Shown piece by piece: positions 1-64,000 of a stretch of 64,000 nt of DNA (its first letter is position 1; the number at the start of each line of letters is the position of its first letter). Source of the stretch: Primula veris (taxonomy: Eukaryota; Streptophyta; Magnoliopsida; Ericales; Primulaceae). The stretch covers positions 26,534,126 through 26,598,125 of the forward strand of contig OY821747.1 in assembly GCA_963682055.1 (NCBI GenBank). Reading direction: 5' to 3'. The notes below the pieces were generated by a model. It saw nothing but the letters and a program-made list of their open reading frames with translations, searched no databases and had not been told where the DNA came from. A program made the position numbers and the translations under genes.

Positions 1-37
1 CTTCCACCTCCTCCTCCTCCTCATTGGAACGGACCAC

Positions 38-129
38 CTGCGTTGTTCAAACAAAACAGGAGTTAGAAAAATTCACAAAATCTAGCTAAGTGTGAAACTA
101 AAATCAAAGACAAATGAAAGGCAAAGTAC
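38..129 (-). other. Probable intron in the antisense ORF
   Basis: On the minus strand the donor reads AGG|GTACTT and the acceptor AACGCAG|GTGG. The 92-bp intron is phase 0, and the downstream exon continues open as Val-Val-Arg-Ser-Asn followed by a run of Glu to the window edge. Without splicing the ORF ends at 82. Confidence 0.5.
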
Positions 130-1413
130 CCTGGTCCGTGAGGTGCCCAAGCCTGGCCCGGAGGGTTCTGCCTCAGAGGGGCTATCTTCCAACTGAAGGG
201 GGCTCCTCATAGTGGGCTCCCTAGAGCTCAAGGGAAGGACATCTGTCAGAGGCTTCCCGTGCTGATCGATATAGCTCCGGGTACCGTCCGCCCCCTCCCT
301 ATAATAGAGGACGGTACCATCAGGCCGGGTCTCGAAGAGAACCCCGGCCGTCGCGGGAGCGAAAGATCTCACCTCTACGGCCCTTGCCCTGCTACTCTGC
401 TTTGGCCTCGACTTCGTCACCTTCTTCAAGGTTTTTTCAGGAGGCCCCTCGACGACCTCAACTTCTTTGAGAGTCTTAGGGGGTAGGGTGGACTCTAACC
501 CCTTCTCATTCTCCCATCTATCCCGGGAGTATCCCACAGGACAGAAGGTCCTGTGGGGCCATTTGAAGTCGTTCCCCTTGTAACTGGTAGGGGAACCACA
601 GGTCAATAGACGCTCTGCGTCGCGCACGCCGGCGTCTGTTCCGTCCGGGCCCCACCAGTTTAGAGCCACTTCCATTGATTGAACATTGGCCTCGCCAAGA
701 CCTCGCAGCTTCATGGCCACCGTGGCCTTAAAATCTTTGTTGTTGAGCACCCTTCCCAGCCTGGTGGGGAGAATCAGGTCATCTCGGCGGAGCCAGTCGC
801 CCTCCACCACGATCACGTCTTGGGTATAACCCCGATTCGAATCGGAGTTACCCGTGATCAACTGGTTGTAAGCCCGGCACCGCAGATAGGGTTGCCTGCT
901 TTTGGCATGGGAGCTCGGCTTGCTCTGAAGAAACTCATAGCAAGCCAAGAGCTCCTGAAGCCCCAACGGTTCTGGCAGGGCCGGGCCCAGAAGAACGTTG
1001 AGGGCTTCCATTTCGGCGCAGATGCGGTGCGCCTGCAGCGGCCACTGGCACGGAAGAGTCTGCGTCCAGGCGCAGAGCTCCGCCAGTAGCTCCGGAATGG
1101 GGAGGTCGGTGCCCCCGTATAGGAGAGTAGAGAGGGAGAGAGTTATCATACTCATGGGATCAGCTACAATCCCATTTACCTCATCCGAGGACTGGCAGGT
1201 CCGGAGTCGGAACTCTTCACCGATCCCACAAAGTTGACGGAATTCGTCCAGATCGGACCCGTGCTGCCTCACCATGATACTACTGTCGTTTACGTCCACG
1301 GATAGGGCCGGGTCGATGACCATTGCCCGGAATGGCAAGGCGTTTGCCATCACCTCAAGGCGCCGTGGTTGGGGAACAACCATCGGGCCTTTTCCAGCTC
1401 CGTGAATAACCAT
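82..1413 (-). CDS. Antisense ORF of a Ty3/gypsy (Tat-lineage-like) element, partial
   Basis: Open frame of 443 codons beginning at an ATG (1413) and read toward the left edge. There is no zinc knuckle, protease or RT motif, so it is not gag-pol. The central part (about residues 85-215, with a Pro-Glu-Pro-Leu-Gly-Leu-Gln-Glu-Leu-Leu stretch and a Gly-Asp-Trp-Leu motif) resembles the plant 'putative gypsy-type transposon' domain found in extra antisense ORFs of Tat/Retand elements. That match is from memory of the family. The visible stop at 82 probably lies inside an intron: on the minus strand a donor follows AGG at 129 and an acceptor CAG lies at 38-40. Removing 38-129 keeps the frame open through a Glu-rich stretch to the window edge. 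A minus-strand TATA box is at 1527-1534. The GC-rich composition differs sharply from the flank after 2640. Function of these proteins is unknown. Confidence 0.6.
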   Translation of the reverse strand: MVIHGAGKGPMVVPQPRRLEVMANALPFRAMVIDPALSVDVNDSSIMVRQHGSDLDEFRQLCGIGEEFRLRTCQSSDEVNGIVADPMSMITLSLSTLLYGGTDLPIPELLAELCAWTQTLPCQWPLQAHRICAEMEALNVLLGPALPEPLGLQELLACYEFLQSKPSSHAKSRQPYLRCRAYNQLITGNSDSNRGYTQDVIVVEGDWLRRDDLILPTRLGRVLNNKDFKATVAMKLRGLGEANVQSMEVALNWWGPDGTDAGVRDAERLLTCGSPTSYKGNDFKWPHRTFCPVGYSRDRWENEKGLESTLPPKTLKEVEVVEGPPEKTLKKVTKSRPKQSSRARAVEVRSFAPATAGVLFETRPDGTVLYYREGADGTRSYIDQHGKPLTDVLPLSSREPTMRSPLQLEDSPSEAEPSGPGLGTSRTRVLCLSFVFDFSFTLS

Positions 1414-1526
1414 GGTGGTTGGGTGTTTGTGAATTTGTTAAGTATGGGAAGGAAGTGAGAGAGAGTAAGTTGCTGTGAAAATTTTAGAGAGAGAGTGAGA
1501 AAGTGAAAATGAGATTTCACTGAGGG

Positions 1527-1534
1527 TATTTATA
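1527..1534 (-). promoter_or_regulatory. TATA box for the antisense ORF
   Basis: TATAAATA on the minus strand, 114 bp upstream of the ATG at 1413, followed by a purine-rich (GA)n leader at about 1440-1510. Spacing fits a Pol II core promoter that would drive the antisense gene independently of the LTR. Confidence 0.5.
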
Positions 1535-1937
1535 GACCCCCACCAGAAGATGAAAAGACATTTACCAGAAGGTCAAAAGACAGCAACGACTCAATGCATG
1601 AACTCCCACATGAAACCACCACTACGCAATCGACGCATTCCACGTGTACAGTAGGCAGAGGTCATCTGCCAAGTGTCATCCATCAGCCGTTTTAGCATTA
1701 ATAGCTTTGATGGGATCGAAGAGACAGAGGCGACGCCTCATGAATGCATGCTGGGCGTGTTCCACGTGTAGAAAATTCGTAAAAACAAGAACACGTGTCA
1801 CAAGACAGACCATGCTGAGACATCTCCACACCGCCAAAACATGAGAACAGAATGACCGGAGCCCCCGTAACGACTAAAGATTCTTGTCAACCTCGTCCTT
1901 AACAGCGACTCCGGACAGGGAGCTGTTGGCGAGGGAA

Positions 1938-2620
1938 TGTCGGCACCCCCTAGTCCGGGCCAATACCATCCCCACAGCAGGCGAACCGGGCCCGTCAAAC
2001 CATGGGGGACGCATCACCCCGGATCTTGAGGGCTGAGCTGTGCCTAGGCTGGCCTAGAGAAGCGTGTCGAGTACACTTCCCCAATTAATGCTGCTGCTCC
2101 CTTGGGGGACCCTTCAGGTGTTTCATCGACGTGGCCCAATCATAGGCCATCTCCAGTGGGCCCCGAAAAATGACAGTACTCTTGTCAGAGTCATAAATGA
2201 CCTAAACGCCGTTGGATCAGTGTTTTACAGTACAATGATCCAATGGTTAATACACCTCTGATCATACTATAAATACCCCCACTAACACATCTTAGTGGGG
2301 GACACACACAGACAGAGAGGAGAGATAAAGCTAAAATCACCCGGACCGCCTAAACACGACCTCTGACACCCGACGCCACAAGTTGTAACCGGACCGACCC
2401 CTCTTTCTTCGTTATAAACCTACTTTCAGTCTTACCCAGTACTAATTTGATCGTCGGAGAGGGAAAACCTGGTACCAACCCCGGGCCCCTGTTCGTTTCT
2501 TGTGCAGGAACGGAGTGCACCCCGTCGTCGAAGCAGATACGATCCACGACAGACACCTCGGAAGATCGGAGCCGACGCGAATTGATTAAGCCGAGCCTTG
2601 GAAGAAAAGGAGGCTCGCCA
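1938..2620 (+). mobile_element. Probable 3' LTR of the gypsy-like element
   Basis: The block begins with TGTCGGCACC just after a purine run (1929-1937, candidate polypurine tract). It contains a plus-strand TATA box (2268-2275) and ends near a CA at 2619-2620, where GC-rich sequence changes abruptly to AT-rich flank. The second LTR lies outside the window, so both borders are approximate. An alternative pair is TGTT at 1924 and AACA at 2637. Confidence 0.45.
2268..2301 (+). promoter_or_regulatory. LTR TATA box followed by a perfect hairpin
   Basis: TATAAATA at 2268-2275 is directly followed by a 10-bp perfect inverted repeat, CCCCCACTAA at 2276-2285 and TTAGTGGGGG at 2292-2301, separated by 6 bases. 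The hairpin covers the expected transcription start, then a CA/GA-rich leader follows. Confidence 0.5.
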
Positions 2621-2639
2621 TAAACTACCTTAACAGAAA

Positions 2640-3171
2640 CAAAGAAAATGTAAAAGTTATTGTATGAAATACAAATTTTAGATCTAAATCCTCTAAAATT
2701 ACTAAATCAATTAATGAATATTAATAAATCATATGAACAATACAAACATATGAAAGATGAAGTGGCTTACCGATTGATATTTGTTATGTTTTTAATTTGG
2801 TCGAATTTGGTCTTTAGAGAGAGAGGGGGTTGGACAGGGTTTTGGGATGGATCGCTGAACACATGTGAAGATGGAAACAAATATTATTTTATTGAGATAA
2901 TGGAAACTTTCAGTTCCATGTATATGGGGGTGGGGGGTGTTTCAGATGAAAGTTAATTCAAGGGAATGCTACGGTAACTGATGCAGCCGTGCTTTTTTGT
3001 TAAAAATCCTAAAAATAAGAAGCAAAGTAGGTTTTACATATACAGATGCACTTGTTCTTACAAATCGTACCCCTCAAATCTAGGAACGCCCAAAAAAATC
3101 TATTCTGCTAGTGCATTTTCCTTTCAAAATAAAACAAAATGTAGGACCAAAAAAAAAAACTACTACTAAAA
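2640..3171. other. AT-rich intergenic stretch
   Basis: No gene recognised. A GA-rich patch lies at 2815-2830 and a G-run near 2925-2940. Short ORFs here have no recognisable motif. Confidence 0.5.
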
Positions 3172-3483
3172 ATGAAAAGAAAAAAGTGTCTGGAAGAAAA
3201 GACACTCCTATCAAAATACTCGGACCTTAATCGATCCGGAGAGTTACAAAAGCTCAAAACACGGGAGAAAAAGTTCAAACCGATAGCGGAACATGTGAAC
3301 TCGGTTCACTACATGCTTAGCCAGTCAACTTTCCTTTTCCGGCGGACGTGGCTTGACGTGTCGGTCAATATTGAGAACATGCGCCATCAATATCTTGGTG
3401 TTAAGTCTAAGATCAGGGTTGGGTCCAATCGGGTCGACCCGGATCATACTAGATATTTAATAAAAGAGATTATCGTTTCATGA
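3172..3483 (+). pseudogene. Trihelix exon-1 tandem copy 1
   Basis: Encodes a degenerate copy of the trihelix (SANT/Myb-like) N-terminal domain seen intact in copy 3. It keeps KLKTREKKFKPIAEHVNSVH and the RHQYLGVKSKIR segment. The first helix is damaged: the conserved Trp after MKRKK is Cys, and about three residues are missing just after it. A possible donor (AGG|GTTGGG) lies at the same place as in copy 3. No private downstream exons are visible, so it is probably a dead or alternative first exon. Repeat unit to copy 2 is 587 bp. Confidence 0.6.
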
Positions 3484-3758
3484 TAAAAAAAGCGTACGTA
3501 AAACACAAATTTTCTTGACAGAAACTAGTAAAATTATGCATTTTCTTTTTCAAAAAAAAACGTATGTGGTAGAAAGATTGTCCAGATGAATTGCAAATGT
3601 CTAAATACTAAGAGACCCAATTACCACTTTTCTACAAAAGAATTGGTTTTATTTCAAAATTTAATACCTAGCACTAAAGTAATTAATTATATGTATCTAT
3701 ATATCTTCCTAAAATCTACCTCCACTCTACACCAAAAAAAAAAAAAAAACTACCAAAA

Positions 3759-4010
3759 ATGAAACGAAAAAATTGGCGAGAACCGAAAGAAAAGACCCTC
3801 CTAACAAAATACTCAGACCTTAGTCGAACCGAAGCATTACAAAAGCTGAAAACACGTGAAAAAAAGTTCAAACCGATAGCGGAGCACGTGAACTCGGTTC
3901 ACCAACTGCTGAGCCAATCAACTTTCCCGTTTCGGTGGACATGGCGTGACGTATCGGTCAAGATCCATAACATACGTCATCAGTATTTGGGTGTTAAAGT
4001 GAAAATCTAG
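3759..4010 (+). pseudogene. Trihelix exon-1 tandem copy 2
   Basis: Second copy of the trihelix first exon. The domain is nearly complete (Trp kept in MKRKNW, KLKTREKKFKPIAEHVNSVH, FRWTWRDVSVKI). A TAG stop falls exactly where copy 3 would splice (Lys-Ile-stop), and an extra substitution occurs in the third helix. The 250 bp upstream of the ATG, ending in a poly-A run, is also repeated before copies 2 and 3, so the duplicated unit includes promoter/5' UTR sequence. Unit to copy 3 is 577 bp. Confidence 0.6.
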
Positions 4011-4335
4011 GTCGGGTCCAATCGAGTCATCCTGAATCATGCCGCGTTTTTAAGTACATACATTAGCATTATATGAAATAAAAACGTACGCAAAACACAA
4101 AAATTCTTGACAGCAACTAGTAAAATTATGCCTTTTCTTTTTCAAAAAAAGGTAGAAAGATTGTCGAGGTAAATTGCAAATGTCTAAATACTAATGGACC
4201 TAATTGTCATTTTTCTACAAAAAATGGTCTTATTTCCAAATTTAATACCTAACACTAAAGTAATTAATCACAAATGAATATGTATCTATTTACCTATATT
4301 TCTTCCTAAAATCCAGGTCTACAAAAATCGTAAAA

Positions 4336-7300
4336 ATGAAGAGAAAAAAGTGGTCAGAACCTGAAGAAAAAACCCTACTAACAAAATACTCGGACCTTAG
4401 TCGTACCGGAACGTTACAAAAGCTGAAAACACGTGAGAAAAAGTTCAAACCGATAGCGGAACACGTGAACTCGGTTCACCACCTGCTCAGTCAGTCAACT
4501 TTCCCTTTCCGGTGGACATGGCGTGACGTGTCCGTCAAGATACAGAACATGCGTCATCAGTATTTGGGTGTTAAATCAAAGATTCGGGTCGGGTCCAATC
4601 GGGTCGGGTCAAAATGTGTCGGGTACTTAATCAAATTAGTATTTTAATGCAAAGTTTGAATTTTTATTAGTCTCTAAGATCCGGCTCGGGTCGAAATGTG
4701 CCGGGTTTTTGGTAAAATTATTAGTAATTTTAATGCAAACATGATTTGTTTTATTAGTAACTAAAATCCGGTCGTGTCAAATCGGGTCGGATCGAAATAT
4801 GCCGGGTATTTAATGAAATTATTAGTGTTTTATGGAAAAGTTTAAGACAGAAATGCAAACATGATTTGTTATTAGTATTTAAGATCCGGGTGAGGTCAAA
4901 TTGAGTTGGGTCAAAATGTGCCAGGTATTTAAAAAAAATTGTTAGCGTTTTGTGTAAATTTTGAGACCCCATTGCAAACGTAGTTTGTTAGTATTGAATT
5001 AATTGGGAAATAATGTTTACAAGTCCCTCCGTCCGTATTTAAGTGTCATGCATTATAATTTGGACGGTTTTGGTAACGAGTGACCCCGGCGGACATTGTT
5101 CAAGTGTTAAATATTTTTTCATAATCAAGTTACATTTAATACAAATATTGTTGCATTTATATCGTAACATTATTGATTTACCAAATTTATGTCTTTAGTT
5201 TACTCAATTTATGGAAATATTATTAATGAATTAATAAAAATAACTTATTGCAACAAATATCATACATGATTAACCAATGTCTAAGGACGTTGGTTAAATT
5301 TTCACTATTTTAGAACGTACCAAAATATGTGCTCACTTCATATTTTTAGTAAATTTTCTAATTTTTGAAATACCCTTTTATTAAGTAGTTAAGTATTATC
5401 AAATTGACTCTTATAGTCTCACTAATAAATGTTTATTTGTTTGAAAATTTCGATGTTTTGATGCTTTATTATTGAATGTTAAATGAAACTGTTTCAAATC
5501 GTCATAGAGACAAAAGGAGAGAAAAGAGTACTATTTATACTATTGAACTTAATGATGAGTATTAGTAAATATTTTTTATTTGTATTTGTGTTTTTTTGTT
5601 TAACAGTAGGTACAACCTGTTGTGGAGTATCAGATGATGATAAAAAAAAAATCGTATTTAGTAGTATCATTGAGCATTATCAAGCATTAGTACCAAATTT
5701 TAGAAATGATTTTAACCTCGGGTTTCTCTAATAAAGTCTAAAGTAAAATTTTCTCGATTTAGTTCTGCACTTACTAATTGTACTAAATTGTTATACTGCT
5801 ATTTATCACTTATACAGTTATATGGTAATATGTAATTTATATGACTAACATGCATTTAATATTGATGTTAATTTGTTTATGAATACTGGTAATTACTCTC
5901 TCCAATTTTCTAGACCTGTTCTGAGTGATTGTTTTGGTATCCTGTCATTATTACCATGAATGTAATTGGACCAGGGGCGAGGCTAGTGTCTATTCCGGGG
6001 ATGCAAAGTACAAAATTTTACTTTTTCGGGGTTGCAAAACATAATGTGTTTATAATATTTTGAAAAGTTCTTATAGAAAATATAGCATCTTCGTAAATTG
6101 TGGGGTTGCTGTAACAACCTTTTAGATCCGCCACTGGCACCGTGCACATTTTAGCATTTTATAAAGAATTTTATAGCCTTCGTAAATTGTCACAATTTTC
6201 GGGTTGCGTAGACTCAGATTCTTTTATTACTTATTTGCTTGTCGCAATAAGATTTCATTCTTGAACAAAAAGCCCTTTTTTTTATATTTAGTTATTTCAT
6301 ACATTCCATGACAGGGCAGGACACATGTTCCACCACGATTTCGAATCAGAGGAGAAATTGGATATGGTCGGGTCGAGTGGGGATGGGTATGAGTGGGGGG
6401 AAGGGGATGATCATTGGGGGAATTTTAGTTTGTATAAGGAGGTGTTTGGGGATGTGGAATTGGAGGAGAGCGAAGGGGAGGAGGGAGAGGAAGGGGAGGA
6501 AGGGATGGAGTTGGCGATGGTGGTGGTTGGTATGAGGGAGGAGGCGCTACGGAGGGAGGAGAGGAGGAGAGAGAGGGAGTGGAAGAGGGGGAGAGAGATT
6601 GAGGAGGTACGGCAGGTAGGAGAGATGGAATCTTGTCGGGAGGAGGTAAATTTATCGCTTTGTCCGGAAATCAGATATACTGTAACTGTATTATTAATTA
6701 AGTGATTGGTTCATTACAATAAAGTTTAAGAGCAGGGCGGCCAAGTCTGTCGTAATTTACAAAAGTTGTCATTGATATAGAAATCCATAAGTTTCCTGTC
6801 TATAAATAGGCTGTTGAGAAAAATTTCTTTCAATATTTCCGTCTGTGTTTTGAGCGGGTTTTTTTTCCCAGTGTTTTCGCAGATTTGTTTTGAGAAATGT
6901 TATGATATCTCATTGATAGAATTGTGTTATTAAGTGGTTATATACTATTTGTTCTACTTGCTTTGTCCCAAAATTAGTCCAAGTGTAGTTACAATATCAA
7001 TCAAATGATTATTTCCTCAATTTTGTTGCTAGAAAATGCCATAATTTCTTATTGTTAGTCAGAATATATTTATGAGTGCGATGGTATGTCTTAAAAGTTC
7101 AAATAAGGGGAGAGATTGTGGTCCGGGAGATCGGAGATCTGGATCTTTGTAGGGAGGAGGTAGTTCTATCTCTCTGTCCAAGTATAGATTATATTCTAAT
7201 TATATTATTAAATTAAGGGTGTGTTTGGAACCCGGAAAATGTCAGGGAAAAGAAAAGAAAAGGAAAAGAAAGTAAAACCAAGGAAAATGAATTTGAAATC

Positions 7301-8437
7301 ATTTTCCGGTTTTGTGTTTGGAAGGTTGGAAAATCAAGAGAAAAGAAAAGAAAAAAAGGGGAGAGAGAGCTAGTCCCACTTTTCCCATTTATTTTCATTT
7401 TCCTCACACTTTTGGAAGTAAAATGGTTTCTCTCATTATACACACAAAGTTTTCTCACTTTCTTTTGTTTTCTTTTCCATTGGTTTTCCTATGCAACCAA
7501 ACAAAAGAAAATGTTTTCTCGGGAAATCATTTTCAATTTTCCCATGAGTTTTCCGGGTTTCAAACACACCCTAAGTGTTTAGCTTCCGCAAATGTGTGTT
7601 AAGAAATGTCATGACATCTGATTTATAATTTTATAGTCAGAGTTATTTTATAAATTATAAGTGGCATTTACTAGAATAGAGTGTGATTACTTTACGGTTA
7701 CGCCTCCCTGTATAATTTGTGTGATAAATGAAAATACAAGTTAAACCAGATGAAGATATAACTATAAACAACTTCTAAACTGTGGAAAATCTTTTATTTA
7801 ATAGGTAGAATATCTATTTTGGTTTTTATTTCCTTAATTAAAATAGAGCTGAAGTTGTTAATTATTTTACATGAATATCTTTCTTTAGAGTGTGATTTGG
7901 CAATAATGTGGTCTGAGTTGATTAGTTCATGAGGGCTTGTAAGGAACATTTATTTTTATTTTTATTGTGATGTGCTATATTAACCAATATAAAACTAGAG
8001 GAATATCTTATGGAGATGAACACACTTAGTTTTCGGTTTTCCAGGACCCTCTAGATCATATGGTAGATGCTGATTTTGATTTGGAGATGAAGTGGCGAAC
8101 TAGACAGGAGAGAAGCTCGAGGATAGATTGGGAATTGAGGCGAAGGAGGGAGGCAGAGGAGAGATGGGAGGAGGAGGAGATGGGGTGGAGAGAGAGACTG
8201 ATTGGGATGCAGCTCGATCACGAGAGGCAAATGATGCAGATGCAAGCCGAGGCTTGTCACAACCAAATGCAGATGATTGGGACTATGGCTCGTCTCATAT
8301 CTCATTTTTTTGTACCCTCAAACGATGGTTTAGAGAGTTTGCCACCGCATCAGGATTTGAGCAGTTTGCAGAACCATCCTGATGGATTAAGTGGAGATGT
8401 AAAGCCAGACTCAAGCTCACCATCCGAGTTCCTCTAA
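4336..8437 (+). CDS. Trihelix-family transcription factor (three exons)
   Basis: Proposed exons are 4336-4592, 6315-6645 and 8045-8437, giving about 326 residues. Exon 1 is the trihelix DNA-binding domain (about residues 1-84), starting MKRKKWSEPEEKTLL with the conserved Trp residues and a third helix ending RHQYLGVKSKIR. Exon 2 holds the family block DHWGNFSLYKEVFGDVELEE, then an acidic stretch and an Arg/Glu-rich helix. Exon 3 is a long charged coiled coil with ERLIGMQLDHERQMMQMQ and a Ser/Pro-rich tail. Splice sites read CGG|GTCCAA, ACAG|GG, GAG|GTAAAT and TTCCAG|GACC. The frame is continuous; the exon 1-2 junction is the least certain, because a phase-0 donor five bases earlier is also possible. 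Architecture resembles plant nuclear trihelix proteins of the HRA1-like group. Two extra copies of exon 1 lie just upstream. Confidence 0.65.
4581..4996 (+). repeat. Minisatellite of four diverged ~90-120 bp units
   Basis: Units start near 4581, 4676, 4763 and 4881. Each has a GGGTCGGGTC-like head, an AAATGTGCCGGGTAT core and a TTAATGCAAACATGATTTGTTATTAGT tail. The array starts at the 3' border of trihelix exon 1 copy 3 and fills the beginning of the proposed intron 1. A partial unit also follows copy 1 near 3415-3460. Confidence 0.65.
4997..5963. other. Intron-1 sequence without recognisable genes
   Basis: AT-rich. At 5024-5050 there is a CTCCGTCCGTATTTAAGTGTC motif typical of plant Stowaway-like MITE ends, but no partner end was found. 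A short ORF near 5483-5731 is discussed under rejected items. Confidence 0.4.
5972..6136. mobile_element. Small hAT-like non-autonomous element
   Basis: 165 bp with imperfect terminal inverted repeats: left CAGGGGCGAGGCTAG, right end CTAGATCCGCCACTG when read as TTTAGATCCGCCACTG. It belongs to the same CAGTGGCGGA-terminus group seen at 18081 and 28105. No convincing 8-bp target duplication is visible. Confidence 0.5.
6590..7640 (+). repeat. Tandem partial duplication of exon-2 end and intron 2
   Basis: The end of trihelix exon 2 with its donor and the following intron (about 6600-6930) recurs, diverged, at 7107-7216 plus 7575-7640. Shared blocks include TTGT(C/A)GGGAGGAGGTA, a TCTGTCC run, and GAAATGT(T/C)ATGA(T/C)ATCT. 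The second copy is split by a MITE. Confidence 0.6.
7217..7571. mobile_element. Tourist-like (PIF/Harbinger) MITE
   Basis: 355 bp with near-perfect terminal inverted repeats of about 20 bp (GGGTGTGTTTGGAACCCGGA at the left; the complement at the right end). It is flanked by a TAA duplication (7214-7216 and 7572-7574). The TIR start GGGTGTGTTTGG and the 3-bp TWA target duplication are typical of Tourist elements. It lies in intron 2 of the trihelix gene. Confidence 0.85.
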
Positions 8438-11400
8438 AGTCTGAAGTGTATTTTCTTGACCTTCTGGCTAATATGTATGATTGTTTAGTTGTACCCAAGT
8501 ACAAAGTATACTCTTTCGATGAGGATGAGAAGTTTACTTTTCAGTTGTATGAGTATTATAGATGTGTTTGGTAAATGCGTAGAAAAAAAAACTTACTGGG
8601 GTTGAATATCATAACCCATGTGATTTTTACTTCTGGAAAGTTTGTTAATGGAAAGGCTTAGTTTCTCATTGTTGTTCAAATAGAAATGTATTAGATCAAA
8701 CTACAGAAGTATTTTTGTCTAAAAAATATATATACGTAAACTATTGTTTATTGTACCAAACTTACATTTATGATAAATGACTACCTGGTTTTGTTGTTGT
8801 AAGATGTTTATTGCCTTGTTATACTTAAGTTTGATGTTTTTTGTTCATATTTATTTGTGGATGGATTTGCTCTCGACTCACTCTGCATCCTGTTTTTTGT
8901 CAGTTGTGGACGCAAGTTATTGTCTTAGTGATATGTTTAATACTCAAGCAATTAACGGAGAGTAAACCTTGAACTTAATCTGCTCTTGTTAAATCAAGTT
9001 ATTGTTGGCACATATGTTGTTTATATATCATGCTTGTGTTTCCTTTGAATTGATTGCAATTGTCATGCATTCTGAACGCTTTCCGTTTGTTCTGCTGATG
9101 GAAGAGATCCATAAATCACGACTCACGAGTAAATTAAAAACACAGACTTCTTTCTGGGCTTTTGTATGCCTTCTTTTCCCCCCGCAAATTTAACGAATTT
9201 TTAGAAGCTTATTAAGACCAAGACTACTAAAGTTTGAATGTTATGTTTTAACTAGTGTGTGTGTTGAAGGGTTCGGTTAGTCAACTCAAATTTTTCTTTG
9301 TAATAAAACTCCCTGTCAGATTCGACACGACTATTCTGCTTGTATTAGTCTTTCTCTCCTCTCTACCTTCTGTGCTTTGTTAAGCTGGATCTAACTCAAC
9401 CGCCGAGATTTTGTAGTGTGTGTTATCTTGACCACTTCACTTGCATATGTTTAGAAGCTCGAAGTAAAATGTGTGCTGATTTAATGAGGATGGAATATGG
9501 ACTGTTTACAAGTAATATGAATATTATAAATGAATTTGGTGGATATGGGTAAAAATGCTCTTGTGAGGTTAGAAAAATATAATCTAGATGATTTTTTTAG
9601 TGAAAACTATAGTTCAAAATATGAAGTATAGTTTGGTCTCGAAATTATAGTTGGAAGATTTGTTTGCTGCAGCTTGCAGTACCAAACATACTTTTATGGG
9701 TGTAGCTGGTCTTTTGGTTGTATATGATTCTTCTTACCTTGTTCAGTAAAGTCGTGAGCTAAAATTGTGATCTCGATTTTCTCGGTTGTCGTGTAGTTTG
9801 TGTCTTGAATTAGTAATATGCAGAGTTGTAACTAGAATATTATGCAGAAAGATTGCATTGCTGTTAAACTCCTTATTTTAGCCGTCAAAACGACTTGTAA
9901 TTGGTGCGGCTATTTTTGTAAGGAATGCGCTGATTCCTAATTGTACTTGATCGTGTTGTGTATAAATATAGTCATTTTAAGTCTGTTTAAACTCTAGTAT
10001 AACAGAGTAAATACTTTGTAGAAAATAGAGTGCATTTTTTAAGCCATTTTGCTTATAACTGCATATTCTTGTGGACGATGTCCATCACGAAATGTTGGTT
10101 GTATCTGACATTGATGTGTGTGTTTGAGATGGAACTGTATGAATTTATATACCCATGCCAAAAATTTAAATATAGCCATAGGCTGCTTCTCAGGTTCCTA
10201 TGTTATAATCTAAATCTCCTTGATTGATAAAATGTATCTCCAGCAACTCTTTGCCGACTTTGCTATATGTTATGTTTCAGATTTCTTAACTTTTGAGTGA
10301 TCATCATTTATCAGATACTAGCCCCGGAAAGCAAACCAGTATCAGAGATCCCGAGTTGAATGGTTTGGTAATAGCAAGTGCTGCTTTTGCAGTTAATTTC
10401 TTTATATAGGTAGATGAAAGTAAATATTTAAGTCGATTTTGGAGTTTCAATCGACACTATGTACTTTCTATCCCTTTGTGCTTATGTTCTGTTGTGTCCT
10501 TGCTCAGATGAGATATGTCCTAAGCCGTAGCATTTGCTGTTGCTTTATCTTTGAGATGCAATTATATGAACTTAGATAATTCTATATAAAAAAATAATAT
10601 GAACTTAGTTACAATACTCCTTCCACGCAGGTTCCATATGATTTCATCTGAATTATGTATTCTGTTCACTTGTACAAGTGTAATGAGGAAAGAGATTAAT
10701 ATATTTCGAGTAAATTAAAGTACCAACTACGTACTTTATGGGATTTTAGGCCTTGTGTGTTCCCTCTCTTCCTAAAAGATTGCTTCCAGTTCGTTATAGT
10801 GGTGTTTCTTTGCATCTTTATGACCGTGGAATGACTATGATTCTAACTTGGTCGAAACATTGTATTGGGTTCATTGGTTGGCCTTAAGTCCGTTGAAATA
10901 AGTGTGAAAAATAGGATAGCAAAAGTTTGATTTTTGTGCCTTTGAATAGATTATGGAGGTTGGTTTCAAAGTCCTTTTGAGTCCTTCGTAGCCTTCAATG
11001 ATATGTTTGGCTCAGATAACTTAAGCCTGAATTTACAAATGTATCGACATAACAGTGAGATTTCAAGTTACGAAATGGAAAGTTACAGTGGTGGATCCTT
11101 TCTTCTGTTTGGATGAAGTTGGAGGCTCAGAAGTTCTCATTGTTGTTATCACTTTCGTTTGTGTTAAAGAGGCCAGTGTTGTAATACCTAGCGGACTAAA
11201 CATGCCTTGCCGAAACGGCTCATTACAATTTCAACTACATTTGACATTTCTGGTTCCAGACAAGATTATATTGACGAATCCTCAATTCTAGCTTTTCCAA
11301 CAATTGTATGACATTTATAACTTATAAGCTTAAGATTTTAGAAGTTTTTTTTTTTTTTTTTTAACATATGTGAGAAAGAAGAAATCAAAGGACAAGATGA

Positions 11401-13257
11401 TCAAGTGTAATAGAGATGACCACTACCTAGTTATTGGTGGGACAAAAATGACTCATATGCAGATGACTAGAGGGCGCCCTCTACTCTATTGTAGTATTTG
11501 TGAGTGGGAGTTAATTTCGTTCTATTCGATTTGGGAAAACTCGATACACTCGGGGCATCATCATACCTCTCATAATTCATAAATACAAAAGTTTCATATG
11601 TTTTTGTTAAGTTTATTTTTGTTGTTGAAATTTCTTATAGTCTGAATTTGTCATCCAATATTTAAAAAATTGTATCTTATCGTAGAATTTCTGGATCCGT
11701 AAATGACCATCTACTTACAATTGATCCATAACCATTTTGGTGGAAACTATTTCTATTAGGAAATTGCATGCAGTTTTGAGGATTCAAATTTTATAGAATT
11801 CATAGTGCACTCACATTCTTTAGACTTTTATCTAATACATGAAATTAAAATAATCCAATAATCTAGATTTATGCGTGAGTTTTGTAATTTTATTTTATGT
11901 AATTTTAATATATAAAATAAGATATATTAAAATCATTGAACTTTTTTACTATTTTTAAATAATGCTTAAATTTATGGTAGTATCAACTAGCGTTTTATAA
12001 TTTTGTTTGAGTTTTTATTACGCTGTAACTGTAAAGTTAATTTTAATTACAAAATTATGAACTATAAATAATTTGAATTTAAGTTTTGCGGGCAAATATT
12101 TCTTAATATTACAGGGCGCTAATATTGATATTTGCTAGTCATGATTAAATCATAAATTACTTAATAAAAATGCATAATTTATTTAAAGAGGACACTCCTC
12201 CTGTCCTCCATTTTACTTAATTTCTCTTGTGGTCCTGTGGATAAAGGGAGATGTTCCACTTAAAAGCCAAGTAATATTGTTCACACTTTGCAAGGGCATA
12301 TGATTCTAGCCAACCACTTCCTTTTCTTAAGATGTGTAAACAATTTACATTATACAATATGCACTAGATTATTAGTTTCATATGATGAACCAACTATTGC
12401 AAACGAGAAAAGGTTTTTATTCAAAAATAATGTTGGAGTTTTTTGTTATTTATTCATAATCTGAAATCATGTCGCAGTAACATGGAAAAAAAAAATTGAG
12501 ATCTGCCTAACCGGTCCCTATTAATGACACTAAGTCTCAATGTCTCATCCAAAAATAATGAAATGATATCAACAGATCATACATCATCTTTCCCACAAAT
12601 ATATTAGTAATATTTTCAAATTAAATATATTGATAATTGATACATTTTTTCTTACTACAACCACAAAGGACGATCTAAGAATTAGACTGCTATATGAAGT
12701 AGAACAAATCTACGACCTAGCTAATTTTGAATGATGAAATAGCAAGTCCGTGATCCTTTCTACTATGATTTTGGAACATTCGAAACCATGATAACTTGTA
12801 TGATCGTAGTTTAAACCAAACAGACCGTTGATGTTATTATTCTGAAAATGTATCTTATGCAAATACCAATAAATAACTTATACTCTATACTGTATAGTAT
12901 ATTGAAATAATAGGAGTAGTATTATACAATTAGCTTAAAGAAAGATGCCACACCTCTGGCAAAAGAATGGTTTTATTCCAGTTCTGATTTTTGTTTCTTT
13001 TATTTAATCCACCTCTAATTAATATGTAAAAGAAGGGAACTGATATGTCCAAACTAAAGTGTATGATAAAAAAGGGCATATAACTATAAACAAATGCTTT
13101 TAGTAACTATTAATCATGATGATCAGGCAGTAATAATATTTTCTTTTCCTCTCATAATGACTTATTTTTGCTAGTTTATTGGTTAAAAAGTGAATTTGAA
13201 AGGTATATAGCCAACACATGAACACCATCTGCATGCAATACTTTACCATAAGAACCG
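8438..13257. other. Long AT-rich stretch without recognised genes
   Basis: The first few hundred bases are probably the 3' UTR of the trihelix gene. The rest contains only short T-rich open frames with no family resemblance, and a poly-T run at 11346-11362. No RNA gene, TIR pair or LTR was recognised by eye. Confidence 0.5.
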
Positions 13258-13266
13258 TAGTATAAA
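13258..13266 (+). promoter_or_regulatory. TATA box of the Pro-rich protein gene
   Basis: GTATAAATAG, about 100 bp upstream of the ATG at 13363; spacing suits a short 5' UTR. Confidence 0.55.
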
Positions 13267-13362
13267 TAGAAACAGTGCAGCTATCCAAAGAAATTGAGAG
13301 CTAGTATAACGCACCAAATCTCTAACTCAATAGCATTTTCAAGTTACTTTCTCCATAGGAAA

Positions 13363-13731
13363 ATGTGTCCAAAATTTGAAACTGTCGTCTCCATACTAGT
13401 TTTAACACTCGTTTTGTTATCAGTTTCAGTTCACTTAACTGCCTCTCTTGATATAAAGTGCGGGTGTTCATGTTCAAATTCATGCGAAAACCCTCCCTCT
13501 CCTCCTCCGTCACCTCCATCACCACTAAATCCTAATATTCTTTGCACACCGCCACCAGCACCGCCATCTCCGGGATTTGTTTACTTTACTGGTGGCCCAC
13601 CAGGGCATAACATGCACCCAAGTGACCCGTACACTGTTCCCATGTACTCCCTTGCGGGATCAATTGTTGTGAGTTTTATGGTGTTTGTTTGTTCCGGAGT
13701 GGTACATATTTTAATGTCGTTTTCATGGTAA
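13363..13731 (+). CDS. Small secreted Cys/Pro-rich (extensin-like) protein
   Basis: 122 residues from the first ATG after the TATA box; the frame is open further upstream but without an ATG. Residues 1-29 form a signal peptide with a Leu/Val-rich core. Next come a Cys cluster (CGCSCSNSCE), two Pro-rich blocks (PPSPPPSPPSP and TPPPAPPSP), and the segment FVYFTGGPPGHNMHPSD. The last about 25 residues are hydrophobic, as in a membrane anchor or GPI-type tail. This order matches a family of short plant hydroxyproline-rich glycoproteins at the cell wall or plasma membrane. Precise function is unknown. Single exon; no frame damage. Confidence 0.65.
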   Translation: MCPKFETVVSILVLTLVLLSVSVHLTASLDIKCGCSCSNSCENPPSPPPSPPSPLNPNILCTPPPAPPSPGFVYFTGGPPGHNMHPSDPYTVPMYSLAGSIVVSFMVFVCSGVVHILMSFSW

Positions 13732-14815
13732 ATAATTGTTATGTCCTTTGATAATAATGATCAACATAGTCGTACCAATGTTATATATTACTAGTTAACT
13801 AATTTGAGTTTGTTCACATTTTCCTCGTTTTATAAGGTTGGTTTTAGTATCCCTTGCATTGATTGTTTATACTGAACAAAAGTTAGTCCAACGAAACCAA
13901 AAAAGCCACTTACTAAACACTTACAGTTTCTAGTTTGAGCTATATCTAATTAACATTATTAGTAGTCAGCCAACTTTCTTTCTCAAACAAACTCGGTTAT
14001 TCATTACGGACGGTAAGAGAAGCAAGTAGCAAGATATACTACCTTTAGAACAAGCTCGAAAGGCAAAATTAACAAAAATATTAGATACGAATACATTAAA
14101 GGGTCCTCTTAGTTGATTAAACAGGGACAACTATCTAAGATATGAGGCTCATCGCTTTTAAGGGTAACTTTGCGAATTAACAATGTACCACATCAACATG
14201 TACTCTAAAGTTCTATCTATTTAACTTGTCAAAGCAGAAGTGTGGAATTTAGAAAAAACAATGCAGGTTGCCTTTGTCCTCTTTTTCTACGAGAGCCTCT
14301 TTATATTCGTGTTAAAGCCTTTATAATTAACCCATTGAAGTTGAAATGAATTTTTTTATACCACGACGGTCAGAACCATTGAAAACACTATCAATTTTCA
14401 CTTCCTACCAAAACCATTAGACACACCTCTTAATGTTTTGCTTCGATTAAAAAATATCTAGGTCTAATAATTTGAAATGAATCTGGATCTCAAATCTTGT
14501 GTAATGATAAAGCTAGAAATTTAAAGTCAAAGATGAATGACATGAGAACGAAATTTCCAGGTTTGGCGACTTTCCTGTCGAGCTAAACACGAATAGCATG
14601 CTCTAAACGATAAGTAGGCATTTGGGCTATTGGTTGGCATGAATAAATCCATAGTTTCACACCCCATATAAGAGAATGTATCTATGGTTTACTTCAAACA
14701 TTCTTCTCCAAAAAAAAGTCTTGCGCAGTCTGGAAGACGCCAATAAGCCACACCCCCATACAAATATGCGAAACGAAATCTTACCAAGGTGCTGATATTC
14801 ATTATATGAAGAAAT
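13732..14815. other. Intergenic stretch
   Basis: AT-rich, no gene seen. The part near 14560-14815 is probably the 3' flank of the minus-strand ankyrin gene that follows. Confidence 0.4.
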
Positions 14816-16118
14816 TTATTGAAACGACCTCAACTTAGTTGACCGTAGCATTCCTGACTTATAATTCACATTCTTTTTAAGCAGCTTCTCCATTAAATCC
14901 ATTACATTGGTATGACGATTGGCCACAGCAATTTCGTAGGGGGTCTTATTATGAACATTTTTTAGTTCACTGTATCAAAAAAGATTTTATAATTAAGTTT
15001 TACTTTCTTTTCAAAACTAAAAAACAACTCAGATAAACAAGGGTATAAAGTTGGGACTTACACGTCAGCACCATGTTTTTTGGGTAAGTCGTCAGCACCA
15101 TGTTGGATGAGAAGTTCCGCGTACTTCTCCCGGCCACGCCCGGCAGCATAATGAAGTGCAGTGTTCTTTGCGATATCAATAACATCCACAACCACTCCTT
15201 TGTAAATAAGATAGTTAGCTTTCTTTACCTGAAAAACAATAGTGCAATAGTAAAATTATAGATTCTCATACATAATGTTACAAAAGCCGGAAAGCGGGTT
15301 CAAGACGGAAAATTGGTCGCCTAATTAATGCCTAATTCTGGTTTATTCCGCTTAATAACCGCCCAATCCTGTCTAATCAGCAAAGGCCTTGTTTGTTCGC
15401 ATTACTAAATGAGTGGGACTGGATATAGTGTACTGTGGGCACATAAATGATTTGTTTGAATACACAAGGTAGGATTGTTAAATTTATAATGATTGGACTA
15501 TATATTGAAATACATAATATACCCATTTGTTAACAATTCACCTTCTGGTTTGTCTTTCATTACAAATTTTATTTCTCATATGCATAAATATATATCAACT
15601 TATTTTGTCCTCACTATCAAATAACTAAGCACGCTATCACTAATTTACTTTTCATTTTATTTTTCAATCCCAAAAGTTGTCTTTCTAAATCTAATTTTTA
15701 TCGTTATTTTCTTTGTTGTATTTTTTTTCCTCAAAAAAGTAAAATCTAAATACGGATCTTATAATCAAATAAAGTCTAGCACTTTACCATTTAGATGAGG
15801 TTCTCGTTGTTCCGGTTCTCATTTAGCAACACACCTAATATAGTAAAATTTAAGAAAAAATATATATAAGTTGTTTCTCCGCCTAGGCCCTGATCCTCAT
15901 CTACACCCGCCTGAGGGCTCGTGAAACCTCGGATAGGAAGCAGAAAAGACTTGTAAGAAGAAAAAAATAAGAAAGTTTACCTTTCCCCTAGAACCTGCGC
16001 GATGCAAGCTTGTTCTTCCCACATAATCAAGTTTCCTTATTTCAGCTTCAGATAAACTCTTTTTTACTTTGAGCGGCTTGTTTATGTTTGTGTCAGACAG
16101 CACAAGGTTCTCTAAACC
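14816..16118 (-). CDS. Ankyrin-repeat gene fragment, copy A
   Basis: Three minus-strand exons are visible: 15981-16118 (46 codons), 15062-15228 and 14816-14969. Junctions are AAAG|GTAAAC, TTTTTCAG|GTAAAG, GACGT|GTAAGT and GATACAG|TGAAC, and the frame is continuous to a TAA at 14816-14818. The first exon carries KKSLSEAEIRKLDYVGRTSL, the second an ankyrin repeat with NTALHYAAGRGREKYAELLI, and the third KTPYEIAVANRHTNVMDLM. A 27-base internal tandem duplication in the middle exon repeats the His-Gly-Ala-Asp region. Upstream exons known from copy B (59910-60305) are not seen here, so this copy looks 5'-truncated, or those exons are too diverged. Molecular function not recognised. Confidence 0.6.
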
Positions 16119-17032
16119 CTATATACAGAAAGTTATTAACACATCAGGAATGTAATATACAAATAAGATATGGTGCTTAAATATATGGATGAATGAGAAG
16201 TAACTATTAAGTGACTCATGATTATTTTGCTAAATTGTTGGGTCAGTACTAGAACGTATGTTTGTGCAAAGAAGATGGTCTCGGTTTACTTTTTATTGCA
16301 AATGACAAATAGCAACCCAAACAATGCAACAATTACCCAGTAACGTCTTAATGAACTAGAGCTTGCAACTGGATGAGGACCGAATAAACTTAAAGAATGA
16401 GGCCTGAAATTAGCTTTATTCAAAAGAATTTATACTTTCTAGGTTGTCTCTCTTAGTCGATTAGGAATTTATCACATGGTAATACAATTTATGTGTTGTT
16501 TTTCTAAATATATACTGAAATATAGTAAATCAATTTGATATAACTATGTTTTTATCTCGCCTAAAGTTCGTGGAGAGAGAATTTATATACTAATCAAATA
16601 ATATTTATCCTCTAGATTGTATCTCTTATTAATCAATCTCAGGGTTTTACTATTTCATGTGCTTATCTAGATAAATACTGAAATATAAAAAATTAACCCT
16701 GATAGAACTATATTTTTATCTGACGTTATATTTAGTTCGTGGATGTAGAATTTAACTTTCAAGCTTTTGATTTGTGATTCCCTCAACATTGAAACTGTTA
16801 AATTTGGCTATGTCACTTTCTTCTGGAATGGCAATCGCTCTAGTTATTTTAAAATTGAGATGGAATTCTATTCAACGTTCAATCAAAGATGAAGTAGTGC
16901 AAATAGCTGAGAAGACGAGAGATACTATTTGATTGGCAAGTTACAGCAGTTTATTTATGAATTTCAGTCACTTCTCAAATCAACTATAAAAATTTGTACA
17001 TGTTATATACTCACTTTCTACCCTTTTTATAG

Positions 17033-17134
17033 GTACGTGTGAGTGTGAATCTACCCAACCTCAATATGGTGGGCCACACAGGTGACATTAATGCCACGGT
17101 TGTGGTATGCAAGGCGGCTGGTGAAGCTGGCAAG
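17033..17134 (+). other. Exon-like island, unidentified
   Basis: A T-rich acceptor (TTTTTATAG) is followed by 102 open bases (34 codons, including LPNLNMVGHTGDINATVVCK) and a good donor (AAG|GTATGTTG). GC content is higher than the surroundings. No family recognised; it may pair with the island at 19939. Confidence 0.3.
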
Positions 17135-17166
17135 GTATGTTGGTTGAATGCCATATAATTGCAAAT

Positions 17167-17189
17167 ATATATATATATATATATATATG
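17167..17189. repeat. (TA)n microsatellite
   Basis: About 11 TA units. Confidence 0.9.
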
Positions 17190-18080
17190 TTTTGTTGGAT
17201 TATATATTAGAGGTATACTTGTAAAAAATTGTATGCTTTTTGTACTTTGGATAAAGAACACTGGTTATTTCAAGTATAAAATAGATGAGAATTAGGTATT
17301 AAACTTTAAGACAGTAAAAAAACATATGTAAAGATATTTTTGGTTGCTACATTTACGACACCATTTATTTCAAATTAAAATTTATTTCAAATTAAAAGTA
17401 ACTGGTTTCTCAAAAAACAAACCAATTAATAATTCATTCGACGTTTTTTATAAGAGTACAATAAAAACCATCACGATATAATAGAAAGTAAAAAAAAAAA
17501 CCAAACTATAAAATCTTATCAAACTCTAGAATGAATAGATTAATTTGTTTAGAAAAAACCTTCAATAATGCCTTCAATCCATCTTATCAAATGAATACAC
17601 GTTAATTATAAGCAGTTCAGTTCACGATTTAAGTACATCTAAGTTATATCTCAGTTATAAGTATCTTATAGGATAAATTCTCATATTCACTTTCAATAAA
17701 CAAATTAATTTGTTTTGGAAAAACCTTCAATGCCTTCGAGAGTAGATGAATTTATTCCATTGTTTTTTGTTTATGATACTAGTATTGTTGTAAACTTATA
17801 CGAAAATTCTTGTTTAGAATACGAGTATTGTTGTAACCATGTAAAAAAGAAATCCATCTTACCAAATGAATAAAAATTAATTATAAGTATAGTATATGTA
17901 CCAAAAAAGAGAGATATTATGGATTAATATAAATTTTAAGAGCATTTTCGTAATTACATTTGGTGAAAATTTTGGGAGGTATGGGATCCCCCATGCCCCT
18001 GCATGCATCCGTCCTTTGTTACTGCAGATCATGAGAATGCAGATGATATGGCAAAGAGTTACAAAAAGCGTGAACCTGTC

Positions 18081-18929
18081 CAGTGGCGGAACCAAAAATA
18101 AATGTGTGGGGTTGTCAAAATTAATAAAAACGTATAATATTTTCCAAATTATAAAACCGGAAAAGCCGGATTTTTATAAATTTTTTACCTTCTTTTCTTA
18201 TTTTTTTTACCTTGCATGTTTCTTGATTAAAATGTATTTGATTTCTATTTTTTTCTTTTTTGCTCAATTTCGACTTTCTTTTCAAACTCTAAAAAAAACC
18301 CACAACAGTAATATCAAATGCAGTCATGCGTCGAAAGTTTCAACATTTTAAAATTGACTAAAAAATAAATAAAATAGAAACACAAAAGATGCAAAAGTTA
18401 AATTTAATAAATCAAGTTATAACAGGTAAAAAGATTAAGACACGAAGGTAAACAAATATTAAAAAAAAGTTGAAAAATCCAAACGTATATTAAATAATAT
18501 ACATATACGAACAATTAAATATCTATTACACAATTTCAGTATATTCACTTCAATTAAAATACAAACCATAAAAAATTCTTTTATAAATTTAGTTTGCACT
18601 CACCACTACTATAATTATTATTTTTGTTTAATTTTTTTAAAGATATGTGTTACGTGCCAATATGATAAGTTGGTGTAAAATGTATTTTATATTCACTTGC
18701 ATATGTTAATTTTTTAAGTATTACTTATATTATCAGCACATACAAAATTATGTTATGTTATTACACTAACAATATATAATTTTGGGATGAGTTGTCAAAA
18801 AAAAATATTTAAGTGGTTGCCAGAATACCGTATATATAAATTATTATGAAAAACATTAATAAAAAAAATTATTTTTCGAAATTGTGGGGTTGCCGCGGCA
18901 ACCCCCTGTCATATGGGGTGCCGTCCCTG
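18081..18929. mobile_element. Non-autonomous hAT-type element with 8-bp TSD
   Basis: 849 bp. Left end CAGTGGCGGAACC, right end the complement of CAGGGACGGCACC, i.e. imperfect terminal inverted repeats. It is flanked by an exact 8-bp duplication AACCTGTC at 18073-18080 and 18930-18937, the hAT hallmark. The interior is AT-rich and carries subterminal GGGGTTG motifs at both ends. No transposase is encoded. Confidence 0.85.
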
Positions 18930-19938
18930 AACCTGTCCTTGACAAGGAGGGTAAGATTCAGATCCCCACCTCTCACTCTTGAACCAGTTAAGTGTCGCGG
19001 CATTTATGTAATCATCACTCATCGTATTTATAAAACATAATATTAAAGCAGAAAAGCAGTAGATTATTCATATATTACATATCGCATGCTAAATTGATGA
19101 AGAAGTTTCAGTAGTCACTTATAAACCCCAGTAACTTCGATGTTAGAACTCGGTGTTCATTTGCTTGCGGCTTTTAAGCTAAAAGGTGATTATTTTAGAA
19201 GGTTAAGAAAACTGATTATTTTTTATTGCATAGTCATTTGGTAGTCTGTCTAATAAGATGAGTTATAACAGATGCTATATCTCTAATAATTACAAAGTTT
19301 TTTGATGTGATAAATAACATATAATTACTTTTAACAATGTTGTGGAATTGGAACACGTCGCCGTGAAAGCTTTACCATGGCATGAACTTGTTTGCCTCAC
19401 CCATCCTTTCCAATTATATTTACAATTTCACATTAAACCAAAACAGAATAGATTACCTACTTATCTATCTCATACTAAATTGATCCTTTACTTCAGCCAG
19501 TTGCTCATAATCTAGTAAATTGGGGCTTGGCACTTGATTGATGTTTTGAACCTTTTGTCTGCCTCACTTTTTTTCCAAAAAGAAAAAAGAAAATAGTACT
19601 TAGTGCCTTAGTGGCTCCGGAACGTTGCATGTCCGATTTTGCATGATGAGATTGTTTAGTTGTGACTCTCAAGCAAATAAGCTGTAGGTTGAGAAAAAAG
19701 CTTAGGCTCATCCAGCTTTAAGATTATATATACGTTCTTCTTTTCAGGGAAAGAAATGAAAATAGAGACCTCAGTTTTTAACCGGGTGAAACATACCCAT
19801 CCTAGCATATAAACAAAAGAAGCTTAAAAGCTGCAAGCAAATAAAGTTGTGAAGTACTTAGTTGGATACATTTAAATTCTGAAGGCCGGACATTCTGCTG
19901 TAAGTATTCATAATTTTACTATGTTCTTTTTTGTTTAG

Positions 19939-20004
19939 GTGCCACTTGCAATTGGAGAACCGGGGTAGCACCTGGTGCAAGGTTCTGCAAAGATCTTCCA
20001 ACTG
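19939..20004 (+). other. Exon-like island, unidentified
   Basis: Acceptor TTGTTTAG, then 66 bases that in one frame read CNWRTGVAPGARFCKDLPTG, and a donor CTG|GTGAGC. The phase does not join cleanly to the island at 17033, so this is either a decayed exon or part of another fragment. Confidence 0.25.
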
Positions 20005-20697
20005 GTGAGCTTGGCAATATTGCTTCAACCATGATGAATCCCATATGTTGTTGGTTGGAATTTTGGATACTTTCGAAATTTTGATAGTTTATCGAGGCAG
20101 CGACTCATGTGAACGCTTTGTTAACTAATGACTTGAATAGGCCGAATCTTGGCTTTCTTGGTCAGTTTTATATTTATAAATGGCTTATTTTCTTTATTTG
20201 CATCGTCCTTTCCTATTTGAAATTTGGAATCTATAAATGTTTCTAATTAATTGCTGTTTACACTTTTTCTTAAGAAGTATAATAACTGTTTGGAGTAATT
20301 ATCTCATAATTGTCTGCATAACTCAAACTTGATATGTATGGGGAATCGTAGAAAAGGAAAGTGTTCGGTTTGATACTAATTATTTTCTTATTGATTTAGT
20401 GGTTTGGCTAACAAGTGTCCCGTGGCATTGTTTTAATTGTAAGGGAAACAAAGACTATGAATTCTAATTTGCTAGACTATGAATTCTAATTTGCTAGACG
20501 CATAATCTGAAGCTTAATTATGTGTTTAAGTTTTGCATGGGTGCACTTTCTTACAAAAGGCAGTTGAATGGTATAACAAACGAAGCAAAAGAGGGGGTAT
20601 TTCTAATACTATGCGGAGGGTGTTATTAGGTCACTGGGTACAAGCCTCATAATATCAATTATCAAACACCATTTAATTGTTTTAGAGATACATAAAT

Positions 20698-20915
20698 GAT
20701 TAAAACTATATATATATTTATTTATATTTATATTATTTTCACAAAAATAACAGTATATATTATTACTATATCTTCATTTATGTTCACAAACAACATCAAT
20801 GATTAAAACTATATACATATATATATATATATAAATATTTATTTTAATTTTTATTATTTTCACAAAAATAAAAGTATATATTATTACTATATCTTGATTT
20901 ATGTTCACAAACAAC
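20698..20915. repeat. Tandem duplication, period 103 bp
   Basis: Two adjacent copies starting GATTAAAACTATATA and ending GTTCACAAACAACATCAAT, with a longer TA run in the second. Confidence 0.75.
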
Positions 20916-21522
20916 ATCAATAAATCTAAAATGATAACTTTGTTACATATTTCTAAATATATATTTTTGATTTAACGATATTTGTTTGCACAAATACAAA
21001 TAAATTTTTTCACAAACATATACGACTCGGTCAAATATATATCTATCTCAGTCAGTTCAGAGATACTTATTACCATGTTTTAATTAAGAATGGTTACTTA
21101 AAATAAGACAAGGCACGAAAAGGTAGAAAGAAATACAAATTAGACACTCAATAGATCTTAAAAAGATTTCAACAGCCAATGGGGATATTGTTCTTAGACT
21201 GATCTTTATTTGCCAAACCTCGATTCTCCATGCATGGTGCGGGAGTTTTCTCTATAAATACTTACTACATCCGTCTCAAAATAAGTGTCTTGCTTTGAAA
21301 ACCATTTATTTTAAGAATTTAAATCAATTTCACTTAAAATTCTATAAAAATATCAAAAAATCAATTTAAAAAAACTATTTTTTACTTAAGAATATGAGAT
21401 TTTAATCATTAATTTGAAATGATTTAAATAAAAAAAATAGGAAATTGCGTAAATTAGTAGAACATTTATAGCCCGATGCAATGCAATGCATTACAATCTA
21501 TCTAAACATAGAGTAATACTAT

Positions 21523-22657
21523 ATGCACATAATGAAATACACATAATGGTGATACACATAATGGTGTACATAATGACTAATTAAATAGGTGAAAAGTCAA
21601 ACTGAACCCTATTACTATTTACATATCACCTATTATTATATTTAACATACCCATTCTGTGCATATATTGTGAATATACTGTGCAACTCAGTCTGTGCATA
21701 TATCATTTCTCTCAAAACATAATAACATTACTACAAATTAGCAAGAAATATATACTTTTCCTACGTATAGTACTGCCTACCGAGCATTCCGGTGGCGGAT
21801 TCAGAGGGACATAGGGTCACGTGCCCCCAAAACTTCTGGCATATGAAATTACAATTTTACCTATATGCGTTTAATAAATTATAATAATGTCATATAGTGT
21901 CATAGCCCGTTTATTTTTTTTTCTAATCCATTAGTTAGATGTTTTTGTCTCATTAAGAGAGACCCAATGTGATATTGACAACCCTTGCCAATTAACTAAA
22001 TAATTCATTAATTTTATTTTATTGTCACTTATCTAACTTCTATTTCAATTGTATGTATCACGATACTAGAATTGTGTTGTCAAATTTTTATTCTCAAACG
22101 TATTTTGATGGGAATAAAATGTGTGTTAATTATTTATGTTTTATCAATAAACATTTTATTTGGAAATAAAAATAATGTATGTAAGTTTATACTGCTTGTT
22201 ATAATACTTGAGATATCTATTTGACTGAATTGTACTGAAATTTCTTAATAAACAGAATAAAATGATGAATTTAAAATTGTTATAATACTTGATTCACATT
22301 GTTTATATATAATTAGAATTGATTGTAACATTTTCATTTAACTATGTTGAGATTATATGTATTTTTTATCAACCTATTACAGGAAATAAAAATAAAAATC
22401 ATGCTACATTGTCGCTTTCTTATTTTTTTAAAAATAAAAATCATGCCCCACCAAAGTAAAAATACCAGATACGCCCCTGTAAGCAACGCCCAACTCAGTC
22501 TCTCTCACTCAGTCTCTCTAGAAATCATGAACAAAATGGATGATTTTAGAGAACTACGGCCGTCATACCAAATTGATCAGTGTGGGTGGTGGGTGGTGGG
22601 TGGTGGGTGGGCATTCCTCCTCTCCTTACATGGGTATATGTGTGTGGTCAAGTATCT

Positions 22658-22690
<33 letters not shown>

Positions 22691-23016
22691 GTTTTTAAAA
22701 TATAAATAATGTGTTATAGTAGTTTGTTAGGTTTGTGAAAATGGGTGTTTTTTTTACTATTTTTGTTTTTGAAATGATAATAAGATGACTAGATGAAGAA
22801 AATGAATTCAAAATGTTGGTGTATGTATATCTGAAAAATTTTATCATCTATGGTTGGGTATATTGATTTTTGGAATTTTCATGTGTTTGGAGATTGGGTG
22901 GTTTATTAATTATGCCCTTTATTATTGAACAATATATTGAAAAAAAGGAAAAGATTACATTTTTTGGAAAATTAATCAAATTTCTCTAAATCTTGTGGGT
23001 ATATTTGGTTTCTATA
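21523..23016. repeat. Dispersed repeat R1, copy A
   Basis: Closely matches 26288-27568. Shared blocks run from ATGCACATAATGAAATACACATAATGG through TGGGTATATTTGGTTTCTATA. Inside, CGGTGGCGGATTCAGAGG (21792) and the complement of CAGGGGCGTATCTGG (ends about 22480) look like hAT-type termini, so about 21792-22480 may itself be an inserted element. Copy A carries a 28-base poly-T run (22661-22688) and about 250 bp not present in copy B. Confidence 0.75.
22583..22611 (+). repeat. GGGTGGT array, G-quadruplex-capable
   Basis: Repeated GGGTGGT units with five GGG tracts separated by short loops. The homologous site in copy B (27338-27404) has expanded into a longer GGT/GGGT array. Confidence 0.6.
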
Positions 23017-23062
23017 TAAAGAGCAAACTAGATTTTACAAAGAGCAAACTAGATTTTTCATT

Positions 23063-24109
23063 CAAGCCAACCTCATGACGAGAATTTACAAAGAGCAAAC
23101 TAGATTTTTCATTCATTGACAAGAAAACAAAGCTTTTTACACATTTTTGGGGCAAGTAGCTTATTACAAAAAAAAATTTACTTTCTTAAATATACCAACC
23201 ATATGAATACTATCAAGTATCATCACAGAAGCAAAACTATATCAGTAGCTGGTAGCTACATAAAGGAAACAATCTTATATACAAACATGAAAAATTACTA
23301 GCCTACAACATATTTGCAAATAAATACCCGCTCATGCCGTCATGCGTGTGTGTGCCTATAAGGCTTTGTATCAGATTTTGAAATCAGTAAAGTGCTTAGT
23401 CGAGGTTGAAGGCAAAGCGTAGGCTAAGTTAATTCAGGATTAAGCATAGTGGTGCTTTATAATATCAATTTGATTTTATGGGACAAAACAACTATAAGAT
23501 TAGTCATAGTGATTCATCATAGCAAGATATTTTTTCAATAACTAAAAACAAACAAACCAACATATGAAAAGGTCAAAGGTAATGTGCTAAACAGTTAACT
23601 GGAAAATATAAATTTGAAACAATGAAGTGGAGGTGGTAGAGGTAGCACCAATTTAAAGATAGAAAAAATGAGAAATTGGCTAAAATGGTTTAGGCATGGA
23701 CAAAGTTACTTTCAAATAGAAGGACTGTGGTCCAGAAAGAGAAGATAATGTGGGGAGTAGTTACATCTGTTGAAACAATTTCAAAAACTTTTGCCATATT
23801 TTGCACATTGCTAATTTTATCTATCCAAATTTAACATATCGATATTCTAACTCCTCATTTCGACTAAGTCAGTCTGCGAATTTGTTGTTGTAACGGCCTA
23901 TAATTCGCACAATAAATAGAGTCATTCAGCTAGCTTGATATACATGTCCTACTAGTTTGAAAAATGCGACCGATGTATAAATGTGTATACATATATACCA
24001 GGTAAAACATATAAATATCATTCCACAATCAAGCATGCTTGATAACGACATCAAATGATAACACAAATCTCTATCGCATAGTAAAGTAGACGATACAACT
24101 TAGAAGAAG
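23063..24109. repeat. Dispersed repeat R2, copy A
   Basis: About 1.05 kb matching 35734-36793 with few differences, from CAAGCCAACCTCATGA to GATACAACTTAGAAGAAG. It sits within the R1 locus: R1 sequence resumes at 24110-24241, where it matches 27712-27842. It is therefore an insertion or replacement in copy A of R1. The left edge has a triplicated AAGAGCAAACTAGATTTT motif. No TIRs were recognised. Confidence 0.75.
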
Positions 24110-24241
24110 CGTTTTCATAATATTTTGTTTGGGTGATGTTACACACACAACTTGCACACAACTTACACACTGCATAATTAATGAAAGACATATTTATCCC
24201 TCTAAATATATAATCTATAATTTGATAAAATAAAATATAAA
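24110..24241. repeat. Distal part of repeat R1, copy A
   Basis: Matches 27712-27842 (ATATTTTGTTTGGGTGATGTTACACAC and the following 100 bases). Confidence 0.7.
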
Positions 24242-24355
24242 TATTCGACATAATAGAAAGACAACCTACTAAAAATCCAAATAAAAACATAATAAAACTC
24301 TAGTTAAGTCTATCATAAATTTAAATATTAATTAAAAATTATTAAATATAGTATT

Positions 24356-24369
24356 ACTAATATATATAT

Positions 24370-24414
<45 letters not shown>

Positions 24415-24415
24415 C

Positions 24416-24494
<79 letters not shown>
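24356..24494. repeat. (TA)n/(TACA)n microsatellite
   Basis: About 140 bp of TA with interspersed TACATACA blocks. Open frames across it are artefacts of the repeat. Confidence 0.95.
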
Positions 24495-24495
<1 letters not shown>

Positions 24496-25091
24496 CTCAT
24501 ACACTCCATACATATATATTTGGAGAGATAAAATTATATTTTTTAATAAAAATATATTATTATACATGTAAACAATACATCTAAGGAGTGTGCAAGAGAG
24601 TGAAAAAATTATTTTGAAGAAGATCGCAGAGAGATGTGTGTATGCACTTTGTATATGTAAATGTGGAAACAAACAGTACTACAGTACAAACTATTTAGAA
24701 TAAACTCGCAACTGGAAAAAAATATTCTTATAAGAAGCTAATTATAGATTGATATATAAAAAAATACTTAAATAAATACTTCGTATAATAAAAGTTTTAT
24801 GTGTACCTATTTTAATTAATTAGCACAAATATTTTAGAGACAAATACATGTATCTATGTAATAAGTCAAACGCATAAATCTAAAAGAGTTGGAAAGTCAC
24901 GAAACTATCATATTCATGAATTTAAGAAAATTTAACTAAGTACATATGCATTTGAAAAATTAAGTACATGTATTTACAAATGTGAAAAGTCATATAAAAG
25001 TTTATTTAAAACTTTTCTTTACATGTATAAATACTAGGTATAATATAGCATATATGCATTTTCATTCACTTTTTCTAGCTAAAACAAGTTT

Positions 25092-25287
25092 ATACAATGA
25101 CACCCAAAAAGTTTCATGTCAAGAAGCGTTAACCATGCTTGACAAGTTGGAATTATTTTGGTTTCAACAAGAAAGTGTTCACGTGGACGAGATAATACGT
25201 ACCCGCAAGTTAAAGGATATGGTGACAAACCAAAAAATCAAGACAATATCACAAACTACATTAGATAAATATTTTAAACCGTGTTAA
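25092..25287 (+). pseudogene. Pogo/Tigger-like transposase C-terminal fragment
   Basis: An open stretch ending at a TAA (25285-25287) with EALTMLDKLELFWFQQES and ISQTTLDKYFKPC. This pattern resembles the C-terminal tail of plant Tc1/mariner-pogo (Tigger/jerky-like) DDE proteins, in which a Leu-rich helix is followed by a TLxxYF motif. The DDE core and DNA-binding domain are absent nearby. Sequence resemblance is from memory only. Confidence 0.4.
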
Positions 25288-26076
25288 GTTTAATGTAATG
25301 ACATATATATATATATATATATAATTTTATACATTTATGTAATTTATTGCTATATTGATGCAAATTTGTTAAGGCGTGAACATAAAAAAAATCATGTAAT
25401 ATTACAATATGTAGGTTATTCTTATTTTTAACTGGTTCGAGTTGTTACCGAGCATTTTTATTCATATACAGAGTTTATTCTTATAGAGAGTATTATTATA
25501 AAGAGGTTCTACAGTATAAGTTTATAAGAGATTTTTTCTTATTTGGAAAATGATTATCATACAAGTTTTTGGCACAAAAAACTACCTCGTTAATGAGGAG
25601 ACAATAGTCATGACTCATGTTTATTATTTATCCAACAACGGTAATATTTTTTTTTTGCATTTCTTTGTAAAAAATTTGTTTGTAACTTTGCCTAGTTAAT
25701 TAAACTTTGGTAGATAAAAAAAGCAAGTCTTCGGACAAAAAAGACATAAAAGAAGTTTTTTCTAACCGAAACTAGTCAGAATATACATATATTAGTAAAA
25801 TTTACCCATGCGTTGCGTGTAAGACGTGAAAAGAAATAAACATCGTAAAATATTTTATTTTAAACATAATATTCATATTTGATATCATTTATTGTAGTTA
25901 TGCATCTTAAAACAAATTGTTAATTAATTTATACTACTCCAAAGTTAGTAAAATATAGTGAGGATAAAATTTTAATTAATTAGATTAACTACATTCGTAA
26001 TTATTAAAATAGAACGAGTATACTTTTAAAAAAATTGGGTCTTGAGTTTGCTTATATTAATAGTATATATATACCC

Positions 26077-26078
<2 letters not shown>

Positions 26079-26121
<43 letters not shown>
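26079..26121. repeat. (TA)n microsatellite
   Basis: About 20 TA units. Confidence 0.9.
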
Positions 26122-26123
<2 letters not shown>

Positions 26124-26287
26124 AGAATATTACTAGCTAGTGTATTGGGTAGTAAACAAACCACCTCCACTCAGGTCTGTGTTAAGAAGCCTTGTCACAT
26201 TTGGTATTGAACATGGGTCGGTTAGGGTCGCGATCCGATCCGTAAACACCCGACTCGTATTTCGAGTCGATTACTTTTGTAAATGAA

Positions 26288-27842
26288 ATGCACATAATGA
26301 AATACACATAATGGTGTACATAATGACTAATTAAATAGGTGAAAAGTCAAACTGAACCCTACTACTATTTACATATCACCTATTATTATATTTAACATAC
26401 CCATTCTGAGCATATATTGTGTATATACTGTGCAACTCAGTCTGTGCATATATCATTTCTCTCAAAACATAATAACATTACTACAAATTAGCAAGAAATA
26501 TATACTATTCCTACGTATAGTACTGCCTACCGAGCATTCCGGTGGCGGATTCAGAGGGACATAGGGTCACGTGCCCCCAAAACTTCTGGCATATGAAATT
26601 ACAATTTTACCTCTATGTGTTTAATAAATTATAATAATGTCATATAGTGTCATAGCCCGTTTATTTTTTTCTAATCCATTAGTTAGATGTTTTTGTCTCA
26701 TTAAGAGAGACCCAATGTGATATTGACAACCCTTGCCAATTAACTAAATAATTCATTAATTTTATTTTATTGTCACTTATCTAACTTCTATTTCAATTGT
26801 ATGTATCACGATACTAGAATTGTGTTGTCAAATTTTTATTCTCAAACGTATTTTGATGGGAATAAAATGTGTGTTAATTATTTATGTTTTATCAATAAAC
26901 ATTTTATTTGGAAATAAAAATAATGTATGTAAGTTTATACTGCTTGTTATAATACTTGAGATATCTATTTGACTGAATTGTACTGAAATTTCTTAATAAA
27001 CAGAATAAAATGATGAATTTAAAATTGTTATAATACTTGATTCACATTGTTTATATATAATTAGAATTGATTGTAACCTTTTCATTTAACTATGTTGAGA
27101 TTATATGTATTTTTTATCAACCTATTACAGGAAAAACATTCATATTTTCACACAATCATGCTACATTGTCGCTTTCTTATTTTTTAAAAAATAAAAATCA
27201 TGCCCCACCAAAGTAAAAATACCAGATACGCCCCTGTAAGCAACGCCCAACTCAGTCTCTCTCACTCAGTCTCTCTAGAAATCATGAACAAAATGGATGA
27301 TTTTAGAGAACTACGTCCGACATACCAAATTGATCAATGGTGGTTGTGGTGGTGGTGGTGGTGGTGGGTGGTAGGTGGTGGGTGGTGGGTGGTAGGTGGG
27401 TGGGCATTCCTCCTCTTCTTGCATGGGTATATGTTTGTGGCCAGTTATGTAATTTATTTTTTTTCTGTTTTATATTTTTTAATTAAATTTATCAAAAAGG
27501 AAAATATTACATTTTTTGGAAAATTAATCAAATTTCTCTAGATCTTGTGGGTATATTTGGTTTCTATACTCTCTCGATCATGTTGTTGATTTTTTTTTAA
27601 GGAAGTTGATTTTTTATTTTTTTGATTGTTAAACTCAGTAAATCAGTTGCTATGTATGTACAAAGTTACACTCATAATTATATATCTTGCAGTTATATAA
27701 ATAATCATGACGCGTTTTCACAATATTTTGTTTGGGTGATGTTACACACAACTTGCACACAACTCACACACTGCATAATTAATAAAATACATATTTATCA
27801 CTTTAAATATATAATCTATAATTTGATAAAACAAAATATACA
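26288..27842. repeat. Dispersed repeat R1, copy B
   Basis: Partner of 21523-23016 plus 24110-24241, here with only 143 bp (27569-27711) in place of the R2 insertion. It contains the same hAT-like terminus (CGGTGGCGGATTCAG near 26539) and an expanded GGT-rich array (27338-27404). Confidence 0.75.
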
Positions 27843-27859
27843 TTTTTATGTACTGTAAG

Positions 27860-28744
27860 TTGAAATTGTCTCTGTGAATTTATTGTTCGAGATGGTTTTT
27901 ATTAAATTAATTACATTCATGAACCTAACTAATCGGAGACACTGAGGATTTTTTTTTTTGATAAATTTAATGTATTTTCATTAAAATCTTCTTAACTTAG
28001 CGTTCCATCCCCAACGTAACGAAAAAAAAAACTTATATAAAATTTGATTTTTTTATCATAGAAAAACGGTCTCTCCCATTTAGAATTCCAGTTCATTATA
28101 TCCAGTGGCGGAGCCAGAAATTTAAACTAGGAGGGTCAAAATATTGACAAAATAAAAAAAATTAAAATTAAGAAAAACGAAACTGCAAAAGGTCAAACAT
28201 TGTTACTTAATCTATAATCGACTCATACAGTCAACCATATCTTGAAAGCGATGCATAATAACATCGTTCGACAAACTTTCAAATATATCATTTTCAATAT
28301 AAACTATAAAATCATATAAACAAGAAAAAAAACCAATGAACTTAACTGGTTAAATAAGATATAAAGTGAAATAGTAATTTTATTCTAAATAAACTATAAT
28401 AAGTCAAACAGTATATTTATCCAACTTAATTAATACGCATAAATAACAAGATATACATTCCGTAAACAAATTACTAAACAACTAACTAATTTAAAAGTCA
28501 CAACTGATTTATAAATGTTCCATTAAAAATTTATCTTAATAAAAAACAAACTAAAATTTTTCCAAATTTATACAGTACCTAGCCTTTTCTAATAAAAATC
28601 TATTAAAAATTATCCTAACTTTTGTAAATAATTAATAATTGTTAAGCAAACAATGATAGAATCAATAAATTACATTTGATTATTAATTTTCCGAACTACT
28701 TAATTAGTTAGGATAAAAAAAAACTAAGAAAAAAAACAGTTGGA
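27860..28744. other. Transposon-derived intergenic sequence
   Basis: AT-rich. At 28105 a hAT-type terminus CAGTGGCGGAGCCAGAAATTT is present in plus orientation; the matching right end was not found. The block probably truncates the 5' end of the GT17 pseudogene that follows. Confidence 0.4.
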
Positions 28745-29189
28745 ACTCCATCCTTTATATTTATCGTTGTGCCTGTTGGTGTTACCGGAATATATTTCCA
28801 TGGTCATAAAATCACCGATTTTTTGAGGCCACAATGGCATTCCCCTCCGAAACCATTCACTTATATACCACATATTATAACGCAAATGTATCGATGGAAA
28901 ATCTATGTAAACTTCATGGTTGGGGTGTTCATGAATATCCTAGGCGGGTTTGTTTCACACAAATTTTCACCAAGTAAGGAAGACAGGAAAAATGAATGTG
29001 AAGCAAAATAAATTTTATTTATCAATTAATTTGCAGGTACAATCTCTTATAATTTCTAAAATAAAATATAGAAATAAAAGTCCTTTGATTCTCCTCTTCG
29101 AACAATTTGTGATGGCTCGAAATACTGTTATAGACTCTCTGATGAATTTTGTTGAGTTTGCTGAAGTTGAGTAAAATTATTCGGCTTTG

Positions 29190-30125
29190 ATGAAGAAGTT
29201 TGTAGTTTTGTTGATTTTGTTGATGATCTTGACGGTCCTCAGATTTGGCGAAGAACTTGAAGATTTTGATCTAGAGAAATGTGTTTTTGCTTCTGTGTAG
29301 TCGTTCTTGAAGATCGAATGCCGGTTTGTTATAAATTTCTTGGGTGGAGTTCTTCATATTTGGTGAAGAGCTTGAAGACTTTGATTTACAGAAACGTATT
29401 GCTTATTGCCTGTAGTCATTCCTGAAGATCGAATGCCGATTTGTTGTAGAAGTTCTTCAGATTTGGTGAAGAAGTTTGAAGACTTTGATTTGCAGAAACG
29501 TTTTGCTTATTGCTTGTAGTCGTTCCTGAAGATCGAAGGTAGATTTGGTGAAGAAGATTGAAGACTTCGATTTGCAGAAACATCTTGCTTATTGCTTGTA
29601 GTCGTTCCTGAAGATCGAATGGCTGTTTGTTGTAGAAGTTCTTCAGATTTGGTGAAGAGCTTGAAGACTTTGATTTGCAGAAACGTCTTGCTTATTGCTT
29701 GTAGTCGTTCCTGAAGATCGAATGGCTGTTTGTTGTAGAAGTTCTTCAAATTTGGTGATGAGCTTGAAGACTTTGATTTGCAGAAACGTCTTGCTTATTG
29801 CTTGTAGTCGTTCCTGAAGATCGAAGGCAGATTTGTTGTAAAAGTTCTTCAGATTTGGTGAAGAAGTTTGAAGACTATGATTTGCAGAAACGTCTTGCTT
29901 ATCGCTTGTAGTCGTTCCTGAAGATCGAATGGCTGTTTGTTGTAAAAGTTCTTCAGATTTGGTGAAGAGCTTGAAGATTTTGATCCGTAGAAACGCATTG
30001 CTTGGTGCTTTTAGACGTTCTGAAAGATCTAATGCCAAGTTTATTACATATTTGTTGCAGACTTTGAAGACGTTCGTTGAGGCCGGATTGTGCAGAGCTT
30101 CCCCTAGGAGTTGATCTCCTGACAT
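29190..30125 (-). repeat. Minisatellite, period ~103 bp, about 8 units
   Basis: Units contain GTAGTCGTTCCTGAAGATCGAA and TTCAGATTTGGTGAAGA. Anchor motifs occur near 29297, 29411, 29514, 29598, 29699, 29805, 29907 and 30011. Minus-strand frames across it give repeated peptides (RSSGTTTSNKQDVSANQSLQ), but this looks like a consequence of the period rather than a gene. Confidence 0.75.
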
Positions 30126-30240
30126 TTGTGGAGAAGCGGAGCTGATTCCCTGGCGTCTGTGGAGGACCTTCTCTCTCTCTAATCTTCAAGACTTTTTTGA
30201 TTGTGAAAATAATGATACCCCCACCCCTCTATTTATAGCT
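30126..30240 (-). promoter_or_regulatory. Minus-strand TATA box and leader upstream of the minisatellite
   Basis: CTATAAATAG on the minus strand (about 30225-30234), followed by a (GA)n leader and a segment with CTCCACAAATGTCAGGAG. The layout resembles the U3/R/U5 of a gypsy-type LTR, so 29190-30240 may be an LTR fragment in reverse orientation. No PBS or second LTR was found. Confidence 0.35.
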
Positions 30241-30851
30241 TTTGAGATGAACTTTTATTTGCAGACCACCTCCTTAAGTTTGGGCTCATTATCTTAAAGA
30301 TCTCATGACTTATGTAAATGAATCAAACTTGTATTTATGTTTGAAAATATCACTAATGAGTACTATAATTTTAGTATCTCATTGTTTATAACACATTTAA
30401 TGGTTTTTAGAAAAAGAAATACATTTATTTTATTTAATTATCATCATAGATTTTATAAGATGATAAAATATAATTTCTTTTTCGATTTTAAATTACTAAT
30501 AACAAGTCTATTCTCAAACAGAGAAATTATTAATTAATTAATATTTGATTTGAATGACACGTGTCATATTTTTAGTGGACGTAAAATTTGCATGTCAACA
30601 GGGTTTATGATGCTGTCCTTTTCGACAACGAAATTGATATGCTAACGATTCGATTGAAAGAGCTTTATCCTTATATCACCCAATTTGTTCTCCTAGAGTC
30701 TAATTCTACATTCACCGCTATACAAAAGCCTCATTTTTTCAAAAAGTATCGAAAAGAATTCAAATTTGTAGAATCTATGTTGACTTATGGGGAAATCGGT
30801 GGAAAACTTAGAAAAGGCGAAAACCCTTTCATCGAAGAGGCTTATCAAAGG

Positions 30852-32023
30852 TGTTGAACTTAGAGTTCAATAATGATTTTGATTATAACTTTGATTATGT
30901 CTTTAATGATTTTACGATTTCGATGATATAATGCTTGTCTTTTCCAAAAGAAGTAAATGAAAATTTTAGCACGCCAGAAAGATAGGGCACAGAAAAACGA
31001 AGCCACAGGTTCAAGCGGAACCAGAATCGGAGCTAAAACGAAGGAGTTATGACCTTTCGAAGAATAGCGAGAAGACCGAGAAACTGCCAGAGAAAACGAT
31101 CGATCGTCTGTACAAAAACGATCGATCATTTTTGGTCCAAAATATTCCAGAGAGCACGTCGAAAAAACGACTGATCGTTTCTCAGAAAACGACCGATCGT
31201 TTTCTGAAAAACGACCGATCGACTGTAGAAAACGACCGATCGTTTTCTGCAGTTTTCGAAAACAACTTTTCAGCTTATTCTGGAAAGTTGCTTAAAACCT
31301 GTGAATAAAAGCCTCAACCACTGCCAACGGTCATATACTGAAAAACAGACTTTGGTGACTTTAAAAACCACCCAAAATCTCTTTAAAAAGTCACCAATTA
31401 TAATACCAATCAATCCTTAAACCTCTCTCATATACAAAAACCCAAAATCACCATTTTGGTGAAATACTTCGAAAAGAGAGAAATTGAAGATAAAGAGATA
31501 CAAGCTCCAACAAAGATCAAACATCATCAAAACCACATATTAGCTTATTTTAGAAGCAATCAAATTGTGAGTGTTGTTTTAATTTTTGACAAAATTGTAA
31601 AGAGCGTTTTATAAACTCATTTTTGTGAGCGAGTGATCGGGTAAAGGCTTTGTAAGCAAGTGAAGCTTAAAAGCTCTAGGTCTTTTCATTCGGGACACTC
31701 ATAAAGTGTGGGGGAGCTTAATCGGTTGATTAGCTCGATAGGATTGTAATATTCGGAAGAAGATTATTTTAGTGAAATACTCGGTAGTACCGAGGAGAGG
31801 ACGTAAGCCGTTTGCCGAACCTCTATAAATCTTGGTGTCATCTTCTTCCCTTAAACTTTTATTTTCTGCAAATATTTATTCTTGCTTGCTTGCGTTTAGT
31901 ACTTCTAGCAATTTATTAACTCTTGCATTAGTTGGGTGGTTAGTTGCACTTAAATCAAATTAGGCAAAAATCGCCTAAAATCTTATTCACCCCCCTCTAA
32001 GGTTTAGCCGCACCGGGCCAACA
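30852..32023 (+). mobile_element. 5' LTR of a Ty1/copia (Sirevirus-like) element
   Basis: 1172 bp beginning TGTTG and ending CAACA (perfect 5-bp inverted ends), two bases before a primer-binding site. It is inserted directly into the GT17 reading frame. It contains a cluster of palindromic ACGAnnGATCGT motifs (31096-31243). Confidence 0.85.
31096..31243 (+). repeat. Six palindromic ACGAnnGATCGT motifs in the LTR
   Basis: Copies at about 31096, 31118, 31167, 31189, 31211 and 31232. Each is a near-palindrome centred on GATCG within AAAACGACCGATCGTTTT. They fall within the upstream half of the LTR, so they are candidate enhancer or protein-binding repeats. Confidence 0.7.
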
Positions 32024-32025
32024 AT

Positions 32026-32036
32026 TGGTATCAGAG
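32026..32036 (+). other. Primer-binding site of the copia element
   Basis: TGGTATCAGAG, complementary to the 3' end of plant initiator Met tRNA, two bases after the LTR. Confidence 0.85.
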
Positions 32037-32084
32037 ACGAGGCTCTTGCATATAGGAATCTAACGATTTAGAGTTAAGATCCCG

Positions 32085-33677
32085 ATGACTAATATACTTA
32101 ATTTCGCATCCGGCATAGCTTCATCACCTAATACTCCACCATATTTTGATGGTATAAATTTTTCTTATTGGAAGGATAGGATGAGCATGTTTTTACAAAG
32201 TTATAATGTTAAACTTTGGATGACCATTAAAGTAGGATATTCCGCACCTATATCCGAAAATAGCGAGAACCCAATCCCCGTAGAGGACCTAGATAACGCT
32301 CAACTAGAAGCCTACTCTACGAACGCCAAAGCGATGTATGCTATTGTTTGTGCCGTTTCTCCTAACGAGTACAACAAAATTTCCGCTTGTAAAACCGCTA
32401 AGGGTATGTGGGATAAGCTAGTAGTAATGCATGAAGGGACTAACCAAGTTAAGGATTGCAAACTCCAACTATTAGTTCATGACTACGAGCTTTTTAAAAT
32501 GAGCGAGTGTGAAACTATTTCCGATATGCTTGCTAGATTTACTACTATTACTAACGGATTAACATCTCTTGGTAAGCATTTATCTTGTAAGGAAATGGTC
32601 TCAAAGGTGATTCGGAGCTTACCAAAAGAATGGAAACCAAAGGTCACCGCAATTCAAGAGGCGCACGACATGAATACATACTCTCTTGATGCATTGACGG
32701 GTTCACTCATTACTCACGAGATCACCCTCAATAGTCACAAGCCAATCTCAAAAAGGAAGGAGATAGCTTTCAAAGGAACAACTTGTGACGAAAGCGATGA
32801 GCTATGCATTGACGACGAAAATTCAATGCAAATCATTCGAATCGTCAAGGAAATACTCAAGCTAAAAGACCAACGCAAACATAAAGGTAAGTCGTCAAAT
32901 AATTCAATTTATTCTAACGATTTTGTTTGCTATACTTGTGGTAAGGAAGGACACATGGCGAGAGAGTGCGTCATGAATCGCAAGAGCAAAGGCAAGACGA
33001 AGATATCCGCTTCAAGCTCTAGCGATAGCTCCGACCAAGATGAAGTCGCTCACCTTGGTTGCTATATGGCCATGGAAGACAACCATGAACAAAACCTCTC
33101 ATCCTCAAGCGAAAGTGAAAGCGAAGCCGATGAGGTAAATGATCTATCTTATGATGAATTACTTCATATGTGCGATATTTATTCCAAAAAATTTCCTAAG
33201 CTTGTCGAAAAGGCCGACTCTCTTAAAAGGATAAATTCTTCTCTCAATGAAGAAATAAGATCCTTGAAAAGAGATAAAATTGAAAATGAGTCTATTCCGA
33301 CATCGTCGTTCTCTCTACATGATATAGATGACGAAAAGGAAGACTTAAAAGATGAAAACGAGTTTTTAAAAACCGAAAATGACTCTTTGAAAAATAAAAA
33401 CGATGAGCTTGTCATTGCGGTAAAGAAACTCGAGTTAACAATCTCAAGGTTTTCCAAAGGGAAAACCGTGTTGGACGAAATTTTGAGTTGTCAAAAAGAT
33501 ATCAATGACAAAAGCGGTTTGGGTTTCGATTGCAACACTAGTAGCTCAAGCACAACCCGCCTTGTCAAATCTTCTAGCTTGTCTACAACTGCTATTCCGC
33601 CTAGACAAAATGTTGTTTTTACACAAGGAACACTTCAAGAGTTTTGCCAAACTCTTGCAATGATAGAAGAGGTTTAG
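32085..33677 (+). CDS. Ty1/copia Gag protein
   Basis: 530 codons from the first ATG after the PBS. The N-terminal half is the copia gag polypeptide domain (PPYFDGINFSYWKDRM near residues 18-35, then a UBN2-like block with WDKLVVMHEG). A CCHC zinc knuckle (CYTCGKEGHMARECV) starts at residue 282. The C-terminal third is Ser-rich and then a charged coiled coil (about residues 365-460). The frame is unbroken. Gag packages element RNA into virus-like particles. After the stop, sequence continues to about 33780 and then loses resemblance; no protease, integrase or RT follows, so the element is 3'-truncated and cannot be autonomous. Confidence 0.8.
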   Translation: MTNILNFASGIASSPNTPPYFDGINFSYWKDRMSMFLQSYNVKLWMTIKVGYSAPISENSENPIPVEDLDNAQLEAYSTNAKAMYAIVCAVSPNEYNKISACKTAKGMWDKLVVMHEGTNQVKDCKLQLLVHDYELFKMSECETISDMLARFTTITNGLTSLGKHLSCKEMVSKVIRSLPKEWKPKVTAIQEAHDMNTYSLDALTGSLITHEITLNSHKPISKRKEIAFKGTTCDESDELCIDDENSMQIIRIVKEILKLKDQRKHKGKSSNNSIYSNDFVCYTCGKEGHMARECVMNRKSKGKTKISASSSSDSSDQDEVAHLGCYMAMEDNHEQNLSSSSESESEADEVNDLSYDELLHMCDIYSKKFPKLVEKADSLKRINSSLNEEIRSLKRDKIENESIPTSSFSLHDIDDEKEDLKDENEFLKTENDSLKNKNDELVIAVKKLELTISRFSKGKTVLDEILSCQKDINDKSGLGFDCNTSSSSTTRLVKSSSLSTTAIPPRQNVVFTQGTLQEFCQTLAMIEEV

Positions 33678-33780
33678 GTTTTCAAACCAAAACCGCTCAT
33701 CAAACTTCTAAAACTTCCTATAAAAAGTCGTATAGCTCTCGCTATACGAAAAAGTTTATTCATTGCATTCATTGTAGTTG

Positions 33781-34801
33781 CTCCCTGTAATGATCTATTT
33801 ATTGATTGCATTTGCGACTTTAAATTAGCTACTCCGGAAGTACTGAGGATTGGATTTGGATACTTTTTTGTAGTTTCATTTATTATGAAATTTATAATGA
33901 TCTACTCCAACAGTAATGATTTGGTAGGGGTTTGCTAATTTGTTTTCTGCATCCTTATCTTGACTATTTTTCCAGGTTTAATATATTCTTCATTGAACAA
34001 TAGTTCATATCAATATATTTTTTTGCATAGCGAAAAGAAATCATTCCTCCTGATCTGATTGTTCAAATTGGATTACAATGTTGACATCATGGAGCGGTAG
34101 TAGTATTTCTATAGGAAGTTTTTCAATCTTTAACCAGTATGCAGGTCAAATAAGCAAGAAAATGTTGGTTTCGTCCAACCTTAAAACTAAGCTTAAGATT
34201 TGCACCCGAAATTAACCCCATAACAATGTCATCTTGAATTCGGTGTATATAGTTTTTAAGAATAAGCTACAAGAGGTTTTATACCACAAAAGTGGTAACT
34301 TTAACTACAGAAAGTTGCAATAAAATCAAAAGCCTTCAAGTTTCTAAGATGAGTTTTATCTGTCACACATGAAATCCAGTCCTTACCCTTGTTTATGCCC
34401 TTCTGGGATAAGCCATAGGCCAAATCATACAGTACTGATCCAGATATTTCCAGTTCTATTTATCATATAAAAGGAGAAACAAGAAGTTGCAAATTTATAC
34501 CTACTAGGCCACTACCCTGTGCCATCAAAGAATGAAAACTTTTTCACTACACGATAGCAAAAGGGTCATATTGCAAACCTGGTCACAACAACCTGGTAAC
34601 TTATCAATCAAATCGTTTAACAAGAAGGGTTAAATTCAAACAGCAAGAGCATACCCCTCCACATAAAGCATTTACACAAGATATTACTGATCAAAACCTA
34701 CTAGTCTGAAGACAGAATTTCGTAATTGTGCCACATATAACCGAATAAAACATAGTTTTCCGAAAAGAAAACAGATAAGAAAACGTAACTAGTCAGTCTT
34801 T
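33781..34801. other. Stretch between truncated copia and the minus-strand exon
   Basis: No coding region recognised. It includes the presumed break point of the copia element near 33780 and, on its right side, the likely 3' UTR of the minus-strand gene. Confidence 0.4.
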
Positions 34802-35134
34802 CTAAGAATCCTCTTCATTCATCTTCTTCTGCCACTTTCTCTTTCTAAAATCTGCCAACATCTGAGGCATTTTCAGCATCAACTCAGCAGTGGGTGCCCT
34901 TTTTTCAGCCGCTAATCTATCAACTTTATGCCCTTTCCTCTTAGTTTTCATCGGCCTTCTCTCAGGATCATATGGCCAATCTTGTCCCGCCATTACAACT
35001 TCTTTACGTAAGCGAGCTCGATGTCGAGCACTAATGCCAAGTGGCTGCCATGCCCCTAGCTCCCAGTAACCCCAAACGCCTTTAGAGAGCTCGTCTTTGT
35101 ACTTGACCAGTTTCTCTCTCCAAGGGTATTGGTA
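34802..35134 (-). CDS. Terminal exon of a conserved plant protein of unknown function
   Basis: A minus-strand exon begins after an acceptor TGACAG at 35135-35140 and runs 110 codons to a TAG at 34802-34804. It reads with no damage: YPWREKLVKYKDELSKGVWG, then WELGAWQPLGISARHRARLR, an Ala-Gly-Gln-Asp-Trp-Pro-Tyr-Asp motif, and a very basic C-terminus ending KKMNEEDS. The composition and the lack of any transposon motif suggest a real cellular protein; I recall similar plant sequences but cannot name the function. Upstream exons were not found before the R2 repeat starting at 35734, so the gene may be 5'-truncated or have a short distant first exon. Confidence 0.55.
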   Translation of the reverse strand, partial: YQYPWREKLVKYKDELSKGVWGYWELGAWQPLGISARHRARLRKEVVMAGQDWPYDPERRPMKTKRKGHKVDRLAAEKRAPTAELMLKMPQMLADFRKRKWQKKMNEEDS

Positions 35135-35733
35135 CTGTCACACTGCCTTAGCTGCGGTCGTTACCGCCTTTCCTACCATTATCTGATAAAGAGAGAAACG
35201 GGGGAAACAAACAGAATAAACTATGTATCAAATTATAAATTTACCACGATTCGAAGACTTTTGCAAAGAGGAAACTATAATTTTCCAATCATAGTTTCAC
35301 TAGTCCTTTCTAGACTTACACTGTTATACAATCAGCTTAAACTGCTTAGAGCTAACCATAACCCCATTAGATAAAGCTTGAAATATTTTCCCTAAGAGGG
35401 AGGAAAAAAAAGGGAACATATTTGCTTTCAAATTAGGGGGTTCTCAAGCCTTTGTACCTTATACTATCTGCAAAATTCCTACGAAATCCTAATCTAGTAC
35501 CTCTAAACTGCACTTGTCATTTATAGCTTTGAGTAAATATTTTGAACCGCAGGGTTCTAAATTGACAAATAAGTAGTATTGGGTGATAACTTTTGAAGGG
35601 TCAAAGAACAGATTTTGGTTCACGTGACTACACGTGCATAAATTTCCATCTGCTAATTTAACAGCACGGTATTAAGTACATATAAATGTTTTCATAGTAC
35701 AAGATACTACACGTGGGAGATGTAACAAAAATC

Positions 35734-36793
35734 CAAGCCAACCTCATGATGAGAATTTACAAAGAGCACACTAGATTTTTCATTCATTGACAAGAAAACA
35801 AAGCTTTTTATACGTTTTTGGGGCAAGTAGCTTATTACAACAAATAATTTACTTTCTTAAATATGCCAACCATATGAAGACTATCGAGTATCATCACAGA
35901 AGCAAAACTACATCAGTAGCTAGTAGCTACATAAAGGAAACAATCTTATATACAAATATGAAAAATTACTAGCCTACAACATATTTGCAAATAAATACCC
36001 GCTCATGCCGTCATGTGTGTGTGTGCCTATAAGGCTTTGTATCAGATTTTGAAATCAGTAAAGTGCTTAGTCGAGGTTGAAGGCAAAGCGTAGGCTAAGT
36101 TAATTCAGGATTAAGCATAGTGGTGCTTTATAATATCAATTTGATTTTATGGGACAAAACAACTATAAGATTAGTCATAGTGATTCATCGTACCAAGACA
36201 TTTTTTCAATAACTAAAAACAAACAAACCAACATATGAAAAGGTCAAGGTAATGTGCTAAACAGTTAACTGGAAAATATAAATTTGAAACAATGAAGTGG
36301 AGGTGGTAGAGGTAGCACTAATTTGAAGATAGAAAAAAATGAGAAATTGGCTAAAATGGCTTAGGCATTGACAACTTTTTGTATGTTAATTTCACATAGA
36401 AAGACTGTGGTCCAGAAAGAGAAGATAATGTGGGGAGTAGTTACATCTGTTGAAACAATTTCAAAAACTTTTGCCATATTTTGCACAATTGCTAATTTCA
36501 TCTATACAAATTTTAACATATCGATATCCTAACTCCTCATTTCGACTAAGTCAATCTGCGAATTTGTTGTTGTAACGGCCTATAATTCGCACAATAAATA
36601 GAGTCATTCAGCTAGCCTAATATACATGTACTACTAGTTTGAAAAATACGACTGATGTATATAAATGTGTATACATATATACCAGGTAAAACACATAAAT
36701 ATCATTCCATAATTAAGCATGCTTGGTAACGACATCAAATGATAACACAAATCTCTATCGCATAGTAAAGTAGATGATACAACTTAGAAGAAG
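35734..36793. repeat. Dispersed repeat R2, copy B
   Basis: Partner of 23063-24109 with only scattered substitutions and small indels. Flanks differ, so it moved or was duplicated as a unit of about 1.05 kb. Confidence 0.75.
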
Positions 36794-37628
36794 GGTTTTG
36801 TAATGTGAATAACAAACATAATAATGTGGATCAGTAGTGGGTAAACATCACTAGAACGTAGCACACGAGAAAAGCTTCAAAATTGACTAACAAAACAAAC
36901 ACCCAGAATGAACACAACGAAATAACGGCGAGCAATATCTTGATATATCAATAATGTGTTTACAGAGTGAGAATAGATTAAACCATGACTAATGTCAAAT
37001 AACACTAATAACACCCTACAAATACCTATTATCTCTTAGGCATTTTGTCGAACACCTTATCTGCGACTTAAAAGAAGAACTTAGAATCAAAACACACAAA
37101 AATTACACACCCAATTGAACCATCTACTAACCTAACTTCCTTATCATTAAACCAGGAAACGATTAACAACATACAAATTCTAATACTTATTACTCCATCC
37201 GTTCCAAAATATTTGTTCACCACGAAAATACGTGCAAGTTTGACCTGCAAAAAAACCATATGTAAATTATCGAAATCGAAATTTCAAAAGTTAATCATAA
37301 AGTTCAGTGTTAAACTACGTGACTACCTTTTAAAATTTTTGATTTCGACAATTTACATATAAATTCTTTGCCGATCTTGCCAACAACGATTTGTCTACGT
37401 GTCACTGCCACGTAGGTAATATACATATATATCTATATTACCTTCCCTGCGTTTCAATTGATACCATTTTTAAAGGGTTATGATTTTTGTGATTTTATGT
37501 ATTCTTATGAGCCGGGGAAATAAAAATAGACAATGAAAAATATTCAAAATACTAATTTATTTATACTTAACATTGTCTTTCAAAATTTAAACTATGAGGA
37601 GACTTTTTCTTTTCAAATGATCTTAGAA
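36794..37628. other. Intergenic flank of the viral insertion
   Basis: AT-rich. It has a hairpin-forming inverted repeat (about 37258-37285 and 37335-37365, ATTATCGAAATCGAAATTT-like arms), a Stowaway-like terminus near 37190 (CTCCATCCGTTCCAAAATATTTGT) and a motif at 37388-37417 repeated in inverse orientation beyond the virus at 45184-45213. Confidence 0.45.
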
Positions 37629-37764
37629 CAAGGAGGCATCAAGGTATAACGCTTTTTTTGTTCGTTGACTGTTGATTTAAATTCTTACGCCTTTTATTCC
37701 GCATAATTCTTATATTAATGTTAATTTATTATGTTCTCCAAATTGAATAGATCTAATTCTTCTA
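37629..37764 (+). repeat. Terminal redundancy, left copy
   Basis: Direct repeat of 44943-45079. The copies differ by a small indel in a T-run (near 37650) and one substitution. It ends 34 bases into ORF1. Confidence 0.9.
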
Positions 37765-38441
37765 GTAAGTATTCTAGGGGAAGCTATGCTTCCACTTCTA
37801 ATAACAATTCAATGAATAAGAGACAAGAAGAATGTCAATATAATGATATTCCTGAAATGACTAATTTTGAAGAACAATTAGCAAATTGGCACCTTTCTAA
37901 GGTTAAGCCCTCTGAAATATATTCTATTGGTATGTTTGATTTACGAATGGCTATGACCATTAAAACTATAGAACAAACTATCCCTGTCGAACGGGATATG
38001 GAAACTATTCAATTACTTCATAAAGAAGAATTACGTAGGTATTTTGATAAATACAAGTATGTCCATCTAGGTATGGTACAAGTAGCTGTGAAACCTCTTA
38101 CAGCTCAAGGCTTAAATACATCAGTCATTATTGCTTTACGCGACTGTCGTCATCTAGAATTTAAAGAATCCTTATTAGGTATTATTCAAACCAGTCTTTG
38201 TAATGGGCCAGTTTATTTCAACTGTTTTCCAAACTTCTCTGTTTCTTTAACAGATAAAAATATTTTAGACGTTCTTACTTTGAATGTCAAAACCCATGGT
38301 TATAAACTGAAAGAAGGAACTGAACCTTTAAATATCACTTATCGAGTTCATTACAAAGCTATGACTACGCTTAGTCATCGGGCTAAGACTTTTAATACAA
38401 AAGGCAAAACTGTTTTAATAGAGACAAATTTATTAAAATAA
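37731..38441 (+). pseudogene. Viral ORF1 segment 1: movement protein
   Basis: ATG at 37731 opens the polyprotein. Residues about 60-215 match the 30K-superfamily movement protein: the VAVKPLTAQGLNTSVIIALRD region with its conserved Asp, the GPVYFNCFPNFSVSL core and a final THGYKL block. It forms tubules or modifies plasmodesmata for cell-to-cell spread in related viruses. An in-frame TAA at 38439-38441 ends it; the same frame continues immediately after, so this is a single nonsense change. Confidence 0.8.
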
Positions 38442-39920
38442 GATGTCCAAACCCCTCAGACTATTAAATGGGAAGATATCGAACCTCCCGCAGAATGGAA
38501 TTTATTGTCGGCCAGCCCAGCCGAACCTGTAGAAAATAAAAATATTGAAGAAATTATTCAAACAAAAGAAGGACATGTTTTCGTTAAATTTGATAAAGGA
38601 AAACGACTAGCTTCTAGAAGTTCTTTTTCCGATTACGAAAGTTCTTTTAAACAGAGTCAATCTGCTAGGTTTTATACGCCAAACCCTTCTATAGCATCTT
38701 TCAAAACTTCGAATTTAGTTTTTGATGGTGTTTCCAATACCCAACAAAATTTTTCTCGTGTTATTTACCACGAAGAGAAAAATGATCATAATAATGAACC
38801 AGAAACTTTATCTGAGTTTGACAATATTTCTACTATTAATATGCTTTCTATACCTTTTACTTATAATAGACAAACATGTGTTCAGGATATGAACCAAGAA
38901 AAATATACGTCTTTTCGAAAATGGTTCTTCTCTACTTACACAAATGAAGAACAACAAACATATAAGACTTTATTTTATAAGCATATTGATGCTACTCAAC
39001 AATTAGTGTCTTTCCCCTTATGGTTTATTGACCGAGCTACTATAGAACATAGTCCTTTTCTAAATGTTTTAAAAAAATTTCACAGACATTGGACTACTGC
39101 CAAAGGAGAAAATATTTTTGTTGTTCATCCTCCTTGTGAACATTTAAAAGTGAAGGCTGGCGAGGCCATTATTGAGTCTGTAGCATTTTCGAAAGATGAA
39201 AAACAACTCAATTTAACCCTTCAAACTATTTGTTCACAACTTAGTCGTATAGAAGACAAGGGAACCATTATAATTCATAAGGAAACACCAGATGTGGCTA
39301 GTTCCTCTAGTTCGTCCCCTATACAGCATCCACCGGCTTTTGAACCTACTATATTAAAACCCAGTATTGATATTACTGTTTCTGATAATAATAATACTGA
39401 TATTATTACATTGCTAACTCAGCAATTAGAAAACCTGAATATTAGAGGAAAAAATATAGCAACTTTATCAGAAACTACTACTGATATAGAAAATATCAAT
39501 ATTTTTGAACAACAACTTTTAGCTATGGATAATACTCCAGAACAGGCTACCATTAATCAAAATGTTTTTGGGAAATCAACTGCTTTTGGACGCAAATCTG
39601 TCCCAACTGCTACAATGAAACATTATTATTCTAGACCGAGTCCACAAGATCTTCTTTATGAAGAAGAAGGTGGTAATATTTTTACGAGTTTTGCCTCTCG
39701 AACCATTTATGAATGGAATATTGATGGTCTGACAGAGTATCAGATTATGATTATGCTACATCGAATGACTATGTACTCTACCGTATGTCTTGGTGCTAAT
39801 AACACCGATTATCAAATTGCTGAATTTATCGTCGCAGGCTTTGCCGGCCAATTACGCGGTTGGTGGGATAATATTTTATCCCCAGATCACCAAAGGACCA
39901 TATTACAGGCCACAAAATAG
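38442..39920 (+). pseudogene. Viral ORF1 segment 2: linker and start of capsid region
   Basis: Same frame as the movement protein after the stop at 38439. It contains a Ser-rich linker, a block with FRKWFFSTYTNEEQQTYKTL and PLWFIDRATIEHSPFL, then the beginning of the capsid/Gag-like domain (YEWNIDGLTEYQI, LRGWWDNIL). It ends at a TAG at 39918-39920 because of a one-base frameshift near 39900-39920; the downstream segment continues in another frame. Confidence 0.7.
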
Positions 39921-41551
39921 TTAGAAAGCCTATTAAGAATGAACAAGGTATAGATATGTATACGGATACAGTCTTACCCAATGCAGTTTATACACTCCTC
40001 ACTGCTATTGTTCAGGCATTTATTGGTTCTAATCCTGTTGCTATAGAAAGAAACAAAGATTTATTAATTAATCTTAAATGTCCTACTTTAACCCATTTTA
40101 GGTGGTATAAGGATGTTTTCCTTACCAAAATTATGATGAGACCTGATGCAAATGCTGATTTTTGGAAAGAAAAATTTATTGCAGGTCTTCCTAATCTTTT
40201 TGCCCAAAAAGTCAAAGATAGGATTTTACGTAAAACAGGGCATACAACCATCCCTTACCATGAATTCACCTATGGTCAACTTATTAGTGAATGTGTCGGT
40301 GAAGGCTTATCCCTTTGCAATGACATAAAACTGAAAGCCCAATTGAAAAGTCAAAATTTGACTGGAAGAAAAGAAATAGGTACTTTTTGTGACCAATTTG
40401 GATTTGATCTTCAAATCCCCCAAAAATCTCATAGAGAAGGGTATTCTAAGAAGAAACATTTTTCAAAATCGAAAAGATTTTCAAAAAAATCTTCCAAACC
40501 ACCAAGAAGAGACAACCACCATATTGGTTCATCCCGACCTAGGACTTATAGACCCAGACCAAACCAAAATCCTTCTGCTTCTATTGTTTGCCGCAAATGT
40601 GGCAAAACAGGCCATTATGCCAACAAGTGTTGGACAAAAAAGAGATTAAATGAAATCTCTGATGAAGGTCTTAAGAAACAACTTATAGCTGTCATGTTAT
40701 ATTCTTCTGATGAAGAATCCGATACTAATATTATGGAAGTTTATAATAGTAGTAGTGAGTCTGAACATAATAGTTCATCCTCGTCCTCTTCCGATTGTGA
40801 TTGTAAGGAGAATAATTATAAAGCTATGCTTGACATGAATGGTTTAAGTCTTAATGTACTTACTTCCCAAGAACGGTCTATATTAGATCTGATTAATGAA
40901 ATTGATAATTCTGAGGTAAAGAAAAAACTAATTGAACATTATTTAGATGTTCTAACAAAAGATAAGAAAAAGGAAACTCCTTATGTTCCGCAGGAGGCTT
41001 ATTCTCTGAAACATGTTTTTCAAGGACTCCAATCATCTCCTTCTAAACAGTTTTCTTGTGAATATATTCATCAAGAGGTAAAAACTCTTAAAACAGATAT
41101 TAACATTCTAAAAAATAAAGCTATTTCGATTTCAGATTTACATAGCGAAATTCATATCTTGAAAGATGAAGTAAAATTTCTTAGAAATATTATTCAAACA
41201 GAACAGGATATTCCTTTTGATGAAGAAAAAGAAAGCTTTATTCCTAATAAGGACACTTTTTTGAATATTATTGACAAAATTACATATCAGAAATGGCATT
41301 CTCATGTCACTATAGTTATCAACAAAAAATTTACTTTTTCCGGTCCAGCTCTTATTGATAGTGGGGCTGATTTAAATTGTATTTGTGAAGGCTTAATCCC
41401 TACACATTATTATGATAAAACTACGCAGTCCTTAAATACTGCTGATGGGTCTCGTATGAAGATTCATTATAAACTTTCTAATGCTTATATTTGCAATTCT
41501 GGCATCTGCTTTCAAACAACTTTTGTGATGGTTAAAGGCCTTACCCAATAA
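39914..41551 (+). pseudogene. Viral ORF1 segment 3: capsid, zinc knuckle and aspartic protease
   Basis: The capsid core continues, followed by a basic region and a CCHC knuckle CRKCGKTGHYANKCW at 40589-40630. Next come a Ser/Glu/Asp-rich stretch, a coiled-coil segment, and the retroviral-type aspartic protease with catalytic triplet in LIDSGADLNC (Asp-Ser-Gly at 41357-41365). The frame ends at an in-frame TAA (41549-41551) a few residues before the ILGTP motif, which resumes in the same frame, so this is again a single nonsense change. Confidence 0.8.
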
Positions 41552-42487
41552 ATCATTTTGGGTACTCCATGCTTGAATTTAATTGAACCTTTTATGGTTA
41601 CTTCAAAAGGTATTATGTTCGAAACAAATGGTCAAAATATTACTTTTGAGTTTATTTCCAAACCACAAATGAGGGAAATTGATATGATCAAAGAAACTTT
41701 AATTTTTAAAGAAAATCAAATCAATTTTTTAAGCAAAGATTTAAAACTTATGAATATTTCTAAACAACTTATTTCGCAAAAAGATAAAATTAGTTTCCTT
41801 ACTAATTTGATGAAAAAAGAAATTTGTAGTGATATGCCCACTGCTTTTTGGGATAGGAAAAAACATATTGTTACTCTTCCCTATGTGGACGATTTTAAAG
41901 ATACTGATATTACAACTTTGGCTCGGCCTGCCCAAATGGGTCCCGACCTTATTGATTATTGTAAAGAAGAAATAAATTCTCTCTTAACTAAAAAACTTAT
42001 TCGCAAATCTTATTCCCCTTGGAGTTGTACTGCTTTTTATGTTTATAAAAATGCTGAAATAGAACGTGGGGCTCCGCGACTTGTTATTAATTATAAACCT
42101 TTAAATAAGGTTTTAAAATGGATTATGTACCCTATTCCCAATAAAAAGGATCTATTAACTCGGATCCAGTCTGCGAATATATTTTCCAAATTTGATTTAA
42201 AATCAGGCTATTGGCAAATCCAAATTGATGAAAAAGACAGATATAAAACTGCTTTTGTTGTTCCTATGGGACATTATGAATGGAATGTTATGCCATTTGG
42301 TTTGAAAAATGCTCCCTCTGAATTCCAGAATATTATGAATGATATTTTTTATCCTTATTCTTCATTTAGTATAGTTTATATTGATGATATCCTCATCTTT
42401 TCTGATAATCTCGACCAACATTTCAAACATATTAATATTTTTATAAAATTAATAAAAAATGCTGGCTTAGTAGTTTTCTGCCAGTAA
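41552..42487 (+). pseudogene. Viral ORF1 segment 4: reverse transcriptase
   Basis: Begins with the ILGTPCLNL end of the protease region, then a linker and the RT palm and fingers: KSYSPWSCTAFYV, the RLVINYKPLN block, FSKFDLKSGYWQI, MPFGLKNAPSEFQ, and the active site YIDDILIF (Asp-Asp at 42383-42388). It is interrupted by a one-base frameshift just before the stop at 42485-42487. Confidence 0.85.
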
Positions 42488-42728
42488 AATGTCTTTATTC
42501 CAGACGCATATTCGCTTTTTAGGTCAAGAAATAGATCAGGGAAAAATTATTCCTATTGATCGGGCCATTCAATTTGCAAACAAATTTCCTGATATTTTAC
42601 AGGAAAAAACCCAATTACAACGCTTTTTGGGAAGTCTCAATTATATTGCTGACTATTATAAAAATCTCGCTATTGATAGTTCTCCCTTATATGATAGGTT
42701 AAAAAAGAATCCACCTATGTGGGGGTGA
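42477..42728 (+). pseudogene. Viral ORF1 segment 5: RT thumb/connection
   Basis: A shifted frame picks up at the Ser-Ala-Ser-Lys-Met run and continues through HIRFLGQEID and LQRFLGSLNYI, typical of the RT C-terminus. It ends at a TGA (42726-42728) created by another frameshift around 42715-42728. Confidence 0.75.
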
Positions 42729-43209
42729 TATTCACACCAATGCCGTAAGACTAATTAAGTCTAAAGTCAAAAGTCTACCTTGTTTGGCTCTTATTTCCCC
42801 CACTAGTTTTAAAATTGTTAAAACAGATGCATCCGATATCGGATATGGTGGTATTTTAAAACAAAAATTTCCTTCAAAAAACAAAGAGATATTGTCTCGG
42901 TATACTTCTGGTAAATGGAATAGTGCACAACAGAACTATTCAACAATTAAGAAAGAAATTCTTTCAGTTGTAAATTGCATTTCTAAATTTCAAGATGATT
43001 TATTAAATCAAAAATTTCTTTTAAGAATTGATTGCAAAGCTGCAAAAGATGTCTTAGAAAAGGATGTTAAAAATTTGGCATCCAAACAAATATTTGCAAG
43101 ATGGCAATCTATTTTGTTTATTTTCGATTTCGATATCGAATATATTAAAGGAGAAAATAACTCTCTCCCTGATTTTTTGACCAGGGAATTCATTCTTGGC
43201 CCCACATGA
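42726..43209 (+). pseudogene. Viral ORF1 segment 6: RNase H
   Basis: Third frame of the polymerase region. It contains the RNase H acidic residues in KTDASDIGYGGIL, then NYSTIKKEILSVV, LLRIDCKAAKDVL and the closing YIKGENNSLPDFLTR. It terminates at a TGA (43207-43209) that overlaps the ORF2 start (ATGA), matching the expected natural end of ORF1. Confidence 0.85.
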
Positions 43210-44495
43210 GCCAATCTAGTCATGGCCGTGGTAGAAGAGGATATTCCTCTGCCCATGATCGACATGAATTCGATAAAAAGAGATATTCCTCTTCTCCATC
43301 TATTGCTGGCTCTAGTTCTTCTACGAGTTCTGCTATGCGTTCTAAAAAAGAGCCTGCTGATTATGAGGATTATTTATCCTCGGGAAAAACCCAAGAAAGC
43401 TTCCTTGAAGCCCTAAAAGAACCAGTCCTTCCTGGAATAAAAAAGGCTAAGGATGAGCTAGTTATTCTTCTCCACAATGGAGATGCGAGGTTATTTACCT
43501 CTCCCAATACATTGGCCAAAAGATATTTTGATTCTGAGGTTCATTTTCCTCTTATCGACAATAAAGATTTGAAATATTTTCAATCCATACTTATTGAAAC
43601 TGGTTCCGTGGTTTTTAACCACATGAATCAAAATAAACATACAGGGGATATTTCCTTTAGTAAAGCTTTTATTAAAAAAATCATCCCTATTACTGAATGG
43701 GGTCTCAATCCAAACAAGCCTATGCAGCTTAAATTTTCTCACCAAGATTTTAATTATTGGGATTATATGGCCGCTTGGCGTTTTGCTTTTTATTACCAAA
43801 ATCGGGCCGAAAAACACACTTGGTTTATACGGTTGGAACCAACATTATTAACTCAAGCAACGCCATATTGGTTTTATGATTGGTTTTCTTTTATTGGTCC
43901 CAATGAAGATATTCTTCTTCCAGATATTTTTTGTCTCTATGAAGACTATCTTTTACATAATCCAAAAAATCGGGGGGTTACTGTAATTAAAGGAAGTAAT
44001 TTACTTCGATTTCTTACGCAATTTGGCCTGCCTTGGATATGGCAATGGTCTTATGCAGTCAAACCAACTGAGCTTGGTCTTATGTTGTTGGTTCGACAAT
44101 CTTATTATAAATGGTGGACGAAGTTTGATTTTAAACTCGTGCTTATAAAAATTCAAGAGACTATTGAGTCTTTTAAAAAAATGGAACGGGAATATGCACC
44201 CGAAGCAAAAACTACAAAATTAGATTTGCCTTCTTTGACAGATCTCAAAAAACAATTCCCCTCTGCTTCTTCTATGGAATTGAAAGCAAAATTATTTGCT
44301 ATCGTACAGAGTCAATTGGACATAGATTTTACTGATTGTCTCGCCAATAATTCTTCATCCAATTCTTTAATGGAAGAAGACTCTGGTGCCGAAGAAGATC
44401 GTGATTTTGCCCAGAGTAACGAAGATATGGAAAATTATATGGATCATCTTATAGATGAACACGTGCCAAAGGACAAGGGAAAAGCAAAAGCTTGA
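43206..44495 (+). CDS. Viral ORF2, unknown function
   Basis: 429 codons without interruption, starting at an ATG overlapping the ORF1 stop by the ATGA arrangement, which suggests coupled or reinitiated translation. The N-terminus is basic and Ser-rich. The middle is rich in aromatic residues (FNYWDYMAAWRFAFYYQNRA, PYWFYDWFSFIG, WIWQWSYAV). The C-terminus is acidic (GAEEDRDFAQSNEDMENY) with a last basic tail. Florendovirus ORF2 proteins have no established role; no enzymatic motif is seen here. It is notable as the only unbroken viral frame. Confidence 0.75.
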   Translation: MSQSSHGRGRRGYSSAHDRHEFDKKRYSSSPSIAGSSSSTSSAMRSKKEPADYEDYLSSGKTQESFLEALKEPVLPGIKKAKDELVILLHNGDARLFTSPNTLAKRYFDSEVHFPLIDNKDLKYFQSILIETGSVVFNHMNQNKHTGDISFSKAFIKKIIPITEWGLNPNKPMQLKFSHQDFNYWDYMAAWRFAFYYQNRAEKHTWFIRLEPTLLTQATPYWFYDWFSFIGPNEDILLPDIFCLYEDYLLHNPKNRGVTVIKGSNLLRFLTQFGLPWIWQWSYAVKPTELGLMLLVRQSYYKWWTKFDFKLVLIKIQETIESFKKMEREYAPEAKTTKLDLPSLTDLKKQFPSASSMELKAKLFAIVQSQLDIDFTDCLANNSSSNSLMEEDSGAEEDRDFAQSNEDMENYMDHLIDEHVPKDKGKAKA

Positions 44496-44666
44496 CAGCT
44501 TGTCATATTCCAAAGAGATAAGATTCCTTCAATTACTACCCTAAATTTACGTGTCGATGGGGCCCAATGCGCACCCGGCGTAATTTACGGAAAAGCTGTG
44601 AATCAAGTCTTTATGGTGGGCCAGTATGTTGGCCAGTATTAGCCGCCCATGTTTTAACGTATTATG

Positions 44667-44769
44667 GTTAGTGCGCTTATTGTTTAAAGCGTGTTCTTGT
44701 TAGTGCGCTCGGTTGTTAGTGCGCCTTTTACTTTTTTATTTTTATTTTTCAAAAGCTCAGCCTATATAA
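44667..44769 (+). promoter_or_regulatory. Viral promoter: three GTTAGTGCGC repeats and TATA box
   Basis: GTTAGTGCGC occurs at about 44668, 44699 and 44715, upstream of TATATAA at 44763-44769. Position, just before the poly(A) signal and primer site, fits the pregenomic RNA promoter of a caulimovirid. Confidence 0.65.
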
Positions 44770-44850
44770 GGATATGAAGTCTGATGTAATAGGCAAGCAA
44801 TTTCAGTATATATATCTCTCTCTCTCTCTTGTAAAATTGCTCAGTTTTGT

Positions 44851-44856
44851 AATAAA
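44851..44856 (+). terminator. Viral poly(A) signal
   Basis: AATAAA within a run of AATAAT repeats, about 80 bp after the TATA box and 26 bp before the primer site. Caulimovirids place the signal downstream of the start so that RNA is terminally redundant. Confidence 0.6.
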
Positions 44857-44881
44857 TAATAATAATATAAGAATCTTGTTT

Positions 44882-44894
44882 TGGTATCAGAGCC
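44882..44894 (+). other. Viral minus-strand primer-binding site
   Basis: TGGTATCAGAGCC, complementary to initiator Met tRNA, the standard priming site and conventional position 1 of caulimovirid genomes. Confidence 0.9.
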
Positions 44895-44942
44895 AAGCCT
44901 TTAATTTCAACTCGTCGCGTTTTTGAGCTCACCTACTCAGCC

Positions 44943-45079
44943 CAAGGAGGCATCAAGGTATAACGCTCTTTTTTGTTCGTTGACTGTTGATTTAAATCCT
45001 TACGCCTTTTATTCCGCATAATTCTTATATTAATGTTAATTTATTATGTTCTCCAAATTGAATAGATCTAATTCTTCTA
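44943..45079 (+). repeat. Terminal redundancy, right copy
   Basis: Repeats 37629-37764, including the first bases of ORF1. The junction with plant DNA follows at 45080. Confidence 0.9.
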
Positions 45080-46320
45080 CCACAGATCCAAATTTTTTAA
45101 ATAATATGACATGTGTAACTTTTTTTTTTTATTTCCTTGCTTTATTTCATTTCATTATGTGTAAGTTTTGAATTGATAAACAGGTTCCTACGTGGTAGTG
45201 ACACGTAGGCAAATAGCGGTAGACAAATGCAGTTTGGTGTAATCTAAAAAATTATTTATTTTTAAATTAATAAATGTAAGTGAGGAGGCTGCCAGGTAGG
45301 CAAATCGCTCCAGGCTGGAGCGGTTCGTTCCTATTTTTCATTAAAGTGAAACGTTAAACTAGACGCAGTCTTCTACAAACACTAGCGGACTTGCCCACTC
45401 GATGGGTGATATAATGCGTAGATGTGTAAATTGTTGTGAAATATTAAACAAAAGTATTTAGCAACACAAACTCAATTTTATAACAAAAAAAAAACATTTA
45501 TAATCATAAATAAATATAACAGGAAGATAGAGAGTGCAGGGAATAAGGATAGAGGAGAGAGAGTGCAGAGAGGATAGATGAGTTATTTTTTGGGGTTTAT
45601 TCAAACAATAATAATTAGTATCTATTTTGAATTGAACGTAAGCAGTTATTTTAGCAGTTATTTTAGCAGTTATATTTTTTTTTTGTTTTTGAATTTCTAA
45701 CACTATGTGTAATTTTTTGAACTATCAATAGCTTTTTGTAATTAGTTGTTTCAAGGCTTCATAAGGCCTCTACACATATATTAATAGTATAGATTTATGC
45801 TATTTAATTGTCATCAATAATTATCATTTAATAATAATGTTTCGGTTTGGATATCAATAAAAAGATGCATTCAACCAAATTCGAAAAATACCTACATTTA
45901 AAATTGTACAAATAATTTGGACATTAGTAAACAGATTCATTGAATCAAATCTTAAAAATGAATACGACCTCCGTGACAAGTGAATTTCATAGATTACATA
46001 TTGTAGGTAATTAACACACCTTTTGATATATTTCCTTGTTGCTTTGTTGAAAAAAACTTAATAAATAAAAAATCCATTACATAATTTTTTTGCAGTAGAT
46101 GTTCATTACGAACCCCATATTTGTAAAGACTTCTTAATACAAGCTGGTATTGTAACTAAGTTTTTATAAAAGATTTCCATATTGATTTCGCTATACATAT
46201 TTTTTCAGAGTTTAAATTTAGGATAATAGTGATATTTAATTTGTGTTCTTGGTCTTTTTTAGAATCATGTTATAAGTAATCTTTTACTGATTTATAAGAA
46301 CATTTGGCACAGGTCAAGGT
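45080..46320. other. Intergenic stretch between virus and neprosin gene
   Basis: AT-rich. The motif at 45184-45213 mirrors 37388-37417. A small perfect hairpin CGCTCCAG/CTGGAGCG is at about 45307-45323. Tandem TTTTAGCAGTTA copies lie near 45648-45672. No gene seen. Confidence 0.5.
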
Positions 46321-47590
46321 ATGGATCCACTAGCATATTTGTTCCTTCTATTGCTATGTTTTGATATGGTGTTCTGCGATGGTGTTGAAGGAGGACGTTG
46401 GAACATATCTGCCGAAGAAGATTTGGAGTTCGAGAGACAACTCAAATTTCTAAACAAACCATCCATCAAAACCATACGCGTAAGTAATATAATTAATTGA
46501 AAGCTAAATTTATGCATAGTTTCAAATTGAAAACAGATTTTTGAACCCACAAACTACTAAAGTTCGATACGTGGATTTGCAGAGAAGCTCTGGAGTTATA
46601 TTTGATTGTGTGGACTTCTATAAACAATCTGCATTTGATTATGCTCGGATGAACAACTATACAATTGAATATGAGTATGAGGTTTGTTCTTTACATATGC
46701 GGTCATTTATCTCATACCATGTTGCTCCACAATATTAATGACTAATTAAATTCACTTACATTTTCAATAACAGAAAAAAAAAAACTAATCTTTCATTGTT
46801 AAAGCGATTTTACAACCAAATTGTTTTTTCTTGTCACGTTGTCGCAAGAAACCCGTTACAAGAAGTCCCTGTGAAGGGAAAACTAACTAAATATTCATGG
46901 CAAAAAAAATATGCAACATCTTGGTTTGTTGTTGATCTGAAACATTCTTGTTACCAACAGGAAAATTTATGTCGGTAATAATTTAATCGTTTCATGCAAT
47001 TTGATTATTTTCCGTCGTTGCTCAAAATAAGTTTCAAAATCTATATCTTAAATTAATTTATATTTTTCTCCTCAACATTTTAATTTATTTTTCCAGCTCT
47101 TTTTTTTCTAAATACATTTATATATTAATTGTGAAATTTTTTTTCCTTTAAGATGCATGTCACATTCATCACCCTACTTGATCCGTGATTATATCTTCTC
47201 TTTCCAAAGTGAAACCTAAGGTAATCAAACTGTTAAGTTTCCTCTCAAAAGTAATCTGCATTAATTTAAAATGTTTAAATTGTTAAGCTTAAAAAGCACT
47301 CAAAAGTTTATTTATCTAATATGCGATTAAAAGTGGGTTGAGTCCTCAAGTACAAAATTGTATTAGATGGTTTTGTTTGGAAATCATGATAAAACATATT
47401 TTTCCAATAGCCATAAGATAAACATATAAATAATAATAAAAAATTGAAAGATGGATGCATTAATTGTGACATCTAAATTAGATAAGTTGGAAAAAAGTGA
47501 AAGGATATTAACTATGAAGAAACTGAATAAGTACTTCAATAAATTCTGCCAACTAATACATGTATATTGAGCGAGCAGTGTTGTGTTTAA

Positions 47591-47626
<36 letters not shown>

Positions 47627-48974
47627 AACTTAATTAATTAGCAGAAGCCAATATCACCGCATAATAAATTGACTACTACGTACATGACTAAGTAGGTTTA
47701 ACTAATTCGACTATTTTAATAGCAGATGCCAGCGTCTAACAAGTTGAAAGATCAATTGTACATTGGAACAAAAGGTGAGGAATGCCCTATTGGATCAGTT
47801 CCTATAAAGAGAATCACCAAAGAAGATCTTATTAGAGAGAAACTCGTTTCACAAGAAAGGACTCTTGTCGGTAACGCGCTTGATGTTTATGTAAGTTTTA
47901 CGTTTTGACTCTCTCTTATATTTTATATTCTTTGTGTGATCAAATAGAAATTTCTTCTTTCTCATGGTACGTGTTCACATGCCAGCATGCTGTTGCCCGT
48001 ACAAAACCGAGTATAAATAAGTTTGTTGGAGCCGGAGGTTCAACATCTATATGGAATCCAGCAGTTAGTGGTAAAGCATATAGTGCCGGGAGATTGAAGA
48101 TATCAAATCAAGACGATAGTATCGAAGTTGGTTGGAGGGTATGTGTTTATAAATATTTTATTATTAACATCAATACATTAGCATTTACCAATAACGTTTT
48201 ACTCTTCTACATTTTATTATGAAAATCAACTTTTTTTCTTGATAGGTTGATCCAGCATTATACGGTGATACACATACTCATCTATATATTCGCACAGACG
48301 TAAGTGTCTCTTATAATATTAATAATGACGTTACCAATGTTATTATATAAATAGATAATGGATCAGAACTTCTAAAACATACCTAATGAAAACAGGCCGG
48401 CCGATCTCATTGTTTTGATGCAAGTTGTGGATTTGTCATCGTGAGAGCAGGTATTGTAGTTGGAGATCAATTTACAGGGACTTCACAGCATGGGGGACCA
48501 GTTTATGATCTAACTATCTACATCATCCAGGTAAATTATTAAAGTTTGGATGGAAAAAAAGTCTAGCATGGGTATATTGGTTATTGGGATAAGTTTAAGT
48601 TTCCTTTTACATTACAGAATACAATCACCGGAAACTGGTACCTTGAGCTTGGTTCAAACCACACACTAGTAGGTTTTTGGCCGAAGGGTTTGTTCACGGG
48701 TCTTGCAACATTGGCTGCTTCAGCTGAGTGGGGAGGAGAGGTGTTTAGTCTACTTGGCACACCAACACCACCAATGGGTGCTGGTTCTATTCCAAAGTCA
48801 AACGTAGATTATGATGCTTACTTTCGAATAATGACATTATTGGATGGACAAAAGACTCTCATTGCAGATAATTTGGACATTATTAACGATACCAAAAATT
48901 ACCGAGCAATTGACGACGGCATTAGCAAATTGCCTCTTTGGGGTCATATGATGTTTTATGGGGGGTCTTCCTAA
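46321..48974 (+). CDS. Neprosin-domain (DUF239) glutamic peptidase, seven exons
   Basis: Exons are 46321-46479, 46583-46681, 47726-47890, 47986-48138, 48246-48299, 48396-48530 and 48618-48974, all phase 0 with GT-AG borders, encoding 373 residues. A signal peptide (MDPLAYLFLLLLCFDMVFC) precedes the neprosin activation domain (VIFDCVDFYKQSAFDYAR; GTKGEECPIGSVPIKR) and the peptidase domain (FVGAGGSTSIWNP, SIEVGWRVDPALYGD, GNWYLELGSN, FWPKGLF, SAEWGGEVFS, MGAGSIP). Glu at about 188 (IEVGW) and 296 (WGGEV) correspond to the glutamates proposed as catalytic in Nepenthes neprosin. The family cleaves after Pro and is secreted. Domain order and length are normal, so it appears intact. The CSGFV-like block reads FDASCGFVIVRAGIVVGD, slightly divergent. 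Confidence 0.85.
47594..47622. repeat. (TA)n microsatellite in neprosin intron 2
   Basis: About 14 TA units. Confidence 0.9.
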
Positions 48975-50026
48975 CACACCAATGTAATATAAAAGTATCA
49001 TTGGTTAGGTTGAGTTAAATTTCTACCTGGATTTTGAATTAAATGATATCGCCAAGTGCGTAATGTGACGACTTTTTGCTTAAATAATAGGACTATTCTG
49101 GATACCTTCTCATTCTTGAAAACTTGATTGGAACACTACGATATACCATGCTAATTTGTAAAACAAATGATTATGAATTAAGCATTGGAAAACCGATTCA
49201 AAAGTTAAGTACCTACTATTGTGGTGAAGTATGTGATTAATTTTAAAGTTGATCATTCCAGCTATTTAATGTTGCAAAACACTGTAACCCAGCTTTACAC
49301 TTGAGTTGCTTATAGCTCAACTATCAATTTAAGTAGATACTAGTACTATATGAGACTTATTTTTAGTCTAATTTTGAACTTTAGCTGAAATTTCCAAGTA
49401 CACTCTAGTAAAGTTGATGTAAATAGGACAAAATTTATAAAATTATCTAGTAATTATTTTGTAGAAACGGAGACTTGTTAAATGGAACACCCTACAATGA
49501 AACATCCATTTGCATATCGGAAAGAATAGAGTAATATTTATTATCAATGTTATAAAAGGTTGTAAGCGGAAATGGGTCACATAGTGTCTAATCCCTCATA
49601 ATTGCACTTAATTCTGCATAATTTACTAGGTGTCTAGTCTTGTCTTTCAGAACACTGTTTATTACTAAATAGTCAACAAAAAACTCGACGAGTCACAAAC
49701 ATTTTACTAATTCCATAAATATTGACATATATTTTCATTTTAACTAAAAGGGTAAATATATCTATCAACTAATTTCATAGCCTCATTTCAAAATCCCACT
49801 AGGCCTATTTGGCTATTTATTCGAACCCGGGTTCAATTTGTAAAGTTAAGAAAATAGTAGACCCAAACACAATAACCAATTAATATTGAAATGAATACTT
49901 TTTTTATTAGAGGTTAAATCATAGCCTCGTTATATAATGCATATATATAGTATATATATATATATATAGTATATATATATATATATATAGTATATATATA
50001 TATATATATAGTATATATATATATAT
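48975..50026. other. Intergenic stretch ending in TA repeats
   Basis: 3' flank of the neprosin gene, no other gene seen. An interrupted (TA)nG microsatellite at about 49938-50026 is the insertion target of the copia element. Confidence 0.6.
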
Positions 50027-50237
50027 TGTTGTAAGATTATTGGACTCTTGGGCTTTTACTTAATGGGCCCAGATGGGCTTGTAACCCTAACCCTCTATCT
50101 ATATAAAGAGGGCTAGGGGTCTTGTATTTTATATACATTCATACATTCTGATTAATAAAGACTCTGTTGTTGTCTCTCTCTATATTCTATCTCTATATCT
50201 ATATACATATATATGTGAGCTAATATGTCACACAACA
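50027..50237 (+). repeat. 5' LTR, 211 bp
   Basis: Contains TATATAAAG (near 50099-50107), an AATAAA in GATTAATAAAGAC near 50152 and ends in CACACAACA. Matches the 3' LTR at every position I compared. Confidence 0.9.
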
Positions 50238-50250
50238 CGTTATCAGCACT
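50238..50250 (+). other. Probable primer-binding site
   Basis: CGTTATCAGCACT immediately after the LTR. It shares the TATCAG core with the usual initiator-Met site but is not a full match; this variant is common after plant copia LTRs. Confidence 0.5.
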
Positions 50251-51554
50251 GCTCTCGGAGATCAAAGTACGGATTCTAAATTCAAATAAACCTTGAGCTT
50301 TATCCGGATTTAATTGAAATATTGTTATATCGACATTCACCAAAATACCGTGTGAACGGTACATAATATTTTTTTAACTTGCAAAACTATATGTGTATAC
50401 CACCCGTGTTCTATAACAAACTCTTGTATGTATAATATATATAGCCTACCGGCCACGTACACCTGCATGTTTTAATTGCTAATTAAACAACTTGTCTATA
50501 GAACTAGTCTATATTGTATATAAGAAAGAATATGTATGATTGCATAATATGTTTAGTAATCTGCCACATGTATAAAACGTTTGCTATGAAATTCGCGTGT
50601 ATATATGTGATTGTTAATGACTTTGAAAAGTCAAACTAGGTTTACTGAACCCATGTAACCGAATATATCTTGTTTATGTTGAATGTTATAAATTCAATAT
50701 AGGGTAATATCATATATTAATTGGTACTATGAATTACAGATTATTAAATATGTACTGCACGTGTAATTTAGCTAGTAATAGTTGATGGTCATTTAAAAGA
50801 AAATTACATATGTAATTCATGTCTAATATGGTATGTAGTTACATAACATGTAATCAATGATTTAAAGATTACCATATATATAGAACTTACATGTATATTG
50901 TATAATTATAACGAAAATTTGCCCTCCCTGCATGTGATATGGTAAATTAGTAATTAAATATATTGCTTGCTTGCATGTTAGAACTACCATGTATAGAATT
51001 ACTTATATGGCAATAAACCGTAGATAATTGATTGATATCTTATTAGTATAATCAACATATCTTTTGATATTACCATAGATATAAATATACCATATGGCAG
51101 TTAATTGATTTGATTTGATTTGGTATGATATAATTTGTGTGATTGATAATCCTGAATTGATTTAGTTTATCACCAAATCTACTGCATGATTAGATAAATA
51201 TCATGAATATATTTTATACTGCCTTGTATATATGTGGTTATCTAGAAAAGATATACCTGTTATTTATTGCCATGAATGGTAGAATTGCGAAATCATATAT
51301 ATTCACATTTAAGTTGGAAAAATTATGAACCTTCCCTAAATAGGCTCACCTATTTGGATACGATGTCTAGGAAAGATATAGGCGGAAGTCGATATCCTAA
51401 TGAGGTCGGGTTTTAAGTGGCATTCGTGCCCTCCACCCTCACCGTCTTTCCTGGTCGTTTTTCAAGTAGAGCTACCGAAAGGGGTTGACTAAATAATAAT
51501 TTCCCCGAATGTGTTTATATAGTGATGTATGTTTCGCCGAATTGGTGTCTCTGT

Positions 51555-54500
51555 ATCGACCTGTCGTTCGATCAATGAGAACATATTCACATTAAAAGCA
51601 AAACTATTTTTCGAACCTGTCGTTTCGAAATAAAGTTTATGCTTGTGCAAACCATAAACATATAAACCAGTCGTTTTATATGAAAAATAATCCAGAACTC
51701 CCAACATATGTTGGATGCCATCTATGATGAGAAAATTCGTAAAACATACTTGCGAAATGACTATTTAAACATTGATTTTAATCTGTCACCACATGTTACT
51801 CACCCTGATGTGTGAAAATGTGATGTCCAAATTTTTTTTGGATGCCATCTTTGATGAGTAAAACACGAGTTTGTTGTTACCTTCACGATGAATGCTAAGG
51901 CGTTGATTTTATTCCGCCGCCACATTTGAGACGTGATGACGTCTATGGTGAACAAATGTCTGAAATTGACATATTTGAGCAATCCTTCACCAAAATACTA
52001 GCTTGGAAATTGTATTCCATAAGCAGTATCGTGAATTTATATTCACCATGTTCCTTTATCGCCCATTTGTTATTGGATAAGAAAATTACCCCGGTGAGTA
52101 GTTTTAATCCTATTGGGTCAATGGCGAATTGTTTGCCTGATATTAATGCTCTTCGTGTATATTTTTTTTCCACGAATCGAGAACCGTGACAAGTGTTATT
52201 TGTCTCGAACTGTCGCGATCCCGATGAATCGCCTAGCCAAGCGAGATTTTAGACAATCGTCAAAATCTAAAACCTGTGGCTCCAAGACAGTAATTGAAAG
52301 GAACAATATGGCCCGTTGTCACAAAGCAAGAGATAATGCTCAATGAGGCAACTCTATGCTATAAACACAAAGGTCATGCACGGTTACTCCTTAAATAGTT
52401 CAAAACTATTATAAAGATGAAAAACCCGATGCTAATGTGGTTAAAGATAACTGAAAGGAAACTCTTGAGACCCCCGGTTTTGTGGCTCAAATATGTTTGG
52501 TACCTTTCTTTATTGATTTTGATAAATCATTGAGCCATATTTTCGCTCATCTGGATTATGTTTTTCCATTTGGATTATTATTTTTCCATTTGTACATACT
52601 TTTGGATTATGGTTTGCCTGTTTATGAAATTTCTCGAAATAATTTAAAGTGTTTTGAGCAAATTCCTTTGATAAATGTGACCAAACTTTAAATTATGAAA
52701 TTTTAGGCAATACTTGTGGGATAGTTGATTTTTTTTGAAAATAGTGGGTAACAGTGTACCACATAACTTCACCAACTACTTGCCTAAAAGAGTACTCAGT
52801 GACAACGATTCTGGACCTGTCGTTCCAAATCGAAATTTTTGGTAAAGCCAAATTGATTTGTCAAATATGAGGCATTATACTCCTATAGGTCCTGTCGTAC
52901 CTTGTTGAGTTATAAAATATTCGAGAAAACCAGTGTTATCTGGTAATAGCTCATGAAAAAATTAAATTTTTTTTACATAGCCTCCATTCAATACGATCAA
53001 AAGCGTATTTTAGAGGAGTTGAAATGTCTTTCAAGTGGTTGCTACCACATTCTTTAAAGCATTTAAAGTTACCTTATCATTTCGCCTGTCGTCGAATGAT
53101 AAATGATTTAAATGCTAAGACATGATTGTCTATACTATCATTCGCCTGTCGTCGATTGATTAGAGTATTTTAATATTGTGGCATTGACCGGATGAGATAT
53201 TCCCGGGTCAAAAGACGATGCTTGATTTATAATCGCATCGCATTTGGATTCTCTCTGAGAATATATTTCGCGATTAATCCGAAATTCATGCCATTAATGC
53301 TCACTTTGAAAGACTAGTATGTGTAAAGATCACGAAATGAACTCGTAGAATTCTTGTAAAGAATTGAAGGAGTTATTGTGGACTTATCCAACCATAAGAC
53401 GGACCATAAATATAAATGGTTATGGTTGATGCATCGACAATTTGGTCACATTTTAATGTTGTCCACATAAATGCAGCACTTTCCAAACTTTTAGCCCTAT
53501 CATTAAGTTGATGGCTCATGATCCGGATTATCCTGAAAAGTCTAGTCGACTTGATAATACCGAAGAGTAAGAATCGAAATTTCGATTTGAATTACTTGAA
53601 TTTGGAAATTGAAATTGAACATCCTGTCGATTATGTTCAGACCCAAAATGGACTCACGGAAAGCTTGATGATGCGACTGCAAATGATTGCACGCATTTCT
53701 TGGTCTTGCGCACCAAGATTTATATTTCCGTATGGGGTTATGCTATTTTGCTGCATTGGTCCGTCATGAGGCCCATAGATACTCAAACACCATATGCGTA
53801 CCAGCTGGTTACTGGTTATGAGCCAGAAGTCTCATATTAACGCGTGTTTAGAGTGATTAATTAATATTTTGATTGAGCCGTTCTAGCGTTCAAAATATGG
53901 ACCTCTGAAGGGGACATAAGTCGATTATGAATCTCCTGCCTATCATTTGATAGAGTAACCTTGGCAAGCGATCTCTTTACCGCATGATATGCGAAAGTGA
54001 CATCGCTAAGACTGTTCTCCCCGTCGTTAGGGGGAGATTTGCACGTTACCGTTGATAAGGAACGACGTGAAGTAACGTGGCATAACCCACTCAGTCTTAG
54101 CTTGATCCCAAAACTGCACTTAGTGATAAGTAAGTGCATAGACTCCCTCAAGTCTAACTAAATGCCAGACGCATTTAATGACTTTATGAGATGTCACGAG
54201 ATCATTTATACCTGCTGCAAAATGCTTGCAAGGATAGACGTCCCTGTCGGACGCCGTGTTCCTGTCGTAACACGTTGCTTTGGCCGAACCCGCCAAGCAA
54301 AGGACGCTGTCGTCGGCCGTCAGTCTGTCGTCCTTCCTAAGATATGAGGAAGTTGACCGGTTCTTAATTCGTTCAGCCCCAGAGGTGGTGAACTGAAACT
54401 CGTTTGTTGCACGAGATTATAAAGGATCAAGGAGATGTGTGATTTCCTCCTCATCCTAAGAATCTCGAAATATCTGTCGATCATGATATCTTAGACGATA

Positions 54501-56332
54501 TTGAAGCGAAACGAGACTGTCATTGATTACTTGTTCATATATTCGGTGACGACTGATAATATGAACAAATTATGACAGAGAACCATGTACCGTTGCCTGA
54601 AGTCAACGTAGAATAGACTGTACTAATGGAAACTTGCAATCCAAGTAGACTCCTTAGCGAAAGTGTGTTCGGACCTGTAGTTCCAACACCACCAATGTTA
54701 AACGAGTTCGTTTATTTGGTTATTCGTAAGGAAAAGTGATGAGAATAATGAGATTGTCGAATGCTCGCCTAGTAGCGCAAGACTTCTCTCACACCTTGGA
54801 ATTGATTACGAGATGGTTGATTTCCTCGTAATGGACATTATAACAGTCCCCTACTTTACCAGTTTAGTAGTTTTCGAAAAACTGAGTATGCAGCCATGAA
54901 TGTGGTCACGGTTTTATCTCTATGGGGATTTAGACAAAGAGATATAGATGAAGGTCCCTGTGTGACTTCATGTGCTTAAATCAAGTAGTTTCTGACCACG
55001 GAACACGATCTCAATTGACTGAGACGTTCACTATATGGATTAATATAATCCGAGCGGATGTGGTATACCGCCTAAGTGAGTACTTGATTAGCTTGGGATA
55101 CTTGAACAAGTATTATGCCCTTGCGTGTTTTATTACGCGATCCATTTTTGGATTTGCCTTCGAGATGAAGGATCTTGGGAAGACACGGTAGTGACTCAAC
55201 CTGATGATTGAGTCCCGTAAAGATTGAATCTAAGTCCATGATTCAGACTACACCCAGAAGGTGTTATGACGTTTTAGTCATCATGACGCTAAGTCGTCAG
55301 ATTCTCCCATGATCGTTCGATCACTAGACATTGATATAGACCCAGTCCGTCCCTGATGAGACGATGAAGAGATATTGAACCATAATGTTCATATCTAAGT
55401 ACAATAAGCACATCATTGTACTTGGTCTAATGTGCTAGGACGAACATCTCGTCTGTTGTGAATGGTATAGCTCGACACAACATCGCGCTAACACGCTGCC
55501 ATCGAAATGGCACTAAAGACACATTCCCTTACCTTATGGTAATTTTGGAAGTGGGCTAGTTTATCCCATTTGCGTCATCGAGTGTACCTACCCCCTTCGG
55601 TACTCGAATTAACGCAACCCTTTTTCGGTTATACCGATGCCGGTTACTTATCAGACCCGCATAAGGGATATTCCTAACATGGTATGTCTTTACCATTAGG
55701 AATAAGGCGACATCTTGGAGGTCTTGGAATGACTCCAAGTGAATCACTCTGATCTATTCGTGCTCTATGAGACGACTAGAGAGTGTATATGGCTTCGAGC
55801 TAGTATTAGTCATATTTGAATTACATATGTTCTGTCTCACGATCCAGATAAAACACTTGTCATAGAAGACAACTTGTTGTTATTGATCAAGAGAGACATG
55901 ACTACATTATGCTATTTAGCATTTCTCGCCGAAATTAATCTTCACAAATGAAGTTTAAGAGCATCCAGTTGAATACTCGTTCTATTCCACGTTAGATTTT
56001 CTTGCATCCAGTCGTATGTAACTAAATGAGGCATCCAGTCGAATGCTCGTACTCTTTCTTGGAATATGAAATCTTTGCACCCAGTCGTGTGCAAGTGAGG
56101 GGGAGCATCCAGGTGAATGTTTATTGCACTAATTACTACTTAGTCGAAATCTTCGCACCCTGTCGTGTACAAGTGAGGGGGAGCATCCAGTCGCATGCTC
56201 GTGTACTCTTTTTGTCCTTAGACCAAGGTTTTTTCCCACTGGGTTTTCCTTGGCAAGGTTTTTAGCGAGACACGTTCCTATCATATCTCACTTAAGATTG
56301 CCGAAATTAGGGGGAGTATCCTGTTGTATACT
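51555..56332 (+). repeat. Family of ~18 hairpins with a CC(A/T)GTCG loop
   Basis: Short inverted repeats of 4-10 bp flank a nearly constant loop. Examples: 51609-51630 (TTTCGAA/TTCGAAA), 51659-51682 (CATATAAA/TTTATATG), 53074-53102 (TTATCATTTCG/CGAATGATAA), 53137-53160, 53617-53638 (GAACAT/ATGTTC), 54255-54274 (CGTGTT/AACACG), 54665-54689 (GTGTTCGGA/TCCAACAC), 56075-56094 (TTGCAC/GTGCAA), 56181-56200 (GAGCAT/ATGCTC). Others lie at 51555, 52812, 52887, 54239, 55959, 56002, 56028 and 56315. Stems differ in sequence while the loop is conserved. Confidence 0.75.
53608..55980 (+). pseudogene. Decayed copia pol (integrase, RT, RNase H remnants)
   Basis: Recognisable islands in order: integrase core tail (HPVDYVQTQNGLTESL at 53617-53665, then a Leu-Val-Thr-Gly-Tyr-Glu-Pro motif near 53808-53830), an integrase-RT linker (MPDAFND and ARIDVPVGRR, 54162-54260), RT (YRLSEYLISLGYLNKYYALA, 55064-55120) and RNase H (YTDAGYLSDPHKG, 55630-55668). 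All are separated by stops and shifts. In RT the sequence jumps from IFGFA to FEMKDLGKTR at about 55155-55165, deleting the catalytic Tyr-Val-Asp-Asp region. Order IN before RT identifies Ty1/copia. Confidence 0.75.
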
Positions 56333-56630
56333 TATTACCACTGTGTACTCTTTTGTCCTTCGACTAGAGATTTTTTCCCACTGGGTTTACTCTAGCAAGG
56401 TTTTGATGAGGCACCTGTTTTGTGGTTGATCCCTACTACTACCATTGTTGCACTCTTTTTCCTTCGATCAGAGATTTTCCCATTGGGTTTGCTCTGACAA
56501 GGTTTTGATGAGGCACACTGTTTTGTGGTTAGTTACTTACATGATATTTCGGCCTATATCATTCGGCTACACAGTTTCTCCTAGGTACCGGTTTTGTCCC
56601 ACACTGGGTTTTCCGGCCTTAAGGTTTTTA
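56210..56630 (+). repeat. Four copies of a CCCACTGGGTTT...CAAGGTTTT module
   Basis: The module TTTTCCCA(C/T)TGGGTTT followed by C(T/C)(T/A)(G/A)GCAAGGTTTT recurs near 56230, 56370, 56470 and 56605 just upstream of the polypurine tract. Similar modules are typical of the 3' untranslated region of plant copia elements. Confidence 0.65.
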
Positions 56631-56696
56631 TGTGTTTAGCACTGCGAATGAACTCGACTCAGATCGACTGCATGAAGACGAAGAATTCAAGACGTC

Positions 56697-56707
56697 CAAA
56701 GGGGGAG
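56697..56707 (+). other. Polypurine tract
   Basis: AAAGGGGGAG directly before the 3' LTR; the plus-strand DNA primer site. Confidence 0.8.
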
Positions 56708-56918
56708 TGTTGTAAGATTATTGGACTCTTGGGCTTTTACTTAATGGGCCCAGATGGGCTTGTAACCCTAACCCTCTATCTATATAAAGAGGGCTAGGGG
56801 TCTTGTATTTTATATACATTCATACATTCTGATTAATAAAGACTCTGTTGTTGTCTCTCTCTATATTCTATCTCTATATCTATATACATATATATGTGAG
56901 CTAATATGTCACACAACA
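56708..56918 (+). repeat. 3' LTR, 211 bp
   Basis: Same length and sequence as the 5' LTR, followed by TATATATAG of the target microsatellite. Confidence 0.9.
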
Positions 56919-58953
56919 TATATATAGTATATATATATAGAGAGAAAATAGATACAATATGGGTTCAAATGTATACTCTTATTTTTCTCATTAGTTAGTG
57001 TAATTAATTTTACTAATTATTATTATTATATTTGATTTGCTTCTAGCTTGATTTAGCATAATTAGAACATGTTTAATGGGCGTCGGTTGCGTTGGGCGCA
57101 TCTCTGTGCGGTGGGATAGCCACCTTTATCGTTGGTAGGGTGCGGCTGTTGTTGCCGCATATTCTTCTCCTCCCTCTTATTCTTTCGCTTCTCTCTCTCT
57201 CATTTATATGTATATCGGCTCCGTGTGTTTAATTACAATGACTGGTCTCTGTATTAATTACCTGTAGTTTAAATATATTTTAAAAAATAATATGACCGTT
57301 AATAGTTAATCCGATGGTTTATGTAGTTTCGAATTCTTACAATTTGGTCCCTATAAAGGTAATAAATGGTAAAATTACTAATTTATTTGGTCCCTACACT
57401 TTTAAACTATACAAATAGGCCATAAATAACGGATAGTTATAATTTCTTTAGTCCAAAATGTTTAAAAAGTTGAAATCTGACTCTTGTCTCTCACTATATA
57501 AACTCATACTCATATTCATTAAAATCACACCATTCTCTCACTTTTACTACCTTTTATATACCATTAAACACTTATTTTCTTGATCAATTTTGGTGCTGAT
57601 AATTTCAATTAGCCAATAAATCCCGAGAATGAAACGTATTACGTGTCTTCCCCCAATATAATTTCTGCCAATATCCATATGACGACTCACCTCAATATTC
57701 AACGCAACTTTTCCAACCTCAGTGTTCTCGACCTTCAAAAGACAAAATAAGAAAAAAAAAATCAAACTCAAACTAAAACTGATACGGCTGATCGGAAAGT
57801 GTGAAACGAATACGAAGATGAGCGACTTTGCATAATTTGGTGTAATATATCAAGCTATAGGGTTGTTGGCAATGAACAACCAAAAGCGTAATATTGGATG
57901 AAAATTCATGCCGATTACCACCACGAGTTACCGGTTGGTTGGGTTTCAAACCGTTCATCGGAAACATTACGCCACCACTTTATTAATCATGAGAAAAGGA
58001 GGCAAAAAAGCGGACAAGTCTATTACACTTCGAGGGAGGTTTTATTTCAGTTCGGACCATGTTTTTCATTCGAGTAGGTAGTGGCCATGTCTATTACACG
58101 ATCGTGTCCTTTATTTTCATCTTTTTCACGAATGTTTTAATTATTATTTTTTAAAATTTTAAGCTTATAAATGTCTTACTATTAATGGAAAATCTATAAG
58201 TGAGGATTCGTAAATATAATCTTTTCTGGAACTAGAAATGTCAAAACGGAGAATAACTAAAATGGGAACATGAAACAGCAACATGACAAACCAAAAAAAT
58301 TATAAAATATACACATCAAAATTACAGTAAACAGGAATCATAAACCGAGAAATAAATTATGCGATATGCAGTTTTTCAAAAGGGTGATGAGTTTATGAAC
58401 GACTATGTACTTGCAACTTCCAGACCTATTTATAGAGGATTCATTAATAAAAATTCTACTTTCTCCCTTATGAAAAGATAGCATTCGGATTAATTTAAGA
58501 TCAAGAGAATCAGTACAAAACCTCAATCCTCTTCTAATCCAAAATTAATACGATCTACAAGTATTCTCCAAAATGATAGAAAGAGAATGATAAGAGTTCA
58601 AAACCAAAAATATTAAAAAAAAATATGGGAGAGGAAAGATATTCGAGGAATAAGAGTAATTCCCCAATCTAAAATAGGAGGTCTGTGAGAAAGAAACTTC
58701 TCCCCAGATACTAATATCGCCTTTCCATGAGGCATCAATTACATCTTAATATATTCAACAAGAAGTCATGGCACCAAACAAAGCGGAAAAGATAAAAGTT
58801 ATTGAAATACACTACACAATAAGGCGGCCTTTAGAAATCCACATTCCAAACGAGCCGAAGAGAAATGCACTTTTACCAAGGTATTTTTTATCTGGAGACA
58901 GTTTTCCAGAAACGACCTAAACATAGCCGACAGTTTCTAACTTTTCTGACTTA
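56919..58953. other. Intergenic stretch
   Basis: No gene recognised. A short GC-rich island at 57072-57160 stands out from AT-rich surroundings. The part after about 58600 is probably the 3' flank of the ankyrin copy B. Confidence 0.45.
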
Positions 58954-60305
58954 TTATTCCACATTCCTTTCAAGCAGCTTCTTCATTACATCAATTACAC
59001 TGGTGTGAGAATTAATCACAGCAATCTCGTAGGGGGTCTTGTCATGAACATTTTTGAGTTCACTTCATAAAAAAAACTATAATTTTAAACTGTTTTTTCT
59101 TCCAAATTATCACAGACAAATAGGGTTCAAGGTTGGGAATTACACGTCAGCTCCATGTTTAATGAGAAGTTCCACACACTTTTCTCGGCCAAGACCGACA
59201 GCATAGTGAAGTGCAGTGTTCGTTCTGATATCAAGAGCATCCACAACCACTCCTTTTGTAAATAAGATATTTAGCTTTCTTCACCTGAAAAACAATAGAG
59301 CAAATAGTAATTTTAAATTCTCATACAAACAACCCCCGCAAATTAGCAACAGTACCCTCAACAATAAACTCAAATTTCCAGTCCACTTTCTAATTCTTGT
59401 CAAGCCAGAAAAGGAGAACAAAATTACGTTCAAAAGGGGAGGAAAACAAAAAAACTTCAACAACCTAATTCGGAAGGCTTACAAATCAAACAAGTTGGAA
59501 AAAAAGAAAACCTGCAATGCAGCAGGAGATACAACAAGCAGAAAAGACATGAAAGAGGAAGAAAATCGCCAAGCAAGTATACCTTTCCCCTGAAACATGC
59601 GCGATGCAAGACTGTCCTTCCCACATAGTCCAGTTTCTTAATTTCAGCTTCAGAGCGTGACTTTTTTACTTTGCCTGGTTTTATTGTGTCAGCTTTAGAG
59701 ACCACTGCCACTTCATTTCCCCAAACCTATATACACTAAACTATCATCATGCATGTCTCAAATGTAATATCCAACTATGCTATTAAATTGAGAACTTATT
59801 ATGTAGTTCAAATCATACTAAAACAATGGTGAAAAGGAACCAATTTCAACCGAGCTCGTCATGCTGTAAACATAAATTAGGGAAATGGACTAATTTATAT
59901 TTTATATACCTCAGCATCATTAAAGGAATCATCATGCAACTGAGCAGGCACTTCAAATGTGGTACGAACCCTTGCAATTGTGCATCTGCATAATTGAACC
60001 ATGGCTGTAAAGATCTCTCTATCGGTTGATGTCCTGAAATCCAAAAATCAAAAATGAAAATGAAAGAATAATTGAGAAAAAGTAAAGACTCAAACCACAC
60101 AATCGAACTTTTTTACCCATTGACCCAATAGATTAAAAAAAAAGGGATGCAGTAATCATCTATCATGATAAATACATGTGTGGACAACAAAAATGGACAA
60201 ACATGAAGATTAAATAATTAACTTCTTTATAGCAGCGTGATTTCCCACCATAGAAGCAAGTGAATCATAGGTGTGTGCAATTCTATCTTCAGGAATAGAG
60301 TTAAC
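58954..60305 (-). pseudogene. Ankyrin-repeat gene, copy B, frameshifted
   Basis: Five minus-strand exons: 60223-60305, 59910-60033, 59583-59726, 59144-59284 and 58954-59062. Phases join through the first three, encoding NSIPEDRIAHTYDSLASMVG, then TDREIFTAMVQLCRCTIARV, then KKSRSEAEIKKLDYVGRTVL. Exon 4 begins VKKAKYLIYK but has one extra base relative to copy A (CTCCTTTTG versus CTCCTTTG on the plus strand), which shifts the ankyrin repeat out of frame. The last exon, in its proper frame, encodes LKNVHDKTPYEIAV and ends in TAA (58954-58956). Earlier exons must lie beyond the hAT element that starts at 60343. Function not recognised; homologous to 14816-16118. Confidence 0.6.
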
Positions 60306-60352
60306 CTATCAAAAAAAGATGTAAGGAACAATGTATGTGAATCAGTGTTTTA

Positions 60353-60432
60353 AATAGCGTTATCGCTACCATAGCGTTTTTTCGAGAGAAACGCTAAAAG
60401 CGCTATAGCGTTGCTACATAGCGTTTTGCGGT
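60353..60432. repeat. Subterminal TAGCG repeats of the hAT element
   Basis: At least five TAGCG(T/C) or inverse CGCTA motifs, including TAGCGTTATCGCTA and AGCGCTATAGCG. Subterminal clusters of this sort bind hAT transposases in Ac-type elements. Confidence 0.6.
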
Positions 60433-60648
60433 ATACTTTTTTTTTGTCTAAATATATAACAATATAACATTAGATAGTAATACAATTTATACTAATTATG
60501 TTAACAAACTTAAAAAGTGAAAAACAACACGATGTATAGACCGTTTAATGAAGCAAATACATAATCCAATAGAACAAAATTACAATCTCGCAAATATATT
60601 ATCCAATACAAGTATTAAAGTGAAAAGTAGAAGTAAGACGAGACATAT

Positions 60649-63600
60649 TTAGCCTTCGAAACCATCATCTTCGCCCATTAGATCATCCTCATCGATGCTA
60701 TCCCCATCATCACTACTAACTACATCAAGAATGTCCTCATCATTATCTCTAATAATAGTAGATTCTTTCTCGCGAATATCAATTCTATTACCATCATTGC
60801 CACCATAACTCAATTGGTATATCGGATTAGTTTCATCATAAGGATTAGATCTTTCAATGCCATCGTCAATATCATTGAGATTCTTGGTTCGCATCCTTTT
60901 CCTTTTCGGATGACCTACTCAACAAAAAAACAAATTCGGAAATAATCAAAGGAAAATACCTTTACAGATAAGAAAATTATAACTTACTCATTTATTTAGG
61001 GAGCGTGACTATTACCGTTAATGAAATTTGAAAATAAGAAAATTATAACTTACTTGAACTTGGAAGTTGACTACTTTTCTTTTTAAAAAATGACGCGATA
61101 GGCTCGTGAAGTGAAGAAGCAGGCTCGCGCGAAGATGTCGGCTCACTAGAAGATATTGGGTCACGAATAGGTGATGACTCACGAGGAAGTGTCGACGCAC
61201 GAGGTGAAGGCTCACGAACAGATTTGTGCACACAAATAGGAATCGAGTCTCTAGTTAAAGAACTTTCATATGTGTTGGGTGGCACATTTCTTACTGCGTC
61301 AATGTTAAGACCAGATATTTGATTATTTAGATCTTCGTTAAACCAATCAAATTGGGTGGGAAGAGTTGCTTCCTCTTTCTCGGCTATCCACTCGTCATCA
61401 GATCCAATTTCGTCCGTGAGTATAGGATCAGCCATTGAATTATTTCTCTTGATATTTCGATCTCTTAAAGCACGGTTATATTTCACATACACCAAAGCAT
61501 GTAGTCTCTCGACCTCGAGTCTATTTCTTTTCTTCGTGTGGATCTGAAGAAAACATATTTATGAATGTTACATCATCTCCCTTTTTATAAACAGTGTATA
61601 TCCCTGCTGGGAAATTATGCAATTTATGAATGTTACATCATCTCCCTTTTTAATCATATCCAAATCATCTTTAGATCTAGATTTTGTTCAACCAGAATAT
61701 GGTACAAACTGTATATCTCAGCTCAGCCAATTCAAAATTCTGTTAATGAGCATATAGAACTAGAAGTAACCTTGACAACCATTTTGCAATTATTGCCAAT
61801 TTCAATACAAGACAAATGCATTTAAATTTTCTCCAAAAATATAAACTCAGATTTGTATAATGCAGAGAGATTTGCAGAGTAGGGGACCAGGGGTGTTCAA
61901 AGAATACTGTAGCTTAAAGTACCTCAAAATTGGTGGTGTTCATGATTGAGAGTTGCTTCACTCTTACCTATTCATGTTTACTCATCACTCTCATGGGCAA
62001 AAAAAAGTAATTGGGACCTATATTATTCAAATCCCATCACTTTTTTGCTCATCATAATATGTGCAAAACAATTGATAGTAACTATCTCACTAACTAAAAA
62101 GCAATGTATAATTACTATAAATAGAATTGGTCCACCATATTAGATCTTAAGATGTGATCTACTTTTCTAATTTCTACTACTGTCATCTTATTTCTTTGGT
62201 AGCATCTTTATAGAGTCGGAGATTTCATAATCCAGTCCAAGCCTCTTATAATTACAATTATTTCGACTACTGTCAAAGCTTCGTGCTATGGAAGTACGAC
62301 TTTGCTTTCTGAAACAGAGTCAGTTTTGCTAAAGACGACTTTGTTTTTTTGAAGTACGAGGCTTGGGCTGGGTTAAGAAATCTTGGATAGTATAAAAACT
62401 AGTTGCAGACATCTAGTTGCAAAATAATCCTTCTACTTCTGAAATTTCAAGAGTCAGTACAATATACAGAAACATGAGTTGTCACTGTTGCTAAAGGCAA
62501 ACATTGTGAACTGAAGGCTATCTAAATGTGGGACATATTCTATATAAGTCAAGAAAGACAGAACTACAACCATTATCAAGTCATGAATTTGGTAATGCTT
62601 TTCATGAGCTGCTTCTGTTTTCTTATTCTCTAATGAGAATTGAGAAGCAGCTAAATGGTATTGGTAAGTCAAAATATAGCCCATTCTCATCTGGGGTGTT
62701 TTCTATATCAAATTTGAGACTGCTCACTTGCTCCTAAAGCATGTTTTGCATTCCTATTTATTACAAAATATTTTCATAAATACCAGTCACTGTTTATGAA
62801 GACACAGTAACTTACGGATTCAAAAGTGCTCCAATTGCGTTCACAACCCGATGCACTACATGTGAGCGAAAGAACTTGGATCGCAAACTTCATCAACTCC
62901 GGTGTTTCGGTTCCATATTTTTCCCACCAAATAACTGAAATAAAATTGTTTTTGTTAACACAGTAACTTATAAATATGCTAAGTGTAAAAAAGTGAAACT
63001 AATGTAATGTTCAAGCTAATTTAATGTTGAAGCTAAAAGTAAAACTGACCTGGTGATCGTTTTTTCCTGGTTTTCATGGCCATGTCACATCCGAACCTGC
63101 CCATTTTACGGTCAAACTTGTCTAGTTGTACCTCAGCTTTGATACGATCACTTCCAACTATCATTCTATCCATACACTTTTCCAAACCAAGCGTTATCAC
63201 CTCATTATTTATACAATTGTCTTCATAATGGAATTGCGGATTCAAATAATAACCAGCAGCATGCAATGGTTGATGAAGTTGCGGTATCCATCTTTTGTCA
63301 AATAATTTCCAAATAGGTCCATATTTCCTTAGATTATTTCCGAGATTAGAAGCAATTTTTCTTCTTGCAATATCCATCAACTCAAAAAGATATCCCATGG
63401 CGGGTCTAACCTCAGAATCGACCTCCCTGAGAACACAAACAATTGGCACCACACTTTTCACGCAATATGCAACATGATTCCAAAAGTTTCCATCATGTAA
63501 TATCCACTTTTTTACCTCAATCCCATCACGGTGGTTCAAAAACTCACTCTTTTGCCAATCTTGTGATGAAAACATACTGATAAGAGCTAGTTTTTGCTTC

Positions 63601-64000
63601 AATATGCTTTGAAGAGTAAGAAAACATGTCGCAAACCTAGTAACAGCCGGACGAATAATTTCTGAATTTTGAGTGTATTTTCTCATTAAAGAAAGAACGG
63701 TGCAATGTGCATAAAGAAACTTGACTATGAACTTCGCCGTTTCGATAGTTCTCTGAAATATTTTTAACTTACAAATATCCTCTAAAAGCAAGTCAATACA
63801 ATGTGCAGCACATGGAGTCCACCACAACTTTTTTTTATAAGTCATTAAATCTGCACCTGCTTTTTTATAATTTGAAGCACTATCCGTGATAATTTGTATC
63901 ACGTTCTCTTCTCCTATTTCATCAATGACATCACAGAAATATTTTTCCAACAATTTTGAATTTTTAATGGATGCCGATGAATCAATCGACTTAAGGTACC
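60649..64000 (-). CDS. hAT-family transposase, multi-exon, 5' end outside the window
   Basis: Proposed minus-strand exons: beyond 64000 to 63050, 62816-62934, 61054-61543, 60649-60914. The first shows the DDE/RNase-H-like core with DUF659-type sequence (QIITDSASNYKKAGADLM, then WWTPCAAHCIDLLLEDI, and PAVTRFATCFLTLQSIL). The second gives the hAT dimerisation motif (LTCSASGCERNWSTFE), joining in frame to IHTKKRNRLEVERLHALVYV in the third. The last two exons are Ser/Pro- and Asp-rich, ending DDLMGEDDGFEG. Borders read CCAG|GTCAGT, TTTCAG|TTATTT, AATCC|GTAAGT, CTTCAG|ATCCAC, TCAA|GTAAGT and GTAG|GTCATC. No stop or shift is seen, so the enzyme may be functional. The 1.27-kb intron (61544-62815) is long and may hold another insertion. 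Confidence 0.8.

Follow-up and report, generated by a model that had tools for sequence, protein, structure and literature searches.

The window analysed here, a 64,000-nucleotide stretch of Primula veris DNA, contains a long terminal repeat (LTR) element at positions 50027 to 56918. Its two LTRs start with TG and end with CA, as expected of Ty1/copia elements; they measure 211 bp and are 100% identical:

50027..50237, + strand, 5' LTR, TG...CA, identical to the 3' LTR
56708..56918, + strand, 3' LTR, 211 of 211 bases the same as in the 5' LTR

TATAT is found on either side; the flank is an AT-repeat, and a target duplication is therefore weak evidence. The internal region is a recognisable decayed gag-pol. 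No open gag-pol frame is present in this copy, the longest of 26 listed stop-free frames (positions 49500 to 57500, both strands) having 101 amino acids, and a Pfam scan of 10 of the 26 short frames gave no match above cutoff. Its pol region aligns at about 74 to 75% identity with the relative L016, in which Pfam places rve first, SH3_retrovirus next and RVT_2 last, i.e., integrase before reverse transcriptase, the order being read on L016 and not on the window copy's own frames. Based on these sequence features, we assign the window element to the Ty1/copia LTR retrotransposons as a non-autonomous member.

The non-coding clade of the window element has been amplified: scoring covered the best 40 of 2,751 candidates, window copy included, and all 39 other copies show 99% identity over 2,001 bases (one over 1,999). 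A non-coding internal domain conserved across many copies is also a feature of LARDs, the large non-autonomous LTR elements of plants, and as in these the LTRs are kept and nearly identical. Unlike in LARDs, the internal region is here a recognisable decayed gag-pol with a repeated loop motif. Three nearby relatives, E2, L016 and L020, carry the same hairpins, and two of them (E2 and L016) keep long gag or pol frames; the coding state is presumably the ancestral state of the lineage. L021 was dropped as a relative, having no match to the window element.

The original prediction had described short inverted repeats with a nearly constant loop, the first beginning at 51555 and the last ending at 56332, and these coordinates are exact. 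In the following list of hairpins in the window element, loops stand in square brackets:

51555..51572, + strand, hairpin ATCGA[CCTGTCGT]TCGAT, leader, common to coding relative E2
51609..51630, + strand, hairpin TTTCGAA[CCTGTCGT]TTCGAAA, leader, common to E2
51659..51682, + strand, hairpin CATATAAA[CCAGTCGT]TTTATATG, leader, perfect, E2-type copies with loop CCCGTTGT or CCAGTTGT
51800..51815, + strand, hairpin TCAC[CCTGATGT]GTGA, in window element and L020, absent from E2
52087..52100, + strand, marginal hairpin of 3 bp, loop CCCGGTGA
52215..52232, + strand, hairpin GCGAT[CCCGATGA]ATCGC, in window element and L020, absent from E2
52812..52827, + strand, hairpin TGGA[CCTGTCGT]TCCA, GGG/CCC in coding relatives, a compensatory closing pair
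52887..52902, + strand, hairpin AGGT[CCTGTCGT]ACCT, stem kept in both coding relatives
53074..53102, + strand, hairpin around CCTGTCGT with one bulged base, perfect stem of 11 bp in L020, alignment gap in E2 and L016
53138..53159, + strand, hairpin TCATTCG[CCTGTCGT]CGATTGA with one mismatch, same stem with loop GCGGGCGC in coding relatives, no closing pair in L020
53817..53836, + strand, hairpin TATGAG[CCAGAAGT]CTCATA
54255..54274, + strand, hairpin CGTGTT[CCTGTCGT]AACACG, perfect, covarying CGTGTT/AACACG in E2 and CATGTT/AACATG in L016 with 7-base loops
54591..54608, + strand, hairpin CGTTG[CCTGAAGT]CAACG, non-motif loop in the coding relatives, one pair lost in L020
54665..54689, + strand, hairpin GTGTT-c-GGA[CCTGTAGT]TCC-AACAC with one bulge, inside GPVVP or GPVAP codons in coding relatives
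55193..55214, + strand, hairpin GACTCAA[CCTGATGA]TTGAGTC, GACTCGG/TCGAGTC in L020, compensatory
55348..55363, + strand, hairpin CGTC[CCTGATGA]GACG, 4-bp stem unchanged in coding relatives, where the loop is CTAAGGAG or CAAAGGAG
56005..56018, + strand, hairpin of 3 bp plus outer G.U, loop CCAGTCGT
56031..56046, + strand, hairpin GCAT[CCAGTCGA]ATGC
56075..56094, + strand, hairpin TTGCAC[CCAGTCGT]GTGCAA, 3' UTR, common to coding relatives
56106..56119, + strand, hairpin CAT[CCAGGTGA]ATG, 3' UTR, after AGGGGGAG
56153..56172, + strand, weak copy around CCTGTCGT, mismatched stem with 2 bp beside the loop
56181..56200, + strand, hairpin GAGCAT[CCAGTCGC]ATGCTC, 3' UTR
56315..56332, + strand, hairpin AGTAT[CCTGTTGT]ATACT, 3' UTR, stem common to coding relatives

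All four long hairpins singled out beforehand are present, those at 51659-51682 and 54255-54274 perfect and those at 53074-53102 and 54665-54689 with one bulged base. Spacing within the element is irregular (27 to 678 bases). The string AGGGGGAG precedes three of the 3' UTR hairpin copies and is also found directly before the 3' LTR.

Counting of the exact motif CCWGTCG bore out the predicted excess of about 15 copies where fewer than one was expected: the element holds 15 (whole window, 18; opposite strand, 0) against a mean of 0.35 and a maximum of 3 in 2,000 dinucleotide shuffles. Around an 8-base loop, 12 of these 15 have Watson-Crick stems of at least 3 bp, 10 of at least 4 bp and 5 of at least 6 bp, compared with background rates over all element positions of 2.8%, 1.1% and 0.17%, respectively; CCWGTCG with a stem of at least 4 bp reached a mean of 0.002 and a maximum of 1 in 2,000 dinucleotide shuffles. 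The claim of a constant loop on varying stems is confirmed, with two corrections: three of the 15 sites (53623, 54243 and 56159) have stems below 3 bp in the 8-base frame, and the motif is wider than described. At 53623 and 54243 the flanks pair around a loop of 10 or 7 bases, and both sites align with coding regions of the relatives; these two may therefore be ordinary.

More broadly, stems of unrelated sequence carry a loop of 8 bases with the pattern C-C-N-G-N-N-G-N, written CCNGNNGN, most often CCUGUCGU or CCAGUCGU. Nearly every copy has C at loop position 2 and G at position 7, and C1 and mostly W8 are constant too. CCNGNNG occurs at 36 sites in 51501-56330, with a stem of at least 3 bp at 22 and of at least 4 bp at 17. 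For CCWGNNG, 16 of 30 sites in the element have a stem of at least 4 bp, and the maximum in 2,000 shuffles was 1, a control that came nowhere near the observed number and by which chance was rejected; none of the 4 antisense CCWGNNG sites has a stem. Outside the lineage, stems of at least 4 bp were found at 0 of 323 CCWGNNG and 3 of 536 CCNGNNG sites, so that a motif general in this genome is rejected as far as the 288 kb examined show, and within a 200.6-kb subset all 31 CCWGNNG hairpins of at least 4 bp belong to one lineage. A census blind to the loop gave a similar picture: CCNGNNG made up 31 of 51 sense-strand 8-base-loop hairpins (stem of at least 5 bp) in the four elements, the 51 representing 37 distinct hairpins with recurring orthologues, versus 1 of 388 on both strands of the other DNA covered by this census. 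Genomic places matching the motif number in the thousands. Viral contigs gave no match to the hairpin pattern and no relative of L016 pol, and the 4,227 covariance models of Rfam gave no match at gathering threshold in the window and none at E ≤ 1 in 51500-56700. No description of such hairpins in copia elements was found in the titles and abstract openings among the matches listed, subscription journals lying mostly outside the search.

In the coding relatives, the hairpins are found ahead of gag, in the 3' UTR and within the coding sequence itself, where every codon phase is represented. The E2 leader has four in about 170 bases ahead of the gag ATG, and four of five further E2-type leaders have four as well, the fifth having three. 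E2 gag encodes a Gag_2-like region and a CCHC zinc knuckle, both scoring slightly under the Pfam cutoffs. Other eudicots have relatives of the lineage's gag, at 72% in Rubus argutus and 39% in Beta vulgaris. It had to be considered whether CCTGTC is simply a frequent Pro-Val codon pair with accidental stems. Many sites in the relatives are indeed Pro-Val or Pro-Asp codons in phase 0, also the commonest phase among stem-bearing sites (phases 0/1/2 with a stem of at least 3 bp: E2, 5/2/2; L016, 3/1/1), and CCNGNNG sites regardless of stem are near the expectation from protein sequence and codon usage (E2, 27 versus 20.2; L016, 15 versus 12.8). By the same expectation, however, sites with stems of at least 4 bp are in about 17-fold excess in E2 (7 versus 0.40) and 23-fold in L016 (4 versus 0.17), and they occur in all phases, in UTRs and in the non-coding clade. 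We give chance or coding practically no credence as the source of the hairpin set; a codon-pair origin, refuted for the set, may hold for 53623 and 54243.

Alignment with relatives confirmed the predicted compensatory stem differences, at 55200, 52816 and 54261, and genome copies show compensatory GAGCAT/ATGCT and GAGTAT/ATACT stems. At two sites the loop was converted into the motif on an unchanged stem, from GCGGGCGC to CCTGTCGT at 53145 and from CTAAGGAG to CCTGATGA at 55352, with 4 and 7 of the 8 loop bases differing, in different ways. Motif gains fell in 9 of 12 cases at places where E2 has no 3-bp stem, and in L020 the stems at 53145 and 54596 have each lost one pair. Weak constraint tests between the window element and L020 gave changes at 0 of 80 key loop positions (p about 0.03) and at 9 of 346 loop and stem positions (p about 0.06); a test of motif retention gave p of about 0.04. 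Because the motif is strand-specific, common to coding relatives, kept by compensatory changes and gained on unchanged stems, the comparison supports selection on the hairpin motif rather than ordinary decay, as originally proposed. The accompanying idea of a hairpin-seeding mutational process is not supported for the motif, since the stem pre-existed at the two conversion sites while 4 and 7 loop bases changed. Template switching or hairpin-templated repair making inverted repeats around a preferred loop would suit the general surplus of perfect hairpins (see below) and the hairpin at 53074-53102, an insertion relative to E2 and L016; with those loop changes and the restriction of the stem-bearing loop pattern to one strand against it, we reject it as the source of the motif and consider it very improbable overall.

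The hairpins would form in RNA, and there they are presumably bound by a protein. With moderate confidence, we propose that a recognition hairpin recurs along the RNA, that its likeliest binding partner is the zinc-knuckle Gag of the lineage, the copies acting as dispersed packaging signals, and that it was multiplied in a non-autonomous family. RNA of this plant Ty1/copia lineage would carry a hairpin with a variable stem and the 8-base loop C1-C2-N-G4-N-N-G7-N; a single trans-acting protein would read the loop, and the stem would merely have to be double-stranded. The likeliest reader would be the lineage's own Gag, through its CCHC zinc knuckle, during RNA selection and particle assembly. 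E2 has four such hairpins directly ahead of gag and others scattered through gag-pol and the 3' UTR. The window's clade would have lost its reading frames, would be copied in trans and would have gained further hairpins in its dead coding region, to about 20. Among the roles suggested beforehand, packaging appears the most likely; dimerisation by loop-loop pairing is unlikely by inspection, CCTGTCGT and CCAGTCGT not being self-complementary, though TCGA does occur in the rarer CCAGTCGA.

The data would suit a reader supplied by the host nearly as well as Gag. It could be an RNA-binding protein or a nuclease, for instance an RNase III-like enzyme, a factor for export or anti-silencing, or a protein that binds double-stranded RNA, and the element would then profit from host recognition instead of Gag. 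AGNN-type tetraloops are read by yeast Rnt1p, and the near-constant C2 and G7 could pair to leave a WGNN tetraloop ([A/U/C]GNN) with C1/W8 mismatched. Predicted folds drew the hairpins at E2 7967 and window 56187 in this way; at E2 7814, E2 7870 and the three leader hairpins of the window element, the 8-base loop was left open. Motif sites along the whole RNA, not the leader alone, would suit a host factor too. Unlike Rnt1p substrates, the hairpins lie in a plant retroelement and, beyond the putative tetraloop, have a constant C1 and a mostly constant W8. Sites for a host factor might also turn up in transcripts of the host or in other elements, whereas all CCWGNNG hairpins of at least 4 bp in the 288 kb, a small sample, fell in one lineage, and we consider this explanation rather unlikely. 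Less probable still is another step of the element's own cycle, i.e., reverse transcription pausing, strand transfer or translation control, acting on RNA or single-stranded cDNA. The recurrence of AGGGGGAG ahead of three 3' UTR copies and of the 3' LTR, and the position of the E2 leader hairpins at the gag start, would agree with it, but hairpins also lie deep within coding sequence, and at such irregularly spaced sites no single strand-transfer point fits.

The proposal has precedents on two sides. In single-stranded RNA viruses, the stems of the packaging signals vary and the loop motif is common to them. Multiple dispersed signals are known in these viruses (PMC6281560), and the likeness lies in several stem-loops spread along one genomic RNA; as sequence, the window element has just this, its stems varying around one loop motif. 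Unlike in the viruses, the putative signals here lie in an LTR retrotransposon, and their number is apparently raised in a non-coding relative. Leader packaging signals of retroviruses and retrotransposons are read by Gag nucleocapsid domains. For Ty3 and Ty1, leader signals and their Gag readers are covered in a review (PMC4974528); a hairpin cluster before gag, one CCHC zinc knuckle in gag and loop G residues are shared features, whereas here the same loop, as judged from sequence, recurs over about 5 kb and not in the leader alone.

More tentatively, the window's clade may be a non-coding parasite family of a plant LTR lineage with loop-coded dispersed packaging signals, competing for helper Gag via extra hairpins in dead gag-pol, at least two of them acquired by loop conversion on an existing stem. 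If so, selection for packaging in trans would have left a natural record here, and dispersed packaging signals, an idea from RNA viruses, would apply to LTR retrotransposons as well. To our knowledge, the way in which plant LTR elements choose their own RNA and the success of gene-less elements are largely open questions; both become directly testable with a sequence-readable motif that has about 20 sites in each RNA and with a coding relative present in the same genome.

Perfect hairpins with any loop are about 4-fold too many in all four elements, and the excess reaches 2.7-fold in 10-kb parts of the window elsewhere (41 versus 15.3 at 30 to 40 kb). This surplus of other-loop hairpins is not accounted for by Gag docking. 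Sense-RNA selection for hairpins in general was considered and is not clearly supported: folding z-scores of the antisense strand are at least as low as those of the sense strand, and single stem changes to G.T and A.C, at 25:25, 26:14, 29:23, 24:24 and 22:17 in five overlapping comparisons, leave the support weak. In minimum-energy folds, the third E2 leader hairpin is drawn otherwise, and over the whole 3' UTR stretch two of seven sites are drawn as their own hairpin, one of them partly.

The window element (50027-56918, + strand) is flanked by TATAT on each side and carries two LTRs of 211 bp that are 100% identical; LTR-pair identity is 97% over 201 bases in E2, a coding relative nearby, and 99.5% over 204 bases in L020, a non-coding relative. 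Ten of the 26 reading frames listed for the window element were scanned, and none of these had a Pfam match above cutoff. Judged by its ~74-75% identity over pol to E2 and to a second coding relative, L016, the window element is a decayed copia element. E2 (the reverse of L003-L004) spreads gag and pol over several long frames, and in L016 a pol frame of 1093 aa encodes gag_pre-integrase, integrase, SH3-like and RVT_2 domains. Long frames are missing from L020 too, which matches the window element at 95% identity over ~5 kb. The comparative argument rests on these four elements. Searching the 436.5-Mb genome with a 2001-base query from the non-coding region of the window element yielded 2751 first-look candidates, the best 40 of which were scored: besides the window copy itself, these were 39 copies at 99%; a 301-base E2 leader query yielded 1663 candidates, the best 40 being E2 itself and 39 at 98-99%. 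Both element types thus occur in large numbers, many of the copies being young, and we infer that the non-coding type must be copied in trans.

The original prediction described a family of hairpins in the window element with a near-invariant CC(A/T)GTCG loop, about 15 copies of it exact. Counting confirmed 15 CCWGTCG, all on the + strand, with 3 elsewhere in the window and 0 on the - strand. Around an assumed 8-base loop, stems of at least 3, 4 and 6 Watson-Crick pairs flank 12, 10 and 5 of the 15, versus a background over all element positions of 2.8%, 1.1% and 0.17%, respectively. The motif is broader than predicted (CCWGNNG, CCNGNNG). CCWGNNG occurs at 30 sites in 51501-56707 (stem of at least 3 in 20, at least 4 in 16), and CCNGNNG at 36 sites in 51501-56330, spaced 27-678 bases apart (22 and 17, respectively). 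The 16 CCWGNNG sites with a stem of at least 4 compare with a mean of 0.029 and a maximum of 1 in 2000 dinucleotide shuffles. A stem of 3 was found at none of the CCWGNNG sites on the antisense strand (4 sites) or in the reversed sequence (6 sites), and among 256 loop frames with an equal number of fixed letters, CC[AT]G..G scored 16 and the runner-up 3.

Outside 49000-57000 of the window, 0 of 47 CCWGNNG sites on the + strand had a stem of 3. Both strands of 200.6 kb (200 kb on the flanks of the window, together with the 600-base piece L021) hold 290 CCWGNNG sites, and all 31 with a stem of at least 4 lie inside three elements of the same lineage. With lineage elements and leader copies excluded, both strands of 288 kb showed CCWGNNG with a stem of at least 4 at 0 of 323 sites and of at least 3 at 8 of 323, and CCNGNNG with a stem of at least 4 at 3 of 536, one of them being the following:

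Window ~38382, - strand: CCNGNNG hairpin outside the lineage, CTTAGCCCGATGA

A loop-agnostic test (8-base loop, perfect stem of at least 5, hairpins excluded if their loop ends could pair or their stems were all A/T) returned CCNGNNG in 31 of 51 hairpin rows on the sense strand of the four related elements, the 51 rows representing 37 distinct hairpins because of recurring orthologues, and in 1 of 388 hairpins on both strands of the other DNA examined.

In the coding relatives, the excess resides in stems, not codons. Loops with a stem of at least 3 fall into codon phases 0/1/2 as 5/2/2 in E2 and 3/1/1 in L016, phase 0 being commonest. Codon usage was rejected as the source: CCNGNNG sites come close to the count predicted from the protein (27 versus 20.2 in E2, 15 versus 12.8 in L016), yet sites with a stem of at least 4 number 7 versus 0.40 expected in E2 (Poisson p ~2e-7) and 4 versus 0.17 in L016 (p ~3e-5), two tests that are not independent, as the elements are 92% alike where aligned. 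E2 has four hairpins within ~170 bases upstream of the gag ATG and more in gag, pol and the 3' UTR. Five of the 39 further E2-type leaders were compared (leader sequence only); four repeat E2's set of four leader hairpins, their stems being 6 to 8 bp long, and one carries three. The end of L020, in L027, adds two further hairpins.

Alignment with relatives bore out the predicted compensatory stem differences at three sites, named by loop start: 55200 (GACTCGG/TCGAGTC in L020 versus GACTCAA/TTGAGTC in the window), 52816 (GGG/CCC in the coding relatives versus TGGA/TCCA in the window) and 54261 (CGTGTT/AACACG in E2 versus CATGTT/AACATG in L016). At 53145 and 55352, loop-adjacent stems are equal in the coding relatives and the window and the loops differ (GCGGGCGC versus CCTGTCGT in the window at 53145; CTAAGGAG, or CAAAGGAG in L016, versus CCTGATGA in the window at 55352). 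The coding versions translate in E2 as IIRRAPIDES and FRPKEDDEEI, and this coding state is probably ancestral. Evidence on the other side comes from L020, where the closing pair at 53145 and a single pair at 54596 are gone. Among ungapped E2 segments lacking the motif, 3 of the 77 with a stem of at least 3 came to have it, as did 9 of the 4449 with a stem below 3 (p 0.0009; p 0.014 once one near-motif case is left out), so that most gains, by number, arose without an E2 stem. Motifs already present survived in 11 of 15 cases that had stems and in 7 of 20 that lacked them (p 0.04). Of 23 listed hairpins, 20 align between the window element and L020; differences affect 4 of their 160 loop positions (0 of the 80 at C1, C2, G4 and G7) and 5 of 186 stem positions, versus 223 of 5033 positions overall. 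The gain, retention and constraint tests are each weak alone.

The 3' UTR pattern AGGGGGAGNNNCCNGNNGNNNNCT occurs at 3495 places in the genome, and its reversed control at 0. The matches listed, all on contig C1, have the stem GAGCAT/ATGCT or GAGTAT/ATACT, with full pairing, read by eye, in all but three. Since the loop letters are fixed within the pattern, these matches are evidence that the pattern is abundant and its stems covary, and not that the loop is constrained.

Just upstream of the 3' LTR of the window element lies the string AGGGGGAG, which has five copies in the element (starts 54029, 56098, 56176, 56309 and 56700), three of them leading straight into a CCNGNNGN hairpin. At 56201-56530, in the 3' UTR, units of ~100 bases containing TTTTCCCACTGGGTTT and CAAGGTTTTGATGAGGCA are repeated.

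Hairpins with other loops complicate the picture. Perfect hairpins with any loop, a count that is inherently strand-blind, show a surplus of ~4-fold in coding and non-coding elements alike (window 51500-56330, L003/L004, L016 and L020). The four counts are 32, 31, 32 and 26, versus 7.5, 7.3, 8.8 and 6.7 in 30 shuffles each. A milder surplus exists in some other parts of the window (0-10 kb, 26 versus 15.9; 30-40 kb, 41 versus 15.3; 40-50 kb, 27 versus 13.8). Local folding, which permits G.U pairs, gave the window element a mean z of -1.80 (sense) and -2.42 (antisense), with controls at -0.16 and -0.24; its relatives show a like trend, sense being no more unusual than antisense. Between E2 and the window, 23 of 36 double changes in any-loop stems keep pairing, versus 42% at random positions (p 0.007), and four further comparisons overlapping this one gave 16/28, 19/30, 20/34 and 17/28. 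Single stem changes to G.T versus A.C stood at 25:25, 26:14, 29:23, 24:24 and 22:17 in five comparisons. A further cause of inverted repeats, symmetric between the strands, also seems to operate. Minimum-energy folds drew the three leader hairpins of the window element and all but one of E2's four; among the seven sites in the 3' UTR, 56187 was drawn, 56081 partly, and no other.

A constant loop with free stem sequence is what a loop-reading protein would see as its site on any double-stranded stem. The candidate reader would be the Gag of the lineage, in which a Retrotran_gag_2-like region and a CCHC knuckle each lie just under the Pfam cutoff; gag relatives with a species name are from flowering plants. 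Leader packaging signals usually sit before gag, which is the place of E2's four-hairpin cluster. The dispersed sites of this lineage recall the dispersed, multiple packaging signals known from RNA viruses (PMC6281560). For Ty3, PMC4974528 describes the NC domain as needed for packaging and the zinc finger as critical. Gag-mediated RNA selection has about an even chance of explaining the hairpins. That a host protein, not Gag, reads them is a distinctly less probable alternative, and other steps share the probability that is left. If Gag selection is true, the extra hairpins of the non-coding clade would be gains in competing for a shared Gag; that they raise competitiveness for it is our boldest reading.

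Elsewhere in the window, a row of long open frames at 37725-44492 (+ strand) resembles an endogenous pararetrovirus, and a long open frame at 63036-63998 (- strand) suggests a piece of a hAT-type transposase, both by their first residues only. Two tandem arrays were also seen, one at 29239-30042 with several copies of a unit of ~103 bases and one at 31163-31249 with the palindromic unit AAAACGACCGATCGTTTTC and loop GACCGATC.
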